DNA from: Blautia sp. Marseille-P3087
Lineage (GTDB): Bacteria > Bacillota > Clostridia > Lachnospirales > Lachnospiraceae
DNA: 64,000 nt
Reading direction: 5' to 3'
Assembly (NCBI RefSeq): GCF_900120195.1
Contig: NZ_LT635539.1
Span: 1,535,257 to 1,599,256, forward strand
Notes under the pieces: generated by a model
Seen by the model: only the letters and a program-made list of their open reading frames with translations
What the model was told of the DNA's origin: nothing
The model's database searches: none
Part shown: positions 1 through 64,000 of the stretch, one piece after another
Position numbering within the stretch: position 1 is the stretch's first letter
Layout: each line of letters opens with the position of its first letter
Made by a program: the position numbers and the translations under genes

Positions 1-2
1 CT

Positions 3-188
3 GTTACAGCACTTGTTATGATTGCATCTTCTCTGTGTAACTACACAATCCTGACAGCAGCATCCAAAATGCAGCCTTCTCAGGTTATGATCATGAACAT
101 CGTACTTACTGCAGCAGGTGTTGTACTTGGTCTCTTTGTAAACATTCGTTACAAAAAAATGGTTGCTCTTGCTGAGGCAGACAATTAA
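3..188 (+). CDS. C-terminal end of an integral membrane transporter (partial, 5' end outside window)
   Basis: An open frame enters from the left edge and ends at TAA 186-188, giving 61 residues. It contains one clear hydrophobic segment (VMIMNIVLTAAGVVLGLFV) followed by a basic stretch (RYKK) and a short acidic tail, as at the cytoplasmic end of the last helix of a multi-pass transporter. An MFS-type permease would fit, but the fragment is too short to name the family. It lies 41 bp upstream of aroD on the same strand, so the two may be co-transcribed and the substrate may be related to shikimate or quinate; that is inference. Confidence 0.55.
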   Translation, partial: VTALVMIASSLCNYTILTAASKMQPSQVMIMNIVLTAAGVVLGLFVNIRYKKMVALAEADN

Positions 189-229
189 AATAATATCAGG
201 GTGAAAATTCAAAAAGAAAGGAAATCATC

Positions 230-991
230 ATGAATACAGTTAAAATCCGTGACATTGAGATTGGTACAGGCGCACCGAAGATCATCGTTCCGATCGTTGG
301 CGTCACAAAAGAAGACATCATTGAAGAAGCAAAAACATTTGATTCTATTCCGATCGACGTTGTTGAATGGCGTGTAGACTGGTTTGAAGGTGTATTTGAT
401 TTTGCAAAAGTAGAAGATGTACTGAAAGACCTTCGCGAGGTTCTTGGAAACATCCCGCTTCTTATGACTTTCCGTACTTCCAAAGAAGGCGGCGAAAAAG
501 CTATCGAACCGGAAGCTTATGCTGAACTGAACATCAAAGCTGCACAGACCGGATATGTAGATCTCGTTGATGTTGAAATCTTTACCGGAGATGATATCGT
601 AAAAAAAATCATCGACGGTGCTCACGCAGCCGGAGTCAAAGTCATCGCTTCCAACCATGACTTCTTCAAAACTCCTGCAAAAGCAGATATCATCTATCGT
701 CTCCGCAAGATGCAGGATATGAACGCTGATATTCCGAAGATTGCAGTTATGCCTCAGAATAAAAAAGATGTTCTGACACTTCTCGCTGCTACAGAAGAAA
801 TGACCACAAACTATGCAGACAGACCGATCATCACCATGTCAATGGCAGGTACCGGCGTTATCAGCCGTCTCTGCGGTGAAGTATTCGGTTCTTCCATGAC
901 CTTCGGTGCTGCAAAGAAAGCCTCCGCACCGGGACAAATGGGAGTAAATGATCTGAATACAGTCCTTGGACTTCTTCATAGCGCAATGTAA
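230..991 (+). CDS. aroD: Type I 3-dehydroquinate dehydratase
   Basis: Converts 3-dehydroquinate to 3-dehydroshikimate through a Schiff base, in the shikimate pathway or in quinate/shikimate breakdown; cytosolic. At 253 aa it has the usual length, and the active-site residues of the type I family can be read at the standard numbering: E46 and R48 (EWRVD), H143 (SNHDF), the Schiff-base K170 (IPKIAVMP), R213 (ISRL) and Q236 (ASAPGQ). A purine-rich site (AGAAAGGA) precedes ATG 230. The gene follows a transporter end by 41 bp and is closed by a terminator before the TRAP operon. Another shikimate-pathway enzyme (14283-15071) lies far away on the other strand, so aroD here may serve uptake and use of an external cyclitol acid rather than only biosynthesis; that is inference. 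Confidence 0.95.
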   Translation: MNTVKIRDIEIGTGAPKIIVPIVGVTKEDIIEEAKTFDSIPIDVVEWRVDWFEGVFDFAKVEDVLKDLREVLGNIPLLMTFRTSKEGGEKAIEPEAYAELNIKAAQTGYVDLVDVEIFTGDDIVKKIIDGAHAAGVKVIASNHDFFKTPAKADIIYRLRKMQDMNADIPKIAVMPQNKKDVLTLLAATEEMTTNYADRPIITMSMAGTGVISRLCGEVFGSSMTFGAAKKASAPGQMGVNDLNTVLGLLHSAM

Positions 992-1016
992 TGCAGCTAT
1001 AATTACTTCTTGAAAA

Positions 1017-1057
1017 TGCCGGTATTTTTATTTAAAATAAAAGTACCGGTGTTTTTT
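1017..1057 (+). terminator. Intrinsic terminator after aroD
   Basis: A long A/T-rich hairpin (GCCGGTATTTTTATTT pairing with AAATAAAAGTACCGGT) is followed by six T residues. It separates aroD from the TRAP transporter operon. Confidence 0.85.
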
Positions 1058-1083
1058 ATAACTGTAAAGCGTTAAACAGTTAT
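1058..1083. promoter_or_regulatory. Palindromic operator upstream of the TRAP operon
   Basis: A perfect inverted repeat with 8-bp arms (ATAACTGT and ACAGTTAT) separated by 10 bp lies 43 bp before the dctQ start, just after the aroD terminator. Position and symmetry suggest a dimeric regulator site controlling transporter expression. No regulator gene is adjacent, so the protein is unknown. A TATACT hexamer at about 1099 may be the -10 box, but no good -35 was found. Confidence 0.55.
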
Positions 1084-1126
1084 TCGTGAAAAAATATCTA
1101 TACTTAATTTTTAAGGGAGGTCCTTC

Positions 1127-1753
1127 ATGAAAAAAATACTTCACTGGCTGGACGAGAACCTCGAAGAATTTATCCTTGTTCTTTTCCTGATCGCCATGAC
1201 GCTGATCATGGGTGTCCAGGTCTTTTGCAGATATGTTCTTGGCATGTCCCTGTCCTGGTCTGAGGAACTTACCAGATACCTCTTTATCTGGTGTGGATTT
1301 TTGAGCGTCAGCTACTGCAGCAAAAAATGTCTTTCTATCAAAATCGAGCAGTTCGTTGCGATTTTTCCCCGTCGTGGTAAAGCTTTATTTAAAGTAGTCA
1401 ACCATACTTTTGAGCTGATCTTTTTCATCTATATGATTCCATTTGCCTGGTCTTATATGATGTCTTCTGTTCACAGTGGACAGCTTTCACCGGCTTGTGG
1501 TATTCCAATGTATTATGTACAGGCAGCACCTCTTGTCTCCTTTGTTCTGGTTGCCTTCCGTGTCCTGCAGCGCTGGATCATCGAGTTCCGTGTTGCACGC
1601 GGCGAAAATGTATTTGATCCGGCTCATCCGGAACGCAATACTCCTGAGTCCTTCATCCAGGCAAACGCCGAATCACTCGGCGAAAATGCGCTGGAATCCG
1701 GTATCGACAACCGTATCAATACCATCAAAAATTCGAATGAGGAGGAACGCTAA
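1127..1753 (+). CDS. dctQ: TRAP transporter small permease (DctQ family)
   Basis: Small membrane subunit of a tripartite ATP-independent periplasmic transporter, which imports organic acids using an ion gradient. The 208-aa protein begins MKKILHWLDENLEEF, as DctQ proteins often do, and has about four hydrophobic segments in residues 13-160. The motif SWSEELTRYLFIWCGFLS is typical of the family. A hydrophilic tail of about 50 residues after the last helix is longer than usual. Start ATG 1127 has a strong GGGAGG site 8 bp upstream. The stop overlaps the dctM start by one base (TAATG), showing translational coupling. Confidence 0.92.
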   Translation: MKKILHWLDENLEEFILVLFLIAMTLIMGVQVFCRYVLGMSLSWSEELTRYLFIWCGFLSVSYCSKKCLSIKIEQFVAIFPRRGKALFKVVNHTFELIFFIYMIPFAWSYMMSSVHSGQLSPACGIPMYYVQAAPLVSFVLVAFRVLQRWIIEFRVARGENVFDPAHPERNTPESFIQANAESLGENALESGIDNRINTIKNSNEEER

Positions 1754-3042
1754 TGCCAGTCGTAGTTTTATTTATTATCTTTGTAGCCTTACTGGTCATC
1801 GCAGTTCCGGTATCCATCACTCTTGGGATTACATCTGTTCTTCCGTCCGTGTTTGATCCGTCCTTTACTGTCGGTGCCAAATATCTGATCCGTGCCATGT
1901 TCGGCGGTCTGGACTCTTTCCCGCTCCTTGCGGTTCCGATGTTTGTCCTTTCCGGTATCATCATGGCAAAAGGTGGTATTTCCAAAAAACTGTTTGATGT
2001 TTTTGCATACTTCCTCGGAAAGTTCACCGCTGGTATGCCGTGTGCTGTTATCGTCACCTGCCTTTTCTATGGTGCGATCTCCGGTTCTGCTCCTGCAACT
2101 GTTGCCGCGGTCGGAAGTATGACGATCCCGATCCTTACAATGCTGGGATATGACCTTACGTTTTCTACTGCGATCGTAGCCGTAGCCGGCGGTCTCGGTG
2201 TTATCATTCCACCGAGTATTCCGTTTATCATGTATGGTATGGCTTCCGGTGCCTCTGTCAGTGATCTGTTCCTTGCAGGTATCATCCCGGGACTGATGAT
2301 CGGCGCACTCCTTATGGTCTATGCCATCTATCACTGCAAACGCTACGGTGAAGACAAAGAAAAGATTCACAGCGAAGTACAGATGCTTCACGACAAAGGT
2401 CTTCTGAAGGTTCTGAAAGAAAGTTTCTTCGCCCTTTTAAGTCCGGTCATCATTCTCGGATGCATTTATACCGGTGTTGCTTCTCCGACTGAGGCCGCCG
2501 TTATCTCTGTATTCTATGCACTGATCATCAGCCTGTTTGTATACAAGAGTATCAAGATCCGTGATATCTGGCCGATCCTTGTGGAGGCAATCCGTACCTT
2601 TACACCGATTCTTTTCATTCTGACAGCATCTACCGCCTTTTCCAGAGTCCTTACTCTGATGCAGGTACCACAGACTGTCAGTGAATTTATCCTGAACAAC
2701 TTCCACAGCCCGGTTGCGATCCTGCTGATCATCAACGTATTCCTGCTGATCGTCGGTATGGTCATGGATACCACACCGGCAATCCTGATCCTTACACCGA
2801 TTCTTCTGCCGATCGTAGAAGCCATCGGAATGAACCCGATCCAGTTTGGTGTTATCATGGTTGTCAACCTTGCGATCGGATTTGTTACTCCGCCAATCGG
2901 TGTTAACCTGTTTGTTGCAAGTTCTCTGACGGATGTTCCGGTTATGCAGATTGCAAAGAAAGCCATGCCAATGATCGCCTTCTTCCTTGTTGCACTCCTG
3001 CTGATCACCTTCATCCCGGCACTTTCTATTGGAATCTTATAG
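1753..3042 (+). CDS. dctM: TRAP transporter large permease (DctM family)
   Basis: The main translocation subunit of the TRAP transporter; 429 aa and about 12 hydrophobic segments, the family's normal size. Visible signatures include the glycine-rich FYGAISGSAPATVAAVGSM region, PPSIPFIMYG and the C-terminal VVNLAIGFVTPPIGVNLFV stretch, all characteristic of DctM. It starts in the stop codon of dctQ and ends 10 bp before the dctP start, so the three genes form one operon. Substrate specificity is set by the binding protein and cannot be read from this subunit. Confidence 0.95.
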   Translation: MPVVVLFIIFVALLVIAVPVSITLGITSVLPSVFDPSFTVGAKYLIRAMFGGLDSFPLLAVPMFVLSGIIMAKGGISKKLFDVFAYFLGKFTAGMPCAVIVTCLFYGAISGSAPATVAAVGSMTIPILTMLGYDLTFSTAIVAVAGGLGVIIPPSIPFIMYGMASGASVSDLFLAGIIPGLMIGALLMVYAIYHCKRYGEDKEKIHSEVQMLHDKGLLKVLKESFFALLSPVIILGCIYTGVASPTEAAVISVFYALIISLFVYKSIKIRDIWPILVEAIRTFTPILFILTASTAFSRVLTLMQVPQTVSEFILNNFHSPVAILLIINVFLLIVGMVMDTTPAILILTPILLPIVEAIGMNPIQFGVIMVVNLAIGFVTPPIGVNLFVASSLTDVPVMQIAKKAMPMIAFFLVALLLITFIPALSIGIL

Positions 3043-3052
3043 GAGGAAAGAC

Positions 3053-4102
3053 ATGAAAAAATTTACTACAGCTACTACAGACATAAAAAAGCGTCGCATC
3101 CTCCATGCAGTTCCGGTGCTGGCAGCTGCCGGTATCTTAAGCGTTGTTCTTACCGGATGTGGTTCTTCCGATGAGGAAGTGCAGCGTTATTCCTGGCCAC
3201 TGGCAACTGCAAGCCCGGAAGATACCGTCACACAGCTTTTTGCAGAAAAATTCGCCGAAGAAGTATCTGACTTAAGTAATGGCAAAATGAAAATTCAGGT
3301 ATATGCAAACTCCACACTCGGAGGCGACCGTGACCTCCTGGAGACCTGTTCCGACGGTGATATCCCGTTTGTCGTACAGAATACAGCTCCGCAGGTTTCC
3401 TTCATGAGTGATCTGGCAGTCTTTGACCTTCCATGCGTGTTTGATTCTCTAGATGACTGCCGTAAAAAAATCGATGATCCGGAATTCTACAGTCTGATCA
3501 GTGATGTTTATACAGACGGCGGCTATCATCTGCTTGGTATGGCAGATCAGGGATTCCGTGTTATGAGTACAAATAAACCAGTCAACAGTTTTGCAGATTT
3601 CAAAGGTCAGAAGATCCGTACCATGGAAAACAGTTATCATCTGGCATTCTGGAAAGCGCTTGGTGCAAACCCGACTCCGATGAGTTTCAGTGAGGTGTAT
3701 ATCGGTCTGCAGCAGCACACGATCGATGCGCAGGAAAACCCGTATGAAGTTATTGTTTCCAACAATCTGTATGAGCAGCAGGATTACGTCGTGGAGACGA
3801 ATCATCTGCCGCATCTTATTTCCCTGATTGTCAATGATGAGTTCTTTAAAGACCTTCCAAAGGATGAGCAGGAAATCATGACGGAGGCTGCACAGCTTGC
3901 TACAGAGTATGCAAGAGAACAGTCTGATGCACGAATTGCAGATAAGATTGCAACGATCAAAGAAAGCGGAACAGAGATCATCACACTCTCTGACGAAACA
4001 CGTAAAGAGATCCGTGAAGCAGCAAAAGGTGTGTATGAATCGATCAGGGAAGTGATTGATCCTGCAATCTATAATTCTTACATGGATGGTATTGAAGAAT
4101 AG
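3053..4102 (+). CDS. dctP: TRAP transporter substrate-binding lipoprotein (DctP family)
   Basis: Extracytoplasmic binding protein that delivers the substrate to DctQM. The start chosen is ATG 3053, 5 bp after AGGAGG; an upstream in-frame start at 3029 would overlap dctM and lacks this site. The 349-aa product has a basic N-terminus, a hydrophobic segment and the lipobox LTGC, so it should be lipid-anchored. The family signature is clear: MENSYHLAFWKALGANPTPM, then FSEVYIGLQQHTIDAQENP. DctP proteins bind carboxylates through a conserved arginine; the FKGQKIRTM arginine is a candidate. Neighbouring aroD makes shikimate or quinate a reasonable but unproven ligand. Confidence 0.93.
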   Translation: MKKFTTATTDIKKRRILHAVPVLAAAGILSVVLTGCGSSDEEVQRYSWPLATASPEDTVTQLFAEKFAEEVSDLSNGKMKIQVYANSTLGGDRDLLETCSDGDIPFVVQNTAPQVSFMSDLAVFDLPCVFDSLDDCRKKIDDPEFYSLISDVYTDGGYHLLGMADQGFRVMSTNKPVNSFADFKGQKIRTMENSYHLAFWKALGANPTPMSFSEVYIGLQQHTIDAQENPYEVIVSNNLYEQQDYVVETNHLPHLISLIVNDEFFKDLPKDEQEIMTEAAQLATEYAREQSDARIADKIATIKESGTEIITLSDETRKEIREAAKGVYESIREVIDPAIYNSYMDGIEE

Positions 4103-4112
4103 TAATATAGTT

Positions 4113-4326
4113 CCAAAAAAGTAGTATCCTGTCTGATTTCTACAGGCGGTTTCAAAAATTCGGATATACTAAGGAAAGAAAATCCTACAAAAAACGTCCA
4201 TCAAAATGCCAAACTCGCTTACGCTCAAACAGTGTCATTTTGATGGACAAAGTAGTATTTTATTTCCAAAGTATATCTTCGAATTTTCTCAAGGCCTGTA
4301 TAATCCAGACAGGATACTCTTTTTTA
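4113..4326. repeat. Long palindromic element, copy A
   Basis: About 214 bp forming one large imperfect palindrome. The ends are perfect 13-bp inverted repeats (AGTATCCTGTCTG at 4123-4135, CAGACAGGATACT at 4306-4318), and the centre is a perfect hairpin (GTCCATCAAAATG 4196-4208, complement 4236-4248). The loop at 4210-4234 begins CAAACTCG and ends CAGTG. The same loop core recurs inverted in copy B and in the two elements at 48542-49073. No convincing protein is encoded. Confidence 0.8.
4189..4248 (-). terminator. Terminator for the minus-strand sugar-sensing operon, inside element A
   Basis: Read on the minus strand, the 13-bp central hairpin of element A is followed by GTTTTTTG (A tract at 4189-4194 on the plus strand). 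It would stop transcripts leaving the binding-protein gene at 4727-5785 after they pass through element B. Confidence 0.65.
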
Positions 4327-4498
4327 CTGTATTCCCCTTCTCCCCACCTACACATAGCAAATTCAGGTCTTCCCTCTTCGCTCTCCACTTTCTGACTCGA
4401 TTCCGGTGGGCTAGCGCCGCAAGCGTCGCGGCATCGACTCGCTCACGCGCGTCCGCGCGCTACTCCAGCTTCCCCTTATGATACGTATGTCAAATATA

Positions 4499-4697
4499 AA
4501 AAATATCCCTTCTGATTATACAAGCCTTGGAGAAATCTTTAGAAGTACTTAGAGAATAAAAGATTACTTTGCTACTAAAAATGGCGCTGTCTGAGCGTTA
4601 GCGAGTTTGACATTTTTAGTAGCGTTTTTTGTAAGCTTTTCTTCTCTTAGTACTTCAAGATTTTTACAATAGCTTGTAAACATCAGAAGAGATATTT
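4499..4697. repeat. Long palindromic element, copy B (inverted relative to A)
   Basis: About 199 bp, homologous along its length to element A in the opposite direction. Terminal repeats are AAATATCCCTTCTGAT (4501-4516) and ATCAGAAGAGATATTT (4682-4697). The central hairpin is GCTACTAAAAATG (4571-4583) with its complement at 4611-4623. Stem sequence differs from A with compensating changes, while the loop (4585-4609, minus strand) is nearly identical. The roughly 170 bp between A and B carries a GC-rich patch around 4405-4475 and no gene I can support. Confidence 0.8.
4571..4630 (+). terminator. Terminator for the TRAP operon, inside element B
   Basis: On the plus strand the perfect 13-bp hairpin 4571-4623 is followed by G and six T residues (4625-4630). 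It is the first good plus-strand terminator after dctP. It lies beyond the minus-strand terminator in element A, so the two convergent transcripts would overlap by several hundred bases. Confidence 0.7.
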
Positions 4698-4726
4698 AAT
4701 TTATATACTGCATACGCTATCATATT

Positions 4727-5785
4727 TTACTTCACATTCAGATATACATCCTCTCTTGTATGGAATCCTCCATCTATGATCACTTCATCCATATTCTCCG
4801 CGGTCACGGCCACAGGTGTGATCTTGTAATACGGTATGTCATTCGAACCGTCATTGAAAGTCTCATTAACGGAAATCCCATTTTCTTCCTTACTGATATC
4901 CTCTCCGTTTCCAAGTCTGACGGCAAGTTCTGCCGCCGTCGAAGCCTCCTGTTCGATCGGTTTGTACACAGTCATTGTCTGGGTACCTTCCACGATCCGC
5001 TGGCATGCTGCAAGGTCCGCATCCTGTGCTACAACAGCCACCCGTCCGGCAAGACGATTCTCTGACAGCACTTTTACCGCCTGGCTTGCAAGGTCATCAT
5101 TTCCACACATAACCCCGACAACATCATCCGTAATCTCCAGACCTTTATTTACATGTGCAGCCGCCAGCTCTGCCAGCCAGTTATCACAGTACCCACTGTA
5201 AACTATATTCAGATTACTGCCTTTTAAGGCTTCTTTAAAGCCCCTCTCAACTTCCTCTACATTCTTATCAGTCGGAGACCCGTAAATGGCAAAGATATTT
5301 CCACCATCAGGGCAGGCTTTGATCAGAGATTCTCCCATCAGCGTTCCAACCATCTCATTGTCAATCGTGATATACAGGTCTGCATTTACATTAGGTGTGA
5401 TCCTGTCATAACAGATAACATAAATCCCCATGCTCTTTGCTTCTTTCACAACATCATACAATGCATCACCGTCAATCGGGATGATTACGATCACATCCAT
5501 CTTCTTCTGGATAAAATACTCGATCTGAGAAATCTGCTCATCCACATCGCCTCCGGCGACCTGCACATTTACTTCTGCCCCCAGCCCCTGTGCTGTCGAT
5601 ACAAACATATCGCGGTCACGCAGCCATCGCTCAATAACAAAAGAATCAAAACTCAACCCAATCTGAAGTTTATCAACTTCTTTTGAATCCTCACTGGCAG
5701 TTTCCTCTGTTCCGGTTCCGCATCCGGTCAGAAGAATCAGCACCAACACTCCAATTATCAGAAAAATACCCGTTTTTCTTTTCAT
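4727..5785 (-). CDS. Sugar-binding lipoprotein of the periplasmic-binding type (second sensor-cassette protein)
   Basis: A 352-aa lipoprotein (lipobox LLTGC) with the type I periplasmic-binding fold of the ribose/xylose group: a start near LQIGLSFDSFVIERW, VIVIIPIDGDALYDVV, VICYDRITPNVNADLYITID and VAVVAQDADLAAC. It resembles the ChvE-like protein at 12898-14028 throughout and is probably its paralogue. Its start overlaps the response regulator stop by 4 bp (ATGA), so it is the last gene of a regulatory operon rather than of a transporter operon. It may bind the sugar and present it to the MmsAB transporter or to the sensor kinase. The ligand is unknown. Confidence 0.88.
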   Translation of the reverse strand: MKRKTGIFLIIGVLVLILLTGCGTGTEETASEDSKEVDKLQIGLSFDSFVIERWLRDRDMFVSTAQGLGAEVNVQVAGGDVDEQISQIEYFIQKKMDVIVIIPIDGDALYDVVKEAKSMGIYVICYDRITPNVNADLYITIDNEMVGTLMGESLIKACPDGGNIFAIYGSPTDKNVEEVERGFKEALKGSNLNIVYSGYCDNWLAELAAAHVNKGLEITDDVVGVMCGNDDLASQAVKVLSENRLAGRVAVVAQDADLAACQRIVEGTQTMTVYKPIEQEASTAAELAVRLGNGEDISKEENGISVNETFNDGSNDIPYYKITPVAVTAENMDEVIIDGGFHTREDVYLNVK

Positions 5786-7377
5786 TCCCCATACCTCGTT
5801 TTGTATTCACTTGGTGTCATATCCGTCTGTTTCTTAAAAATTCTGCTGAAATAGTTCGGATCTGTATAACCACTCCGTATTCCGGCTTCCTTGATACTGA
5901 TGTCCGGTTTTACTAGAAATTCCTTCGCTTTTTCAATACGGATCTTCGTCAGATATTCAATAAAATTCTCACCGGTCTCTTCTTTAAAAATCTTACTGAA
6001 ATAATACGGACTGATATTCACAAGGCCCGAAACATCGTCAAGTGAAATATCTTTGCTGTAGTTTTCCTGAATATACAGCATTGCTTTCTTTGCTGCGGAA
6101 TTGGACCGCTCTTCCTTCTGATCCCGGATTGCCCGGCAGGCATTGACCATTTTATCAAGGAACCATTTACGGAGTTCTTCATAGTTTTTGCAGGCCATCG
6201 CCACATCCAGATAGTCGCGGCGATAACTGAATCCATAATTGACTGCGCCCGCCTCAAATGCTTTCTTTTCGCCCCAGATAATATATTCCAGTACTTTCAG
6301 ACGGATGTTGTTCATGTCCTCCGCATAATGCGCCAGCATCCAGTCAAAGAACTCATTCATCTCCTGTACGCATTCCTTTTCTTTCCCTTCTTCCAGATAG
6401 CGAAAAATACTTTTTTCCATTTCTACCGGAAATTCTTCATCATATACACCATTCTGAGAAAGGTCTTCAATATGTATCACACGGCTCTTGCTTCCGTTCA
6501 ATGCACGAAGTGCCTCACGGTAAGAGCGCTCCATTTCCTGCATTTCCCGCACCCTTCCGATACCAATTCGGAATTTTGCCTCAATCCTTCCCTCAAGCTT
6601 CGAGATCAGACTCCTCGAACTTTCTACAAGGTCGATTCTCTCCTCATAAGAATTGGCCGAAATCGGACACGGAACAACGATTGGAATGCGATTTGACATG
6701 ATAGAACCAACTACACAGGAAAAATAAGATTTCACAATATCCCGAATTTCTCCATAAAATTCCTGTGCTTTTACATTCATGCCCACCGGGCTGACCAGTC
6801 TGCCTTTCTCATAAGACTGACCAAACTGCAGGATCATGACATATCCCTGCCTGTCTTCAATGTCCAGAAGCTGCTGGTAATAATCTGCCGCCTGCATTTC
6901 CTGCTGAAAAAGCAGACTTCCGACGAAACTGTTCTCCACAACCGGAATGACTGTCTCCAGTTTTTCCTGAATCTTTAAGAGATTACTTCTCTGATTTCGC
7001 TTTGCATCAACTTTTCCGATTGCCTCCTCTACAGCCGCAATGATCTTTGCTCTGGATATCGGCTTCGTCAGATATCGCTCCACGCCCAGATCGATAGCCT
7101 CTTTGGCATAATCAAATTTGTCATATGCCGATACTACATAAAAAAGCGCTGTTGTATTGAATTTACGTATTTCCCTCATTGCCTGAATACCGTTGATTCC
7201 GGGCATATGAATATCCATAAACACCACATCCGGATGGAAAGTTTCAGCAATCTCCGTAACTGCCCTTCCGGTCTTTGCAGTCTCAACGACACATTCCTCT
7301 CCAAATGCACCGGCTATGACACTTTTGAATGCTTCCAGCATAATTCCCTCATCATCTGCTACCAAGATTCGATACAT
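5782..7377 (-). CDS. Response regulator with AraC-type DNA-binding domain (YesN type)
   Basis: A 531-aa regulator. The N-terminal receiver domain (about residues 1-120) shows the acidic pair in VADDE, the phospho-acceptor D55 (VFMDIHMPG) and the conserved lysine in YLTKP. The C-terminal 100 residues form an AraC/XylS double helix-turn-helix (AMLYIQENYSKDISLDDVSG then YFSRIFKKQTDMTPSEYKTRYG). The long middle region is the usual YesN linker. The gene lies 41 bp after its sensor kinase. The expected target is the sugar transporter operon starting at 14028, but no binding site could be assigned. Confidence 0.93.
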   Translation of the reverse strand: MYRILVADDEGIMLEAFKSVIAGAFGEECVVETAKTGRAVTEIAETFHPDVVFMDIHMPGINGIQAMREIRKFNTTALFYVVSAYDKFDYAKEAIDLGVERYLTKPISRAKIIAAVEEAIGKVDAKRNQRSNLLKIQEKLETVIPVVENSFVGSLLFQQEMQAADYYQQLLDIEDRQGYVMILQFGQSYEKGRLVSPVGMNVKAQEFYGEIRDIVKSYFSCVVGSIMSNRIPIVVPCPISANSYEERIDLVESSRSLISKLEGRIEAKFRIGIGRVREMQEMERSYREALRALNGSKSRVIHIEDLSQNGVYDEEFPVEMEKSIFRYLEEGKEKECVQEMNEFFDWMLAHYAEDMNNIRLKVLEYIIWGEKKAFEAGAVNYGFSYRRDYLDVAMACKNYEELRKWFLDKMVNACRAIRDQKEERSNSAAKKAMLYIQENYSKDISLDDVSGLVNISPYYFSKIFKEETGENFIEYLTKIRIEKAKEFLVKPDISIKEAGIRSGYTDPNYFSRIFKKQTDMTPSEYKTRYGE

Positions 7378-7418
7378 ACTCTCATTTCCCCTTTTGCTTA
7401 CCTTCTGTTGTCTGATTT

Positions 7419-8936
7419 CTATTCTCCATCTTTTGGAATCTCCGTGTCATCTTTTTCAACAGGAATCATAATATGAACTGTGGTTCCGGTATCCGGACCA
7501 TCACTTTCAATCGTAAAAAACTCTTTTTGTTTATAATAAAGCTGCAGCCTGTCGATTACATTTCGAACTGCAATTCCCGTCGAAAAACGATCTTCATTAT
7601 CCTGTGAAGCACTTCCTGACATTACTTTTGCAATCATTTCTTCTGTCATTCCGGCGCCATTGTCACTGATCGTAATATCCAGCATATCTTCATTCTGATG
7701 AATCGACATCCGGATCCATCCTGTTTCCATACAGTCATGAATACCATGCTGCACCGCATTTTCAACAAGTGGCTGAAGGATCATACTCGGAATACGGATA
7801 TTTTCGATTCCTTCATCTACTTCTTTGATATAAGTAATGTCGCCCGCAAAACGGACATTCAGAATATAAATATAATTATCAACAGCCTCTACTTCTTCCC
7901 ATAGCATCGCATCTTCTTCCATCTTGCGTACATTATATCGGAAAAAATCCGCCATTTTTTCCAGAAAAGCACCTGTCTTGTCCGCATCTCCCATCATGGC
8001 AAGCTGCGCGCCTGCATTGAGACTATTAAACAGAAAATGCGGGTTGATCTGTGCCTGCAGATATTTGAGCTGTGCTTCTTTAAGATGTGTTTCCATAAGA
8101 AGCTCCCGTTCTTTCATCTGTGCCTGACGCTCCATACTGTCTTTCAGCTGCTCAATATTCTGACGGATGCTTTCCAGCATCTGGTTAAAGCTTCGGGTTA
8201 CAATTCCAACTTCATCCTCTACCACAACCGGAAGCTGCGGGACATTTAAATTTCCCTTCGCCACTTCATGTGCCGTATTGGACAGTGCGGTAAGCGGCCG
8301 GATCATGTTGCGTACCAGAAGTGTCGTTACCACGAGGCCAAGTGCATAAACCACCAGCATGACCGCGATACACAGTTTGTACAATACATTCATCGCCGAT
8401 AAAAGGAGCTGATAGTTTGCAGAGTTCATCTTGAACCGCAGATTATTCAGCTTATAGCTATACGAATTGATATATTCATACAGTTTATGTTCATCCTCAT
8501 AGGAGGTCTTGTACTTCTCAACATTTCTGCCTCGCTTTGCCTGTACCGTTTCATTTGTCTGATCCAGATAAGTTTCTGACATCCTTCGGATGTTTTTTTC
8601 AAGCATTTTTGCTTCATTATCCAGATTCCGGTCATTCAGGTCTTCGAGCAGATTCCTGTAATTCTGTTCATAGCGGTAATAATTTTCCAGCGCCTGCGAA
8701 CTGTTTGTATTCAGATATTCATAAACGGTACTTTCCACCTGTTCAATAGAATCTGAAAGCTCATTTATAGCCGTATTGCTGGAAAAAACCGCATCAATTC
8801 TTCCCACCGCCGTACGGATCTGGGCAAAAATAAACACATTGATACCAAGCGCAAAAATCAGGACCAGAAGCATAACACCACTCAGTCTGGTCTGTATGGA
8901 ATTTTTTACAGCGGAGAATTCTTTTTCATCTTTCAT
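7419..8936 (-). CDS. Sensor histidine kinase (YesM type)
   Basis: A 505-aa membrane kinase. A first transmembrane helix at about residues 18-40 is followed by an extracytoplasmic helical domain (to about 180), a second helix (about 183-208), a HAMP linker, and a His_kinase domain with the phospho-accepting H300 in QINPHFLFNSLNAG. The ATPase domain has an N box (LQPLVENAVQHGI) and a G box (ISDNGAGM). The start overlaps the preceding binding-protein gene by 4 bp (ATGA), which links signal recognition by that protein to this kinase. It should phosphorylate the regulator encoded just downstream. Confidence 0.93.
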   Translation of the reverse strand: MKDEKEFSAVKNSIQTRLSGVMLLVLIFALGINVFIFAQIRTAVGRIDAVFSSNTAINELSDSIEQVESTVYEYLNTNSSQALENYYRYEQNYRNLLEDLNDRNLDNEAKMLEKNIRRMSETYLDQTNETVQAKRGRNVEKYKTSYEDEHKLYEYINSYSYKLNNLRFKMNSANYQLLLSAMNVLYKLCIAVMLVVYALGLVVTTLLVRNMIRPLTALSNTAHEVAKGNLNVPQLPVVVEDEVGIVTRSFNQMLESIRQNIEQLKDSMERQAQMKERELLMETHLKEAQLKYLQAQINPHFLFNSLNAGAQLAMMGDADKTGAFLEKMADFFRYNVRKMEEDAMLWEEVEAVDNYIYILNVRFAGDITYIKEVDEGIENIRIPSMILQPLVENAVQHGIHDCMETGWIRMSIHQNEDMLDITISDNGAGMTEEMIAKVMSGSASQDNEDRFSTGIAVRNVIDRLQLYYKQKEFFTIESDGPDTGTTVHIMIPVEKDDTEIPKDGE

Positions 8937-9955
8937 TTCTCATCCTCCGTCCTGTATTCCCTGGTGTTGTCCTTCGTAATCACATGCTGGTCAACACTAT
9001 AATAGTTATTGCTATGTCCAAAAGATATATATTCGTCCAGTGCATTGACACTGTACCTTCCGATTTCTTCCATATCAAGAGCAATTGCAGAAGAAATAAT
9101 TCCCTTATCGATCGCATTCAGGGTTACATTAGAATAATAATATCCGATTACTTTTACATTACCAACCTGATTATAGTCTACCAGTGCCTGACAGACACAT
9201 TCTGTTACAACCTCATCCATACAGACAATCACATCCGGAAGGCTTTCATCACTGACAAACATATCCCGCACAAATTCTTCTGTATCAAAGTCTGCGCTGC
9301 TGTCCACACAGTATTCCGTCAGATCTATCGACTGTCCTGTTTTTTTCCGGGATTCCAGTTCTTTTTTGACCTGCGAATAAACAAGATTTGTTTCCTGCGT
9401 TTTTGAGCTGGATGTCGATAAAAACATCACACTTGTAGAACCTTTTTCTTTCAGCATCCCCTGAATCTGTTCTGTATAGGCACTTCCCATCTGATAACTG
9501 TTCAGTCCTACAAAGCTGATGCGGCTCGTCGCAGTATCATCTGTCATAACTGTAACAACCGGTATTCCATCCTTCAATGCCTCTGTGATCAGATGCTGTT
9601 CTTCTTTACTTCCGTCCGCTTCCAGAATGATTCCATCCACTTTTGAGGCAATCCCGATCTTAAGGCAATCCGCCTGCGAGTATCCATTCATCTGTTCCGG
9701 AGAGAGTAGTTCCACATATGCATCTTTGCTTTCTGCTTCTTTTGAGGCGCTTTCATAGACTGACTGCCACATGCCGGTATCCTTATCGTTGGCGATCATC
9801 AGATAATGCCGCTGATAGGCTGTAGCGCGCTCTCCTTCTCCCAGTTCGACCCGGTCCAGATTTTTCTGAAAATAGATCCAGATCCCCGAGAGAAAAAAGA
9901 TACACCCAGCCAATATGCAAAAGATTGTCAGTGTAGATTTTTTCATAGTTTCCAT
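8933..9955 (-). CDS. Membrane-anchored sugar-binding sensor protein
   Basis: 340 aa with a single N-terminal hydrophobic segment (about residues 8-28) and no lipobox or obvious cleavage site, so probably anchored outside the membrane. The rest is a type I periplasmic-binding fold (DGIILEADGSKEEQHLI, GIPVVTVMTDD, VGLNSYQMGSAYTEQIQ, DVIVCMDEVV, VKVIGYYYS). It is first in an operon with the kinase and regulator, with 4-bp coupling to the kinase, so it likely acts as the ligand-sensing partner rather than a transport protein. Start 9955 could instead be the ATG at 9946; neither has a strong ribosome binding site. Confidence 0.85.
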   Translation of the reverse strand: METMKKSTLTIFCILAGCIFFLSGIWIYFQKNLDRVELGEGERATAYQRHYLMIANDKDTGMWQSVYESASKEAESKDAYVELLSPEQMNGYSQADCLKIGIASKVDGIILEADGSKEEQHLITEALKDGIPVVTVMTDDTATSRISFVGLNSYQMGSAYTEQIQGMLKEKGSTSVMFLSTSSSKTQETNLVYSQVKKELESRKKTGQSIDLTEYCVDSSADFDTEEFVRDMFVSDESLPDVIVCMDEVVTECVCQALVDYNQVGNVKVIGYYYSNVTLNAIDKGIISSAIALDMEEIGRYSVNALDEYISFGHSNNYYSVDQHVITKDNTREYRTEDEK

Positions 9956-9981
9956 TCTTTCTGATTATTTTTCTTTCTATC

Positions 9982-10010
9982 AGTGTATCACATTTTTTCT
10001 GATACTTCAA
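9982..10010 (-). promoter_or_regulatory. Promoter of the sensor cassette
   Basis: On the minus strand, TTGAAG (-35), a 17-bp spacer and TACACT (-10) lie directly after the mmsB terminator and about 27 bp before the start at 9955. This gives the sensory genes their own promoter. Confidence 0.5.
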
Positions 10011-10041
10011 AAGGGCCATTGCGCCACACGCAATGACCCTT
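10011..10041 (-). terminator. Terminator after the sugar permease gene
   Basis: On the minus strand a GC-balanced hairpin (AAGGGTCATTGCG with CGCAATGGCCCTT) ends in TTTTG, 20 bp after the permease stop. The T run is short, so some read-through into the sensor cassette is possible. Confidence 0.65.
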
Positions 10042-10060
10042 ACCATTCATCTAATTTTCA

Positions 10061-11218
10061 TTATCCGTTCTTTCTGTTGGATAATACATCGAATACAACT
10101 GCGATCAGAAGTACGGCACCTTTTACTACATACTGCCAGGAATCACCGATACCCATGATAGACATACCCATGTTGATAACACCAAGAAGAAGGGCACCGA
10201 TTACTACACCACCAACAGTACCGCTGCCGCCGTATGCAGAAGCACCACCGATGAAACAGGAACCGATTGCATCCATCTCGAAGGATGTACCTGTACTACC
10301 GTTTACAGAACCTACACGTGCTGCACAGAGAAGACCTGCAAGACCTGCAAGAAGTCCCATGTTTACATATGCAATAAAGTAAACTTTGTTTGTATCAATA
10401 CCAGAAAGCTGTGTAGCTTTCTCATTACCACCGATTGCGTAGAAATAACGTCCGAATGCTGTTTTGGATGTAATGAAACTGTAAATCAGGCAGATTGCAA
10501 CTACCCAGATGAACATAACGGAGATACCTTTGTACTGGAACAGTTTGTAGCAGTACCACAGGATAACAACTGCAATGATCACTGCTTTGCTGTAATCAGA
10601 AAATGCTGTATTCTGACGATAACCTTTTTTCGCTTTGTTTGCTCTGGAACGAATAACATTAAAGATTACATAAACAGCTACTACAACACCAACGATCAGT
10701 GCGGAATAGTTTGCAGTATCATCAAGTCCAGGAATATTGATATAGGATGTAAATACTTTCAGGAAATCTTGGCTCTGGATAGATACAGTCTTGTTATCCA
10801 GGATCAGACGTCCGAATCCACGGAAGATGAACATACCTGCAAGTGTTGTGATAAATGGAGGAATACGTTTGTAACCGATCCAGTAACCCTGCCAGATACC
10901 TACCAGAAGACCAACAACCAGGCAGATGATGATGGTCAGATATGGGTTCATTCCCTTGTTGCTGATAAGTACTGCTGCAAGACCACCAACCAGGCAGATT
11001 ACAGCACCAACAGAAAGGTCGATGTTACCACCTGTCAGGATACATAATAACATACCACAGGCAAGAACGAGAACATAACCATTCTGAAGCATTAAGTTTG
11101 ACATGTTCTGTGCATACAGGAGTCTTCCGTTTGTCAATCCACAGAACAGGATAAATACGATCACCAGTGCAATGACCATTGTATACTTTCTTAAGAAATC
11201 TTTTACATTAAATTTCAT
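10061..11218 (-). CDS. mmsB: Monosaccharide ABC transporter permease (MmsB/GguB type)
   Basis: Membrane subunit of a sugar importer; 385 aa with about ten hydrophobic segments. The signature of the ribose/xylose permease family is plain (VLACGMLLCILTGGNIDLSVGA), and the C-terminal glycine-rich loop reads CFIGGASAYGGSGTVGGVVIGALLLG. Its length and an insert after about residue 190 (RSRANKAKKGYRQNTAF) match the longer MmsB/GguB branch rather than RbsC. The start has AAAGGGG upstream. It follows the ATPase gene by 40 bp and ends the transport operon. Confidence 0.92.
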   Translation of the reverse strand: MKFNVKDFLRKYTMVIALVIVFILFCGLTNGRLLYAQNMSNLMLQNGYVLVLACGMLLCILTGGNIDLSVGAVICLVGGLAAVLISNKGMNPYLTIIICLVVGLLVGIWQGYWIGYKRIPPFITTLAGMFIFRGFGRLILDNKTVSIQSQDFLKVFTSYINIPGLDDTANYSALIVGVVVAVYVIFNVIRSRANKAKKGYRQNTAFSDYSKAVIIAVVILWYCYKLFQYKGISVMFIWVVAICLIYSFITSKTAFGRYFYAIGGNEKATQLSGIDTNKVYFIAYVNMGLLAGLAGLLCAARVGSVNGSTGTSFEMDAIGSCFIGGASAYGGSGTVGGVVIGALLLGVINMGMSIMGIGDSWQYVVKGAVLLIAVVFDVLSNRKNG

Positions 11219-11258
11219 TTTTTTACCCCTTTCCCAGTAACTGTTCAGTCACTATTTC

Positions 11259-12800
11259 TTATTTTTTATTCTGTTCCTGCATGATCGAAGCCATAATACG
11301 TTCCTGAGTTGCCTCTTCCGCTGTAAATTCACCAGCCAGACGGCCTTCACTCATAACATAGATCCGGTCACACATACCGAGAAGTTCCGGCATTTCAGAA
11401 GAAATCATAATGACTGATTTTCCATCTTCTACCATCTTATTGATCAGGCAGTAGATATCATATTTTGCACCTACATCGATACCTCGTGTAGGTTCATCCA
11501 GAATCAGGATATCCGGTTCTGTAAACATCCACTTACCAAGCAGAGCTTTCTGCTGGTTACCACCGGAAAGGTTACCGATTTTCTGCTCATTGGAAGGAGT
11601 CTTGGTTCCCATTTCCTTTGTCATCTCATCTGCCAGATGAACTTCCATATCTGTATTGATGACACCTTTCTCGCAGACTTTGGAAAGTCGTGCAAGTGTT
11701 GTATTAAATCGAATCGATTCTCCGAGGATCAGTCCGTTCGTCTTACGGTCTTCTGTTACATATGCAAGACCATGGTGAATTGCATCATGCGGATTCTTGA
11801 GATTGACTTTTTCTCCTTTGATATAGAGATCACCGGAGATATTGCTTCCATAACTCTTACCAAATACGGACATTGCGAATTCAGTACGTCCTGCACCCTG
11901 CAGTCCAGAGAAACCAACAACTTCACCTTTATGTACTTTACAGGAGATCTTATCATCTACAATCTTCTCCGGGTAAAGCGGATGATGAACGGTCCAGTCT
12001 TTTACCTCCAGCATGACATCTTTGCTGACATTATGTTTTCTGGAAGGATAACGGTCATCCATAGAACGACCAACCATACCTTTGATGATACGGTCTTCAC
12101 TTAAATCATCTACACCCTTGGTCAGTGTCTCGATCGTTGTACCATCTCGGATGATTGTACAGCGGTCTGCACAATAGATGATCTCATTCAGTTTATGTGT
12201 AATGATGATAGAGGTCAGTCCATTCTTCTTGAATTCCATCAGAAGATCCAGAAGCATCTTTGCATCTTCATCATTCAGAGATGAAGTAGGCTCATCCAGG
12301 ATCAGAAGTTTAACCTTCTTGGAGAATGCCTTTGCGATCTCTACCAGCTGCTGTTTACCTGTTCCGATATCTTTGATCAATGTCTGTGCAGATTCATGGA
12401 GTCCAACCTGTGCCATGTGTTTTTCTGCTTCACTGTATGTTCTGTCCCAGTCAATGCTGCCGCTTTTATTCTTAATCTCGTTTCCGAGAAACATATTCTC
12501 GCCAATAGAAAGTAACGGAATCAGCGCAAGTTCCTGATGGATGATAACGATTCCTTTCGCTTCACTGTCGTTCAGGTTTTTAAACTTGCATTCCTCACCT
12601 TCATAGGTAACTGTACCTGTATAACTTCCATATGGATACTGACCACTTAAAACGTTCATCAGTGTGGATTTTCCCGCACCGTTTTCACCGATCAGCGCGT
12701 GAATCTCTCCTCGCTGGACTTCAAGATTTACATTGTCCAGAGCTTTGACACCGGGGAACTCTTTTGTAATGTGATCCATTACTAAAATATTGTCTGCCAA
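11259..12800 (-). CDS. mmsA: Monosaccharide ABC transporter ATP-binding protein (MmsA/GguA type)
   Basis: A 513-aa double ATPase with two fused ABC domains. The first has Walker A GENGAGKST and Walker B LLILDEPTSSL. The second has a degenerate Walker A (GLQGAGRTE) but an intact signature LSGGNQQK and Walker B ILILDEPTRGID, as is normal for sugar-importer ATPases. The start is taken as TTG 12800 because AAGGGGG lies 7 bp upstream; a further in-frame TTG at 12818 has no such site. A terminator hairpin between this gene and the binding-protein gene probably lowers its expression relative to the binding protein. Confidence 0.92.
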   Translation of the reverse strand: MADNILVMDHITKEFPGVKALDNVNLEVQRGEIHALIGENGAGKSTLMNVLSGQYPYGSYTGTVTYEGEECKFKNLNDSEAKGIVIIHQELALIPLLSIGENMFLGNEIKNKSGSIDWDRTYSEAEKHMAQVGLHESAQTLIKDIGTGKQQLVEIAKAFSKKVKLLILDEPTSSLNDEDAKMLLDLLMEFKKNGLTSIIITHKLNEIIYCADRCTIIRDGTTIETLTKGVDDLSEDRIIKGMVGRSMDDRYPSRKHNVSKDVMLEVKDWTVHHPLYPEKIVDDKISCKVHKGEVVGFSGLQGAGRTEFAMSVFGKSYGSNISGDLYIKGEKVNLKNPHDAIHHGLAYVTEDRKTNGLILGESIRFNTTLARLSKVCEKGVINTDMEVHLADEMTKEMGTKTPSNEQKIGNLSGGNQQKALLGKWMFTEPDILILDEPTRGIDVGAKYDIYCLINKMVEDGKSVIMISSEMPELLGMCDRIYVMSEGRLAGEFTAEEATQERIMASIMQEQNKK

Positions 12801-12816
12801 AATGGCGCCCCCTTTC

Positions 12817-12847
12817 AAAAAACCGGGCGGGGCTCTTCACCCCGCCC
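12817..12847 (-). terminator. Partial terminator between binding-protein and ATPase genes
   Basis: On the minus strand GGGCGGGG and CCCCGCCC form a strong stem with a 7-base loop, followed by GG and six T residues. Such intercistronic terminators commonly let the first gene, the abundant binding protein, be expressed above the membrane complex. Confidence 0.85.
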
Positions 12848-12897
12848 TAAAATTTCAAATTACATGTTTTATTGGTTACTTAAGCAATTTTTTCTGC

Positions 12898-14028
12898 TTA
12901 CTGTGCCGGATGAAGATATCCGTCATCGTCCTGTGTATAGTATCCTGTGTCAACCAGTTCTTCTTTCATGTTGTCTTTTGTTACAACTGTAGGAACCAGA
13001 AGGAATGATGGGCATTTGTGACCTTCGGATGTTTCATAGGATTCTGTATCATATGCACAATCGAAATCCCATTTGGAGTTTGTGATCAGAGAATCATCAA
13101 TTGTGTCACCTTTCAGCATTGCTTCTGCAAGGTCAAGAGTAACAACTGCTTCGTTTGCAACTGCTTTGTAAACTGTCATGGACTGTTTTCCATCTACGAT
13201 GTTTGCAAGGTTAGCTTCGTCACCATCCTGTCCTGTGATCAGAACGTCGTTTTTGCCTGCATAGTCAGATTCGATAGCCTGTGTAACACCAAGTGCTGTA
13301 GAGTCATTGGAGCAAAGAGCTACATCAAGCTGTGTTCCGTCTGCATAGTAAGAAGCGAGGATGTTCTGCATTCTTTCCAGAGCTGTCTGTGTATCCCATG
13401 CTGCTGTTGCTACGGAATCGAAATCGGTCTGTCCGGAAACTACATTCAGTGTGCCTGCATCCAGATACGGTTTCAGAGTGTCATAAGCACCGTTGAAGAA
13501 GTATCCTGCATTGTTATCTGCCGGGTCACCTGCTGTGAACTCAATGTTATATGTTTTATCACCTGCATTGTCAAGATCCAGAGTATCGATTACGTACTGG
13601 CCCTGCAGAGTACCTACTGTATAGTTATCGAAGGAGATATAATAGGAAACTGCATCGGATTTGATCAGACGGTCATAAGCGATAACCGGGATTCCTGCAT
13701 CTGCTGCTTCATCCATAACTGTATTAAGTGCTTCACCATCGATAGCTGCAACTACCAGGAGGTTAACTCCATCAGAGATCAGGTTCTGGATATCATTTAC
13801 CTGACGGTCTGTTTCGTTATCGGAGTATGTCAGCTCCACATCATATCCAGCTGCTTTAAACTGTTCTTCCAGATAAGAACCATCTCTGTTCCAACGTTCC
13901 AGAGACTGTGTTGGCATTGAGATACCGATTTTTCCGCCTTCAGCTGCTGCATCATCTGCAAGTACCGGAACTGCACAAGATGTGATTGCCATTGTTGCTG
14001 CCATCGCTAAAACTAATTTTTTCTTCAT
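12898..14028 (-). CDS. chvE: Monosaccharide-binding protein (ChvE type)
   Basis: First gene of the sugar importer operon. ATG 14028 is preceded by GGGAGG; a longer frame upstream adds an unlikely N-terminus without such a site. The 376-aa product has a signal peptide (MKKKLVLAMAATMAITSC...VLADD) and, from residue 35, the ChvE pattern: KIGISMPTQSLERWNRDG, NDIQNLISDGVNLLVVAAIDG, VIAYDRLIKSDAVSYYISFD. The cysteine in TSC might also act as a lipobox, but the spacing favours ordinary cleavage. ChvE relatives bind several aldoses (glucose, galactose, arabinose, xylose), so a broad monosaccharide ligand set is likely. Confidence 0.93.
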   Translation of the reverse strand: MKKKLVLAMAATMAITSCAVPVLADDAAAEGGKIGISMPTQSLERWNRDGSYLEEQFKAAGYDVELTYSDNETDRQVNDIQNLISDGVNLLVVAAIDGEALNTVMDEAADAGIPVIAYDRLIKSDAVSYYISFDNYTVGTLQGQYVIDTLDLDNAGDKTYNIEFTAGDPADNNAGYFFNGAYDTLKPYLDAGTLNVVSGQTDFDSVATAAWDTQTALERMQNILASYYADGTQLDVALCSNDSTALGVTQAIESDYAGKNDVLITGQDGDEANLANIVDGKQSMTVYKAVANEAVVTLDLAEAMLKGDTIDDSLITNSKWDFDCAYDTESYETSEGHKCPSFLLVPTVVTKDNMKEELVDTGYYTQDDDGYLHPAQ

Positions 14029-14088
14029 AAAAGAAACCTCCCATTTTTGTTTTCGCTCTTTAGCTATTTCGTATAGCTTTTTGATGAA

Positions 14089-14118
14089 ATTATAATACCA
14101 TATGGATATATTAAACAA
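14089..14118 (-). promoter_or_regulatory. Promoter of the sugar importer operon
   Basis: On the minus strand TTGTTT, an 18-bp spacer and TATAAT precede the chvE start by about 60 bp. The -35 box is weak, consistent with activation by the AraC-type regulator encoded downstream. Confidence 0.45.
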
Positions 14119-14158
14119 AATGGACTGTTTTTTGATGCACCATTCAATTTTTGCGTTC

Positions 14159-14193
14159 AAAAAAATCCAGGCGACACGCATCTGGATTTTTTT
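14159..14193. terminator. Bidirectional terminator after the chorismate mutase-shikimate kinase gene
   Basis: A 7-bp stem (AATCCAG / CTGGATT) flanked by seven A residues on one side and seven T residues on the other can terminate in both directions. It isolates the upstream minus-strand gene from the chvE promoter. Confidence 0.8.
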
Positions 14194-14282
14194 GGACATC
14201 TGCTTTTTATTAAATTAAATTTGTGCTATTGACACTTCTCAGGATATTCTCAACCAATACATCTCAGTATGTTACTTACTGG

Positions 14283-15071
14283 TCACTCCTGCGCATCCAG
14301 TGCGCGAAGTCTGTGTACAAGCTCCTCACAGATTTCGAGCTTGTCTTTACCATCTGTCTCGATAACGATATCAGCTGCTGCCTGATATTTCTCACGACGT
14401 TTTTCCATAAGGTCGCCGATGAAAGACACATTCTTATTTCCTTCGAGAAGTGGTCTGTCATGGTTGTCTTTGACACGGTTTAAGATTGTCTCCGGTTTTG
14501 CGGTAAGAAGAACGACACGGCCGTTTTTCTTCATCTCAACTACATTGCGCTCTCTCATCGGTACACCGCCGCCACAGGAGATGACCACATTGCTCTTGGA
14601 CTGCATTTCAATAAGAAGTTCTGTCTCAAGATTACGGAAGTATTCTTCTCCGTAGGTCTCAAAAATATCGGAGATGGACATGCCTTCTCTCTCTGCGATG
14701 ATCTGATCCATCTCTACAACTTCCATTGCAAAAACAGTTCTCAGGAAATCAGAGATCGTAGATTTGCCGGCTCCCATAAATCCGATCAGGACAATATTGT
14801 AATCAAACAGCTTACGTGCCTGAATCTTCTTACTGTTTCTTGTGATTTCTTCAAAAACAGCCATTACCTCATCTTTATGGCGTTTGCCTTCCATTCTGCG
14901 GTTCAGCCATTCTCTCTGCTTCGCTTCCTGCTCCGGCTGCAGGATCGGAATATCATTTGCTTCTTTGTAAACCATGATGTCTTCTACGATTCTGTTACGC
15001 ATAAGAAGTGCATCCAGAAGAATCTCATCACACTGTCCGAGACTTTCTCTGAGTATATCCAATTGATTCAT
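14283..15071 (-). CDS. Chorismate mutase-shikimate kinase fusion protein
   Basis: A 262-aa fusion. Residues 1-85 form an AroQ-type chorismate mutase-like helical domain (LDILRESLGQCDEILLDALLMRNRIVEDIMVYKE). Residues 92-262 are a shikimate kinase with Walker A G97-T105 (GFMGAGKST), a shikimate-binding D and R region (EMDQIIAEREGMSISDIF, YFRNLE), CGGGVP and the RPLL lid motif. The kinase phosphorylates shikimate; the mutase converts chorismate to prephenate, two steps of aromatic amino acid synthesis that are not consecutive. The mutase half has no catalytic check possible by eye, so it might instead be regulatory. It stands alone, with a terminator after it. Confidence 0.88.
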   Translation of the reverse strand: MNQLDILRESLGQCDEILLDALLMRNRIVEDIMVYKEANDIPILQPEQEAKQREWLNRRMEGKRHKDEVMAVFEEITRNSKKIQARKLFDYNIVLIGFMGAGKSTISDFLRTVFAMEVVEMDQIIAEREGMSISDIFETYGEEYFRNLETELLIEMQSKSNVVISCGGGVPMRERNVVEMKKNGRVVLLTAKPETILNRVKDNHDRPLLEGNKNVSFIGDLMEKRREKYQAAADIVIETDGKDKLEICEELVHRLRALDAQE

Positions 15072-15172
15072 ATGTATCGTTCCCTCTCTATATAAACAAA
15101 TTTATCGTTATTATAACAGCTATTTAGCGCGTTAACAATATAAAGTGGGGATTTTTCTGAAAAAACTGAATT

Positions 15173-17488
15173 TTATTCTGCATTCTTGAGTGATTCACTC
15201 ATCGGCACTTTACGTATCCTGCGATATTCCAGAAGTGCTACTACGGCATAAGTTACAAATCCAGCCCCAAACATCTTCACATAAATCATCGGATCGATCC
15301 ACAGAGCAATCCATCCGGAAATACTCTGCAGCATCACTTCCCGGAACAATACTTTCATGACCTCTGCTTCTATCGGCAGACTGATCAGAAGACACAGGAT
15401 TACTACGATTGAGGTTGACATGATATACAGCCTACTGATCTCACCGTTTGTATACCCAAGAATCTTTGTCATTGATATCGACTGTGCATTTTTTTCGATG
15501 ATGATCTTGGACAACAGATAGATCAGGATCATGTAGATTGCGATTGCAAATCCATTGACCAGGCCCATCATACTTCCCATTGATACGTTGAGCTGTCTGG
15601 AAATCTTGGTCAGGGCATCCAGATCTATCACCGAACCGATATAACGGCTGTCTATATCCGTAATCTCGCTGTTGCTGAAATAACCACTGAAGTAATCATC
15701 TCCCAGATCAAATGTCTGGTTCAGATCCTCCTGCGGCATAAAGATACATAGTCCACCATTGTAATCATAGATCCCACCGATTTTAAACGTATACTCATCA
15801 TCCTCATATTTTTCCTTAAGAATGATCGCATCCCCGATTTTCAGCAAAAACTTGTCCGCATATGCCTGCGAGATGTAAATACCATCTGAAAAATCTGCAT
15901 CAATATACTTACTGTCATCATGAATGCCGTACAGAGTAACTTCTTCGCTCTTGTATTTGCCCGGAAGTGTATTCAATGAATACGCACTGAACTCCTCCGC
16001 ATCTTCATTATCCGTCTCTGTATCAAGAGAAAAAAGCAACATATCAAGCATCCCTTCTAGCTTATTGCTGCCACCCATCACACTAACCGGAACAGAAAGC
16101 ATATACTGATATTTTGCCAGCATATTATTCTGAATCTCCAGTTGATAGTGATCCAGTGCCGACGGAAGCAGAAGTCCGAACATCAGAAGCAGATTTGCAA
16201 AAACAATACCCACAAAGAGCACCAGATAATTACTGATGTTCTGGAAGATCACACGCAGACGGAATCTGTGGAATATTTTAAGTTTCGGACTTAAATAAAG
16301 AGCACGTTTCTGCTTTCTTGTTGAAAGATCCCTTCGCAGGAATTTAAGCGGTGAAAGTTTCAGTTTGTGATGCAGGATTGCATAATTAACTACAAACATG
16401 ATCGCCACAGGCACCACTGTTGTCAGAACAAATGCTTCTGCATTCCAGATTGTCTTATAGGTCGGAAGGCTGTAACTTCCATAATACATGTCAGCGCATA
16501 TATATTTAAAAACTGTATAACCCAGAATATTTCCGCCAAGTGCCCCTATAAGCGTTACGATAACCGGCAGTGTCATGTAATGACGGACCAGTTCTCCCCG
16601 CGTATAACCGGATGCACGGAGTGTTCCGATCACACCGGCTTCTTTTGCAATCGTATTGCTCGTCGTGATTCCAAATACAAATGCCATGATCACAATAATG
16701 ATATAAAGAAGCATTGCAATCATTGCTTTGTCACTTCCCATGTCATCACCGGTAAAGATGATCGCCTGGTTCTGATACTGTGGCACAAAGCTTTCCAGTG
16801 TAACAACTTTGCCCATTGCTTTCATCAGATCCTCGGAAACATCTTTTTCCTCTGCTTCTGTCTCCGGTTTTTTATCATAGATCCACACATAATTATACTG
16901 CAGCTTATCCTGATCCAGCGTATCAAATTCTTCTTCTGTCACCAGACCGACACCGAATTTTACAGCATCAAACATCGTATCACTGTTATTCTGAAACAGA
17001 CAGCTGTAATCAGACAAAGCAACCAGACCGGTGATTTTCCAACTCTTCTTGCCGTCATCGATCGTGTCTCCGACTTTCAGCTCATTATTGTCTGCATACA
17101 TACGGTCAATCGCAATCTCACCTGTCTTTTCCGCAAGCTTGCCTTCCATCAGGCAGACTTTGTTGACATCTGTACGGTTCTTAAAGAAACGCATCGTACT
17201 GCCATTTGAAAGAGAATCTTCTATATAATAGTTCTCGTAGACTTTGACGCCTTCTTCTTCAATTGCCTCTTTCTGTCCACGATACAGACGCTCTCCGAGA
17301 CGGAAATTGCCATCTTCAATGTTATATTTCTCAAAGCCTTCATTGTATGCATGAATCATACTTCCATCTGCAACCAGAAAACCGGAAACCAGTCCGATCG
17401 TTGCAACCATTAGGATAAAAACAACCAGATACTTTCCGATTTCTCCTTTGAATTCACGGGGAATCCTTTTTCTGAGAGGACTTTTCAT
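15173..17488 (-). CDS. FtsX-like ABC transporter permease
   Basis: A 771-aa protein with the architecture of FtsX/MacB-type permeases: one helix at about 18-40, a large outside domain, three helices (about 260-380), a fourth central helix near 420, a second outside domain and three C-terminal helices. IAKEAGVIGTLRASGYTRGELVRHY and AQSISMTKILGYTNGEISRLY are the paired coupling motifs of the family. These transporters export peptides or lipids or act on the envelope and need a separate ATPase, encoded 12 bp upstream. The substrate is not evident. Confidence 0.9.
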   Translation of the reverse strand: MKSPLRKRIPREFKGEIGKYLVVFILMVATIGLVSGFLVADGSMIHAYNEGFEKYNIEDGNFRLGERLYRGQKEAIEEEGVKVYENYYIEDSLSNGSTMRFFKNRTDVNKVCLMEGKLAEKTGEIAIDRMYADNNELKVGDTIDDGKKSWKITGLVALSDYSCLFQNNSDTMFDAVKFGVGLVTEEEFDTLDQDKLQYNYVWIYDKKPETEAEEKDVSEDLMKAMGKVVTLESFVPQYQNQAIIFTGDDMGSDKAMIAMLLYIIIVIMAFVFGITTSNTIAKEAGVIGTLRASGYTRGELVRHYMTLPVIVTLIGALGGNILGYTVFKYICADMYYGSYSLPTYKTIWNAEAFVLTTVVPVAIMFVVNYAILHHKLKLSPLKFLRRDLSTRKQKRALYLSPKLKIFHRFRLRVIFQNISNYLVLFVGIVFANLLLMFGLLLPSALDHYQLEIQNNMLAKYQYMLSVPVSVMGGSNKLEGMLDMLLFSLDTETDNEDAEEFSAYSLNTLPGKYKSEEVTLYGIHDDSKYIDADFSDGIYISQAYADKFLLKIGDAIILKEKYEDDEYTFKIGGIYDYNGGLCIFMPQEDLNQTFDLGDDYFSGYFSNSEITDIDSRYIGSVIDLDALTKISRQLNVSMGSMMGLVNGFAIAIYMILIYLLSKIIIEKNAQSISMTKILGYTNGEISRLYIMSTSIVVILCLLISLPIEAEVMKVLFREVMLQSISGWIALWIDPMIYVKMFGAGFVTYAVVALLEYRRIRKVPMSESLKNAE

Positions 17489-17500
17489 ATTATCGCCCCC

Positions 17501-18199
17501 TTACCAGTCAAGATCCATCGCAGGAATCTTATGTTCGTTCTGATAATTCTTACGGATAATACCATCTCGAAGCTTGACTACACGATCCGCCATATCTTTG
17601 ATCGCATCATTATGAGTAACCATGACGACCGTATTTCCATATTTCTGATTAACGGTTTCGATCAGTTTCAGAATCTCCTTGGATGTATTGTAATCAAGCG
17701 CACCCGTCGGTTCATCACAGAGCAGGATATCCGGATTCTTTACGATAGCACGACCAATTGCTGTTCTCTGCTGCTGGCCTCCGGACAGCTGATTCGGAAG
17801 TTTTCTCTGATGTTCAAAAAGTCCCAGTGTATGCAGAAGTTCATCCACATCCAGTGGATGGTCACTTAAATATGCCCCGACCTCGATATTTTCACGCACA
17901 GTAAGATTTGGGATCAGGTTGTACATCTGGAAGATATAGCCCAGATGCTTTCTGCGGTACTGTGACAGCTTCTTTTCTTTCATGTCGGCAAGACGTTCTC
18001 CCTCAATGGAGATGCTTCCATCATCGGCACCCTCAATTCCCCCGATAATATTTAAAAGTGTGGATTTACCGGAACCGGATGGTCCCAGAAGGACACAGAA
18101 CTCTCCCTTCGCAATATCCAGATCCAGACCGCGCAGCACATCGACTTTGCTGTCGCCTGAACCAAATGATTTCTTGATTTCTCTTATTTCCAAAAACAT
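17501..18199 (-). CDS. ABC transporter ATP-binding protein (MacB/LolD type)
   Basis: A 232-aa ATPase with Walker A GPSGSGKST, Q loop FQMYNLIPNLTVRENI, signature LSGGQQQRTAIGRA, Walker B ILLCDEPTGALD and the switch histidine in MVTHNDAI. These are the hallmarks of the LolD/MacB class that partners FtsX-type permeases, and the permease gene follows by 12 bp. A TTGACA promoter with repeated ACTAAC-type sites lies upstream, suggesting control by a repressor not encoded here. A role in resistance to an antimicrobial peptide is common for such pairs but unproven. Confidence 0.92.
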   Translation of the reverse strand: MFLEIREIKKSFGSGDSKVDVLRGLDLDIAKGEFCVLLGPSGSGKSTLLNIIGGIEGADDGSISIEGERLADMKEKKLSQYRRKHLGYIFQMYNLIPNLTVRENIEVGAYLSDHPLDVDELLHTLGLFEHQRKLPNQLSGGQQQRTAIGRAIVKNPDILLCDEPTGALDYNTSKEILKLIETVNQKYGNTVVMVTHNDAIKDMADRVVKLRDGIIRKNYQNEHKIPAMDLDW

Positions 18200-18226
18200 A
18201 CGTTTCTCCTTTTCCCCTCGATTTTT

Positions 18227-18310
18227 GACTAATGAGTTTAAGTTAGTCGCATCTATACTTATGTTAGTTCAGGCTATCTTATTTGTCAAGAATATTTGTT
18301 GAAACTAACT
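18227..18310. promoter_or_regulatory. Promoter with repeated ACTAAC-type operator sites
   Basis: On the minus strand TTGACA (18284-18289), a 17-bp spacer and TAACAT (18261-18266) form a good promoter for the ABC pair. Four ACTAAC/GTTAGT-type half sites surround it: 18227-18232 with 18243-18248 as an inverted repeat (GACTAA...TTAGTC), one over the -10 at 18263-18269 and one upstream at 18304-18310. This looks like a repressor-controlled promoter (TetR- or MarR-like spacing). Confidence 0.6.
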
Positions 18311-18343
18311 ATTTCCGAAAAAGGAGTCCATTTTTTCGTACAT

Positions 18344-18377
18344 AAACATTACGGAGTAATTTCTTATAACGTAAAAA
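18344..18377. repeat. 34-bp repeat joined to a terminator, copy 1
   Basis: AAACATTACGGAGTAATTTC followed by TTATAACGTAAAAA. It matches 19983-20016 at 32 of 34 positions. On the minus strand the repeat begins with the T tract of the azlD terminator, as in copy 2 after nrdD. It contains a small hairpin (ATTACggaGTAAT). Confidence 0.75.
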
Positions 18378-18403
18378 TCCGGCTCTGCCAGAAGCAAAGC
18401 CGG
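18373..18403 (-). terminator. Terminator after azlD
   Basis: On the minus strand CCGGCTTTGC pairs with GCAGAGCCGG (one mismatch), followed by ATTTTTA, about 18 bp after the azlD stop. Confidence 0.8.
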
Positions 18404-18420
18404 AAGGCATTTCATATTAT

Positions 18421-18741
18421 TTACATCAAAAATCCCATAATCCTCTCTACCACAAACACTGCTGCACACGCAAACAATGCAACCGTAAGAAGGCTCTTTT
18501 CGCGATAGGCTACGATTAGCGCCACGATCAGTCCTGCAGCACCGGAAATAATTCCCCCCGCCGTTGCGGTAAGGATCGCCGGAAATGTCATCGCCGCAAG
18601 ACAGGCATACGGCACATAATATAAGAAAGATTTTACATAAGGACTGGTGATCTCTTTCTTAACAAGTACAAGCGGAAGCATACGTATCAGGTAAGTCACA
18701 TCTGCCATCACCAGAATATAGATATATACATTCGGTTTCAT
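18421..18741 (-). CDS. azlD: AzlD-type branched-chain amino acid transport protein
   Basis: A 106-aa protein with three or four hydrophobic helices (YIYILVMADVTYLIRMLPLVLV, YYVPYACLAAMTFPAIL, GGIISGAAGLIVALIVAY, TVALFACAAVFVVERIMG). It is the small partner of AzlC in exporters of branched-chain amino acids and analogues. ATG 18741 was chosen because it gives the usual AzlD length and begins 1 bp after the azlC stop; an upstream frame overlapping azlC was discarded. Confidence 0.9.
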   Translation of the reverse strand: MKPNVYIYILVMADVTYLIRMLPLVLVKKEITSPYVKSFLYYVPYACLAAMTFPAILTATAGGIISGAAGLIVALIVAYREKSLLTVALFACAAVFVVERIMGFLM

Positions 18742-18742
18742 A

Positions 18743-19453
18743 TCAGTCTGCCTCCTCCTTTTCTTCGATCGGGCAGAAGTATGCTGCAATTCCTGCCACA
18801 AGTACGGTTGTGATAATAATCACAAAACCGGTTGATACTTTATTCAGTACAGGCACAGTCGCAAATAAAGTACTTACTGCCATAGCACCGATCACAACAC
18901 CCAGCACGGCACGGTTCTTCTTTGCCGGCGGAATAATGACAGCAAGGAACATGCCATAGATTGCAACGCTCAGTGCACTGACCAGAAAATCCGGAAGCAG
19001 ATTTCCCGATACGGCACCGGCAAGAGTTCCGAGTGTCCATCCTGGAATTGCCACACACATCACACCATAATTATACCATGGACTGATTCTTCCCTCCTGA
19101 CTTGCACTGACGCCAAAGATCTCATCTGTCACACCAAACGCAACTGCCAGGCGATGGCCGTTTGACACACCCTTTTCCAGTTTCTGTGAAAGCGAAAAAG
19201 ACATCAGACAATATCGAAGATTGATGACCAGCTGAGTCAGTGCCATCTCCCAGAGAGATCCGCCTGCTGCAATGATCCCGATACCTGCAAACTGACCTGC
19301 CGATGTCAGATTTGTCAGAGAGATCAATACAGCCTGCCATGCACTTAATCCCGCCTGTATTGCCATAATACCAAACGTAAAAGAGACTGCAAAATACCCG
19401 AGTCCGATCGGAATTCCGTCTTTCAGTCCCTTCTGAAAAGCGGATTTATTCAT
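18743..19453 (-). CDS. azlC: AzlC family branched-chain amino acid exporter
   Basis: A 236-aa membrane protein with the AzlC pattern: KDGIPIGLGYFAVSFTFGIMA, a helix pair around SLTNLTSAGQFAG, INLRYCLMSFSLSQKL and GVTDEIFGVS. With AzlD it exports branched-chain amino acids. The gene sits 7 bp after a double-ACT-domain protein that may sense amino acids, and it is followed at once by azlD, so the three form an operon. Confidence 0.93.
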   Translation of the reverse strand: MNKSAFQKGLKDGIPIGLGYFAVSFTFGIMAIQAGLSAWQAVLISLTNLTSAGQFAGIGIIAAGGSLWEMALTQLVINLRYCLMSFSLSQKLEKGVSNGHRLAVAFGVTDEIFGVSASQEGRISPWYNYGVMCVAIPGWTLGTLAGAVSGNLLPDFLVSALSVAIYGMFLAVIIPPAKKNRAVLGVVIGAMAVSTLFATVPVLNKVSTGFVIIITTVLVAGIAAYFCPIEEKEEAD

Positions 19454-19460
19454 GATGGTT

Positions 19461-19880
19461 TCAGCCCTCCAGAGAATTTAATACACGGAATCCATTATTG
19501 CTCAGCACATTTTCGGTTACAAATACATCATCTGTCTGAAGAATCATGATCGGAAGACTGTTTCCTCTGTGATAGGATGTATAAATATAATCCAGATTTA
19601 CATTACAGTTGCCAAGTACCTGCAGTACTGTGTTCAGTCCGCCGACTTCATCCTTGAGATCTACGGCGATAACTTCTGTCACACGGTTCATATATCCGTT
19701 CTCTGTGAGGATTTTTTCTGCTTCGTCTGCCTGGTTTGTCACCATACGAAAAAGCGCAAATTCCGGTGCATCAAAGCATGCAAATCCATAAATATCGATA
19801 CCTGCTTCTGCCAGAAGACCGGTTACTTTCTGAAGACTTCCTGCTTTATTTTCAATAAATACTATGTTCTGTTTAATCAT
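19461..19880 (-). CDS. Double ACT-domain protein
   Basis: 139 aa made of two ACT domains and nothing else (about residues 4-70 and 72-138: QNIVFIENKAGSLQKVTGLLAEAGIDI; VGGLNTVLQVLGNCNVNLDYIYTS). ACT domains bind amino acids or small ligands. Stand-alone pairs of this type occur in Clostridia next to amino acid genes. Being first in the azlCD operon, it may monitor the amino acid handled by the exporter; the mechanism is unknown. The GAGGAGAG site supports the start at 19880. Confidence 0.85.
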   Translation of the reverse strand: MIKQNIVFIENKAGSLQKVTGLLAEAGIDIYGFACFDAPEFALFRMVTNQADEAEKILTENGYMNRVTEVIAVDLKDEVGGLNTVLQVLGNCNVNLDYIYTSYHRGNSLPIMILQTDDVFVTENVLSNNGFRVLNSLEG

Positions 19881-19982
19881 TATTCTCTCTCCTCGTCCCT
19901 CGCATAAAAATTAGTCTATATTGCATAATATACCAATGAATATCATTATACTCACGTTTTTTCTAAATGTAAACCTTTGCAG

Positions 19983-20016
19983 AAACATTACGGAGTAATT
20001 TCCTGTAACGTAAAAA
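19983..20016. repeat. 34-bp repeat joined to a terminator, copy 2
   Basis: Same 34-bp sequence as 18344-18377 with two differences (CTG for TTA in the middle). It again follows directly on the T tract of a minus-strand terminator, here that of nrdD. Confidence 0.75.
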
Positions 20017-20047
20017 GGTCCCCGTGAAGCACTCTTGCCCCACGAGG
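20012..20047 (-). terminator. Terminator after nrdD
   Basis: On the minus strand CCTCGTG pairs with CACGGGG (one G-T pair) across a 14-base loop, followed by A and five T residues, about 55 bp after the nrdD stop. Confidence 0.65.
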
Positions 20048-20099
20048 ATTCATATTCTTTCATTAAGTATTATTTCCTTATGCTTATCCACACAGCGGA

Positions 20100-22475
20100 T
20101 CAGGCATCCAGCTCTTCATCCACATATTTCTGGATATTGGATGCATTTACATATTTCTTAAGGTGTTCACCATCGGTAATAACCAGCGTCGGTGCCTGCA
20201 TGATTCCAAACTGACGTGCCATATCAGGATTTTTCTCTGCATCGATGATCTCAAGGTCTTCACCCTCCAGCATCTTCTTTGCCATGCGGCAGTTCGGACA
20301 GGTACTTGTAGTAAACAAATATTTATGCGTTTCCAACGGTTCGATCTTTACATCATCGTCAGTCAGTGTCACCATACTTGTATGAACTTTCTTAAGTTTG
20401 GAATGAAGCACATCATATAATGTACGGTTCTTGTACTCCTGTGCCTTACCGTCGTTCCAGTTCTGTACCGGGCGGTAATATCCGGTGATACGGCTGTAAA
20501 CTTCTGCTTTTTTACCGCATTTCGGGCAGGTAAAATGCTCACCGCTTAAATAGCCATGCTCCTTACATACAGAGTAGGTCGGAGAAATCGTATAATACGG
20601 AAGCTTGTAGTTCTCTGCGATCTTACGTACAAGAGATGCAGCAGCTTTCCAGTCCGGAAGTTTTTCACCGAGGAACGCATGGAATACAGTACCGGATGTA
20701 TACAGAGTCTGAAGCTCATCCTGAATATCCAGTGCATCAAAGATATCGGAGCTGAATTCCACCGGAAGATGGGAACTGTTGGTGTAATACGGAGTATCAC
20801 CCTTGCTTCCTGCGGTACGGATATCCGGCCAGCGTTTACGGTCATGTTTTGCCAGGCGGTATGCAGTGGACTCTGCCGGAGTTGCCTCCAGATTGAACAG
20901 TTCACCCGGATATTCTTCCTGGTAATCAGAAAGGCGGTTACGCATATGTGTCAGTACTTCTTTTGTGAATTTCTGCGTACGCTCATCGCTCATATCGCAG
21001 CCAAGCCATTTTGCATTCAGTCCTGCCTCGTTCATTCCGACCAGACCAATGGTGGAGAAATGATTATCGAAGCTTCCCAGATAACGTTTGGTGTACGGAT
21101 ACAGACCTTCATTCAGAAGTTTCGTGATGACCTCTCGTTTGATATGAAGAGATCTCGCTGAAATATCCATCAGACGATCCAGTCTGCGGTAAAACTCTTC
21201 CGGAGTCTTTGACTGATATGCGATACGCGGCATGTTGATCGTTACGACACCAACAGAACCGGTGCTCTCACCGGAACCGAAGAATCCGCCGCTCTTTTTA
21301 CGCAGTTCACGAAGATCAAGACGGAGACGACAGCACATGCTGCGGATGTCGCTCGGTTTCATATCGCTGTTGATATAGTTGGAAAAATACGGGGTTCCGT
21401 ATTTCGCAGTCATTTCAAATAACAGACGGTTGTTCTCTGTATCGGACCAGTCAAATTCCTTCGTGATGGAATAGGTCGGGATCGGATACTGGAAACCACG
21501 TCCGTTGGCATCGCCCTCGATCATGGTCTCAATAAATGCCTTATTGACCATATCCATCTCTTTCTTACAGTCTTTGTACTTAAAGTCCATTTCCCTGCCG
21601 CCAACGATTGCAGGAAGCTCTGCAAGGTCATCCGGAACAGTCCAGTCCAGAGTGATATTGGAAAATGGTGCCTGCGTACCCCAGCGGCTCGGTGTATTGA
21701 CACCATAGATAAATGCTTCAATGCATTTTTTTACCTCATGATAGCTTAAGTTATCCACCTTGACAAATGGTGCAAGGTAAGTATCAAAAGAAGAAAACGC
21801 CTGTGCACCGGCCCATTCATTCTGCATGATGCCGAGGAAATTAACCATCTGATTGCACAGTACACTCAAATGCTTCGCCGGTGCGGAAGTAATCTTGCCC
21901 TCGATTCCGCCAAGACCTTCCTGAATCAGCTGTTTCAGGGACCATCCTGCACAGTAGCCGGTCAGCATGGACAGGTCATGAATGTGAATGTCTGCATTTC
22001 TGTGCGCCTCTGCGATCTCATTGTCATAGATCTCGGAAAGCCAGTAATTTGCGGTTACAGCACCGGAGTTGCTTAAGATCAGCCCTCCGACAGAATAAGT
22101 TACGGTGGAGTTTTCTTTTACCCGCCAGTCTTCAACCTTTACGTAACTGTCTACGATTTCCTTGTAATCGAGGATTGTGGATTTCATGTTACGGATCTTT
22201 TCTCTCTGCTTGCGGTAAAGGATATAAGCCTTTGCCACATCACTGTAACCGGCCTGGATCAGAACATTCTCTACACTGTCCTGAATATCTTCCACTGTTA
22301 CTTTGCCGTCTGTAATCTTATTCTGAAAATCTGCGGTCACACGGAGTGCCATCAGATCGATCATATCCTTGCTGTAAACTTTTTCTTTGGCATCGAATGC
22401 TTTATCAATCGCTGCAGTGATTTTTGACATCTGAAATTCCGCGATCTCACCATCACGCTTAACTACCTGAAACAT
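20100..22475 (-). CDS. nrdD: Anaerobic ribonucleoside-triphosphate reductase with C-terminal thioredoxin-fold domain
   Basis: Class III reductase that makes dNTPs with a glycyl radical; cytosolic, strictly anaerobic. The 791-aa protein has an N-terminal ATP-cone (MFQVVKRDGEIAEFQMSKITAAI), the catalytic barrel, a zinc site (CKEHG...CPKCG) and the glycyl-radical motif RITGYYRPVQNWN with G665. After it comes a thioredoxin/glutaredoxin-like domain with CPNC at 726-729, present in only part of the family, probably supplying electrons. ATG 22475 is chosen over a longer frame because the protein starts exactly at the ATP-cone; its GGGAGG site is somewhat distant (13 bp). Two NrdR boxes lie upstream. 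No activase gene (nrdG) is nearby. Confidence 0.93.
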   Translation of the reverse strand: MFQVVKRDGEIAEFQMSKITAAIDKAFDAKEKVYSKDMIDLMALRVTADFQNKITDGKVTVEDIQDSVENVLIQAGYSDVAKAYILYRKQREKIRNMKSTILDYKEIVDSYVKVEDWRVKENSTVTYSVGGLILSNSGAVTANYWLSEIYDNEIAEAHRNADIHIHDLSMLTGYCAGWSLKQLIQEGLGGIEGKITSAPAKHLSVLCNQMVNFLGIMQNEWAGAQAFSSFDTYLAPFVKVDNLSYHEVKKCIEAFIYGVNTPSRWGTQAPFSNITLDWTVPDDLAELPAIVGGREMDFKYKDCKKEMDMVNKAFIETMIEGDANGRGFQYPIPTYSITKEFDWSDTENNRLLFEMTAKYGTPYFSNYINSDMKPSDIRSMCCRLRLDLRELRKKSGGFFGSGESTGSVGVVTINMPRIAYQSKTPEEFYRRLDRLMDISARSLHIKREVITKLLNEGLYPYTKRYLGSFDNHFSTIGLVGMNEAGLNAKWLGCDMSDERTQKFTKEVLTHMRNRLSDYQEEYPGELFNLEATPAESTAYRLAKHDRKRWPDIRTAGSKGDTPYYTNSSHLPVEFSSDIFDALDIQDELQTLYTSGTVFHAFLGEKLPDWKAAASLVRKIAENYKLPYYTISPTYSVCKEHGYLSGEHFTCPKCGKKAEVYSRITGYYRPVQNWNDGKAQEYKNRTLYDVLHSKLKKVHTSMVTLTDDDVKIEPLETHKYLFTTSTCPNCRMAKKMLEGEDLEIIDAEKNPDMARQFGIMQAPTLVITDGEHLKKYVNASNIQKYVDEELDA

Positions 22476-22558
22476 ACCTAAATCAAACCTCCCTCTACTG
22501 CTGCATCTGTATCTATTTACGACCACATGTTCCCATATGATTTATGCGCTGTAGACCT

Positions 22559-22587
22559 ATTGTAGCAAACTCTCTTCGTTTCGTCAA
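22559..22587 (-). promoter_or_regulatory. nrdD promoter
   Basis: On the minus strand TTGACG (22582-22587), a 17-bp spacer and TACAAT (22559-22564), close to the consensus. It lies about 85 bp before the nrdD start and directly downstream of the NrdR boxes. Confidence 0.75.
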
Positions 22588-22597
22588 TACACAAAAA

Positions 22598-22613
22598 ACA
22601 CCATATATTGTGT
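22598..22613 (-). promoter_or_regulatory. NrdR box, promoter-proximal
   Basis: ACACCATATATTGTGT (plus-strand reading) fits the 16-bp NrdR consensus of an AT-rich palindrome ending in ACA/TGT. It starts 11 bp upstream of the -35 box of nrdD. Confidence 0.8.
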
Positions 22614-22628
22614 CATTTCATCATTTTC

Positions 22629-22644
22629 ACAACTATATGGTGTT
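22629..22644 (-). promoter_or_regulatory. NrdR box, distal
   Basis: ACAACTATATGGTGTT, exactly 31 bp from the first box. This three-turn spacing is the usual NrdR arrangement, so nrdD is very likely repressed by NrdR when dATP is plentiful. The boxes sit in the 3' flank of hflX. Confidence 0.8.
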
Positions 22645-22671
22645 ACCCAAAAAACTTTTTTATTTGTATTT

Positions 22672-23925
22672 TCAGTGACTTTCAGGGAGCACGGAAACGA
22701 AGATTTCCGCAGGAACACGGGCTTTTACGGCTATTCCGTCGGCTGTATATTCCTCTGAAAGAAGGCTTCCATATTCACGTATCAGCTGAATTTTTCCTGC
22801 CTCTTTGTAAGAAAATAATTCTTCCAGATAAATCTGGCTCTCAGCAAGAATTTTTGCAAGAACGTCTTTAAACTCTTCCAGACCTTCCCCTGTACGTGCA
22901 GAACACTTTACAGTATAATCTGCCTGAAGATCCCGGATCTGGATATCTTTTACCTGATCCTGCTTGTTCAGAAGAGTGATGATCTTTTTTCCGGTTGCAC
23001 CGAGTTCACGAAGTGTCTCGTATACTGTGTGCATCTGAAGCTCTGCCTGCGGATTTGACGCGTCTACGACATGAATGATATAGTCGGCATACTTTGCCTC
23101 CTCCAGCGTGCTTTTAAAGGCTTCTACAAGGTGATGCGGCAGCTTCCGTATAAACCCTACAGTGTCGGTCAGAAGGATCTGCTGCCCGTCTTTTAATTCC
23201 AGTACTCTTGTCGTCGGATCAAGTGTCGCAAATAACTTGTCCTCTGCCAGGATTCCTGCTCCGGTCAGCGTATTTAAAAGAGTAGATTTACCGGCATTCG
23301 TGTAGCCGACAATCGCTGCAGTCTTTAAATTGCCGCGACTTCTTTTACCGCGGATCAGTTCTCTGTGCTTCTCAACCTGAAATAACTCGGCTTTCAGTGC
23401 TGAAATTCTGGTTCGGATCAGACGTCGGTCTGTTTCCAGTTTTTTTTCACCGGGTCCTCGCGTACCGATTCCACCACCGAGTCTGGACAGAGATTCACGT
23501 AAGCCGACAAGACGCGCCGCGCGATAGCGGAGCTGTGCCAGCTCGACCTGGATTTTTCCCTCACTGCTTACTGCACGCGCCGCAAATATATCAAGAATCA
23601 GAAGTGTACGATCCATTACTTTGCAGTCCAGTTCACGCTCAAGATTATTGAGCTGCGCCGGCGAAAGTTCATCATCACAGATCACACCGTTTGCGTCATA
23701 TGCCTGAATAAGTGCCGCAACTTCTTCGATCTTACCCTTGCCGATATAGGTACCCGGGTGGACTGCCTCACGATTCTGTATCACCTTTGCCACAGTCACT
23801 GCACCGGCAGTCTCTGCCAGTTCTTCCAGCTCGTCAAGAGATACGGCGACATCCTCGTCTTCGCTTGTCTGCACGCCGATCAGAACGACCCGTTCTTCTA
23901 TATCTTTAAACTCGTAAAACTGCAT
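22672..23925 (-). CDS. hflX: GTPase HflX
   Basis: A 417-aa ribosome-associated GTPase, in many bacteria a rescue or recycling factor for stalled or hibernating ribosomes. The HflX N-terminal domain carries RLGGGIGTRGPGEKKLETDRR and is followed by a GTPase domain with G1 GYTNAGKST, G3 DTVGFI, G4 NKQD and switch sequence FATLDPTTR. It is the last gene of a tight group with glmM and a TPR lipoprotein (2 bp after the latter's stop). Confidence 0.96.
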   Translation of the reverse strand: MQFYEFKDIEERVVLIGVQTSEDEDVAVSLDELEELAETAGAVTVAKVIQNREAVHPGTYIGKGKIEEVAALIQAYDANGVICDDELSPAQLNNLERELDCKVMDRTLLILDIFAARAVSSEGKIQVELAQLRYRAARLVGLRESLSRLGGGIGTRGPGEKKLETDRRLIRTRISALKAELFQVEKHRELIRGKRSRGNLKTAAIVGYTNAGKSTLLNTLTGAGILAEDKLFATLDPTTRVLELKDGQQILLTDTVGFIRKLPHHLVEAFKSTLEEAKYADYIIHVVDASNPQAELQMHTVYETLRELGATGKKIITLLNKQDQVKDIQIRDLQADYTVKCSARTGEGLEEFKDVLAKILAESQIYLEELFSYKEAGKIQLIREYGSLLSEEYTADGIAVKARVPAEIFVSVLPESH

Positions 23926-23927
23926 AC

Positions 23928-24986
23928 TCAGCCTCCGTTTCTCGACTGAAGGAAAATAAGCTCTTTGGATGCATTTTCATCATCCGGGAACATCTTGAGA
24001 TACTCCTGTATCTTACTCAATGCTGTGGCAAAATCCAGTTTTTTCTCATAAACCACAACTTCATTATACAGAAGATCCTGCATTTCCTCTGTAGAAGCGT
24101 CTGCAAGACCATTTGTGATATCTGTCAGTGCATTATCGTAATTGCCGTCATCAATATCACAGAGTGCAAGACCATTGTAACCTTTTGCCGGAGAGCTTCC
24201 CTCCGTCTCAATATACTGCTGGTACATGGCGCGTGCATTGGCTGTATCACCCTGTGCTTTATAAACCATACCGAGAAGCAGGATTCCCTCTGTGCTCTTT
24301 TTGTTGACCGCTTCTGTCAGTTCTTTCTTTGCATTGCTGTAATCCTGCATATAGTAATAAGCTTTTCCCCGGTCGCAGTAATCGTCTGCAGTTTTGGCTT
24401 CTGTCTGTAATGCAGTCTCCAGATAACGTGTACCGTCTGCCTCCATGTCTTTTTCGAGATATGCCTCATAGATCTCGATCGCCATCTCATAGGACGCATC
24501 AGCATCATACGCATCAGTAAAATTAGTGGATGCCTCATCATAAGAATCCATGGCAAGTGCCACACAGCCAGTCAGATAATACGTGTCTGCATCCATCGCG
24601 TAATCTTCGGCGATGGTCTGGCAGTCTGCCATTGCAGCATCAAAAAGCTCTGATTTCATCTCTGCAGTCGCACGATAAGCAAGCATGTCCTTTTTCAATG
24701 TTTTGCCTGCTTTTTCATCATTCAGTCCACTGGTGAGATAGTCGATCGCATCCTGGTAATTGCCGAGATGAAGGCTTGCTATACCTGCCCCACGATACGA
24801 CTGCGCACTTTTATATCCGGCAGTGATCGAAGACTTGTAACCTTCCAGCGCATAGTCATAACTTCCCTGCTCAAGATCTGTTACAGCCTGGTCGTAAGTC
24901 TTCTTATTCTGCCCCCCGCAGCCGGTCAGCATGAGCATACAGAGACCGGCTGTTCCCATTTTTATAATATTTTTTTTATTCATCAA
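23928..24986 (-). CDS. Tetratricopeptide-repeat lipoprotein
   Basis: A 352-aa protein with a lipobox (MLMLTGC) followed by about eight TPR-like helical pairs starting near residue 30 (YDQAVTDLEQGSYDYALEGYKSSI; GNYQDAIDYLTSGL; FDAAMADCQTIAEDY; SYDEASTNFTDAY; DYSNAKKELTEAV). It should be exposed on the outer face of the membrane as a protein-interaction scaffold. Its start is 6 bp after glmM, which makes a link to cell-wall precursor supply possible but not shown. Confidence 0.85.
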   Translation of the reverse strand: MMNKKNIIKMGTAGLCMLMLTGCGGQNKKTYDQAVTDLEQGSYDYALEGYKSSITAGYKSAQSYRGAGIASLHLGNYQDAIDYLTSGLNDEKAGKTLKKDMLAYRATAEMKSELFDAAMADCQTIAEDYAMDADTYYLTGCVALAMDSYDEASTNFTDAYDADASYEMAIEIYEAYLEKDMEADGTRYLETALQTEAKTADDYCDRGKAYYYMQDYSNAKKELTEAVNKKSTEGILLLGMVYKAQGDTANARAMYQQYIETEGSSPAKGYNGLALCDIDDGNYDNALTDITNGLADASTEEMQDLLYNEVVVYEKKLDFATALSKIQEYLKMFPDDENASKELIFLQSRNGG

Positions 24987-24992
24987 TATCCT

Positions 24993-26339
24993 TTATTCTA
25001 CAATAAGTCCTTCTTCTTCCATGACACGTACTACATTATTTACGTGCTCTGCACAGATTTCCTCTGTTCCGGCTTCTACCATGACACGGATCAGCGGCTC
25101 TGTACCACTTTCCCTTACAAGAATACGTCCTTCTGTACTCAGTGCTCTTGCAGCTGCTTCTACTGCTTCGACAACCTTCGGGTTCTCTCTTGCAGTTTTC
25201 TTATCGGCTACACGCACATTGCGCAGGATCTGCGGATATACTTTCATCTCTTTTGCAAGATCACAGAGAGTTGCTTTCTGCTCTACGCAGGCTTCCATGA
25301 TCATAAGAGAAGTCAGGATTCCGTCACCGGTAGCTGCATAACGGCTGAAAATCACGTGTCCGGACTGCTCGCCACCAATACTGTAATTGTTTTCGAGCAT
25401 ATTTTCTGCTACGTATTTGTCACCTACGGCAGTCTGCTCATAGTTGATGTCTTCACTTTCAAATGCTTTATAAAGTCCCATGTTGGACATAACGGTCGTA
25501 ACAACAGTATTGCCGTTTAATTTGCCCTGTGATTTCAGGAATTTACCACATACATACAAAATCTTGTCACCATCAATGATATTTCCCTTATGGTCTACCG
25601 CAATACAGCGGTCTGCATCTCCGTCATAGGCAAAACCGACATCCAGCCCATTCTCAACCACATATTTCTGCAGTACTTCGATATGCGTGGAACCACAGCC
25701 ACGATTGATGTTGGTTCCGTCCGGATCATTGTTGATCACATAAGTCTTTGCACGAAGTGCGTCAAATACACTTTTTGCGATTGCAGAAGAACTTCCGTTG
25801 GAACAATCCAGTCCGACTTTAATGTTTTTGAAGTCACGGCACGGAATAGAAATCAGATAACCGATATAACGGTTACGTCCGGAAGCATAATCCACGGTAC
25901 GTCCGATATCTTCGCGTGTTGCATATGGAAGATCTTCGATCTTGCCATCCAGATATGCTTCGATTCTTGCCTCTACTTCTGCTTCAATCTTCTGTCCGTT
26001 ACCGTTCAGAAGCTTGATTCCATTATCGTAAAATGGATTATGACTTGCAGAGATCATAATTCCGCAGTCAAAATTCTCTGTGCGAACCGCGTATGAAACA
26101 CTCGGTGTTGTCGTTACATGAAGCAGATATGCATCTGCTCCGGAAGCCGTCAGTCCGGCAACCAGTGCATACTCAAACATATAGCTGCTGCGTCTGGTAT
26201 CCTTGCCGATTACGATCTTGGCCTTATGTTCACGGCCATAGTACCAGCCGACATATCTGCCGACTTTGAAAGCATGATCTACTGTTAACTGTATATTTGC
26301 TTCCCCACGAAAACCATCTGTTCCAAAATATTTGCCCAT
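24993..26339 (-). CDS. glmM: Phosphoglucosamine mutase
   Basis: Interconverts glucosamine-6-phosphate and glucosamine-1-phosphate, feeding UDP-GlcNAc and peptidoglycan synthesis. The 448-aa protein has all family marks: GKYFGTDGFRGEAN at the start, the phospho-serine loop ISASHNPFYDNGIK (S99), the metal loop DGDADRC, the sugar loop GGEQSGH and the phosphate loop RESGTEPLIRVM. It begins a three-gene group with the TPR lipoprotein and hflX and follows a nucleotidyltransferase gene by 42 bp. Confidence 0.97.
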   Translation of the reverse strand: MGKYFGTDGFRGEANIQLTVDHAFKVGRYVGWYYGREHKAKIVIGKDTRRSSYMFEYALVAGLTASGADAYLLHVTTTPSVSYAVRTENFDCGIMISASHNPFYDNGIKLLNGNGQKIEAEVEARIEAYLDGKIEDLPYATREDIGRTVDYASGRNRYIGYLISIPCRDFKNIKVGLDCSNGSSSAIAKSVFDALRAKTYVINNDPDGTNINRGCGSTHIEVLQKYVVENGLDVGFAYDGDADRCIAVDHKGNIIDGDKILYVCGKFLKSQGKLNGNTVVTTVMSNMGLYKAFESEDINYEQTAVGDKYVAENMLENNYSIGGEQSGHVIFSRYAATGDGILTSLMIMEACVEQKATLCDLAKEMKVYPQILRNVRVADKKTARENPKVVEAVEAAARALSTEGRILVRESGTEPLIRVMVEAGTEEICAEHVNNVVRVMEEEGLIVE

Positions 26340-26381
26340 TATTTTCCTCCTTATCCGCGCATATCTAATGCGTTGTCCTGC

Positions 26382-27299
26382 TTATTTGTAAAGATCAGCC
26401 GGATAAACTCCTTTTTTGACCAGCTCAGCAAAAGCCTCTGTCACAGAAGCCTTGTCTTCCTGATAAGTTACACCAAACCAGGTGTCCCTGCTCTCCAGTA
26501 CATCAACAGTTGCCTCTCCCTTCTGGATCAGCTCATCGATCATAACCGGAAGAAGGTATTCTTTCTTAATATCTTCTGGTTTCAGATCCTCAAGAAATTC
26601 AACAAAACCTTTTTCCAGTGTATCCATAAATGCCGGAGTAAGTCCCCACATATTCATGGAAACCAGGCTCTTAACATCCAGTTTTTCTACTGTACCGTCA
26701 TCGCTGCGTGTTTCAGCACCTTCAGCAGTCTTAAAGATATTATGTGTCTCTGTAACACCTGTCAGTGCACCATTTTCGATGTGGCACACACCACGTGTAA
26801 CACTTCCGTTATCACTCAGTGTATTTCCAAGACGGAATCCTGCCATACAGATATGAATTTTATCATCCTGCGGCTGTTCCTGTACCAGATATTCATGTAC
26901 TTTTACATATGCTTCCTTTCCATAGTAATCGTCTGCATTGATTACAACAAAAGGCTCATCCAGCACTTCCCGTGCGGCAAGGACTGCCTGGCCGGTTCCC
27001 CATGGTTTGGTACGGTCTGCCGGTTTGCTGAATCCATCCGGAAGATTCTCAAGTGACTGGAATGCATATTCTACTTCTGTGATCTTTTCGATTCTTTCTC
27101 CGATGACACGGCGGAATTCTTCTTCCAGATCCTTACGGATAATAAAGACAACTTTATTAAATCCTGCCTCCAACGCGTCATGAATGGAATAATCCATAAT
27201 GATCTCACCATTCGGTCCTACCGGTGCAAGCTGCTTGATGCCCTTTCCGAAGCGACTTCCGATTCCTGCTGCCATGATTACCAATGCTGTTTTTTTCAT
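26382..27299 (-). CDS. Sugar-phosphate nucleotidyltransferase family protein
   Basis: A 305-aa NTP-transferase. The N-terminal nucleotide loop reads VIMAAGIGSRFGKGIKQLAPVGPNGEIIMDYSI and the metal site VVINADDYYG. RTKPWGTGQAVLAAREV is the sugar-binding stretch. It lacks the C-terminal left-handed helix of GlmU and is nearer to UTP-dependent enzymes of unknown sugar. The neighbour glmM suggests a role in hexose or amino-sugar activation. Confidence 0.82.
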   Translation of the reverse strand: MKKTALVIMAAGIGSRFGKGIKQLAPVGPNGEIIMDYSIHDALEAGFNKVVFIIRKDLEEEFRRVIGERIEKITEVEYAFQSLENLPDGFSKPADRTKPWGTGQAVLAAREVLDEPFVVINADDYYGKEAYVKVHEYLVQEQPQDDKIHICMAGFRLGNTLSDNGSVTRGVCHIENGALTGVTETHNIFKTAEGAETRSDDGTVEKLDVKSLVSMNMWGLTPAFMDTLEKGFVEFLEDLKPEDIKKEYLLPVMIDELIQKGEATVDVLESRDTWFGVTYQEDKASVTEAFAELVKKGVYPADLYK

Positions 27300-27367
27300 G
27301 TAAATTTCCTCCCATTATACACTTTACATATTTTTCTGTATTATTTACGCATATATTTTACATGCAT

Positions 27368-28444
27368 TTACTGTTCTTCATTTAAAGAACTGAGTTTTGC
27401 TGCCTGGTCAGCTGCAATCAGGCTGTCAAGAATTTCATCCAGATCTCCTCCGAGGATTCCATCCAGACGGTGCAGTGTCAGTTTGATACGGTGATCTGTC
27501 ACACGTCCCTGTGGGAAATTGTAGGTACGGATCTTCTCGGAACGGTCTCCGGTACCGATCTGGCTTCTTCTTGCCTCAGCCTCTGCATCATGCTGCTTTG
27601 CAAGTTCCATCTCATACAGACGGGAACGCAGAACTTTCAGTGCCTTGTCTTTATTCTTAAGCTGTGATTTCTCATCCTGACAGGAAATCACGATTCCGGT
27701 TGGGATATGGGTCAGACGTACTGCAGAGTCTGTAGTGTTGACACACTGTCCACCGTTTCCGGATGCACGGAACACATCAAATTTACAGTCATTCATATCC
27801 AGATGGAAGTCAATCTCCTCTGCCTCCGGCATGATTGCAACGGTGCAGGTGGATGTATGGATACGTCCGCCTGATTCTGTCTCCGGAACTCGCTGTACAC
27901 GGTGTACACCACTCTCATATTTCAGTCTGGAATATGCCCCCTGTCCCTGGATCATAAATGTAACTTCCTTAAATCCGCCGATTCCGTTCTCATTGAGACT
28001 CATCATCTCCGTCTTCCAGCGGCGTGATTCTGCGTATTTCACATACATACGGTAAATCTCTGCTGCAAACAGTGCCGCCTCATCTCCGCCGGCGCCGGCA
28101 CGGATCTCAACGATAACATTCTTGCTGTCATTCGGGTCTTTCGGAAGAAGAAGAATCTTCAGTTCTTTTTCCAGTTCTTCCACACGCTTCTTTGCATCAG
28201 ACAACTCTTCCTTCAGCATCTCGCGCATTTCTTCATCCTTTTCTTCTTCCAGCATCGATAAGCTGTCCTGAATGGTTTCTTTATTTTCTTTGTATTCTTT
28301 GTAGGTGTCTACAATAGGCTGCAGTTCACTCTGTTCTTTCATAAGCTTCTGGAAACGTTCCTGATTATCTGTTACACCCGGTTCTCCGAGTTCATTCAGA
28401 ACTTCCTCGAAGCGAACAAGCAGGTCCTCTAATTTATCAAACAT
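27368..28444 (-). CDS. prfA: Peptide chain release factor 1
   Basis: Recognises UAA and UAG stops and triggers peptide release. The 358-aa protein contains the GGQ motif ([19 protein letters not shown]), the RF1-type [10 protein letters not shown] stretch and C-terminal [23 protein letters not shown] sequence. It follows prmC, whose product methylates the GGQ glutamine, by 16 bp; this gene pairing is conserved in Firmicutes. Confidence 0.97.
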
Positions 28445-28460
28445 CCTGTTCCTCCTGTAT

Positions 28461-29333
28461 TTACTTTTTCTGTCCGATCACGACTCTGTCAAGTCCTGAC
28501 AGATCCTGTATTACTTCTACATTAACAAAATCATTTGCTTTCATGATCTCCGGGACGGACTCTCCCTGATCACAGCCGATCTCATACATCAGCCATCCGC
28601 CCGCCCGCAGATATTTCCCTGCCTGCGCGGTGATCTCTCTGTAAAAAAACAGTCCGTCTTCTTTCCCATCCAGCGCAAGCACCGGATCATGGGAACGCAC
28701 TTCCTCCATAAGCCCCGGAATGTCTCCCGATGGGATATAGGGCGGATTCGAGATAAGCATATCATATTCCACAGCTGTATTTCCACTGTTTTTCTCAAAA
28801 TAGTCACCGGAAAACAGATCACTCTGCACAAATTCCGCACGATTTTCAAGCTGCAGATGCATTCTGTTCTGCTTTGCGACAGTAAGTGCCCCCTCCGATA
28901 CATCCACACCGGTTCCTGACGCATCCTGCCTCTCCATAAGAAGACTGAGCAAAATGCAGCCGGAACCGGTACACATATCAAGGATTTTCGGTGAACGGCT
29001 GTCCTTTAAATGTGTGAGTGCTGTTTCGACCAGTACTTCCGTATCCTGACGCGGCACCAGCACACGCTCATCTACACAGAATTCATATCCCATAAAATAA
29101 GCCCTGCCGGTAATATGCTGCAATGGAATATGCTGTGCACGTTTGGCACACATCTCCAGATAACGTGATTCTGTCTTTTTATCCAGAATTTCATCCATAT
29201 GTGCATAATACCAGGCACGATTGATATCTGCCGCATACTCCAGAAGAAGCCAGGCATCCAACCCGGCTTCTTCAATCGCGGCCGCATCCAGAAGATGAAT
29301 TCCATCTTCCAGTACTTCTTTATATGTCCGCAT
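28461..29333 (-). CDS. prmC: Peptide chain release factor N5-glutamine methyltransferase
   Basis: Methylates the GGQ glutamine of release factors with S-adenosylmethionine. The 290-aa protein has an N-terminal helical domain, the SAM motif [15 protein letters not shown] and the glutamine-binding [11 protein letters not shown]. Start ATG 29333 is preferred because GGAGAAG stands just upstream; it overlaps the DUF1385 gene by 14 bp. Longer in-frame starts at 29345 and 29363 have weaker sites. Confidence 0.94.
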
Positions 29334-30318
29334 GTTCTTCTCCATTATTTTCTTCCGGGTCAACCCAGTCGAATTCTCTTTTCAGGTAATCTTTCCAGTC
29401 AAAAACTGCTTCTACCGCTTTGATTGCTACTTCAACCATATCTGCAGTCGGTTCTTTCGTTGTCAGCTTCTGCATTGCAAGTCCCGGTTTGCTCATCATA
29501 TCTGCAAATTTGGTATCTGTTCTGCCTGCCCACTGAATGATTTCAAAGGAAATACCGGATACAACCGGCACCATCAGAAGACGACCGAAAAGGCGTACCC
29601 AGTAAACAGGAACAAGTACAAATGCAAAATGAAGACAGATACTTACCAGCATGACCAGAAACAGGAAGCTCGTACCGCAGCGCTTGTGCTGTCTGGAACT
29701 GGCCATAACGTTCTCAACCGTAAGCGGAAGTCCGTGTTCCACACAGTTGATACATTTATGCTCTGCACCGTGGTACATAAATGTTCTCTGAATATCTTTC
29801 ATTCTGGAAATCAGAAACATATATCCCAGGAAAAGCGCGAGCTTCACGAATGCTTCGGCTACTGTTACGCCAAACTCTGAGGCTCCAACCTTCCGAAGCA
29901 GACTGGCCAGTGCATACGGTAACAACATAAATGCAGCCACAGAAAATATGATTGAAATTGCCACAGTTATGTAAAGAAGCCACTGGAACTGCTTCGCTTC
30001 TTTGGCTTTCTTTGCGGAAAGTTCTTCTTCGGAAAGTGCAGCGTTTTTGGCTGCTTCTTTTTCGTCTTCTTCATCTCCTGCAATCTCTGCAGAATACATC
30101 AGACATTTCGTGCCAACAACCAGACCATCCACAAAACTTACCACACCGCGGATGATCGGCCATTTCAGAAATCCGGCTCTACCGAAGGTACATTTATAGT
30201 CTTCTACTTTTATTTCTATTTCTTTATCAGGACGTCGCACTGCAACAGCATATTTATCCTTATGCCGCATCATAATGCCTTCCATTACCGCCTGACCGCC
30301 GATATTCGATGGTTTCAT
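29320..30318 (-). CDS. DUF1385 family membrane protein
   Basis: A 332-aa protein of the DUF1385 family, recognised by SNIGGQAVMEGIMMRHKDKYAVAVRRPDKEI at its start, IIRGVVSFVDGLVVGTKCL and the metal-like MYHGAEHKCINCVEHG. It has about four hydrophobic segments and an acidic/lysine-rich linker near residues 80-108. The function is unknown. In Firmicutes it is very often found between rpmE and prmC-prfA, exactly as here, so a translation-linked role is suspected only from context. Confidence 0.9.
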   Translation of the reverse strand: MKPSNIGGQAVMEGIMMRHKDKYAVAVRRPDKEIEIKVEDYKCTFGRAGFLKWPIIRGVVSFVDGLVVGTKCLMYSAEIAGDEEDEKEAAKNAALSEEELSAKKAKEAKQFQWLLYITVAISIIFSVAAFMLLPYALASLLRKVGASEFGVTVAEAFVKLALFLGYMFLISRMKDIQRTFMYHGAEHKCINCVEHGLPLTVENVMASSRQHKRCGTSFLFLVMLVSICLHFAFVLVPVYWVRLFGRLLMVPVVSGISFEIIQWAGRTDTKFADMMSKPGLAMQKLTTKEPTADMVEVAIKAVEAVFDWKDYLKREFDWVDPEENNGEEHADI

Positions 30319-30397
30319 ATATCACTCCATAAAAAATATATTCTCTTACAAAGAACCTGCCACCGGCAGCTTCTCCTGCATATTTTGGCAGAAAAGC

Positions 30398-30432
30398 AAA
30401 AACAGGCTGAGATTTCCCCAACCTCAACCTGT
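30398..30432 (-). terminator. Terminator after rpmE
   Basis: On the minus strand ACAGGTTGAG pairs with CTCAGCCTGT and is followed by TTTTG, 24 bp after the rpmE stop. It partly separates rho-rpmE from the DUF1385-prmC-prfA group. Confidence 0.7.
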
Positions 30433-30456
30433 CTCTTGTTTCGTTATCTTGTCTGA

Positions 30457-30660
30457 TTATTTGTTTAAGCCGTATTTCTTGTTGAACTTATCAATACGTC
30501 CGCGAGCCTGAGCTGCTTTCTGCTGTCCTGTATAGAATGGATGACATTTGGAGCAGATTTCTACATGGATATCTTTCTTAGTAGATCCTGTTACAAATGT
30601 GTTTCCGCAGTTGCAGGTTACAGTTGCCTGATAGTAGTTTGGATGGATTCCTTCACGCAT
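30457..30660 (-). CDS. rpmE: 50S ribosomal protein L31 (zinc-ribbon form)
   Basis: 67 aa, [20 protein letters not shown] to YGLNK. The four cysteines of the zinc-binding C+ form are present (CNC and CSKC). Start ATG 30660 follows AGAGAGGTG by 6 bp; the GTG at 30669 inside that site is not used as start. Rho is encoded just upstream, an arrangement widespread in Firmicutes. Confidence 0.97.
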
Positions 30661-30769
30661 GATTTTCACCTCTCTATAATTCTTCTATTTTCTATTCGTA
30701 TTAATTTGACGAATTTACTATTTCGCAGCTTTCTGATTATAACACACTCAATATGCAAATGCAAGCTGT

Positions 30770-32203
30770 TTATAAAAATTTCTGTTTTTTTGCAGTCTGT
30801 ATAAATTCGGCATTGTTTTTGGTACGTGAAAACATGTTCAGAATCTGTTCTACCGCGTCTTCTGCCTTGAGGCTGTTGAGTGCACGGCGCATGTTATACA
30901 CGGCTTCCTGCTCGTCCTTCGTCAGAAGCAGGTCCTCACGTCTCGTTCCGGATTTCTGAATGTCGATTGCCGGGAAAACTCTCTTTTCCTGTAATTTACG
31001 GTCAAGTACAAGTTCCATGTTACCGGTTCCCTTGAATTCCTCGTAAATAACATCGTCCATCTTGCTTCCGGTATCGACGAGTGCTGTTGCAAGGATCGTC
31101 AGACTTCCGCCTTCTCTCATATTACGGGCTGCACCAAAAAACCTCTTCGGCATGTGAAGCGCTGCCGGATCAAGACCGCCGGACAGTGTCCTTCCGCTCG
31201 GTGTCACGCAGAGATTGTATGCTCTGGCAAGTCTTGTGATGGAATCAAGAAGGATCGTGACTTCCTGCTTATGCTCTACCAGACGGCGCGCACGCTCAAC
31301 CACCATCTCAGAAACGCGTCTGTGGTGCTCCGGAAGCTCGTCAAATGTAGAATAAATAACTTCAACGTTATCGCCTTTGATTTCTTCTTTGATATCGGTA
31401 ACTTCCTCCGGACGCTCATCGATCAGAAGAATGATCAGATGCATGGACGGATTATTCTTAAGAATAGACTTTGCAACATCCTTTAAAAGTGTCGTCTTAC
31501 CTGCTTTCGGAGGAGAAACGATCATGCCTCGCTGTCCCTTACCGATCGGACTTAACAGATCCATGATACGCATTGCGACTGTACCGCCCGGACGCTCCAT
31601 ACGCAGACGCTCATTCGGGAAGATCGGGGTCATATCTTCAAAATTATATCTTCTCTGTCCTTCGCTCGGCGGGAAACCATTGATGGAATTTACATAGAGA
31701 AGCGCACTGAACTTCTCCCCCTGTGTCTTGATGCGGATGCTTCCCTGCACGATATCTCCTGTCTTTAAGTTAAAACGTCTGATCTGGGACGGAGATACAT
31801 AAATGTCATTCTCACCCGGCAGATAATTGGCACAGCGAATAAATCCATATCCATCCGGAAGTACTTCCAGAATGCCATTTGCTTTCTCGCCGCTGTCAAG
31901 CTGGGCTGTCTCCGCCGGATTCTTGTAGGTGTACTCTGTACGTTCCTGATAATTTTTTCTCTCTGATGTATCATAAGAAGCACGTGGTTCCCGAACACGG
32001 TTTTCTTCTCTGGCGGACTCTTCCTGTCTGTGTTCAGTATTCTTAGATTCCGCACTGCCTGCAGACGCCTTTTCCTTTTCGTCTTCTTCGAGCATGCGCT
32101 CTATCAGTTCCGGCTTTCTCAAAGTAGAAATCCCCTTCAATCCTCTTGCCTTTGCAAGGTCTTTTAATGTAGCAAGGGACAATGATTCATATTTTTCTCT
32201 CAT
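30770..32203 (-). CDS. rho: Transcription termination factor Rho
   Basis: A 477-aa RNA-dependent ATPase/helicase that ends transcription. The N-terminal Rho_N SAP-like domain ([29 protein letters not shown]) is followed by a charged, low-complexity insert of about 70 residues (residues 36-105), then the RNA-binding domain ([28 protein letters not shown]) and the ATPase with Walker [12 protein letters not shown] and Walker [14 protein letters not shown]. The insert is common in Gram-positive and actinobacterial Rho and absent from E. coli Rho. Confidence 0.97.
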
Positions 32204-32292
32204 ATAAAAATCCTCTCAGTCTTTTCAAGGCCTATTTATTTGATACCAGTTATTCAGGAATATCTGTCTGACTCGACATGAATTTCAGAATG

Positions 32293-32385
32293 CCAAAAGA
32301 AAACTCTGAAAGAGTTTTCTTTTGGATACTTGAAGATATTTTATCACAACTTGAAACTTCTGTCCAGCAGATAGAACAGAAGTTT
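32293..32385. other. Two adjacent perfect hairpins in the rho/exporter intergenic space
   Basis: A 15-bp perfect stem (CCAAAAGAAAACTCT at 32293-32307, complement 32311-32325, 3-base loop) is followed by a 10-bp stem (AAACTTCTGT at 32354-32363, complement 32376-32385). Both lie between the exporter gene's 3' end and the rho start. Neither has a T tract, so they are not typical terminators; they may be remains of mobile palindromic elements or structured 3' UTR. Confidence 0.5.
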
Positions 32386-32389
32386 AGAT

Positions 32390-32459
32390 GTTACTGTTCA
32401 CAGGTAGTATTCCGCGAGGTGTTTTGCCATGAATAATGGCAAAATCCCGATCACAGTAA
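32390..32459 (-). repeat. Truncated copy of the 142-bp palindromic repeat
   Basis: GTTACTGTTCAC at 32390-32401, then the GGTGTTTTGCCATGAAT...GGCAAAATCCCGA block, match the reverse of the full copies at 36049-36191 and 57411-57552 nearly base for base for about 60 bp, after which the sequence ends in TCACAGTAAT. The TTCGG-containing half is missing. It abuts the stop of the exporter gene (32463). Confidence 0.75.
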
Positions 32460-32462
32460 TTT

Positions 32463-32963
32463 TTAGTGGATCAGGTTGCCTACGATTCCGTAAGAAACCA
32501 CATACATGATCACAGTTGCCATGATCAGTCCACACAAAATTGCAATAGATGATTTCTTGATGTCGACTTCCAGAAGTGAAGCAATCAGAGAACCCGTCCA
32601 TGCACCGGTTCCCGGAAGCGGTACTCCCACAAACAAAAGTAGTCCGAGGAATTCATATCGTTTAATCTGGTCGCTCTTTCCCATGGCACGATTTTCCAGT
32701 CTTTCGATCAGTCCGCGGAAAACCTTTGTTTTTTTCATCAGTTTAAAAATCTGACGGATAAAGAGCAGAATAAACGGAATCGGAATAATATTTCCCATAA
32801 TACAGATTGGGATGGCTTTTGCTGCTGATACTTTCAGAAGTGATGCAGCCAGAAGCCCTCCTCGAAGCTCCAGGATCGGGATCATGGAAATGATAAATAT
32901 GATCAATTCCTTTGAAATATGCTGTGACAGGTTATCCGTAAACCACTGAACTAAAACTTCCAT
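32463..32963 (-). CDS. Small multidrug-export protein family (COG2426) membrane protein
   Basis: A 166-aa protein with about four hydrophobic segments. Motifs of the family are visible: SMIPILELRGGLLAASLLKV near the N-terminus and FVGVPLPGTGAWTGSLIASLL in the middle. Despite the family name, transport activity is poorly established. ATG 32963 has AAAGGAG 5 bp upstream and overlaps the hisC end by 13 bp, so it is translationally linked to hisC. Confidence 0.85.
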   Translation of the reverse strand: MEVLVQWFTDNLSQHISKELIIFIISMIPILELRGGLLAASLLKVSAAKAIPICIMGNIIPIPFILLFIRQIFKLMKKTKVFRGLIERLENRAMGKSDQIKRYEFLGLLLFVGVPLPGTGAWTGSLIASLLEVDIKKSSIAILCGLIMATVIMYVVSYGIVGNLIH

Positions 32964-34027
32964 AAATTCTCCTTTTTGAAATACTCTTTTACGAAATCAA
33001 GGAAAGTCTGCATTTCTTTTCTTGTTCCGATTGTAATGCGCAGGTGATTATCTGTTCTTCCACCCGGAAAATAACGTACATAAACGTGCTGTTCCCGCAG
33101 TGCCTGAAACAGCTGTTTTGCCGGACAGTTCACATGGGACGCAAAAATGAAGTTGGCTTTTGAGTCTTCAAAAGTAAAGCCAAGGTTTCTCAGTTCCTGC
33201 TTTGTCCATTCTCTTGTCTCTATGATTTTATCGCAGGTCTCACGAAAATATGCCTGATCTTTGATCGCAGCCACGCCTGCTTCAATCGATGTGCGGTTCA
33301 TCGTATAAGAGTTGAACGAATATTTCACATCATTCAGATAAGCGATCAGTTTCGGGCTTCCCATTGCAAATCCGATACGCATACCTGCCATGGATCTTGA
33401 TTTGGAAAATGTCTGAACGACCAGCAGATTCTCGTATTTATCGATCAGGGAAAGTGCTGATTCTGTACCAAAATCTACATATGCTTCATCTACGATCACA
33501 ATCACATCCTGATTATGTAAGATAATTTCTTCTATCTCATCAAGCGGCAGAGACACACCGGTCGGTGCATTTGGATTTGGAAAAATAATGCCGCCGTTTT
33601 CACGGAAATAATCTTCTTTCTTTATATGGAAGTGTTCGTCCAGTTCCGGACGCTCGTACGGAATCTGAAACAGATCTGCCCATACATCGTAGAAAGAATA
33701 CGTAATATCTGGAAAGAGGATCGGTTTTTCACTGTTAAAAAATGTCAGAAAGCTCATTGCAAGCACATCATCTGAACCGACGCCTACAAACACCTGTTCA
33801 TCCAAAATGCCATATTCAGCCGCGATCGCATGAACCAGATCCTTTGCGGCAGGATCCGGATAAAGTCTCAGTGCATCTGTCTCTGTATTTTTAAGCACCT
33901 CTGCTACACCCGGTGCCGGAGGATATGGATTTTCGTTTGTATTTAATTTGATCATATCCGGCTGGTTCGGCTGCTCACCCGGTGTATACGGAACTACCTT
34001 GCGGATATTTTTTTCCCAGTTGTTCAT
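32951..34027 (-). CDS. hisC: Histidinol-phosphate aminotransferase
   Basis: A 358-aa PLP-dependent enzyme that converts imidazole-acetol phosphate and glutamate to histidinol phosphate; paralogues also handle aromatic amino acids. The PLP lysine lies in VQTFSKSRSMAGMRIGF. Other marks are LNTNENPYPPAP at the start, DEAYVDFG, and RYFPGGRTDNHLRITIG at the end. No other his gene is near. It lies 27 bp after malic enzyme, so a role in another transamination is possible. Confidence 0.9.
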   Translation of the reverse strand: MNNWEKNIRKVVPYTPGEQPNQPDMIKLNTNENPYPPAPGVAEVLKNTETDALRLYPDPAAKDLVHAIAAEYGILDEQVFVGVGSDDVLAMSFLTFFNSEKPILFPDITYSFYDVWADLFQIPYERPELDEHFHIKKEDYFRENGGIIFPNPNAPTGVSLPLDEIEEIILHNQDVIVIVDEAYVDFGTESALSLIDKYENLLVVQTFSKSRSMAGMRIGFAMGSPKLIAYLNDVKYSFNSYTMNRTSIEAGVAAIKDQAYFRETCDKIIETREWTKQELRNLGFTFEDSKANFIFASHVNCPAKQLFQALREQHVYVRYFPGGRTDNHLRITIGTRKEMQTFLDFVKEYFKKENLWKF

Positions 34028-34054
34028 TCTAAAGTCTGTCCCTTCTTTATTAAA

Positions 34055-35227
34055 TCAGATGCGTGCAACACCTGTTCTTCCGGCAGCCTCTGCAACAGCT
34101 TTAGCTACTGCCGGTCCGACACGCTTGTCAAAAGCCTTCGGAATGATGTTGTCCGCACTCAGCTCTTCATCACTGATCAGTGCCGCAATTGCTTTTGATG
34201 CGGCAATCTTCATCTCTTCATTGATATCACTTGCCCGCACATCAAATGCACCACGGAATACACCCGGAAATACCAGTACGTTATTGATCTGGTTCGGGAA
34301 ATCAGAACGTCCGGTTGCCACAACCTTCGCGCCGCCTTTTTTTGCTTCATCCGGCATGATTTCCGGTGTCGGGTTTGCCATTGCAAATACGATTGCATCA
34401 TCTGCCATCGTGCTTACCATCTCCGAAGTTACAATATTCGGTGCAGATACACCGACAAAAATATCTCTGCCTTTCATGGCAGTCTTCAAATCGCCGTGCA
34501 GACGCTCTTTGTTTGTGATCTCTGCCATTTCTTTCTGTGCCGGATTCATCCATTCTTCACCCGGTGCAAGAATACCATTACGGTCAACAAGAACCACATC
34601 ACCTATTCCAAGTTCAAGAAGCAGACGACAGATAGAAATACCGGCGGAACCTGCTCCGTTGATCACAACTTTTGCCTCGGAAAACTCTTTGTGTACATAA
34701 CGAAGTGCATTAGTAAGACCGGCAGCCACGACGATTGCAGTTCCATGCTGGTCATCATGGAATACCGGAATGTCACATTTTTCTTTCAGTTTCTTTTCGA
34801 TTTCAAAACATCTCGGAGCAGAAATATCTTCAAGGTTGATTCCTCCAAAAGATCCGGAGATCAGATAGATCGTATTGACAATCTCATCAACATCGTTGCT
34901 CTTGATGCACAGCGGAAATGCATCTACATCACCAAATGCTTTAAAGAGTGCACATTTGCCCTCCATAACCGGCATTCCGGCTTCCGGTCCGATGTTGCCA
35001 AGTCCGAGGATTGCGGAGCCATCTGTAACGACCAGACACATGTTCCATCTTCTGGTAAGTTCATAAGATTTATTAATATCCTTCTGGATTTCCAGACATG
35101 GCTGTGCTACGCCCGGTGTATAGGCCAAAGAAAGGTCTTCTTTATTTTCTGCCGGTACACGTGTAACGACTTCAATCTTGCCCTTCCATTCTTTGTGCAG
35201 TCTCAGTGATTCTTTGGCATAATCCAT
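34055..35227 (-). CDS. Malic enzyme (NAD(P)-dependent malate dehydrogenase, decarboxylating)
   Basis: Converts malate to pyruvate and CO2 with reduction of NAD(P). At 390 aa it is the short form without the phosphotransacetylase domain found in MaeB. Visible are the YTPGVAQPC motif, the metal site [15 protein letters not shown], the Rossmann loop [17 protein letters not shown] and the [15 protein letters not shown] stretch. It lies 29 bp after the GntR-type regulator gene, which may control it in response to a carboxylate. Confidence 0.95.
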
Positions 35228-35256
35228 CTTATTTTCCTCCTGTATATCTCTGCGGT

Positions 35257-35961
35257 TTATTTTTGCTGCATTTCATCTATGCATTTTTCAATCGTATCCA
35301 TATGTTCTGACATGCAGAGTTCTGCCTGTCTGTCATCGTTATTTATTATCGCCTCTACAAGCCGACGATGCTGCTCATCGATCTGCACTTCCGAGTGATC
35401 TTTCTGCATAATATAATCCCGGATTCCGGAAATTGTATTCTCTGTAAGCTGATCTGCCGCCGTAAGCACGCTGAAGATCATCGGATTGTTGGCAATCTTT
35501 GCAATCTTTGTGTGTAATTCTTTATCAATCTCTCCGCGGCTCTTCTCATCCTCTGCCATATCCATCCGAGCCAGAATACGCAGAAGTTCTGCAGCATCCA
35601 GTGGTGTACATTTCCTTGCTGCAAGGATCGCCGATTCTCTTTCGAGTGCTGCACGAAGCTGCTGGTTCTGTCTGATATAACCATTGTTCAATTTAAAAAG
35701 AATCGATAACGGCCCGATGAGCCAGCTATCAAGATCATCTGCTATATAATTACCGCCGCCCGGTACCGGTTTGATGATTCCAAGAAATTCCAGCGCTCTG
35801 AGCGCCTCACGTACTGCCGGTCGGGACACTCCCATTGTCTCTGCCATCGTTCGTTCTGCCGGAAGCGCATCCCCCGCTTTCAGACGTCCTCTCTGGATAT
35901 TATCCGTGATCTGGTTCAATATTCCATTAAACGTCCGCTCGTCTCCGATTTCTTTAAACAT
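35257..35961 (-). CDS. FadR-subfamily GntR transcriptional regulator
   Basis: A 234-aa regulator with an N-terminal winged helix (residues 10-75: LNQITDNIQRGRLKAGDALPAERTMAETMGVSRPAVREALRALEFLGII) and a C-terminal FCD ligand-binding helical domain (residues 90-225) with the metal-binding style histidines near KELHTKIAK, EQHRRLVEAI. ATG 35961 follows GGAGG; longer frames lack a site. FCD regulators sense organic acids such as lactate, malate or gluconate, and malic enzyme follows directly, so malate or a related acid is a sensible effector. Confidence 0.92.
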   Translation of the reverse strand: MFKEIGDERTFNGILNQITDNIQRGRLKAGDALPAERTMAETMGVSRPAVREALRALEFLGIIKPVPGGGNYIADDLDSWLIGPLSILFKLNNGYIRQNQQLRAALERESAILAARKCTPLDAAELLRILARMDMAEDEKSRGEIDKELHTKIAKIANNPMIFSVLTAADQLTENTISGIRDYIMQKDHSEVQIDEQHRRLVEAIINNDDRQAELCMSEHMDTIEKCIDEMQQK

Positions 35962-35998
35962 ATCCCTACCTCCTGCATTCTCTACTAATATATCATTT

Positions 35999-36012
35999 CC
36001 GACAGTTGTCGG
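35999..36012. promoter_or_regulatory. Probable auto-regulatory operator of the GntR gene
   Basis: CCGACA-GT-TGTCGG, an inverted repeat 38 bp upstream of the regulator start. FadR-subfamily proteins bind short palindromes of this TNGTNNNACNA-like kind, so this is a candidate operator for control of the regulator-malic enzyme-hisC unit. Confidence 0.55.
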
Positions 36013-36048
36013 CAAGTCTTCCCTCGTGTTCCAACTGGATTCTTTTAT

Positions 36049-36191
36049 GATTACTGTTCACTCCGTTCACAGTAACCTGGTCAAAATGCGTTTCAAATCA
36101 CCTTCGGTGATGGCATTTTGCCCTGTATGTCTCGGGATTTTGCCATATTCATGGCAAAACACCTCGCGGAATATTACCTGCTAACAATAAC
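36049..36191 (+). repeat. 142-bp palindromic repeat, copy 1
   Basis: About 143 bp closely matching 57411-57552. It opens with a hairpin (TTACTGTTCACTCCGTTCACAGTAA), continues with a CACCTTCGGTG tetraloop-type hairpin nested between inverted AAAATG/CATTTT arms, then TTTTGCCATattcATGGCAAAA, and ends CTAACAATAAC. It fills the space between the divergent GntR and lipoprotein genes. Confidence 0.8.
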
Positions 36192-36307
36192 CTCTTATGT
36201 ACATTTTGTGTTTTATTTCTAAACTTTTTCCATATTATATTGACAAGTTGAAAAAAGAACGCATAATGGGAGGTATATATTATTTATTAAGTAAGGGAGA
36301 TTATCTT

Positions 36308-36865
36308 ATGAAAAAAAGAAACATTTTGCTTTTTTCAGCAATCGCTGCCGCATCGATCACCATGGCGGGCTGTGGTTTTTCCGCAGAAGATCCTGCTGAC
36401 AGCCAGGCTGTATCCATAACACCAGAAGCAGAAGTCACCGCTACACCGGCTCCTACAGCCACTCCTGCTCCTACCGCTACACCAGCTCCAACCGTAACTC
36501 CGGCAGCAGGCGCTTCCGGCACAGACGCTGCAGGCACTGCAGCAGCAGATGGAACCACAACAGATGGAACTGCTTCTGACGGATCAACTTCTGCAGACAG
36601 TACTTCCTCTGATGCATCTGCCGGTACTGACTCAGGCTCTGATACAGGCGCTTCCAGTACAAGTACTTCTTCAGGAGATGCTTCTTCCTCTGTAGGAAAT
36701 TCTTTCACTTCCTTCATGGATGCATACGGTACACCAATTGAGTATGAGCCTGCATATGATGCAAACGGCAACGAAGTAGGCGGTGTTTATTCCTACAACG
36801 ACTTCTCCGTTACAACAGACTTCACTTCCGGAAGCGAAGTTGTGACAGCAGTTGATTATTATTGA
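36308..36865 (+). CDS. Low-complexity lipoprotein of unknown function
   Basis: ATG 36308 with AAGGGAGA upstream gives 185 aa. A signal with lipobox (ASITMAGC) is followed by an Ala/Thr/Pro segment with tandem PTATPA units (about residues 38-65), an Ala/Gly/Thr/Ser/Asp-rich tract (about 66-130), and a C-terminal part of about 50 residues (SFMDAYGTPIEYEPAYDANGNEVGGVYSYNDFSVTTDF). The last part looks like a small folded or exposed domain on a flexible, possibly wall-spanning stalk. I do not recognise the family. It stands alone and ends at a shared terminator. Confidence 0.8.
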   Translation: MKKRNILLFSAIAAASITMAGCGFSAEDPADSQAVSITPEAEVTATPAPTATPAPTATPAPTVTPAAGASGTDAAGTAAADGTTTDGTASDGSTSADSTSSDASAGTDSGSDTGASSTSTSSGDASSSVGNSFTSFMDAYGTPIEYEPAYDANGNEVGGVYSYNDFSVTTDFTSGSEVVTAVDYY

Positions 36866-36874
36866 TTTTAACCT

Positions 36875-36916
36875 CAAAAAATCCCTCACTCATCACTGAG
36901 TGGGGGATTCTTTTTT
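36875..36916. terminator. Bidirectional terminator between the lipoprotein and the symporter gene
   Basis: AAATCCCTCACTCA and TGAGTGGGGGATT form a stem flanked by six A residues and six T residues. It ends both convergent genes; the symporter stop codon (36893-36895) lies within the stem-loop. Confidence 0.88.
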
Positions 36917-38296
36917 CTTCGTTCTTTCGTATTCTTTCAGTTCTTTCAGAGCTTTCTCGCCCTGCGGATACAAGATGATAATATTAAAGACCGTCATCAG
37001 TCCGATTCCGACATCACCCAGATCCCACACAAATGTGTAAGCTGCAAGGCCGCCGATGAACAGCATCACAAGCGCCAGCACTTTGTACGCAGTCTGTGAA
37101 GCCCAGTTATCGCCAAAAAGGTATGCAACATTGCTTCTCGCATAAAACAGGATGCCAAGGAATGTTGAAAAACTGAATAAAAACAGCGTTGCCGCAATAA
37201 AGATCACGCCAAACCGCCCAAGATGATGTTCCATAGCCGTCTGCAGAAGACCCATTCCGGAAAGTCCGACAACTTTCTCTTCCGGTGCGAGCAGCATAAT
37301 AAATGCTGTACAGCTGCAGATCACGATCGTATCGACAAATACACCGAGCGCCTGAACCAGTCCGGCTTTGACCGGCTGATCACATTCCGCTGCTGCTGCC
37401 GCACACGGAGCAGACCCGGAACCTGCTTCATTCGAAAACAATCCACGTTTGATTCCATTCATAAGAACTGCGCCAAAACCACCTGCTGCAGCCTGTCGGA
37501 ATCCAAATGCTTCCGCAAAAATTCTTGCAAAAACACCTGGCAGACTTCCAATATTCATCACAATGATCAGAATCGTGATTGCAAAATAGCATACCGCCAT
37601 GACCGGCACTACCATATCCAGAATCTTAACTGTCGCATCTTTACGAAGCACGATCACAGCAGCCACAGCAACGAGTACTACCGTCGTATAGATCGGCGGA
37701 ATTGAAAATGCATTTTTAAAAGAGGAAACAACGGAATTACTGATTACCTGACTGATACCGCACCAGCATATCAGACCGGAGATTGCAAACAACACAGAAA
37801 TTACCACTTTGTTTCTCTTTTTCTTCTGTTTTTCTTCTACATATGCATGAATATAATACGCCGGACCGCCACGGTAACCACCGTACAGCGGATCTTTTTC
37901 TTTATAAAGCTGTGCCAGTGTCGCTTCAATAAAAGCTGTTGACGAACCGATAATTGCCGTCACCCACATCCAGAAAACCGCACCGGCGCCGCCTGCTGAA
38001 ATCGCCGCGACAACACCGACCAGATTTCCCATACCGACACGGGTTGCCGTCGAAACGATCAGTGTCTGAAATGAAGACAAACTGTTTTTATCTTGTTTCT
38101 TCTCGACCAGTGCCTGCACCATATCCGGAAATAACCGGATCGGCAGAAAACGCGTCCGAACCGTAAAATAAATTCCTGTAGGAATCAGTAATATAATCAG
38201 AAGCGAAATCCCCAGAGTGCTGCCGCCCGGCAGTGGAATCTGCACCAGATCTCCCCACAGAAAACTATATACTTTCTCAATCAGAGTAACTATCAT
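36893..38296 (-). CDS. Sodium:alanine/glycine symporter (AGCS family)
   Basis: A 467-aa permease with about 11 hydrophobic segments that takes up alanine or glycine with Na+ or H+. The AGCS signatures are visible: FQTLIVSTATRVGMGNLVGVVAAISAGGAGAVFWMW near residue 80-120, YKEKDPLYGGYRGGPAYYI, and GLFSNEAGSGSAPCAAAAAE in the middle. It is transcribed alone, divergent from the thiT leader, and shares its 3' terminator with the lipoprotein gene. Confidence 0.94.
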   Translation of the reverse strand: MIVTLIEKVYSFLWGDLVQIPLPGGSTLGISLLIILLIPTGIYFTVRTRFLPIRLFPDMVQALVEKKQDKNSLSSFQTLIVSTATRVGMGNLVGVVAAISAGGAGAVFWMWVTAIIGSSTAFIEATLAQLYKEKDPLYGGYRGGPAYYIHAYVEEKQKKKRNKVVISVLFAISGLICWCGISQVISNSVVSSFKNAFSIPPIYTTVVLVAVAAVIVLRKDATVKILDMVVPVMAVCYFAITILIIVMNIGSLPGVFARIFAEAFGFRQAAAGGFGAVLMNGIKRGLFSNEAGSGSAPCAAAAAECDQPVKAGLVQALGVFVDTIVICSCTAFIMLLAPEEKVVGLSGMGLLQTAMEHHLGRFGVIFIAATLFLFSFSTFLGILFYARSNVAYLFGDNWASQTAYKVLALVMLFIGGLAAYTFVWDLGDVGIGLMTVFNIIILYPQGEKALKELKEYERTKKKESPTQ

Positions 38297-38356
38297 ACTT
38301 TAAACCCTCTTCCATTTCTCACATACCCGAAAAAACTCCGGGCAGATACTATCTCA

Positions 38357-38386
38357 GTATAGCCCATATTAACCCTTAAGCGCAAG
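38357..38386 (-). promoter_or_regulatory. Probable promoter of the AGCS symporter gene
   Basis: On the minus strand TTGCGC, an 18-bp spacer and TATACT, about 60 bp upstream of the start at 38296. A short GCCCG/CGGGT hairpin with a T-rich loop lies between promoter and start. Confidence 0.45.
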
Positions 38387-38454
38387 CACTTTTGGGGTTT
38401 AAAGTCAAAAACTTTAAATAATCTAAGATTCATTGTCACACCCTCCCGCAGTAC

Positions 38455-38483
38455 TTGACGGTTAGATTATATTTGTTTATAAT
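38455..38483 (+). promoter_or_regulatory. thiT promoter
   Basis: TTGACG, a 17-bp spacer and a perfect TATAAT. Transcription would begin near 38490, about 50 bp before the TPP riboswitch. Confidence 0.85.
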
Positions 38484-38540
38484 GGATTTGTCTGATGAAT
38501 ACTGTTTATTCAGACATTTCTAATTACATACAGATTGATG

Positions 38541-38626
38541 ACAGGGGAGCTTGTACAACAGGCTGAGAGGAAGTTTGTAACTTCGACCCATAACCTGATT
38601 TGGATAATGCCAGCGTAGGGATGCGT
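38541..38626 (+). ncRNA. TPP (THI-box) riboswitch
   Basis: The conserved thiamine pyrophosphate aptamer is readable in order: GGGGAGC, GGCTGAGAGG, GACCC, ACCTGATTTGGATAATGCC and AGCGTAGGGA. It binds TPP in the leader of thiT. Downstream a CCCG...CGGG hairpin (38650-38662) abuts the GGGGAGG site, so control could act on translation as well as transcription; thiamine sufficiency should turn thiT off. Confidence 0.95.
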
Positions 38627-38721
38627 TAGACGATTTGAAGTGCATTTGACCCGATTACGGGGAGGCGTGACATTTTATGATCTCTTTTGTTTTCAGTCGA
38701 AGACGAGGGAGGTCTTATTTT

Positions 38722-39396
38722 ATGTTCAGCTTTATGGTAACAAGCGAAGGCGGACTGACAACAGCCGGATATGCCATCGCGATCATCGCAGGAATCGTTC
38801 TGTTCCTCGCCGCGATCTACTTTGCAGGCAAAAATTCAGAAAAGAAAAAACTCACAACAAGACAGCTTGTTTTCTGTGCTGTAGCAATGGCGCTTGCCTT
38901 TGTTACTTCTTATCTTAAAATCTTCACCCTTCCATGGGGCGGAAGCGTCACACTCTGCAGTATGCTTTTCATCGTACTGGTTGCTAACTGGTATGGCGTA
39001 GGCACCGGCATCACCGTTGGTCTTGCTTACGGAATCCTGCAGTTCATTCAGGAACCATATGTACTTTCCTTTTTCCAGGTATGCTGTGATTACATCCTTG
39101 CATTCGCCGCTCTTGGTATTGCCGGCTTCTTTGCAAAACAGAGCCATGGCCTTCTGAAAGGTTACATCGCAGCTGTGATCGCACGAGGATTTTTCCACGC
39201 ACTCGGCGGATACCTGTACTGGATGAGCTACATGCCGGATAATTTCCCGAAATCACTCACAGCTATCTACCCGATCGTATATAACTACAGCTACCTGCTC
39301 GCAGAAGGAATCATCACTGTGATCGTGATCTCTATTCCTGCCGTGTCCAAAGCACTGACTCAGGTAAAGAAGGCAGCACTGGGTACTTCCCTGTAA
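38722..39396 (+). CDS. thiT: Thiamine-specific ECF transporter S component (ThiT)
   Basis: Membrane protein that binds thiamine and works with a shared ECF energising module. With ATG 38722 it is 224 aa with about six hydrophobic segments. The ThiT pattern is present: ALAFVTSYLKIFTLPWGGSVTLCSMLFIVLVANWYG, YGILQFIQEPYVLSFFQVCCDYILAFAALGIAGFF, and ARGFFHALGGYLYWMSYMP. ATG 38722 has GGGAGG 9 bp upstream; ATG 38677 (239 aa), with GGGGAGG 11 bp upstream, is also possible. The TPP riboswitch before it supports the thiamine assignment. An ECF module lies convergently at 40349-43553. Confidence 0.94.
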   Translation: MFSFMVTSEGGLTTAGYAIAIIAGIVLFLAAIYFAGKNSEKKKLTTRQLVFCAVAMALAFVTSYLKIFTLPWGGSVTLCSMLFIVLVANWYGVGTGITVGLAYGILQFIQEPYVLSFFQVCCDYILAFAALGIAGFFAKQSHGLLKGYIAAVIARGFFHALGGYLYWMSYMPDNFPKSLTAIYPIVYNYSYLLAEGIITVIVISIPAVSKALTQVKKAALGTSL

Positions 39397-39469
39397 CCCG
39401 CAAGTTCACACTTGCAAGTGTAAAGAAAAACCGCAAAGGGACTTGCCAGTCCCCTTGCAACCCCTGGGC
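39395..39469 (+). repeat. 75-bp inverted-pair element, left copy
   Basis: AACCCG...GTAAAGAA..ACCGCAAAG.GGA.CT.GCC.GT.CCCCT..GCA...CCCTGGGC, overlapping the thiT stop. The same pattern occurs in inverted orientation at 40261-40335. It includes a hairpin GGGACTtgccAGTCCC. Confidence 0.75.
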
Positions 39470-39574
39470 GAAATGTAAGACGGAGACTTTGTCTTATGTA
39501 GCACCCTTAGAAAAATTCTCCTGGTGTTTCAGATCAGCAATTTCTCGTATAAATGATATTGCTGTATATAAAAA

Positions 39575-39622
39575 TAGCGGGATTCTTCTCTGCCTTATGG
39601 AGAAGATGTCCTGCTGTTTTTT
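39575..39622 (+). terminator. Terminator after thiT
   Basis: AGCGGGATTCTTCTC and GGAGAAGATGTCCTGCT form an imperfect stem followed by G and six T residues, about 180 bp downstream of the thiT stop. Confidence 0.7.
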
Positions 39623-39740
39623 CATTCTGCTGGTTACTATGTCAGTAATTAGTCGGCATTGTTCTGATATTTATTCTGCTGCTACTCTGCTAATATTCTG
39701 CTGTTATTTTCCTGGTCTCCTGCTCTTCTCCACAAATTTG

Positions 39741-40130
39741 GTTGACCTGGAACTCCGCTCCCACAAACCGAGTCATCTTCCAGCTCCTGCTTCAATGACT
39801 TTCAAGCAAGTTTCCGTAGTCTAAGTCATCCCTTTTCATGTATTCCGTTGACCTTTGTCAGACTTACTCTTCTCCAGATCATCCATTTTCATGCGCCCCG
39901 TTGACTCTTGTCAGATTTATTCTTCTCTAAGTCATCCATTTTTCCTAGATTCCATTGACTCCCTGACACCTTATCAATCCACAGGGCAATTCATCCTCTC
40001 AATTTCGTTGATCCCCTAACAGCTTTCCGTTCCACGGGTCAATTCATCCTCTCAATTTCATTGATCCCCTGACGCCTTTCCCATCCACGGGGCAATTCAT
40101 CTTCCCAAATTCCGTTGACTCCTCCACTAC
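39741..40130. repeat. Degenerate 53-bp tandem repeat array
   Basis: A CATCC/CATCT anchor recurs at 39774, 39827, 39880, 39933, 39992, 40045 and 40098, and a GTTGA-like anchor recurs 52-55 bp apart across the same span. The period is 53 bp except for one unit of 59 bp. The best-conserved pair of units is at about 39984-40089. The period is not a multiple of three and every frame is broken, so it is not a coding repeat. The units drift too much to be CRISPR repeats. Confidence 0.75.
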
Positions 40131-40166
40131 TTACTTCTCTCTCAGTCACCTCACACCCATAGAATG

Positions 40167-40216
40167 AAAAAATACCAGAATTCCCTTCCCCATACGGAGA
40201 CCAGGGATTCTGGCAT
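40167..40216 (-). terminator. Terminator of the ECF module operon
   Basis: On the minus strand GCCAGAATCCCT pairs with AGGGAATTCTGG, followed by T, A and six T residues. It lies about 130 bp after the ecfT stop, beyond the right 75-bp element. Confidence 0.75.
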
Positions 40217-40260
40217 TTCTCATATTCCTGCATACTTATACACCCTCGGAGGCTTAAAAA

Positions 40261-40335
40261 GCCCAGGGTGTGCAGAGGGGAACGGCGAGTTCCTCTTTGC
40301 GGTCTTCTTTACATGTCAATGTAAATTGACGGGTT
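40261..40335 (-). repeat. 75-bp inverted-pair element, right copy
   Basis: Reverse complement matches 39395-39469 over the full 75 bp with scattered changes; the hairpin becomes GGAACtcgcCGTTCC. It ends 14 bp from the ecfT stop. Together with the left copy it encloses the 53-bp array. Confidence 0.75.
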
Positions 40336-40348
40336 CCAGGGCAGTCCC

Positions 40349-41176
40349 CTAGAAAGGATTGTAGAATCGTCCAAACTTAATGGTTACTATAAGGCTCACC
40401 ACCACCAGCACCACACCGATCCCAAGTGCCACAAAATCCCGTACAGCAAATGGTCTTCTGGTGTACCATGTACGTTTCTTATTCTTTCCGAATCCACGAA
40501 GCTCCATGGCATTGGAAATAGTATCGATCCGGTTCAGGCTTGTCAGGATCAGCGGAAGCAGGATATTGACCGAGTTTTTCAATCGTGAGAAGAAATGCTC
40601 ATTCTTTCCGAGCTCCACGCCTCTCGCCTGCTGCGCCTGACTGATACTGTGATAATCTCTCTGGATATCCGGAATATAGCGAAGTGCGATTGCCACAGAA
40701 TATCCTACTTTATAGGAGATTCCGATACTGTTCAGGCTCGCCGCAAATTCACTTGGATTCGTCGCCGAGATAAACAAGATTGCTACCGGCAGCGCCACAA
40801 AATATTTCAGTGAAATATTCAGCATATAAAACAGCTGTTCCGCCGTCACATCGTATCTCCAGAAAAGATGACAGAGCACATGTCTCGTTCCATACAGATT
40901 CGTTCCCTGATTCGGATCAAATAAGAAAATGAACAAATTATTCAGGAGCAGAAAAACAAGCATAAAGATCATCATAAAACGGACTTCCCGGTATTTGATC
41001 TTGCTGAGTTTAAATGCAACAAGACTTACTGCGAACAGTCCTAGCAGCACCCATGTGTTGTATGTGATCATACTTGCGAACGTGAACAACAGGAAAAAGG
41101 CCAGCTTTGTGGTTCCCGTCATCTTATGTACAACGCTGTCGCGATCCAGATAATTCAAAACAGTCTTAGCGGCCAT
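40349..41176 (-). CDS. ecfT: ECF transporter transmembrane component EcfT
   Basis: Membrane coupling subunit of an energy-coupling factor vitamin transporter. The 275-aa protein has about five hydrophobic segments and the two ATPase-coupling motifs of the family, AQQARG (near residue 184) and AMELRGFG (near 235). Its start overlaps the ATPase gene by 11 bp. It may serve the S component encoded at the head of the operon and could also work with ThiT. Confidence 0.92.
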   Translation of the reverse strand: MAAKTVLNYLDRDSVVHKMTGTTKLAFFLLFTFASMITYNTWVLLGLFAVSLVAFKLSKIKYREVRFMMIFMLVFLLLNNLFIFLFDPNQGTNLYGTRHVLCHLFWRYDVTAEQLFYMLNISLKYFVALPVAILFISATNPSEFAASLNSIGISYKVGYSVAIALRYIPDIQRDYHSISQAQQARGVELGKNEHFFSRLKNSVNILLPLILTSLNRIDTISNAMELRGFGKNKKRTWYTRRPFAVRDFVALGIGVVLVVVSLIVTIKFGRFYNPF

Positions 41177-42890
41177 TGCTGCGCACCTCCCTGTCTTCTC
41201 CGATAAATCTTTCTACAAATGCTTCCGGCGGTGTGATCTCACACTGCTTTGCCAGCGTAAACAGACTGGTTTCTTTCAACGCTGCTCTCTCGATCAGTTC
41301 CGGATCACACAGAACTTCCGAAGCTCTGCGATCCGCAATCAGCTGTCCATCTGAGAATACCAGTGCACGCGGTGTGTACTCCAGCATCAGGTGCATATCA
41401 TGCGTAATCATCACAACCGTCACGCCACGTTCATTCAGCTTACGCAAAAACTCCATGATTTCTGTATAATGTTTGAAATCCTGTCCTGCCGTCGGTTCAT
41501 CCAGAATGATCAGTTCCGGATCCTGCACCAGCACACTTGCGATCGTCACACGCTTTTTCTGTCCAAAACTAAGCGCCGATACCGGCCAGTTACGAAACGG
41601 ATAAAGTCCACAGATTTTCAGTGTATCTTCTACCTTCTGACGAACCTCCGACTCAGGCATCCCAGCCTTTTGAAGACTCAGCGCCACCTCATCGAAAATC
41701 ATTGTTTTTGAAATCATCTGATTCGGATTCTGCATGACATATCCGATATATTTTGCACGGTGACGGATATTTTCTTTCAAAAGATCTTTACCGCGGAAGG
41801 TAATTTCCCCGGAATCCGGATCTTCAAATCCACAGATCAGCTTGGAAAATGTCGATTTGCCGGCACCGTTTCGCCCCACAATACTGACCATTTCGCCCTT
41901 GTCGATCGACAGACTGACGTTTCGAAGCGTCTGCTGCCCCTTCGTATATCCGAAGTTTAAATGCTTCACTTCCAGAAGCTTTTCACGCTCTCCGGTATCT
42001 TTCGGAAGTGGCTGTGCCTCAAACCATTCCTTAAGTTTCTTACGATCCGTCCCATCCAGTACAACAGAATCTACATGTGCCGGTTTCTTTTCCTTCGTAA
42101 TTTCAATCCCTGCGTAACGCATTGCTGTCACATAAAGCGGCTCACGGATACCATTGTCACTGAGCAGGCTCGTAGAAAGAAGCTCGTCCGGTGTCAGATC
42201 CGCAAGAATCGTTCCGTCATTGACCAGCACGATACGGTCCACGTTTCGCCAGAGTACATCCTCAAGGCGATGTTCAATGATCAGAACCGTCGTGCCTGTT
42301 TTTTTCTGAATTTCATCAATCAGCTCGATTGCCTGCTTGCCGGCTGCCGGATCAAGGTTTGCCAGTGGCTCATCAAACAGAAGAATTTTGACCTGATCAA
42401 CCATAACACCCGCAAGGCTGACCCTCTGCTTCTGTCCGCCGGACAGCTCGTGCGGTGCATAATCCAGATGGTTTTCAATTCCGACAAGCTCTGCGGCATG
42501 ACGGGTGATCGCATGCATTTCATCCTGAGGTGTGCAACTGTTTTCCAGGGCAAAAGCAATGTCTTCACCTACTGTCAGTCCGATAAACTGTCCGTCCGGA
42601 TCCTGCAAAACCGTTCCCACGTGGGCAGACAGGTCAAAAATACTGCTGTGCGGTGCATCCACACCATCCACGGTCAGCGTACCTTTACATTCTCCCGGAT
42701 TGGAAAAAGGATTCAGACCATTAATGCATCCTGCAAGCGTACTCTTGCCACTGCCGGACGGTCCTGCGATCAGCACCTTTTCACCCGGATAAATATCCAG
42801 ATTGATTCCCGTCAGTGTGGGCTTCTTCTGCGCCCGGTACTGGAATGAAAAATCTTTGAATGAAATAACAGGGGATTTTTTTTCAGTCAT
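41166..42890 (-). CDS. Fused ECF transporter ATPase (two ABC domains)
   Basis: A 574-aa protein with two ATPase halves in one chain, replacing the usual separate EcfA1 and EcfA2. Half one: Walker A GPSGSGKST, signature LSGGQKQR, Walker B ILLFDEPLANLDP. Half two: Walker A GRNGAGKST, Walker B LIILDEPTAGQD, with the signature changed to LSFGQKKR. The switch histidines are in IIEHRLED and MITHDMHL. Fused ATPases of this kind accompany UPF0397-type S components, as here. Confidence 0.93.
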   Translation of the reverse strand: MTEKKSPVISFKDFSFQYRAQKKPTLTGINLDIYPGEKVLIAGPSGSGKSTLAGCINGLNPFSNPGECKGTLTVDGVDAPHSSIFDLSAHVGTVLQDPDGQFIGLTVGEDIAFALENSCTPQDEMHAITRHAAELVGIENHLDYAPHELSGGQKQRVSLAGVMVDQVKILLFDEPLANLDPAAGKQAIELIDEIQKKTGTTVLIIEHRLEDVLWRNVDRIVLVNDGTILADLTPDELLSTSLLSDNGIREPLYVTAMRYAGIEITKEKKPAHVDSVVLDGTDRKKLKEWFEAQPLPKDTGEREKLLEVKHLNFGYTKGQQTLRNVSLSIDKGEMVSIVGRNGAGKSTFSKLICGFEDPDSGEITFRGKDLLKENIRHRAKYIGYVMQNPNQMISKTMIFDEVALSLQKAGMPESEVRQKVEDTLKICGLYPFRNWPVSALSFGQKKRVTIASVLVQDPELIILDEPTAGQDFKHYTEIMEFLRKLNERGVTVVMITHDMHLMLEYTPRALVFSDGQLIADRRASEVLCDPELIERAALKETSLFTLAKQCEITPPEAFVERFIGEDREVRSNGR

Positions 42891-42945
42891 TTAAACACCT
42901 CAAAATTATATTATTACAATAAAATAATCCAAAAATAACAGCATA

Positions 42946-42991
42946 GAAAAAGCCTTTTCACAAGCCATAAAAGCTACATGAGAAGGCTTTG
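42946..42991 (-). terminator. Terminator between the S-component and ECF ATPase genes
   Basis: On the minus strand AAAGCCTTCTCA pairs with TGAAAAGGCTTT, followed by TTTC. Located between the S gene stop (43002) and the ATPase start (42890), it probably reduces but does not abolish expression of the energising module. Confidence 0.75.
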
Positions 42992-43001
42992 TCATCATAT
43001 C

Positions 43002-43553
43002 TTATTCCTGATCAAGGGAACCTTTCTTTGCAATGGTCTTTGTGTATGCCAGAATCAGAAGTCCGCCTACAATCACACCTGTAACTGTGTTGGAAACTGC
43101 GGCAAATACACCCTGAGCAAATACCTTGTTTGCAGGCTCTGCATAAATAAGGATGTCAAGTACCGGAGCTACAACTACCCAGCCGATCACATGTGCGATC
43201 ACGTTGGAAACTACGAATACAGCAACTTTGCCTTTACCGAATTCGCCTTCCTGAACGTTCAGTTTCTTGGCAAACAGGCCGATAACCACACCAACGAATG
43301 CGGAAGTGATTACCCAGCTCCACCACGGGCTTCCGCCCCATGACAGGTCGATCAGTGCATGACCGATGAAGCCGATCAGACCACCTGCTACCGGGCCGTA
43401 CATTGCAGCCAGAAGTGCAAGTACTGCATACTGAAGGCTGATGTTTGTGTTCGGTACCGGGCTTGGTATTGCAACAAAACGTCCCAGTACAAAGAACAGT
43501 GCTGCGCCGATTCCGACGGCAACAACGGTTTTGATACTGCTGTTGTTTTTCAT
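43002..43553 (-). CDS. ECF transporter S component, UPF0397 family
   Basis: A 183-aa membrane protein with about five hydrophobic segments. The UPF0397 pattern is clear: SIKTVVAVGIGAALFFVLGRFVAIPSPVPNTNISLQYAVLALLAAMYGPVAGGLIGFIGHALIDLSWGGSPWWSWVI. Members are S components of unknown or varied vitamin specificity, sometimes labelled riboflavin-type without proof. ATG 43553 has GAGGAGG upstream; a start 13 codons earlier lacks one. Its own promoter and a short CTCCGGT/ACCGGAG leader hairpin precede it. Confidence 0.9.
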   Translation of the reverse strand: MKNNSSIKTVVAVGIGAALFFVLGRFVAIPSPVPNTNISLQYAVLALLAAMYGPVAGGLIGFIGHALIDLSWGGSPWWSWVITSAFVGVVIGLFAKKLNVQEGEFGKGKVAVFVVSNVIAHVIGWVVVAPVLDILIYAEPANKVFAQGVFAAVSNTVTGVIVGGLLILAYTKTIAKKGSLDQE

Positions 43554-43607
43554 GATTTTATCCTCCTCAAAAAGTACATGTTCTCCGGTCATACCGGAGA
43601 CAGTGAT

Positions 43608-43637
43608 AGTATAAGTCTTTTAAGCGGATTTTGTCAA
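43608..43637 (-). promoter_or_regulatory. Promoter of the UPF0397/ECF operon
   Basis: On the minus strand TTGACA (43632-43637), an 18-bp spacer and TATACT (43608-43613). It overlaps the last codons of the RNase H gene. A 7-bp leader hairpin (43583-43599) follows. Confidence 0.7.
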
Positions 43638-44302
43638 TGGATTCCAAGTGCTTCTTTTGCAAGTTCATCAACCATATCGTTGTATTTGTCGTTGGAATGA
43701 CCTTTGACCTTCCGAAATTCGATGTGTACCTTTTCTTTTGCCTTCTGATAAAAATCACGATATGCGATTGTCCCCGGTTTGTTGGCTTTCCAGTCCCCGT
43801 TACACCAGCTCGCGATTCCCTGATAATCATGATATATAATAATAGAAGGAATTCTGTGATCCAGTGCATACTGCATCGCGGCTTCGCTTCCTTTGATCTC
43901 ACCTGCTACATTTCGCATCTGTGCAAGCTCCGGGTCTGTCATCTTCTGAGAAAATTTTTCCTCTTTTCCGTCGATCAGAACAACCATTCCGTAAGAAAAT
44001 TCTTTCGTGCCAACATGGTAGCTTCCGTCAACGTAGATCTCAACCGCGTCTGAATTTGTTTTTTCCATTTGGACACTTCCGGTCGTCACCGTTTTTTCCA
44101 CACCAGCTTCATTTTCTCCGGCACCTTGTTCACATTTATCGCAGCCGCTGATTCCCAGATACTCCTTCGCCTCTGCTTCCGTTCCGAAGCTCTTGTATAT
44201 TGCTCCGGGATACCCCATCACCTGCTTCTTACATTCATCCCAGGTAAGGAACATCCCGGTCTTTCTGCCCTGTCTAACTGCATAAAATTTCTTTTTTGCC
44301 AT
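43634..44302 (-). CDS. rnhA: Ribonuclease H1 with N-terminal hybrid-binding domain
   Basis: Cuts RNA in RNA-DNA hybrids. The 222-aa protein has an N-terminal viroplasmin-like hybrid-binding domain (KKFYAVRQGRKTGMFLTWDECKKQVMGYPGAIYKSFGTEAEAKEYLG, residues 4-50), a cysteine/charged linker and an RNase H domain from about residue 85 with the catalytic acids in YVDGSY, KGSEAA and YHDYQG plus the final VDELAKEAL aspartate and the histidine in VKGHSND. ATG 44302 follows GGAGG; the longer frame upstream has no site. Confidence 0.94.
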   Translation of the reverse strand: MAKKKFYAVRQGRKTGMFLTWDECKKQVMGYPGAIYKSFGTEAEAKEYLGISGCDKCEQGAGENEAGVEKTVTTGSVQMEKTNSDAVEIYVDGSYHVGTKEFSYGMVVLIDGKEEKFSQKMTDPELAQMRNVAGEIKGSEAAMQYALDHRIPSIIIYHDYQGIASWCNGDWKANKPGTIAYRDFYQKAKEKVHIEFRKVKGHSNDKYNDMVDELAKEALGIH

Positions 44303-44316
44303 GCTGCCTCCGATAC

Positions 44317-44352
44317 AAAAGAAGACCACTCCGTCTCTGAAATGGTCCTCTC
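44317..44352 (-). terminator. Terminator after ridA
   Basis: On the minus strand GAGGACCATTT pairs with AGTGGTCTTC and is followed by TTTTG, 26 bp after the ridA stop and ahead of the RNase H gene. Confidence 0.65.
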
Positions 44353-44377
44353 TTCGTTACATTATTTAATATGAAAA

Positions 44378-44752
44378 TTATTCAGCAACTGCGATTGCTT
44401 CTACTTCACACAGAACGTTCTTCGGAAGCTGTTTAACAGCAACGCAGGAACGAGCAGGTTTGCTTGTGAAGTATTTTTCATAAACTGCGTTGAATGCTGC
44501 GAAATCAGCCATATCAGCAAGGAAACATGTTGTCTTTACAACGTTGTCAAATGTAAGGCCAGCTTCTTCGAGGATAGCGCCTACATTCTTGCAGGACTGC
44601 TCGGCCTGAGTTTCAATCTTGTCGCCTGCAACTTCGCCTGTTGCCGGATCAACCGGGATCTGTCCTGATGCAAATACAAAGTTTCCTACCATTTTAGCCT
44701 GAGAATATGGTCCGATTGCTGCCGGAGCCTTTTTAGTTTCAAGAGTTTTCAT
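44378..44752 (-). CDS. ridA: RidA family enamine/imine deaminase
   Basis: A 124-aa enzyme that hydrolyses reactive enamine/imine intermediates of PLP enzymes such as threonine dehydratase. Motifs: PAAIGPYSQAK, FASGQIPVDPATGE, the catalytic R101 (PARSCVAVKQLPKN) and E116 (CEVEAIAV). Full family length. ATG 44752 has GGAGG 8 bp upstream. It has its own promoter and is not part of the nitrogenase-like cluster immediately upstream. Confidence 0.95.
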   Translation of the reverse strand: MKTLETKKAPAAIGPYSQAKMVGNFVFASGQIPVDPATGEVAGDKIETQAEQSCKNVGAILEEAGLTFDNVVKTTCFLADMADFAAFNAVYEKYFTSKPARSCVAVKQLPKNVLCEVEAIAVAE

Positions 44753-44780
44753 GATTAATCCTCCATTTTTCATTTTTCTC

Positions 44781-44809
44781 ATCTTAGCACCGAACGAAAA
44801 ATGCGTCAA
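44781..44809 (-). promoter_or_regulatory. ridA promoter
   Basis: On the minus strand TTGACG, a 17-bp spacer and TAAGAT, about 30 bp before the ridA start. Confidence 0.6.
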
Positions 44810-44848
44810 TGCCAATCACGTTTTTCATGGTTTTTTCGTGATTTCACA

Positions 44849-44860
44849 GTTACTGTTCAC
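44849..44860 (+). repeat. Isolated end of the 142-bp palindromic repeat
   Basis: GTTACTGTTCAC, identical to the terminal 12 bp of the repeat at 57411, two bases outside the stop of the last nitrogenase-like gene. No other part of the repeat is present, so it may be a remnant. Confidence 0.45.
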
Positions 44861-44861
44861 A

Positions 44862-46076
44862 CTATATTTCTGACAGATATTTTCCTTCTTTTATATCGCG
44901 CAAAAAAATTCTTCCCGAGAAAGCAATATGCGGAAGTTCATAAAAACTGCTGCTCTTCGGACAGATTGGTCTGTACAGTGGATCCGCAATGATAATCCTT
45001 GCATCTTTTAAAAGTTCCTGTACTTCTTCCTCCCCTTTTGCGACGCGGTCATTCAGAGCGAGAAGTCCTGCATTTGTCTCCAGCGGACATATCACACGGA
45101 CAGCTTTATGGTATTTCTTTTCGATTGCAGCTGCCAGTGATCCCATCGTTACTGCCTCTCCGATCAGCGTGATTTCCTGTGGTTCGGACAGACGATTCTG
45201 AAGATATGGAATCTCCGGTTTGTCCTGACCGTCTGGTGCGGATTCTTCCTCAGATGATTTTTTCTTTTTATCTGTATTTTTCGTCACCTGTTCCAGCACC
45301 ATTACAAGATCTTCTGTAAAATCACCAACCGGTGTGCCGATAACATATGGTGTACCGAATTTTTCTTTTAATATTTTTGCAGTCTCCAGTCCCACAGATG
45401 ATACGACAAGATTGACTTCTGCTTCTGCCGCATGACTTAAGTTTTCCAGCGAATCTCCCATTGCCCAGGTCGATATTACCTGCCATCCGTGCTTTGCGAG
45501 ATTTTGTTTCATGCAGTCTGCGTTTTGCTGCGGGCCGAAGTCAAGAGGTGTAACTCCGAGAAGGTTGAGTGTATGAGGAATTGTAGTTATCGATGTTACA
45601 TCAGCATCCGCATTTTTTGTTTCCTTCAATGGCTGTACAAAACGTTCTGCGATTTTCGCAAAAGCAAGTCCCGCACCGTACGTATAATCATGCATCCCGT
45701 TTGTCGGGATTGCAAATGCCGGGATTCCTGTCTCTGTCTCAATTACCTGTGCCAGTGCAGGAAAATCCGTGCCATTCATAAACGGAATCGGCGAGCCTGC
45801 CAACGCAATAAATTTCGGATGCAGTTCTTTTGCCGTCTCCTCAATGTCACGGATAAATTTTGCATCGTTCCCCATCACAGCATCGATCTCAGTCAGTCCG
45901 GAAATGTAGATCAGGCTGTCCTGTTCGTACCAGCGGATCTCATCGTGGGTATTGTAAGTAGAATTACATCCGGACGGATCGTGCATGACTACCATGCCGC
46001 CAAGCTCGTAGAGTGCGGAACACACTCCGGAAACATCCGCTGTATAAACCGGTATGATTCGATATGACTGTCTCAT
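44862..46076 (-). CDS. Nitrogenase component 1-like protein, NifK-like subunit (set 2)
   Basis: A 404-aa member of the nitrogenase component 1 superfamily, shorter than true NifK (about 520). The N-terminal part carries cysteines placed like the P-cluster ligands: C19 (SGVCSALYELGG) and C37 (HDPSGCNSTY), followed by ISGLTEIDAVMGNDAKF, which resembles the NifK/BchB SALTE...VFGG region. A lysine/glutamate/serine-rich linker (about residues 265-300) splits the protein. The start overlaps the NifD-like gene by 4 bp (ATGA). It probably forms a complex with that subunit and receives electrons from the set 2 NifH-like protein. The substrate is unknown; it is not expected to fix nitrogen. Confidence 0.85.
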   Translation of the reverse strand: MRQSYRIIPVYTADVSGVCSALYELGGMVVMHDPSGCNSTYNTHDEIRWYEQDSLIYISGLTEIDAVMGNDAKFIRDIEETAKELHPKFIALAGSPIPFMNGTDFPALAQVIETETGIPAFAIPTNGMHDYTYGAGLAFAKIAERFVQPLKETKNADADVTSITTIPHTLNLLGVTPLDFGPQQNADCMKQNLAKHGWQVISTWAMGDSLENLSHAAEAEVNLVVSSVGLETAKILKEKFGTPYVIGTPVGDFTEDLVMVLEQVTKNTDKKKKSSEEESAPDGQDKPEIPYLQNRLSEPQEITLIGEAVTMGSLAAAIEKKYHKAVRVICPLETNAGLLALNDRVAKGEEEVQELLKDARIIIADPLYRPICPKSSSFYELPHIAFSGRIFLRDIKEGKYLSEI

Positions 46077-47476
46077 ATGCAGCTTTCACACCCCCATCCT
46101 TTACGTACGACCAGGTCCTCCGTATCTTTTTCTTCAAGAAACGCTTCTGTCATCATTTCCGCTGTCCTGCGGATTCCGTCAAATCCCCAGAGACCGCCGC
46201 CCTGCACCATATTGACAAAATTTCTGCTCCCCGTAAACCACGCTGCTTTCTGTCCAATGGCAAGGATTTTTCCCTCATTTTCTCTCGGGAGAACACGCAT
46301 CTTCGGATGAATCGTAGCGCGTAATTCGAGATTCGGACAGTTCACCTTCAGCCAGTCAAAAGCTTCTTTTTCCTCCGCACTGATACTGTCAAGATAGATC
46401 GTAGTCACGTTAAAATCATGTGTAAGAAGAAGTTTTGCCAGTCCGAGCGGTCTCGGATGATAAAGATAATCCAGAGCGACCGGGGTGTCGCCGATGATGG
46501 ATTTTGCGTGTTTAAGGGCATCTTCGCAAAGAACAATCTCCTGTTGGAAAAATACTTCAAGATCTTCAAAACTCATACTGTTTTCTGTATTCCGCAGGAT
46601 CGCTCCTTTGTCATTTTTTTCTACATTACTGACTGAATTTTTCACTGCCTCTGCAAATGTCCGAATCTCTTCTTTAATTTCTTCATAATCAAAACTTCCC
46701 GGCAGATACAGATGTGTACGCTGTAATCGTTCTGCCAGCATCTCTGCGCCGTACTTTGCCGGAGGATAGCAAGAAATCAACATTTTTCCACTGCCAAGTT
46801 CCTGATACTCTTCCCAGTTTGTACAGGCCGTAAGTTCTTTTAATGTATATCCGCCGGATCTCAGCAGACGTTTGATATCGCAGGTTTCATCCAGTGCAAA
46901 ATCATCTCCGACAAGGGTGACGACTTTTTCATCCGATGACCTTTTTTCCAGCGGATCATATAATGCTTTTCGCAGTTTCTGATCCGGTGTCAGCCCATGT
47001 TTCTGCATGATCGGGTCCATAAAACAACGTACAAATATAATCTCCGGAAAACGGTTTTCCAGTTCTTCGTATACCCTGTCCAGATCACATCCGAGAAAAT
47101 GATGGAGACAGACTGTAAAAAGTAATACCACTTTCGGTTTTTTTTCTGTTTTATTTAAAACATCAGTCACGCCCTCAATCGTGACATCTTCGAGGTTTCC
47201 GTTCAGAAGATTTTCTTCTTCTACAATTACAAAAGAAAAACGGTCTGCTGCGTTCATTTCCGCCGCTGTAAGCACAACTCCGCGCATACAGTTGTCTGCA
47301 CAGACATAGATCTGTATGGCCTCGGGCATCAGCATCCCGGTGTGTACGATATTCCAGTTACCATGTACCGGAGAATTAAATTCCAGACCAGGCGGAAACG
47401 GCACAGGAAATTCAGCCTCACCAATCGTCGTGACTGCACCTTCCGGATTTATTTCTCCGCCAACTCGTTTCAACAT
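46073..47476 (-). CDS. Nitrogenase component 1-like protein, NifD-like subunit (set 2)
   Basis: 467 aa, nitrogenase component 1 superfamily. Candidate cluster ligands are C59 and C63 (IYVCADNCMRGVV), C123 (LLFTVCLHHFLGCDLDRV, comparable to the NifD C154 region) and C130. The C-terminal half has the NifD-like MVQGGGLWGFDGIRRTAEM stretch, but the FeMo-cofactor histidine of NifD (MHSWDYSGPYHGFDG) has no counterpart. The last residues are GWGCESCI, an unusual CxxC at the very end. It overlaps the NifH-like gene by 7 bp. Function unknown; distinct in sequence from the set 1 NifD-like protein. Confidence 0.85.
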   Translation of the reverse strand: MLKRVGGEINPEGAVTTIGEAEFPVPFPPGLEFNSPVHGNWNIVHTGMLMPEAIQIYVCADNCMRGVVLTAAEMNAADRFSFVIVEEENLLNGNLEDVTIEGVTDVLNKTEKKPKVVLLFTVCLHHFLGCDLDRVYEELENRFPEIIFVRCFMDPIMQKHGLTPDQKLRKALYDPLEKRSSDEKVVTLVGDDFALDETCDIKRLLRSGGYTLKELTACTNWEEYQELGSGKMLISCYPPAKYGAEMLAERLQRTHLYLPGSFDYEEIKEEIRTFAEAVKNSVSNVEKNDKGAILRNTENSMSFEDLEVFFQQEIVLCEDALKHAKSIIGDTPVALDYLYHPRPLGLAKLLLTHDFNVTTIYLDSISAEEKEAFDWLKVNCPNLELRATIHPKMRVLPRENEGKILAIGQKAAWFTGSRNFVNMVQGGGLWGFDGIRRTAEMMTEAFLEEKDTEDLVVRKGWGCESCI

Positions 47477-48237
47477 AGCCCGTCCTCCCTGCAGATTTTC
47501 AGAATATTTTCTGTCAGTGTACGGTACTCCTCTGCCATCTCACTGTCCGGATAGCATTCCATCAGGGTTTTTCCCTGCTCTTCCGCATCCGTGACCAGTT
47601 CGCTTCTGTTAAGTTTTCCGACAACAGTTGTCTCAAAATCATCTGCCAGTTCCTGCACTTTTTCTTCTTCCCGTTTGACATTCCGCCGGTTCAGAATAAT
47701 GCCGCCAAGAGATGCATAGCCGCGATTTTTGAAATTCTGCACCGCCATGGCGATGTTTGCTCCGGCATGAATCGCCATATTTTCTCCGGAAGTGATGATA
47801 AAGACTTTGTCTGCATAGCCTTTTCGCATCGGCATGGAAAAACCGCCACAGACAACATCACCAAGAACATCATAGAGGACAATATCCGGTTTATAGATCT
47901 CGTAAGCGCCTGTTTCTTTCAGTTTTTCGAGAGCTGTGATGATACCTCGTCCTGCACAGCCAAGTCCCGGTGTCGGGCCGCCTGCTTCCACGCAGATCAC
48001 TCCCTGATACCCGGTTGTGGTCATGTCTTCTAATTTCAAGTCCTGTTTTTTTTCATTGTACAGATCAAGTACAGTGTGCATTTCTCTGCCATGACGCAGC
48101 TGAATCGTAGAATCTGCCTTTGGATCGCACCCGATCTGCATTACGGCGAGACCTTTTTCGGCAAGGGCTGCTGCCACGTTGGAAACAGTGGTAGATTTGC
48201 CGATTCCGCCTTTTCCGTATACTGCAATTTTAATCAT
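47470..48237 (-). CDS. NifH-like ATPase/reductase (set 2)
   Basis: A 255-aa homologue of nitrogenase iron protein. P-loop GKGGIGKST (residues 8-16), the switch I region DPKADST, and the two cysteines that hold the shared 4Fe-4S cluster of the dimer, C94 ([13 protein letters not shown]) and C130 ([10 protein letters not shown]), are all present, so ATP-driven electron donation to the adjacent component 1-like pair is expected. It is somewhat shorter than true NifH (about 290). It overlaps the regulator gene before it by 8 bp and the NifD-like gene after it by 7 bp. Confidence 0.93.
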   Translation of the reverse strand: MIKIAVYGKGGIGKSTTVSNVAAALAEKGLAVMQIGCDPKADSTIQLRHGREMHTVLDLYNEKKQDLKLEDMTTTGYQGVICVEAGGPTPGLGCAGRGIITALEKLKETGAYEIYKPDIVLYDVLGDVVCGGFSMPMRKGYADKVFIITSGENMAIHAGANIAMAVQNFKNRGYASLGGIILNRRNVKREEEKVQELADDFETTVVGKLNRSELVTDAEEQGKTLMECYPDSEMAEEYRTLTENILKICREDGLC

Positions 48238-48502
48238 GTTTTTCCTCCGTATGTGTGATCACATTGGAATATGCGGTCTTGGTGGATACGCCTTTCAGAC
48301 GTCCGATTTTTCCGGAAAGAGCACTGATGATATCCTGTGAGGCATCAATGGCGATGCTGATGATGCTGATTCCTTTTTCGCGGTACGGGATGCCCATGCG
48401 GCCAATGATGTGGTCGCGGGCATCGTAAAGAAGCTGGTTGAGGGTTTCGATGGAATCACTGTTCTCTACGATAATGGAGATTACTGCAACTCGTGTATCC
48501 AT
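48230..48502 (-). CDS. TM1266-like 'iron-only hydrogenase system regulator'
   Basis: A 90-aa protein with an ACT-like/NikR C-terminal-like ferredoxin fold: TRVAVISIIVENSDSIETLNQLLYDARDHIIGRMGIPYREKGISIISIAIDASQDIISALSGKIGRLKGVSTKTAYS. This matches the small family found beside [FeFe]-hydrogenase maturation genes, where it is presumed to be regulatory although it has no DNA-binding domain. Here it heads an operon of nitrogenase-like genes, with AAGGAGAG before ATG 48502 and an 8-bp overlap with the NifH-like gene. Its presence hints at a link with hydrogen or iron-sulfur metabolism. Confidence 0.85.
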   Translation of the reverse strand: MDTRVAVISIIVENSDSIETLNQLLYDARDHIIGRMGIPYREKGISIISIAIDASQDIISALSGKIGRLKGVSTKTAYSNVITHTEEKHD

Positions 48503-48541
48503 ATGTTATCTCTCCTTAAAATTTATATCTTGTATGTCTTC

Positions 48542-48720
48542 ACGCCCGGACAGGACAGTCTTCCTGACACACTGCAATTTCTGTTCGTCCCGTGCGCCTG
48601 TTTGCTGTCATTCGCACAAACTCGGCTGCGCCTCAGACAGTGTGCTCGGTGACAGCAGCTGGCACGGTCCTCTTGACGAAATTTCCGTTTGCCGTCAGTC
48701 AAACTGTCCTGTCCGGGCGT
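48542..48720. repeat. Long palindromic element, copy C
   Basis: A 179-bp imperfect palindrome with perfect 18-bp ends (ACGCCCGGACAGGACAGT at 48542-48559, complement at 48703-48720) and arms that pair most of the way to the centre (for example GCTGTCA/TGACAGC). The loop core 48617-48642 begins CAAACTCGG and ends CAGACAGTG, closely related to the cores of elements A and B. No T tract follows, so it is not a simple terminator. It lies directly upstream of the TM1266-like gene. Confidence 0.8.
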
Positions 48721-48873
48721 TTCGAAGTCTGTTTAAATTTGATAGAATATAACAATTCAGCAGGTATTTTGCCTCACAACTATGAGAGTACTGAACAGTC
48801 ACGAGAGAATACTTGAACTGACAGTTCTGCTTCTGTTGATAGATTTTTATCTGCCGCAAACATATATTTCACG

Positions 48874-49073
48874 ATATAGCGCCCTGAACAGAAAAACAGG
48901 ATTCTCCTGACGGTAAACGGAGATTTCGTCGTGAATTACGTGTTAGCTGCTGTCACCGAACGCACTGTTTGAGGCACAGCCGAGTTCGCGTGAATGGCAG
49001 CAAATAAGCGCACGTAATGAACAGAAATCGCAGTGTGTCAGGGAGCCTGTTTTCTGTCTCAGGGCAGATATTC
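48874..49073. repeat. Long palindromic element, copy D (inverted relative to C)
   Basis: About 190-200 bp, homologous to C in opposite orientation. The ends are imperfect 20-bp inverted repeats (GCCCTGAACAG... at 48881-48900 and its partner at 49046-49065). The core 48963-48988 reads, on the minus strand, CGAACTCGGCTGTGCCTCA then AACAGTG. It ends about 25 bp from the hypE stop. Between C and D (48721-48873) I see no gene or clear signal. Confidence 0.78.
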
Positions 49074-49098
49074 TATAAATATATCTTTTTCCCCTAAC

Positions 49099-50115
49099 TC
49101 AACAAATTCTCGGTAACAGTTCTCCTCCCGGCTGTGGGAGCAGTGCCTGAGTTCCAATTTCAGTAGTCATGACTACTTTGCCCGGCAAATCGGCAGTGAC
49201 TTCACCGATAATAGCAGCATCTTTGGAGTACGGACACTGGCGGAGTGCTTCGACGATTTTTTCTGCTTCAGCTTTTGGTGCCATGATCACCATACGGCCT
49301 TCGCAGGCAAGATAAAGCGGTTCCAGTCCGAGCATTCCACAGACACCTTTTACCTCCGGTGCTACAGGTACAGCCGCTGCATCCAGTCGGATTCCGACAT
49401 TGCTCTGTCCTGCAATCTCATAAAGAACCGTGCCGACCCCGCCACGTGTCGCATCACGAATCACATGCAGATCATGTGTCGTATTCATTACCGCTTCAAC
49501 TGTCTTCCAGAGTGGTGCACAGTCACTTGTTACATCCGCTTCGATACCGAAATCCTCTCTTGCAAGAAGAATCGTGCATCCATGTCTTCCCACATCGCCG
49601 GTTACGATAATCGCGTCTCCCGGCTGTGCAAGCGTTCCGCCTACTTTCACACCATCTTCAATCTGCCCCATTCCGGTCGTTGTAATAAATACACCGTCCA
49701 CCTGTCCTTTACCTGCAACCTTTGTGTCGCCGGATACGATATGTACACCAGCCTCTGAGGCTGTTTTTTCCATGGCAGCTGCAATTTCTTCCAGTTTTTC
49801 CATTGGAAAGCCCTCTTCAATAACAAATGCGCAGGTCAGATACAATGGTTTTGCCCCCATACATGCGAGGTCATTTACTGTTCCGCAGACAGAAAGTTTG
49901 CCGATGTTTCCACCCGGAAAAAATGCCGGTGAAACAATAAATCCATCTGTAGAAACAGCCATTTTCCCAGCCGGAGGTATCAAAACCGCCGCATCATCTG
50001 CAGTCAGATCCGGATTCGCAAAATGCGCTGCAAAAATCTTGTCGATCAGTTCGGAGGTCTGACGGCCACCGGCTCCATGTGCCATCGTTACTGTTTTATC
50101 TTTTAAACTGCTCAT
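49099..50115 (-). CDS. hypE: Hydrogenase maturation protein HypE
   Basis: Dehydrates the S-carboxamide on its C-terminal cysteine to a thiocyanate, which supplies CN- for the Fe(CN)2CO group. The 338-aa protein has the PurM-like ATPase fold (VTMAHGAGGRQTSELI, DDAAVLIPPAGKMAVSTDGF, IRDATRGGVGTVLYEIA) and ends exactly in the functional LPRIC tail, so it should be active. ATG 50115 is chosen as the start at the MxxLKDKxVTMAHGAGG boundary; a longer open frame upstream runs into hypD. It is the last gene of the hyp block, 97 bp after hypD. Confidence 0.96.
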   Translation of the reverse strand: MSSLKDKTVTMAHGAGGRQTSELIDKIFAAHFANPDLTADDAAVLIPPAGKMAVSTDGFIVSPAFFPGGNIGKLSVCGTVNDLACMGAKPLYLTCAFVIEEGFPMEKLEEIAAAMEKTASEAGVHIVSGDTKVAGKGQVDGVFITTTGMGQIEDGVKVGGTLAQPGDAIIVTGDVGRHGCTILLAREDFGIEADVTSDCAPLWKTVEAVMNTTHDLHVIRDATRGGVGTVLYEIAGQSNVGIRLDAAAVPVAPEVKGVCGMLGLEPLYLACEGRMVIMAPKAEAEKIVEALRQCPYSKDAAIIGEVTADLPGKVVMTTEIGTQALLPQPGGELLPRIC

Positions 50116-50212
50116 AGGATTATCCTCTTTTCTTGTAATATTGTCATATCTGCAGAGTGCTTCATTACTTCGTAATTCCCGCAATCTTACAAACATTCGG
50201 AATCCGCTGATA

Positions 50213-51265
50213 TTATTTATTATCACCATATGCGTAATACGCTGCGCATGCACCTTCATTTGAAACCATGCATGCACCTACCGGATGCTGCGGGGCACAG
50301 ACCTTGCCGAATACTTTGCAGTCCGAAGGTTTACATTTTCCCTGCAGGACATCTCCACACCGACAGGCCGGATTTGCCTTGCCCTGAATCGGTGGAATAT
50401 CATATTTCTTTCTCGCGTCAAATGCACTCCACTCTTTTTTCAGACGAACACCGGATTCTGGAATCACTCCCAGTCCTCGCCATTCGCTGTCACAGGCTTC
50501 AGTCATTTCGTCGGTAAGCTGCTGTGCCTCCCGACTTCCTTCTGCTTTTACCACTCTCGGATAACAGTTTACAAAAAACGGTTTTCCCTCCTGAAATTTC
50601 ACCAGTGCAACCGCCAGCGCAGTAAGAAGTTCCTTAGCTGTAAATCCGGCAACTACACCGCTGACACCTTCTTCTGTCAGTTTCTCACAGAGCTTCGTCC
50701 CTGTGATTGCATTCACATGTCCCGGATAAAGGAAGATATCCGCACTTCCTTTTAATGCTTCATATGCCTGTGGCATGGTCTTGTTTGCCATCAATAGTGA
50801 ATAGTTCATAAGACCGTCTTTCTTCGCCTTTTTTACAGAAAGACACTCTGCCGGAGTGGTTGTTTCAAAGCCCACCGAAAGAAAAACCACCTGCTCCCCC
50901 GGATGTTCTGACGCATATTTTTCTGCGTCTGCCGGAGAATATACGATACGGATTTTTGCTCCTTTTTCCCTTGCTCCCGCAAGGCTCATCTTCGTTCCCG
51001 GTACACGCACCAGATCGCCAAACGTACAGATCGTTACGCCTTTTTCCAGTGCAAGCCAGATTGCTTCATCAATAAATCCGACCGGTGTTACACAGACGGG
51101 ACATCCCGGTCCGGAGATCAGTTCGACCTGCGGTGGCAGAAGTTTACGGATTCCAAGTCGGAAAATTTCGTGTGTATGTGTCCCGCACACTTCCATGATC
51201 CGTACTTTCGGGCCATCATAATTTTCTATGATCTCCCGCGCTGTTTTCTTTTTTTCTTCTTCCAT
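50213..51265 (-). CDS. hypD: Hydrogenase maturation protein HypD
   Basis: An iron-sulfur protein that with HypC holds the iron on which the CN and CO ligands are assembled. The 350-aa protein shows all hallmark motifs: EVCGTHTHEIFR, ISGPGCPVCVTP, and the C-terminal cysteine array CRCGDVLQGKCKPSDC, VFGKVCAPQHPVGACMVSNEGACAAYY. Nothing essential seems to be lost. The start overlaps the hypC stop by one base (TAATG). Confidence 0.97.
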   Translation of the reverse strand: MEEEKKKTAREIIENYDGPKVRIMEVCGTHTHEIFRLGIRKLLPPQVELISGPGCPVCVTPVGFIDEAIWLALEKGVTICTFGDLVRVPGTKMSLAGAREKGAKIRIVYSPADAEKYASEHPGEQVVFLSVGFETTTPAECLSVKKAKKDGLMNYSLLMANKTMPQAYEALKGSADIFLYPGHVNAITGTKLCEKLTEEGVSGVVAGFTAKELLTALAVALVKFQEGKPFFVNCYPRVVKAEGSREAQQLTDEMTEACDSEWRGLGVIPESGVRLKKEWSAFDARKKYDIPPIQGKANPACRCGDVLQGKCKPSDCKVFGKVCAPQHPVGACMVSNEGACAAYYAYGDNK

Positions 51266-51474
51266 TACAGCATATCCTCCATAAGCTGATCAGTCTCGTC
51301 ATCATCTTCTTCTGTGATTTTTGCGATTGCCACGCCGGCATGAACCATTACATAATCACCCGGTTCCAGATCTTCGAGAAGCTGTGCAGAAACTTCTCTT
51401 TTTGCTCCGCCTGCATCTATTACTGCTGTTCCGTCACTTATTTTTACAACTTTTGCTGATAATCCAACACACAT
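51265..51474 (-). CDS. hypC: Hydrogenase maturation chaperone HypC
   Basis: A 69-aa chaperone that carries the Fe(CN)2CO unit with HypD and normally delivers it to the hydrogenase large subunit. The essential C2 is present (MCVGLSAKVVKI), followed by GGAKREVSAQLLEDLEPGDYVMVHAGVAIAKI, the family pattern. The acidic tail (ITEEDDDETDQLMEDML) is normal. The usual MCLGIP start is altered to MCVGLS. GGAGG for this gene lies in the end of hypF. Its partner protein in this organism is unknown; no hydrogenase large subunit is in the window. Confidence 0.94.
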   Translation of the reverse strand: MCVGLSAKVVKISDGTAVIDAGGAKREVSAQLLEDLEPGDYVMVHAGVAIAKITEEDDDETDQLMEDML

Positions 51475-51475
51475 G

Positions 51476-53926
51476 TTAAAGCCTCCCTTTGTTTTTCTCC
51501 AAATATTCCATCGCATACACCGCCTGTCCGAGTGCGATTCCGCCGTCATTTGGCGGCACAAGCTGATGTTTCAGCACCGCAAATCCCTGATCTTTAAGTC
51601 CATGATCTGTCAGCTCCAGAAGCAGCCGGTTCTGAAAAACACCGCCGCTCAATGCCACTTTATTGCATCCACTCTGCTGCCTGATCTGTACGCATGCATC
51701 AATGATCTGATAAGCAAGTTCCCGATGAAAAAAATATGCCAGTCTGTCCGGATTTTCATCATTCAGACAGCGAGTCATGAGTTCTTTTATTAAGGATTCT
51801 GTATTGAGCAGCAGCCGGTCACTTTCCACAATTCGTCGCTCATCGTTAAGAATCGTTCTGTCCCCAGTCTGTTTTCGATACATTTCATCTGCTATATCCG
51901 GCTGATTTTTATTTTCAACGAGAACACCTGTATTCTTTTTATGATAACTATATTTTTCAGTTTCCAAAATTTGCTGCGTACTCTTTTCAAGTAATGTTTT
52001 CTGGTACTCTTCCGCTGCAAATTCCAGTGCCATCGAAGCTTCTCCTTCGAATGTGGATTTCCTGCAGAGTCCAAGTATCGCACTCACTCCGTCAAATAAC
52101 CGCCCGGCACTTGTTGACATCACAGCATTGATCTTACGGTCTGCCATGGTAAACTGTACGTTTGCTTCCTGCTTCGTACAAAGCGCTAACTTTTCTATTA
52201 TTTCGGCAGCCTTTTCTCTGTCGCCGGTCATTCCGTAAATCAATGAAACCGCAATTCGCCATCCTTCCTTCGAGGATGCATCTCCTCCAATCTGCAAAAA
52301 CGGCACCACACTTCCGACTCGCTTAAATTTATGCAGATCTGCCAGAAGAACCTCGCCGCCCCAGACAGTTCCGTCTGTTCCATAGCCTGTTCCGTCAAAA
52401 GATATCCCTATCACCTGCTCCGCACAGTCATTTTCCGCCATACATGAAAGAATGTGCGCATAATGGTGCTGCACTTTTACGACCGGAAGTCCAAGTTCTT
52501 CCGCCACCATCACGGAATTGTACTTCGGATGCATGTCACAGCAGACGATTTTCGGCTGTACTTCCAGAAGCGTTTCAAGTCTTCCAATCGTCTCCCGAAG
52601 TGCTTTGACTGTACGCAGATCTTCCAGATCTCCCACATATGGCGATGGATAAAAGCGGTTATCCACACCTATGCAGAAAGAATTCTTAAGCTCTCCACCG
52701 ATGGCAAGCACCTGTCCCCGATATGGTGTGGAAACCATGAACGGAAGTGGTGCATATCCTCTGGAACGACGGATCATATATGGTTTATCCTCATAAAAAT
52801 CCATCACGGAATCGTCCGCCCGGATGCGAATTTTTCGGTCATGAGATAACATGCAGTCACAGAAACCGGACAGTTCAGATTCTGCTTCCTGATCATCTCT
52901 GCAAATTGGTGCACCGGAAGTATTGCCACTTGTCATCACCAGAAATTCCGGCATTTCGATTCCGTCATCATATGTAAAAATCAGCAGCTGCACCGGTGCA
53001 TACGGAAGCATCACACCCACTTTCGGGTTCCCCGGAGCCACCGACGGACAGAGAATTTCGGATGTTTTCTTTTTATCCAGAAGAAGGATTGGTTTTTGGT
53101 GTCCGTCCAGAATTTTCGCCTGCTCTTCTGATACTTCACATTCTTTTTTTACTGATTCCAGATTTTTTGCCATCACTGCAAAAGGCTTCATCGGACGACG
53201 TTTAAGCTCCCGCAGGTGACTGACTGCCACTTCATTTGAAGCATCGCAGCAGAGGTGAAAACCGCCGATTCCTTTGGTTGCCACAATGCCGCCTTCTGCA
53301 ATTGTTTTTCTCGCAAAAGTGATTGCATCTCTGCCACGTTCTTTGCGTCCGATCAGGTAAACTTCCGGCCCACATTCATTGCAGCATACCGGCTGTGCAT
53401 CATACCTTCTCGTTGCCGGATCATGGTACTCCGCCGCACATTCCGGACACATCGGAAACTCTTTCATACTGGTACGTTCCCTGTCATATGGCAATGAATC
53501 CAGAATGGTAAGGCGCGGCCCGCAGCAGGTACAGTTGATAAAAGGATGCAGATATCTGCGATTCTTTTTATCAAACATTTCTTCTTTACATTCGTCACAG
53601 ATTGCAATATCCGGTGAAACAAAAATCTCTCCTTTTGTTTTCTCACTTTCGATAATATCAAACTGCGTATACTGCTCCGGCGCTTCTATATTTTCTACAT
53701 TTATTTTCAAAATTGCAGCCCGTTTCGGCGGCCGGTTCTGTATATCTGAAATAAATTCTTCTACAGCTTCTTCGGGCCCCTGCGCATAGATTTCGACATA
53801 AGGCCCTTTGTTACAGACATTTCCACGGATTCCCCTCGCAGTCGCATGGCGGCTGACTGTCGGCCGGAATCCCACCCCCTGCACGATTCCATAGACACGG
53901 ATCTGTCTGGTGATTTCCTGGTTCAT
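51476..53926 (-). CDS. hypF: Carbamoyltransferase HypF
   Basis: Transfers the carbamoyl group of carbamoyl phosphate to HypE. The 816-aa protein has an acylphosphatase domain (residues 1-90, VYGIVQGVGFRPTV), two zinc-finger modules (CDECKEEM...CTCCGPR; CPECAAEYHD...CCNECGP), a YrdC-like domain (about 200-390) and a Kae1-like domain (VQHHYAHILSCMAEN, SFDGTGYGTDGTVWGGE, LSGGVFQNRLL). It is about 60 residues longer than usual because of a charged insert between ALEFAAEEY and ESLIKELM in the last domain. ATG 53926 was chosen; an upstream frame start at 53962 is less likely. It follows the set 1 NifK-like gene by 79 bp. Confidence 0.95.
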   Translation of the reverse strand: MNQEITRQIRVYGIVQGVGFRPTVSRHATARGIRGNVCNKGPYVEIYAQGPEEAVEEFISDIQNRPPKRAAILKINVENIEAPEQYTQFDIIESEKTKGEIFVSPDIAICDECKEEMFDKKNRRYLHPFINCTCCGPRLTILDSLPYDRERTSMKEFPMCPECAAEYHDPATRRYDAQPVCCNECGPEVYLIGRKERGRDAITFARKTIAEGGIVATKGIGGFHLCCDASNEVAVSHLRELKRRPMKPFAVMAKNLESVKKECEVSEEQAKILDGHQKPILLLDKKKTSEILCPSVAPGNPKVGVMLPYAPVQLLIFTYDDGIEMPEFLVMTSGNTSGAPICRDDQEAESELSGFCDCMLSHDRKIRIRADDSVMDFYEDKPYMIRRSRGYAPLPFMVSTPYRGQVLAIGGELKNSFCIGVDNRFYPSPYVGDLEDLRTVKALRETIGRLETLLEVQPKIVCCDMHPKYNSVMVAEELGLPVVKVQHHYAHILSCMAENDCAEQVIGISFDGTGYGTDGTVWGGEVLLADLHKFKRVGSVVPFLQIGGDASSKEGWRIAVSLIYGMTGDREKAAEIIEKLALCTKQEANVQFTMADRKINAVMSTSAGRLFDGVSAILGLCRKSTFEGEASMALEFAAEEYQKTLLEKSTQQILETEKYSYHKKNTGVLVENKNQPDIADEMYRKQTGDRTILNDERRIVESDRLLLNTESLIKELMTRCLNDENPDRLAYFFHRELAYQIIDACVQIRQQSGCNKVALSGGVFQNRLLLELTDHGLKDQGFAVLKHQLVPPNDGGIALGQAVYAMEYLEKNKGRL

Positions 53927-54005
53927 ATGCTCACTCCCACCCTCTGTTTTTAGTCCTTCCATTCAAATCATGATTCTGGTTTTCCAGACTACATCAGGCT
54001 TTCTT

Positions 54006-55049
54006 TTATTTCTCAATTAATTTCCCGGACACCGCAAAATGCCTTGTATTCACAAATGTTCCTTCAAATCCCGGTGTCATCCGTTCCATGCATCTATCTG
54101 CAAAAATAATATCAAACTCACCGTTTTGCACCAGTTCTATGTAGTCATCTTCATCACGAAGAATCACATCTCCATCTGTCTGAAATTCTTTTTTCATCAT
54201 AAACCAGCACGCTGTCTGAACCGTTCCTGCGCTTCGTTTCAGCAGTTCTTTTCGGATAGAATCGGCAATCACCTGCTGGTGTACGACAAGTATTCTTTTA
54301 CCCGTATAATCCATCTCCGGAATCAAATCTTCCACCAGCGGATAATAAATTTCATATGGTGTTCCGAATGTTTTTTCCAGATATTTTGCTGTCGCAAGTG
54401 CTGCCGGAGAAACTACAATATTTCGGCTCACGGAAGATGATTTTTTTACTTCTTGCAATCCATCTCCCATACAGTAACAGACTGCTTTCTGTCCGTATTT
54501 TTGTTGAAACAAATCCCTTATTTTATCTGTCGCATCAAGGTCGCTGACATCCTGCGGAGTCATTCCGAGAATGCCGATTCTTTGCTCATCTATCGGATAT
54601 TTTTCCACTGCAAATGTCTTAAAAAGTTCCAGAAAGGCTTTTTCTTCACCCTTATCGTAAAGCTCCATTCCATCCGTATCCACAGTCAGAATCGGAAGAT
54701 TTATTTTCTTTTCACTCATGCGTTTCAGAGCCAGATAATCCGTTGCAATCACTGCCGGAACCGGTGTCCCGATCACCGCCGCAAACGTCGCATCTACCTT
54801 CCGTGCCGCATCCGCAAGCTTCGCTACCAGCCGGTCATCTCTCCCCAAAATCGCATCCATATCTCGAAGTCCCGCACTGAAAATCGCACTTTTCTGCTCA
54901 AACCACCGTGGTTCATCAAAACCACAGACATTCCCGGTACAGCCTCCCGCGTCGCAGATCACCACAATGCCTCCCAATTCAAAAAGCACTGATACTGCAC
55001 CTGACTGATCCGGTGCAAACGGTGTCAGATATTTCCGAAGTCCTCTCAT
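54006..55049 (-). CDS. Nitrogenase component 1-like protein, NifK-like subunit (set 1)
   Basis: 347 aa, a short member of the component 1 superfamily, related to the set 2 NifK-like protein (shared pattern SGxxSxLxELGGxVVxxDxxGC, then EPRWFEQKSAIFSAGLRDMDAILGRDDRL). Cysteines C32, C37 and C42 (CDAGGCTGNVCGF) could hold a cluster; the first NifK-type cysteine (C19 in set 2) is replaced by alanine or valine here. The start overlaps the NifD-like gene by 4 bp. Likely forms the catalytic or scaffold complex with that subunit. The substrate is unknown. Confidence 0.83.
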   Translation of the reverse strand: MRGLRKYLTPFAPDQSGAVSVLFELGGIVVICDAGGCTGNVCGFDEPRWFEQKSAIFSAGLRDMDAILGRDDRLVAKLADAARKVDATFAAVIGTPVPAVIATDYLALKRMSEKKINLPILTVDTDGMELYDKGEEKAFLELFKTFAVEKYPIDEQRIGILGMTPQDVSDLDATDKIRDLFQQKYGQKAVCYCMGDGLQEVKKSSSVSRNIVVSPAALATAKYLEKTFGTPYEIYYPLVEDLIPEMDYTGKRILVVHQQVIADSIRKELLKRSAGTVQTACWFMMKKEFQTDGDVILRDEDDYIELVQNGEFDIIFADRCMERMTPGFEGTFVNTRHFAVSGKLIEK

Positions 55050-56329
55050 TCTGCCACCTCCTTAAGTGCCCCAAACAGTCTTCTCACCCCGGCAAATCCA
55101 AACGGCTGCTCATCCTGATTCCACATCAGTCCCGGGCAATCCTGATGGTAATAAAGGGCATCTTTTCCTATGGTGATGTTTACGCCGCTCTCCTTTGGTT
55201 CATAATAGATCATGGTAGGTTCCATATTTGAAAATACTTTTGTTGTCGGACTTAAAAGAGCAAGCTGTTTCATATAAACAAAGTTTTCTACCGTGATCGT
55301 TCCATAGATCTCCGGTACTTTAAATCCATATTTCAAAAGGGCAAGTGCCAGTTCAAACGGATCACCGTTCATGCATTCACCAACTGCGAAAGAAGCATCC
55401 GGACAGACTTTTCGGAAGTTTTCTACCGCCTGTTCTGCCGCCTTTCGATACGCAGTTGTATCAAAAGTAACTCCCAGCACCGAACCAAATGCCTGATACT
55501 GATTCTCTATTTTATCTGTCTGATACAGGCGTCGAAGCTCAATAAACGGAATCTTCAAACGCTCATGAAAGTCCTCTGCCGCTGCTCTTGCTTCCTGGTG
55601 AAGTACCAGATTGAAGTTCGCTTCGGACATAGTTTTGTATTCATCAAAATCCCTGCATCTGGAGATTTCATGGATTGTTTTTATACCCGCACTGTGCAGA
55701 ATATCATACAGCTCACAGTCATCTATAAGCGGCGAAAAAAATCCCAGAAGATTAACGACATTTCCCATTTTCTTTGCCGGTTCGAGAAGAGAATATAATG
55801 ACTGCCGTACATGCACCATCGGCGGTTTTCGCCCTTCACGAGTCAGTGCATACATATAACACGGACGTACCGGAAGCCCTGCACGCTCCTCTGCTTTGCG
55901 GCAGACACGCTCCATATCCGTACCGAGAAGCGCATCCACACAGGTAATACAGATCATCACGACTGATGGTTTTTTCTCAAGACTTTCGCAGATTTCTTCG
56001 ACCGCTTTCGGGATTTTTTTGAGATGGCGTCCGGTCACAATGTCAGTCTCATCCATCATCAGATAGAAAAATCGATTGTCATATTCACGCATGGAGCTGA
56101 TCAGGGATGTATTTCGCCCACAGCAGCCAGGCGCCACGATCAGCATGATCGAATCCGGTATGGCAAGTCCTGCGCGTTTTACACCAAATCCCTCCGCGCC
56201 CGGCGAGTTAAACGCAAGCGTTGCCGGTGAACTGTAGATCAGATGCATATTGGACTTAAACTGATCCGGAATATTCTCTTTTCCAAGCTCATTTAATTCT
56301 TTTACTGTACAATAATATGCTCTGCTCAT
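55046..56329 (-). CDS. Nitrogenase component 1-like protein, NifD-like subunit (set 1)
   Basis: 427 aa of the component 1 superfamily. Visible candidates for cluster binding are C69/C70 ([14 protein letters not shown]) and C127/C130 ([20 protein letters not shown], matching the NifD C154 region). [16 protein letters not shown] resembles the NifD LTEKDIVFGGxKKL region. The C-terminal [22 protein letters not shown] corresponds to the NifD GFDGF area but lacks the FeMo-cofactor histidine. It overlaps both neighbours by 4 bp (ATGA), so the three subunits are made in step. Confidence 0.85.
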
Positions 56330-57087
56330 TCTTCTTCCTCTGCTTTCAGAAGCATTTCTGCCAGATCAAAAAATCTCCGGCTGATTTCAGAATTTTTGTC
56401 TCCCTCGATCACGGTCTTACCCTGATCCTCCCAGCGGATGATCTCGTCACTTCTCGGTATCTCACCTACGATCGGGATGTTGCTTTTCTGTGCAAATGCC
56501 TGTACTTTTTCTGTTTCATTTTCTACGTTTCGATGATTCAGAACAATACCGAAAACCCGCGCATAGCTCCGGTCTTCGAAGTTCCGTACTGCACTTGAAA
56601 TGTTGTTCGCCGCATATAATGCCATCTTTTCTCCTGAGGTCACGATGAGAACTTTTTCTGCATATCCTTCACGGATCGGAGCTGCAAACCCGCCGCAGAC
56701 AACATCACCGAGAACATCATAGAGCACGACATCCGACTGATATGTTTCAAACAATCTCAGGTCTTCCAGCAACTGAAAAGTTGCAATGATTCCTCTTCCG
56801 GCACACCCAAGTCCCGGTGTCGGTCCACCGGTTTCGATACAGAGTACCCCACCGAATCCTTCTTTCGAAATATCCTCCAGAGTCTCCGGTTCTTCGTCCT
56901 CCTCACGCATATAATTCATGACAGGACGAAGCGGTTCTCCGCCAAGCAGATTGATCGTTGAATCTGCCTTTGGATCACATCCGATCTGGATGACTTTCTT
57001 TCCCATGGATGCAAAAGCCGCTGCCAGATTGGAAGTCACGGTTGATTTTCCGATACCTCCCTTTCCATAAATCGCTACTTTCAGCAT
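56326..57087 (-). CDS. NifH-like ATPase/reductase (set 1)
   Basis: 253 aa, nitrogenase iron-protein family. P-loop GKGGIGKST (8-16), GCDPKADST, and the cluster cysteines C95 ([13 protein letters not shown]) and C131 ([10 protein letters not shown]) are intact. It is close in sequence to the set 2 NifH-like protein, more so than the partner subunits are to each other. It leads the NifHDK-like set 1-hypFCDE operon and is preceded by GGAGGG, a long leader and a promoter at 57341-57370. The arginine ADP-ribosylated in nitrogen fixers (CAGRGI) is present but carries no proof of the same control. Confidence 0.93.
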
Positions 57088-57340
57088 TTGTAAATACCCT
57101 CCTCATAAAAAACAGCTCTTACAGATTCCACCCGAAAAATCTTCTCCTGCATTCTTTGGTATACAAAAGGACTCCTCCACCGTCAGGGTAGAGAAGTCCT
57201 GTAAATGTCACTGTATGATTCACTCGCAGTAACCTGTAAATTTCACATCAACAACTATTCCCGCTCGGATGATTCCTTGCCGTCAGAGTCTGTTCTGTTT
57301 TCTTTCTTTTCTTTCTTATTTTACGTTTTTAACTGACTTT
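57088..57340 (-). other. Long structured leader of the nitrogenase-like/hyp operon
   Basis: About 245 nt between the promoter and the first start codon. Near 57168-57200 it folds into a 14-bp hairpin with loop CTGAC (AGGACTTCTCTACC with GGTGGAGGAGTCCT, two G-T pairs), followed by TTTTG, which could act as an attenuator. Upstream it has a GTTACTG...CAGTGAC hairpin and two ATTTACAGG direct repeats. It matches no riboswitch class I can name. Confidence 0.45.
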
Positions 57341-57370
57341 ATTGTACTTTACAGAAGCGTAGTGAGTCAA
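57341..57370 (-). promoter_or_regulatory. Promoter of the nitrogenase-like set 1/hyp operon
   Basis: On the minus strand TTGACT (57365-57370), an 18-bp spacer and TACAAT (57341-57346). It is the best promoter between the cardiolipin synthase gene and the NifH-like gene. Confidence 0.65.
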
Positions 57371-57410
57371 TGCTAACAGATATATATCCTGCTGTTTTAC
57401 TATAATAAGT

Positions 57411-57552
57411 GTTACTGTTCACTCCGTTCACAGCAACTTGGTCAAAATCCATTCCAAATCACCTTCGGTGATGGGATTTTGACCCGTATGTCTCGGGATT
57501 TTGCCATATTCATGGCAAAACACCTCGCGGGATATTACCTGTGAACAGTAAC
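57411..57552 (+). repeat. 142-bp palindromic repeat, copy 2 (complete)
   Basis: Bounded by perfect 12-bp inverted ends, GTTACTGTTCAC and GTGAACAGTAAC. Inside are GGTCAAAATCC...GGGATTTTGACC enclosing the CACCTTCGGTG hairpin, and TTTTGCCATattcATGGCAAAA. Closely matches 36049-36191. It lies between the cardiolipin synthase stop and the nitrogenase-like promoter. Confidence 0.82.
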
Positions 57553-57585
57553 TCATAAGTTTTCTATTTTCATACAAACCTGCAA

Positions 57586-59145
57586 TTATAACAGTCCGGC
57601 AAACAACCTCATCAACAGCTGCCCCAGACGAAGATATGCGCTGCGCCCGGTGCGGTATTTTTCGGTAACATCACGGCACTCTCTCATCGTCTCCTGCAGG
57701 TCATCTCTGATATTCAGAACCACATCACAGTCTGCCATAAAACATCCGTTTTCAAAATGATGATACAGACTTCGATAATCCAGATTGATGGTTCCACAGG
57801 TTGCCATACAGTCATCTGCAACGCTCATTTTGGCATGACAGAAGCCAGGTGTCCATTCATAAATACGTACACCATCCTTTACCAGTTCATGATAAAAAGA
57901 TCTGGTGACACTGTAGATCATTTTTTTGTCCGGAATTCCCGGAGTAATGATTCTGACATCCACGCCACGTTTGGCAGCAAGTGTCAGCGCGTGCGCCATT
58001 TCATCAGTAATGATCAGATATGGGGTCATAAACCAACAATATTTTTCCGCCTTATTCACCATGCTGATGTAAATTTCCTCTCCCACCTGCTCATTATCCA
58101 GCGGACTGTCTGCATATGGCTGAATAAATCCGGTCTGCTGTGCTTCATACGGATAATCTGTCAGAAACCTTGAAAACTCTGTATCATTTTCATCCCTGTC
58201 ACTGATCGCATTCCACATCTCAAGGAAAGTCACCGTCAGAGAACGCACTGCGTCTCCTTCCAGACGGATACCGGTATCTTTCCACTGACCGTACGGATGT
58301 GTCAGGTTAAAGTACTCATTTGCAAGATTATATCCTCCGGTAAATCCGATTTTACCATCAATAACTGTAATCTTACGGTGGTCACGGTTGTTCAGAAACA
58401 TATTCAGACCCGGCATGAATGGATTGAAAACACGGCATCGGATTCCGACCGCTTCCAGCTTCTTAATAAAATCTGTATTAATAAAGCCAATCGAGCCCAT
58501 ATCATCATAAAATACCCGAACTTCCACCCCGGCTCTTACCCGTTCTTCCAGCACATTCTGGATTCGATGCCAGGCTTCGGCATCTTCGATTGCATGGTAT
58601 TCCATAAAAATAAAATGCTCTGCTTTAGCCAGTTCTTCAAGCTGTGCCTCCAGTCCCTTCAAAGCCTCGTCATAATAAGTTACATCTGTATTCTGATACA
58701 CAGGGTAAAGGGCATTTCTCTGTATATATGAAGAAATATTTCCCGCTTTTGGGATTGTATGCTGTAATTTTTCCTGAATCTTATGATTCTCCGGAAGCAA
58801 CGGTAAAAGCCGTTCATCAATATCTTTATAACGTTTCCGCATCTTACTCGTGCCGCCGTTCAGACCAACCATCAGATACAATGTAAGTCCCATGATCGGA
58901 AATACCATGATCAGGAAAATCCACGGCATCTTGATCGTCGAAGTAACCGGAGATGCATACATATTTAAAATGACAATCAATCCCAATATCCTCGTACACA
59001 GGTTGATTGCCTCTGCGTAACGATTCAGTCCGGTAAACAACAGTAAAACAAATATCACTTCCAGCAAAATGCACACAACCGAAAAAACAAGTCTTGTTAC
59101 ACCGTTTTTCGTTTTCGCCCTGCCCTCAAGCGTCGTATCCTTCAT
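57586..59145 (-). CDS. cls: Cardiolipin synthase
   Basis: A 519-aa phospholipase D-type membrane enzyme that condenses phosphatidylglycerol into cardiolipin. Two N-terminal helices (about residues 18-75) are followed by two HKD motifs: HRKITVIDGKIGFTGGYN and HAKMSVADDCMATCGTINLDYRS. ATG 59145 is preferred (GGGAG upstream); a longer frame adds 18 residues. It is a single gene with the 142-bp repeat downstream. Confidence 0.95.
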   Translation of the reverse strand: MKDTTLEGRAKTKNGVTRLVFSVVCILLEVIFVLLLFTGLNRYAEAINLCTRILGLIVILNMYASPVTSTIKMPWIFLIMVFPIMGLTLYLMVGLNGGTSKMRKRYKDIDERLLPLLPENHKIQEKLQHTIPKAGNISSYIQRNALYPVYQNTDVTYYDEALKGLEAQLEELAKAEHFIFMEYHAIEDAEAWHRIQNVLEERVRAGVEVRVFYDDMGSIGFINTDFIKKLEAVGIRCRVFNPFMPGLNMFLNNRDHRKITVIDGKIGFTGGYNLANEYFNLTHPYGQWKDTGIRLEGDAVRSLTVTFLEMWNAISDRDENDTEFSRFLTDYPYEAQQTGFIQPYADSPLDNEQVGEEIYISMVNKAEKYCWFMTPYLIITDEMAHALTLAAKRGVDVRIITPGIPDKKMIYSVTRSFYHELVKDGVRIYEWTPGFCHAKMSVADDCMATCGTINLDYRSLYHHFENGCFMADCDVVLNIRDDLQETMRECRDVTEKYRTGRSAYLRLGQLLMRLFAGLL

Positions 59146-59229
59146 AAACTCCACTCCCTTTTCTCTGGCAATTCTTTTTATGATTGTGATACACATCATA
59201 GCACTTTACAAGCGAATCGTAAACATAGA

Positions 59230-59260
59230 AAACTTCAGGGAGAGCTGCGCCCTCCCTGAA
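59230..59260 (-). terminator. Terminator of the ATP synthase operon
   Basis: On the minus strand TTCAGGGAG pairs with CTCCCTGAA over a 9-base loop, followed by GTTTTC, immediately after atpC. Confidence 0.7.
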
Positions 59261-59270
59261 AAAATTCATT

Positions 59271-59672
59271 TTATTCTTTTACACTCAGACGCACCAGTGC
59301 TCTCTGCAGTTTTGCAGATGCCATCTTATATTCCTGGTCGGTGAGACCGCCTTTGGCTATCATTTCTTCAGCGCGTTTTTTTGCTGCCTGCGCACGCTCT
59401 GCGTCGATATCTTCTTTCCATTCCCATGTGGTAGCAAGAAGGCGGCAGGTTCCGTTCATCACGGAGAGCATTCCACCGATGCAGGCCGCTGTTCGTCTGG
59501 TTCCGTCCTCCATGACCACGCTGGCTTCGCCCATACCAAGGGCAGTGCAGAAATTACAGTGTCTTGCAAGAATGGCAAGATCACCGCCTACACTTCTGCA
59601 GACCACGCGCTCCACATCTCCTTCAAAAAGAAGACCGTCCGGTGTTCCGATCCGTAAAGGGAAGGTACTCAT
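59271..59672 (-). CDS. atpC: ATP synthase F1 epsilon subunit
   Basis: 133 aa, central-stalk subunit that couples and inhibits the F1 motor. N-terminal beta sandwich (FPLRIGTPDGLLFEGDVERVVCRSVGGDLAILARHCNFCTALGMG) and C-terminal helical pair (DAERAQAAKKRAEEMI...YKMASAKLQRALVRLSV). Final gene of the atp operon, 12 bp after atpD. Confidence 0.95.
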   Translation of the reverse strand: MSTFPLRIGTPDGLLFEGDVERVVCRSVGGDLAILARHCNFCTALGMGEASVVMEDGTRRTAACIGGMLSVMNGTCRLLATTWEWKEDIDAERAQAAKKRAEEMIAKGGLTDQEYKMASAKLQRALVRLSVKE

Positions 59673-59684
59673 AAGACACCTCCT

Positions 59685-61082
<1,398 letters not shown>

Positions 61083-61101
61083 TTAAGTCTCCTATGATAT
61101 T

Positions 61102-61959
61102 TTAAAGCCCTTCCGCACCTGCAACAATCTCCGTGATCTCCTGCGTGATGCTGGCCTGTCGCGCCCTGTTGTAATACAGATTGAGCTTATCAATCATCTC
61201 TTCTGCATTGCTGGTCGCAGCGTCCATAGCCATACGTCTGGCTGCAAGTTCACTGGCTGTACTTTCGCAAACACCGCCATAAACCAGACCTGCCAGATAT
61301 TCCGGAACGATGGCATCAAACACAACTTCTGCATTCGGCTCGTAGAGTATCAGGTTTTTTGTATCTACTTTGCCGCCGCTTTCTTCCCTGATATCAGTCA
61401 TCGGAAGTATGGAAAACACCTCAGGCTGCTGGGAAAGCATTGATGTGAAAACTGTGTAACACAGTTCAATATGCCCAAACGTTCCTTTTCGGAATTCTTC
61501 ACAAAGCAGATTCGCAATCTCAAAACAGTCTGCGACAGAAACACCTGCAATCTCTGCAAAACGGTCTGTCAGGCATTCAATGCCCCTCTGCCTGAAATAC
61601 TCAACTGCCTTTTTGCCAACCGGCAGAACCATATAATCCTTACCTTCCGCTGCTGATTCCAGACATTTAAAAAGGTTTGCATTATATCCGCCTGCCAGAC
61701 CTCTGTCACCGACAATCACCACATAACAGCAACGGGGATTGGATGACTCTCTGGCATATACGGAGGAAAAATCAATATTTTCTCTTGCAATGTCTTTTAG
61801 TGTCTCATGCAGCTCTGTAAAGTATGGACGGCAGGTTTCTGCACGTTCCTTTGCCTTACGCAGTTTGGAGGATGCTACAAGTTCCATGGCCTTGGTAATC
61901 TGCATCGTACTCTGTACGCTTTTGATACGCAGCTTTACCGCTTTCATATTTCCAGCCAT
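61102..61959 (-). CDS. atpG: ATP synthase F1 gamma subunit
   Basis: 285 aa, the rotating shaft. Long N- and C-terminal helices (MKAVKLRIKSVQSTMQITKAMELVASSKL; ASELAARRMAMDAATSNAEEMIDKLNLYYNRARQASITQEITEIVAGA) and the GDRGLAGGYNANLF core identify it. 23 bp after atpA. Confidence 0.97.
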   Translation of the reverse strand: MAGNMKAVKLRIKSVQSTMQITKAMELVASSKLRKAKERAETCRPYFTELHETLKDIARENIDFSSVYARESSNPRCCYVVIVGDRGLAGGYNANLFKCLESAAEGKDYMVLPVGKKAVEYFRQRGIECLTDRFAEIAGVSVADCFEIANLLCEEFRKGTFGHIELCYTVFTSMLSQQPEVFSILPMTDIREESGGKVDTKNLILYEPNAEVVFDAIVPEYLAGLVYGGVCESTASELAARRMAMDAATSNAEEMIDKLNLYYNRARQASITQEITEIVAGAEGL

Positions 61960-61982
61960 ATGATCATACCCTCCTAATCACA

Positions 61983-63512
61983 TTATTTTTCAGGTCTTGT
62001 ATTCAGGAAATTCTCTGTATATGCTTCCAGTACCTGACGCAGTTTTTCTTCAGTCTCCGGCTCAAGTTTGCCTGTGGAGCTGATCAGCTGCATTACTTCA
62101 AGTCCGGCAGCATCTGTATCAAGATACGTATACAGTCCTGTTTCATATGCATTGACATCCTCTACCTTTACTTTCTCAAGGATACCTTTGGTAACTGCAT
62201 ACAAGATTGCTACCTGCTTTTCTACCGGAACAGGTGCATTCTGGCTCTGTTTCAGAACTTCCACGATACGTGCACCCTGTTCCAGACGTGCCTTGGTATC
62301 AGCATCCAGATCAGAGCCGAACTGAGCAAAACTCTGCAGCTCACGATACTGGGAATAGATCAGTTTCAGAGTACCTGCAACTTTTTTCATTGCTTTGATC
62401 TGCGCATCTCCACCAACTCGTGATACGGAAATACCAGGGTTTACCGCCGGCATGATACCGGAATGGAAAAGCTCTGTTTCCAGGAAAATCTGTCCGTCTG
62501 TAATGGAAATTACATTTGTCGGAATATAGGCAGATACATCGCCTGCCTGTGTTTCAATGATCGGCAGCGCTGTAAGTGAACCGCCGCCATGTTCGTCGTC
62601 AAGTTTTGCTGCACGTTCCAGCAGTCTGGAATGCAGATAGAAAACATCCCCCGGGTATGCCTCACGTCCCGGTGGACGACGGATCAGAAGAGAAAGTGCA
62701 CGGTAAGCAACCGCATGCTTACTTAAATCATCGTAAATGATCAGCACATCTTTTCCTTTATTCATAAAGTATTCACCCATCGCACATCCTGAGTACGGAG
62801 CAATATACTGCATCGGACTGGATTCAGAAGCCGTTGCCGCGACTACGATGGTATAGTCCATCGCACCGTTTCTGGTAAGATTTTCTACCAGTGAAGCAAC
62901 TGTAGAACGTTTCTGTCCGATGGCTACGTAGATACAGATTACATCTTTGCCTTTCTGGTTGATGATCGTATCTGTCGCAATCGTTGTCTTACCGGTCTGA
63001 CGGTCACCAATGATCAGCTCACGCTGTCCACGACCGATCGGAATCATGGAGTCGATTGCCTTGATACCGGTCTGGAGCGGCTGATATACGGAACGTCTTT
63101 CGCAGATTCCCGGTGCTTTCGTCTCTACCGGTCGAAATTCTTTTGTATCAACAGGTCCTGCACCGTCAATCGGCTGTCCCAGAGCATTTACTACTCGTCC
63201 GATCATTGCTTCACCAACCGGTACAGACACAACCTTGCCTGTACGCTTTACGGTCTGACCTTCACCAATATTTTCATCGGAGCCAAATATTACGATAGAA
63301 ACACTGTTTTCTTCAAGGTTCTGTGCCATGCCAAAATTTCCGTCTTCGAATTCCAGCAGTTCACCCGCCATACAGTTTACGAGTCCACTGGCCCGGGCAA
63401 TTCCGTCACCAACCATCAGGATCGTACCTGTCTCATTCTGCTGAATGGCGTTTTCATAATATTTTATCTGGCTTCGGATGACTTTGGATATTTCTTCAGG
63501 TTTTAATTGCAT
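61983..63512 (-). CDS. atpA: ATP synthase F1 alpha subunit
   Basis: 509 aa, the regulatory nucleotide-binding subunit. Walker [58 protein letters not shown] (the alpha signature) and the arginine-finger region ISVSRVGG are visible. It follows atpH by 65 bp. Confidence 0.98.
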
Positions 63513-63577
63513 GTGTCCATTCCATCCTTTAACATTTTATAGCTTCATAGCCTGTTATCGTTTGCTATTACTTTTTA

Positions 63578-64000
63578 CTACACCACTACTTCGTTCAATC
63601 GTTTTTCAATATCTGAAATACGTCCCTGCACCGTTCCGTCAAGCTGTCTGCCTTCCATCTCTACACGAAGACCGGCAAGTACGGTCGGGTCTGTTTTCTG
63701 TGTCAGATGTATCTTCTTACCGCTGACTTTTTCAAGTTTGGCGCTCAGCGCTTCCATCTGGTCGTCTTTTAATTTCACTGCGCCGGTGACTACCGCTTCC
63801 ACAATTCCGTGGTCGGTATTATACCGCCGCGTAAATTCCTCGCAGCATCCGGCAAATTCTCTTAAGATTTTCTTTTCGCACAAAAGCTTCAGAAAATTCA
63901 AAAGATACAGTTCTACCTGTCCGCCAAATGCCTCGTCCAGCATCTTTATCCGCTCCTCCTGTGGAATTGCCGGCTCTCCCAGTAATTTCAGATATTCTGG
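63578..64000 (-). CDS. atpH: ATP synthase F1 delta subunit (partial, 5' end outside window)
   Basis: The frame stays open to the right edge: 19 codons (PEYLKLLGEPAIPQEERIK) precede the internal ATG at 63943 and match the usual delta pattern NPEYxKLLxxPAIPxEER, so the start lies beyond 64000. The visible 140 residues include LDEAFGGQVELYLLNFLKLLCEKK, AVKLKDDQMEALSAKLEKVSGKKIHL and the C-terminal VLAGLRVEMEGRQLDGTVQGRISDIEKRL. Peripheral-stalk subunit of F1. Confidence 0.95.
   Translation of the reverse strand, partial: PEYLKLLGEPAIPQEERIKMLDEAFGGQVELYLLNFLKLLCEKKILREFAGCCEEFTRRYNTDHGIVEAVVTGAVKLKDDQMEALSAKLEKVSGKKIHLTQKTDPTVLAGLRVEMEGRQLDGTVQGRISDIEKRLNEVVV

Follow-up and report, generated by a model that had tools for sequence, protein, structure and literature searches.

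Certain gut bacteria and acetogens appear to assemble the metal centre of their hydrogen-producing or -consuming [FeFe]-hydrogenase by means of a conserved cluster of nitrogenase-like and Hyp (cyanide/CO-ligand) genes, in place of the textbook maturase HydG. In a 64,000-nucleotide stretch of DNA from Blautia sp. Marseille-P3087 (hereafter the window), two nitrogenase-like NifHDK sets flank the genes hypF, hypC, hypD and hypE on a single strand, from 57087 to 44862. This cluster very probably provides the [FeFe]-hydrogenase H-cluster with its CO/CN-ligated iron by a route that does not need HydG. The putative role is strongly supported by the genomics, and the chemistry we infer; what the sequences show is which parts there are and that they co-occur in a conserved way, that HydG is nearly always missing where the cluster occurs, that HydE, HydF and HydA are retained, and that hydE and hydF are linked to it. 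In such a HydG-free route composed of nitrogenase-like and Hyp proteins, nature has likely merged the cofactor workshops of nitrogenase, [NiFe]-hydrogenase and [FeFe]-hydrogenase. The initial annotation had entertained both a CN/CO iron unit destined for a nitrogenase-like enzyme and nitrogenase-like complexes acting on a hydrogenase-type cofactor. The links to HydE, HydF and the TM1266 regulator, together with the missing piece, HydG, favour the hydrogenase side, and we found no positive evidence here for a CN/CO-bearing nitrogenase-like end enzyme.

What does the cluster encode? Read 5' to 3', its order is NifH2-NifD2-NifK2-HypF-HypC-HypD-HypE, a gap of 596 bp, then TM1266-NifH1-NifD1-NifK1, with set 2 at 57087-54006 and set 1 at 48237-44862. 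Both NifHDK-like sets, hypFCDE and the TM1266-like gene thus lie on the minus strand as initially annotated, and the claimed overlaps of 4-8 bp were recovered as 4 bp (H2/D2, D2/K2 and D1/K1), 7 bp (H1/D1) and 8 bp (TM1266/H1). Families of the Nif-like proteins were assigned from Pfam, while HypF, HypD, HypE, HypC and TM1266 all exceed their own NCBIfam cut-offs. The TM1266-type protein (48230..48502, minus strand, as are all features below) is a putative iron-only hydrogenase system regulator, scoring 109 bits against TIGR03959 (cut-off 61).

The NifH and component-1 folds are present, as judged from Pfam for all six proteins and from AlphaFold and Foldseek for NifD1 and NifD2 only. The NifH-like ATPases NifH2 (56326..57087) and NifH1 (47470..48237) match Fer4_NifH with 301.6 and 302.4 bits. 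Neither reaches the NCBIfam nifH equivalog cut-off of 394.35 (the pair score 324.5 and 309.9 bits), and NifH2 falls below the cut-offs of all six NCBIfam families listed. In NifH2, cysteines C37, C83, C95 and C131 are all kept and invariant across 83 sequences, and a P-loop, GKGGIGKST, can be read by eye. All four D/K-like proteins pass the Pfam cut-off for Oxidored_nitro (28.6 bits): NifD2 (55046..56329; 103.2 bits; nitrogenase component-1 fold), NifK2 (54006..55049; 57.7), NifD1 (46073..47476; 36.1) and NifK1 (44862..46076; 99.0). On the component-1 equivalog models they score no higher than 62 bits, where the cut-offs run from 268 to 1229. C69, C70, C127, C130, C143 and C157 of NifD2 are conserved across 87 sequences (98% or more), and its alignment has no Cys opposite the position of the FeMo-co cysteine. 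Conserved residues in the other subunits are D14, C37 and C42 in NifK2 (64 sequences), C59, C63 and C123 in NifD1, and D14 and C37 in NifK1 (56 sequences). The AlphaFold model of NifD2 (pLDDT 87.8) matches nitrogenase and NifEN chains in Foldseek; that of NifD1 (pLDDT 88.6, below 50 at residues 459-467) matches nitrogenase, NifEN and Mar chains. A flexible C-terminal CxxC tail is found in 52 of 60 NifD1 sequences.

HypC, HypD, HypE and HypF are all present, and the key cysteines of the first three are intact. HypF, a carbamoyltransferase (51476..53962), scores 770 bits against TIGR00143 (cut-off 466). HypC (51265..51474, likely start 51474) scores 63 bits against TIGR00074 (cut-off 48), and its Cys2, which is C31 of the longer ORF 51561-51265, is invariant in 74 sequences. 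The Fe(CN)2CO scaffold HypD (50213..51265; TIGR00075, 382 bits, cut-off 193) has C27, C55, C58 and a C-terminal Cys set, all invariant in 74 sequences. HypE (49099..50115, likely start 50115; TIGR02124, 425 bits, cut-off 252) ends in PRIC, whose Cys (C392 in longer-ORF numbering, invariant in 70 sequences) is the thiocyanate carrier in known HypE.

How widely is this arrangement shared? The initial annotation had held that a gene pairing unique to one genome would speak against it; the pairing recurs in the genus, the order and named genomes. The same 11 genes in the same order occur in five other genomes of the genus (L018-L022); in L016 set 1 precedes set 2, and in L017, where the contig ends inside HypE, NifHDK2-HypFCDE alone is visible. 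This recurrence of the 11-gene order argues that the arrangement is not due to chance. A NifD2 match fetched 80 named loci, of which 33 shorter than 20 kb were left out of a count of long loci. Among the remaining 47, NifH2, NifD2 and hypFCDE are present in all and NifD1 in 46; NifD2 is fused to NifK2 in 11, and a separate NifH1 gene was not found in 19, three of which have a NifH1-NifD1 fusion. One contig (L076) ends inside NifK2. For the order sample, a genome's NifD2 score decided whether it counted as having the cluster; 13 of the 15 genomes so counted proved, when looked at afterwards, to carry hyp genes in the same locus; the other two are G328, with a contig of only 3.4 kb, and G273, which was counted on a NifD score of 431 bits and shows only NifH2-NifD2 in a 20-kb locus. 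Weak NifD matches in six genomes (219-242 bits) were not counted as cluster; those of G192, G062 and G197 belong to another HDK set, with no hyp gene in the 13-18 kb fetched.

We asked how the cluster is distributed relative to HydG, called as TIGR03955 above cut-off. The two exclude each other almost completely. Within the genus, HydG occurs in 0/8 cluster genomes vs. 19/29 others; in the order sample, in 0/15 vs. 133/280 (0/13 cluster genomes without G328 and G273). Named cluster genomes were represented by 50 of the 80 loci (18 isolates, 29 others with a locus of at least 21.2 kb, and L091, L085 and L071), a set that underlies the named-genome counts of HydG, PF02906, [NiFe] large subunit and NifB. 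HydG was found in two of these 50, C. drakei and C. thailandense, which carry both HydG and the cluster. Among the 153 HydF-positive genomes of the order, the cluster is present in 14 of 25 that lack HydG vs. 0 of 128 that have it (Fisher 1.9e-13, with genomes treated as independent); because genomes are related and samples overlap, at least three genus genomes also being among the named 50, such P values are optimistic. Eleven of the 25 HydF-positive, HydG-negative genomes have no cluster above threshold, so HydG loss is not always paired with the cluster.

The rest of the [FeFe] machinery is retained. The host genome has no HydG above cut-off in the profile search, and it encodes HydE (594 bits), HydF (561 bits), a group A HydA (451 bits; motifs TSCCPAW and MPCTAKKAE) and a group B1 HydA (617 bits; motif TSCCPSW), all above cut-off. 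Each of these hydE, hydF and hydA genes is 68 kb or more away from the cluster. HydF was detected in 14/15 cluster genomes of the order sample, the sole case without it being a draft (G316). Elsewhere the linkage is physical: at 23/80 named loci HydE and/or HydF is encoded within the cluster or close to it, on the same strand in 12, as in the runs NifH2-NifD2-HydE-HydF-NifK2-HypF (L073) and TM1266-HydF-HydE-NifH1D1(fused)-K1-H2-D2-K2-HypFCDE (L105). Five order-sample genomes have a similar run (L126, L127 and L129-L131). PF02906 is found in 51/51 cluster genomes, which adds little, since it is nearly universal in the order (269/295). B. luti and B. schinkii are described as having H2:methyl viologen activity in PMC12773636, in strains that differ from the genomes analysed; our genomes of both carry the cluster and lack HydG.

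How might such a route work? HypF and HypE are known to make cyanide from carbamoyl phosphate, and here would do so with ATP; HypC-HypD would bind iron and load CN (and CO) onto it. The NifH-like ATPases would pass low-potential electrons into NifDK-like heterodimers, which may hold a P-cluster-like Fe-S centre, to judge from the cysteines at their interface. These ATP-driven complexes would supply CO and/or remodel Fe-CN/CO units for HydE/HydF: one NifDK pair might generate CO by reduction of CO2 or of a HypC-bound carbonate or formyl group, and one, NifEN-like, might act as a scaffold, perhaps gathering iron via the NifD1 C-terminal CxxC tail. The product would be an Fe(CO)2(CN) unit or an [Fe2S2(CO)4(CN)2]-like dimer, equal to the outcome of the HydG route, and would be handed to HydE, then HydF, so that apo-HydA is loaded. 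This detailed division of labour is tentative and may well prove wrong. Against the proposed route counts the stoichiometry, as Hyp proteins deliver two CN per CO and the H-cluster has more CO than CN. Our literature search turned up no biochemical or genetic experiment on the cluster.

Could the cluster have another function? A Hyp-made Fe(CN)xCO unit might be built into one of the NifDK-like complexes, an end enzyme with a new cofactor, the HydE/HydF link then reflecting shared regulation only. Two NifHDK sets do exceed the obvious need of pure maturation, neighbour families other than HydE/HydF are infrequent (the commonest is at just 8/80 loci), and nitrogenase subunits rank first in Foldseek for both the NifD1 and NifD2 models. 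However, the assembly scaffold NifE is the best NCBIfam match of NifK1, NifK2 and NifD2 and takes first or second place when NifD1 and NifD2 are compared with solved structures, and the mutual exclusion with HydG and the HydE/HydF genes inside the operon are left unexplained; we consider this reading unlikely. It is less likely still that HydG's part is played by ThiH or by an atypical HydG-like radical SAM enzyme, with the cluster having nothing to do with it. The host genome does have a 179-bit match to the HydG model, aligned to HydG 15-372 of 470 only and ThiH-like in our reading, and 23/50 named cluster genomes are alike at E<=1e-20, none over cut-off. Yet 25/50, including C. ljungdahlii and C. 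ragsdalei, have no HydG-model match at that threshold, which rejects ThiH as a general stand-in, and the operon linkage to hydE/hydF would go unaccounted for.

That HypCDEF serve a [NiFe]-hydrogenase beside Nif-like neighbours with some other role is highly improbable, even though a clear large subunit exists in 6 of 71 cluster genome handles and a weak N-terminal match in 13 (ORFs of about 360-400 aa, perhaps Ech-like); there the Hyp set may serve both. The remaining 52 handles have no match at E<=1e-8 (the 71 include at least three duplicates, G332, G333 and G336 being G004, G016 and G005). Among the 52 is the host's complete genome, which lacks a large subunit match even at E<=1e-3; a complete [NiFe] hydrogenase, named beforehand as part of the evidence that would count against the initial proposal, is thus not seen, and a [NiFe] target of Hyp in the host is refuted, barring a highly divergent large subunit. 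Moreover, the cluster Hyp proteins are only 29-40% identical to the hyp sets of the same-order genomes G037, G039 and G042, apart from two partial HypD matches (56% and 49%); the sets of G037 and G039 adjoin genes that by eye resemble [NiFe] subunits. We give scarcely any credence to the nitrogenase-like sets being ATP-driven tetrapyrrole or thioether reductases of the DPOR, CfbCD or methylthio-alkane reductase type: fold and Fe-protein type are in common, but scores fall below the DPOR, COR and CfbC/D cut-offs, no methylthio-alkane reductase model is among the matches, visual inspection of the 40 commonest neighbour families revealed no genes of such pathways, and this reading leaves the Hyp and Hyd linkage without an explanation.

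How does the proposed HydG-independent route compare with known systems? From HydE-HydF-HydG maturation it retains HydE, HydF and HydA above cut-off and a TM1266-type regulator, and differs in that HydG is absent here and in 48/50 named cluster genomes, its place taken by nitrogenase-like and Hyp proteins non-homologous to HydG. With HypABCDEF [NiFe] maturation it has HypF, C, D and E in common, key cysteines intact, but the operon is joined to two NifHDK sets and the host has no [NiFe] large subunit. Like the NifH/NifEN assembly of the nitrogenase cofactor, it combines an ATPase with a two-subunit scaffold and has NifE-like rankings; NifB, however, was not found in the host genome at E<=1e-50 and is above cut-off in only 6/71 handles (below it in four more), and a NifB-type cofactor was rejected accordingly. 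Group IV/VI nitrogenase-like reductases, methylthio-alkane reductase, DPOR and CfbCD share superfamily and fold, whereas the cluster proteins score below the DPOR and CfbC/D cut-offs and sit in a hydrogenase maturation context. As far as their available text goes, papers on the type 1 MGC (PMC10418091) and on MCR activation (PMC12176620) concern other nitrogenase-like systems, and one on gut group B hydrogenases (PMC12578642) leaves HydE and HydF unmentioned. PMC13360658 regards HydG as the source of the H-cluster's CO and CN ligands. C. ljungdahlii and C. ragsdalei, both cluster carriers, are reported to lack HypA/HypB in PMC9431212, where an atypical HydG with an altered C-terminal Cys motif is proposed. 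If true, the HydG-independent route would answer the puzzle left open there and account for active [FeFe]-hydrogenase in several HydG-free gut bacteria as well as in gas-fermenting acetogens. It would also assign a function to orphan hypCDEF genes and to a nitrogenase-like branch so far uncharacterised, and offer a new handle on laboratory hydrogenase production.

Upstream of NifH2 lies a candidate conserved leader element (57248..57289) with the core CTGACGGCAAGG-loop-CCGAGCGGGAATAG, recovered by an iterative profile that matches 57/76 upstream regions, 55 of them at E<=1e-3, and gives a single match within the window vs. 0 in 100 shuffles. Its covariation is weak, and it may be either an RNA or an operator; Rfam has no family at its position, and viral contigs scanned with the leader motif yielded nothing. 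A promoter scan was uninformative in numbers (19 predicted vs. 19.5 in shuffles). Between the leader element and NifH2 is a terminator-like hairpin (57168..57200), a 14-pair stem followed by a T run, from a scan that returned 27 such sites vs. 10.5 in shuffles.

The gene order that the initial annotation had read, NifH2-NifD2-NifK2-HypF-HypC-HypD-HypE-TM1266-NifH1-NifD1-NifK1 on the minus strand (57087-44862), is borne out by gene coordinates and family matches, and the overlaps within both nitrogenase-like (NifHDK) sets are present as claimed. The window spans positions 1,535,257-1,599,256 of the host genome. Genome-wide (3.3 Mb, 99.98% complete), only the cluster's four component-1 proteins score above the PF00148 cut-off. 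The HypE-TM1266 gap (596 bp, 48503-49098) contains a large inverted repeat with 144-bp arms (82%; 48555-48698 and 48907-49050), partly present too in L026, the locus of Blautia sp. MSJ-19. In L026, ~2.9 kb separates NifD2 and NifK2 (11287-14158), whereas these genes overlap or nearly do so at other loci.

Is this arrangement conserved? HypD was above cut-off in 8 of 37 genus genomes and in 11 of 61 relatives. All seven other genus HypD loci fetched carry nif-like genes; six hold the complete 11-gene set, and the seventh runs NifHDK2-HypFCDE until its contig stops within HypE. The neighborhood check proposed in the initial annotation found the pairing of NifHDK-like and hyp genes kept in other genus loci and in many named genomes. 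When named genomes were scanned with NifD2, a relative (E ≤ 1e-3) was encoded in at least 460 of the 595 stretches listed; the best 80, which we kept, span Lachnospiraceae, Oscillospiraceae/Ruminococcaceae, Coriobacteriaceae/Atopobiaceae, and Clostridium. In the 47 loci of at least 20 kb among these best 80 of at least 460, where NifD2 is present by construction, NifH2, HypF, HypC, HypD, and HypE were found in all 47, NifD1 in 46, NifK1 in 42, and TM1266 in 32. NifK2 is a separate gene in 36 of these loci and fused to NifD2 in the remaining 11, and NifH1 is separate in 28 and fused with NifD1 in at least 3 more.

Were the cluster a substitute for HydG, the two would not be expected to occur together in a genome, whereas HydE and HydF would be kept. 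HydG was found in none of the 8 cluster genomes of the genus vs. 19 of 29 others (Fisher P = 0.0011, kinship ignored), and across the order (295 genomes) in 0 of 15 vs. 133 of 280 (P = 1.8e-4, kinship ignored). These 15 were called by NifD2 score; hyp genes occur at the same locus in 13, the contig of genome G328 is too short to show them, and none appear in the 20-kb locus of genome G273. Among 153 genomes with HydF, 14 had the cluster without HydG, 128 had HydG without the cluster, none had both, and 11 had neither (P = 1.9e-13, kinship ignored); HydF was not seen in one cluster genome, G316, a 90% complete draft. HydG was above cut-off in 2 of the 50 named cluster genomes examined from the best 80 (C. 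drakei and C. thailandense). The genus, order, and named samples partly overlap, and the P values disregard kinship; that the switch between HydG and the cluster occurs inside a single genus speaks against the pattern being no more than a clade effect.

Gene linkage was examined by clustering the other ORFs of at least 80 aa in the best 80 named loci. The commonest neighbor family was HydF (16 loci), followed by HydE (13 loci). A profile rescan placed HydE and/or HydF in 23 of these 80 loci; they share the cluster's strand in 12 and lie on the opposite one in 11, up to ~5.4 kb from NifH2. Five linked genes checked against NCBIfam (two HydE, three HydF) were all above cut-off. At loci L073 and L076, hydE and hydF sit between NifD2 and NifK2, within which the L076 contig terminates. 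Four order-sample loci (L126, L127, L129, and L130) carry HydF, HydE, both NifHDK sets, and HypFCDE in a single run; in a fifth (L131) this run is visible from part of HydE as far as HypD, where the contig ends.

Which hydrogenase would be served? The host genome carries HydE, HydF, a group B1 HydA, and a group A HydA adjoining genes that by eye look NuoE/NuoF-like; these HydE, HydF, and HydA proteins are what the proposed route would serve. A genome-wide search of the host found no match to a [NiFe] large subunit. Across the 71 handles that stand for cluster genomes, of which at least 3 are duplicates, this subunit was clear in 6, matched weakly at the N terminus in 13, and gave no match in 52, so in most of them Hyp cannot serve a recognizable [NiFe]-hydrogenase. 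A NifB-made cofactor is unlikely to be a general feature of cluster genomes, because NifB was above cut-off in just 6 of the 71 handles.

No variation was seen at HypC Cys2, at the key cysteines of HypD, or at the C-terminal Cys of HypE, and NifH1 and NifH2 each retain all four cysteines. NifD1 conserves C59 (99%), C63, and C123, NifD2 conserves C69, C70, C127, and C130, and both NifK proteins conserve D14 and C37; judged from known ligand patterns, these residues would presumably suffice for an interface Fe-S center like the P-cluster or that of DPOR, the nitrogenase-like tetrapyrrole reductase. Of 60 NifD1 sequences, 52 end in a flexible CxxC tail. The structures modeled with AlphaFold for NifD1 and NifD2 both match chains of nitrogenase, NifEN, and Mar at 11-20% identity, nitrogenase subunits ranking first, and the NifD2 model also matches DPOR chains within that range.

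According to the accessible parts of two papers, HydG makes Fe(II)(Cys)(CO)2(CN), which HydE reduces and dimerizes before HydF and H-protein complete the bridge (PMC13360658), and HypCDEF make Fe(CN)2CO (PMC9431212). The Nif-like complexes would make up the difference in CO and in redox state, via CO2 reduction and scaffolding, and we can only guess at a division of the task between the two pairs. CO2 reduction is a known ability of nitrogenase proteins. Five acetogens are described as having HydE and HydF without HydG, and five as having HypCDEF without HypAB, four lacking both HydG and HypAB; in the part of the text available, the authors see no straightforward explanation and raise the possibility of an atypical HydG or of free diatomics (PMC9431212). 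HydG is listed there for C. autoethanogenum, C. drakei, and C. scatologenes; the cluster is present, among the matches listed, in C. ljungdahlii, C. ragsdalei, C. carboxidivorans, and C. drakei. B. luti, with two hydrogenases (hydABC and group B hydM, only hydM being transcribed on glucose), showed H2:methyl viologen activities of 14-644 mU/mg in extracts, against a quoted figure of about 23,000 mU/mg for B. schinkii, and the accessible portion of that paper makes no mention of nif-like genes (PMC12773636). A search of the open-license PMC literature found no description of a Nif-Hyp system.

Five of the 11 genomes with HydF and neither route (G043, G052, G089, G118, G165, G187, G192, G209, G287, G295, and G303) have genus-mates with HydG or the cluster and may represent gaps, but two order-sample genera, g8 and g17, seem to be genuine cases of HydF in the absence of both routes. 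A HypD search of G043 and G052 found none. Loci L111 (8047-10544) and L120 (3623-6128) hold TM1266-HydE-HydF runs (HydE and HydF by eye, HydF also by profile). Their genomes, in which neither HydG nor the cluster was detected, may use a third H-cluster route. Another NifHDK-like set, without hyp genes nearby, occurs at L114 (2764-5943), L116 (7988-11184), and L117 (7580-10772), the latter two adjoining ABC-transporter-like genes (read by eye).

A leader element upstream of NifH2 (57248-57289, minus strand) is a candidate riboswitch or operator. Of 76 upstream regions, 57 contain its 35-nt form (55 of them at E ≤ 1e-3), with a spread that reaches from Blautia to Coriobacteriaceae; it lies just 8-14 nt before the start codon in many Coriobacteriaceae/Atopobiaceae records and about 30-450 nt before it elsewhere; no Rfam family matches it. 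It likely folds as a hairpin (94.5% of cells paired), with weak covariation (both sides change in 2 of 5 pairs); sliding the partner by -2 gave an equal number of two-sided changes, yet only 51% pairing. A GA-cis RNA match (57404-57487, minus strand; 34.8 bits, gathering line 34.7) falls within a repeat that has a further copy at 36051-36191 and a partial one at 32390-32450. A TPP riboswitch (38533-38638, plus strand; 63.3 bits) lies upstream of a membrane protein ORF.
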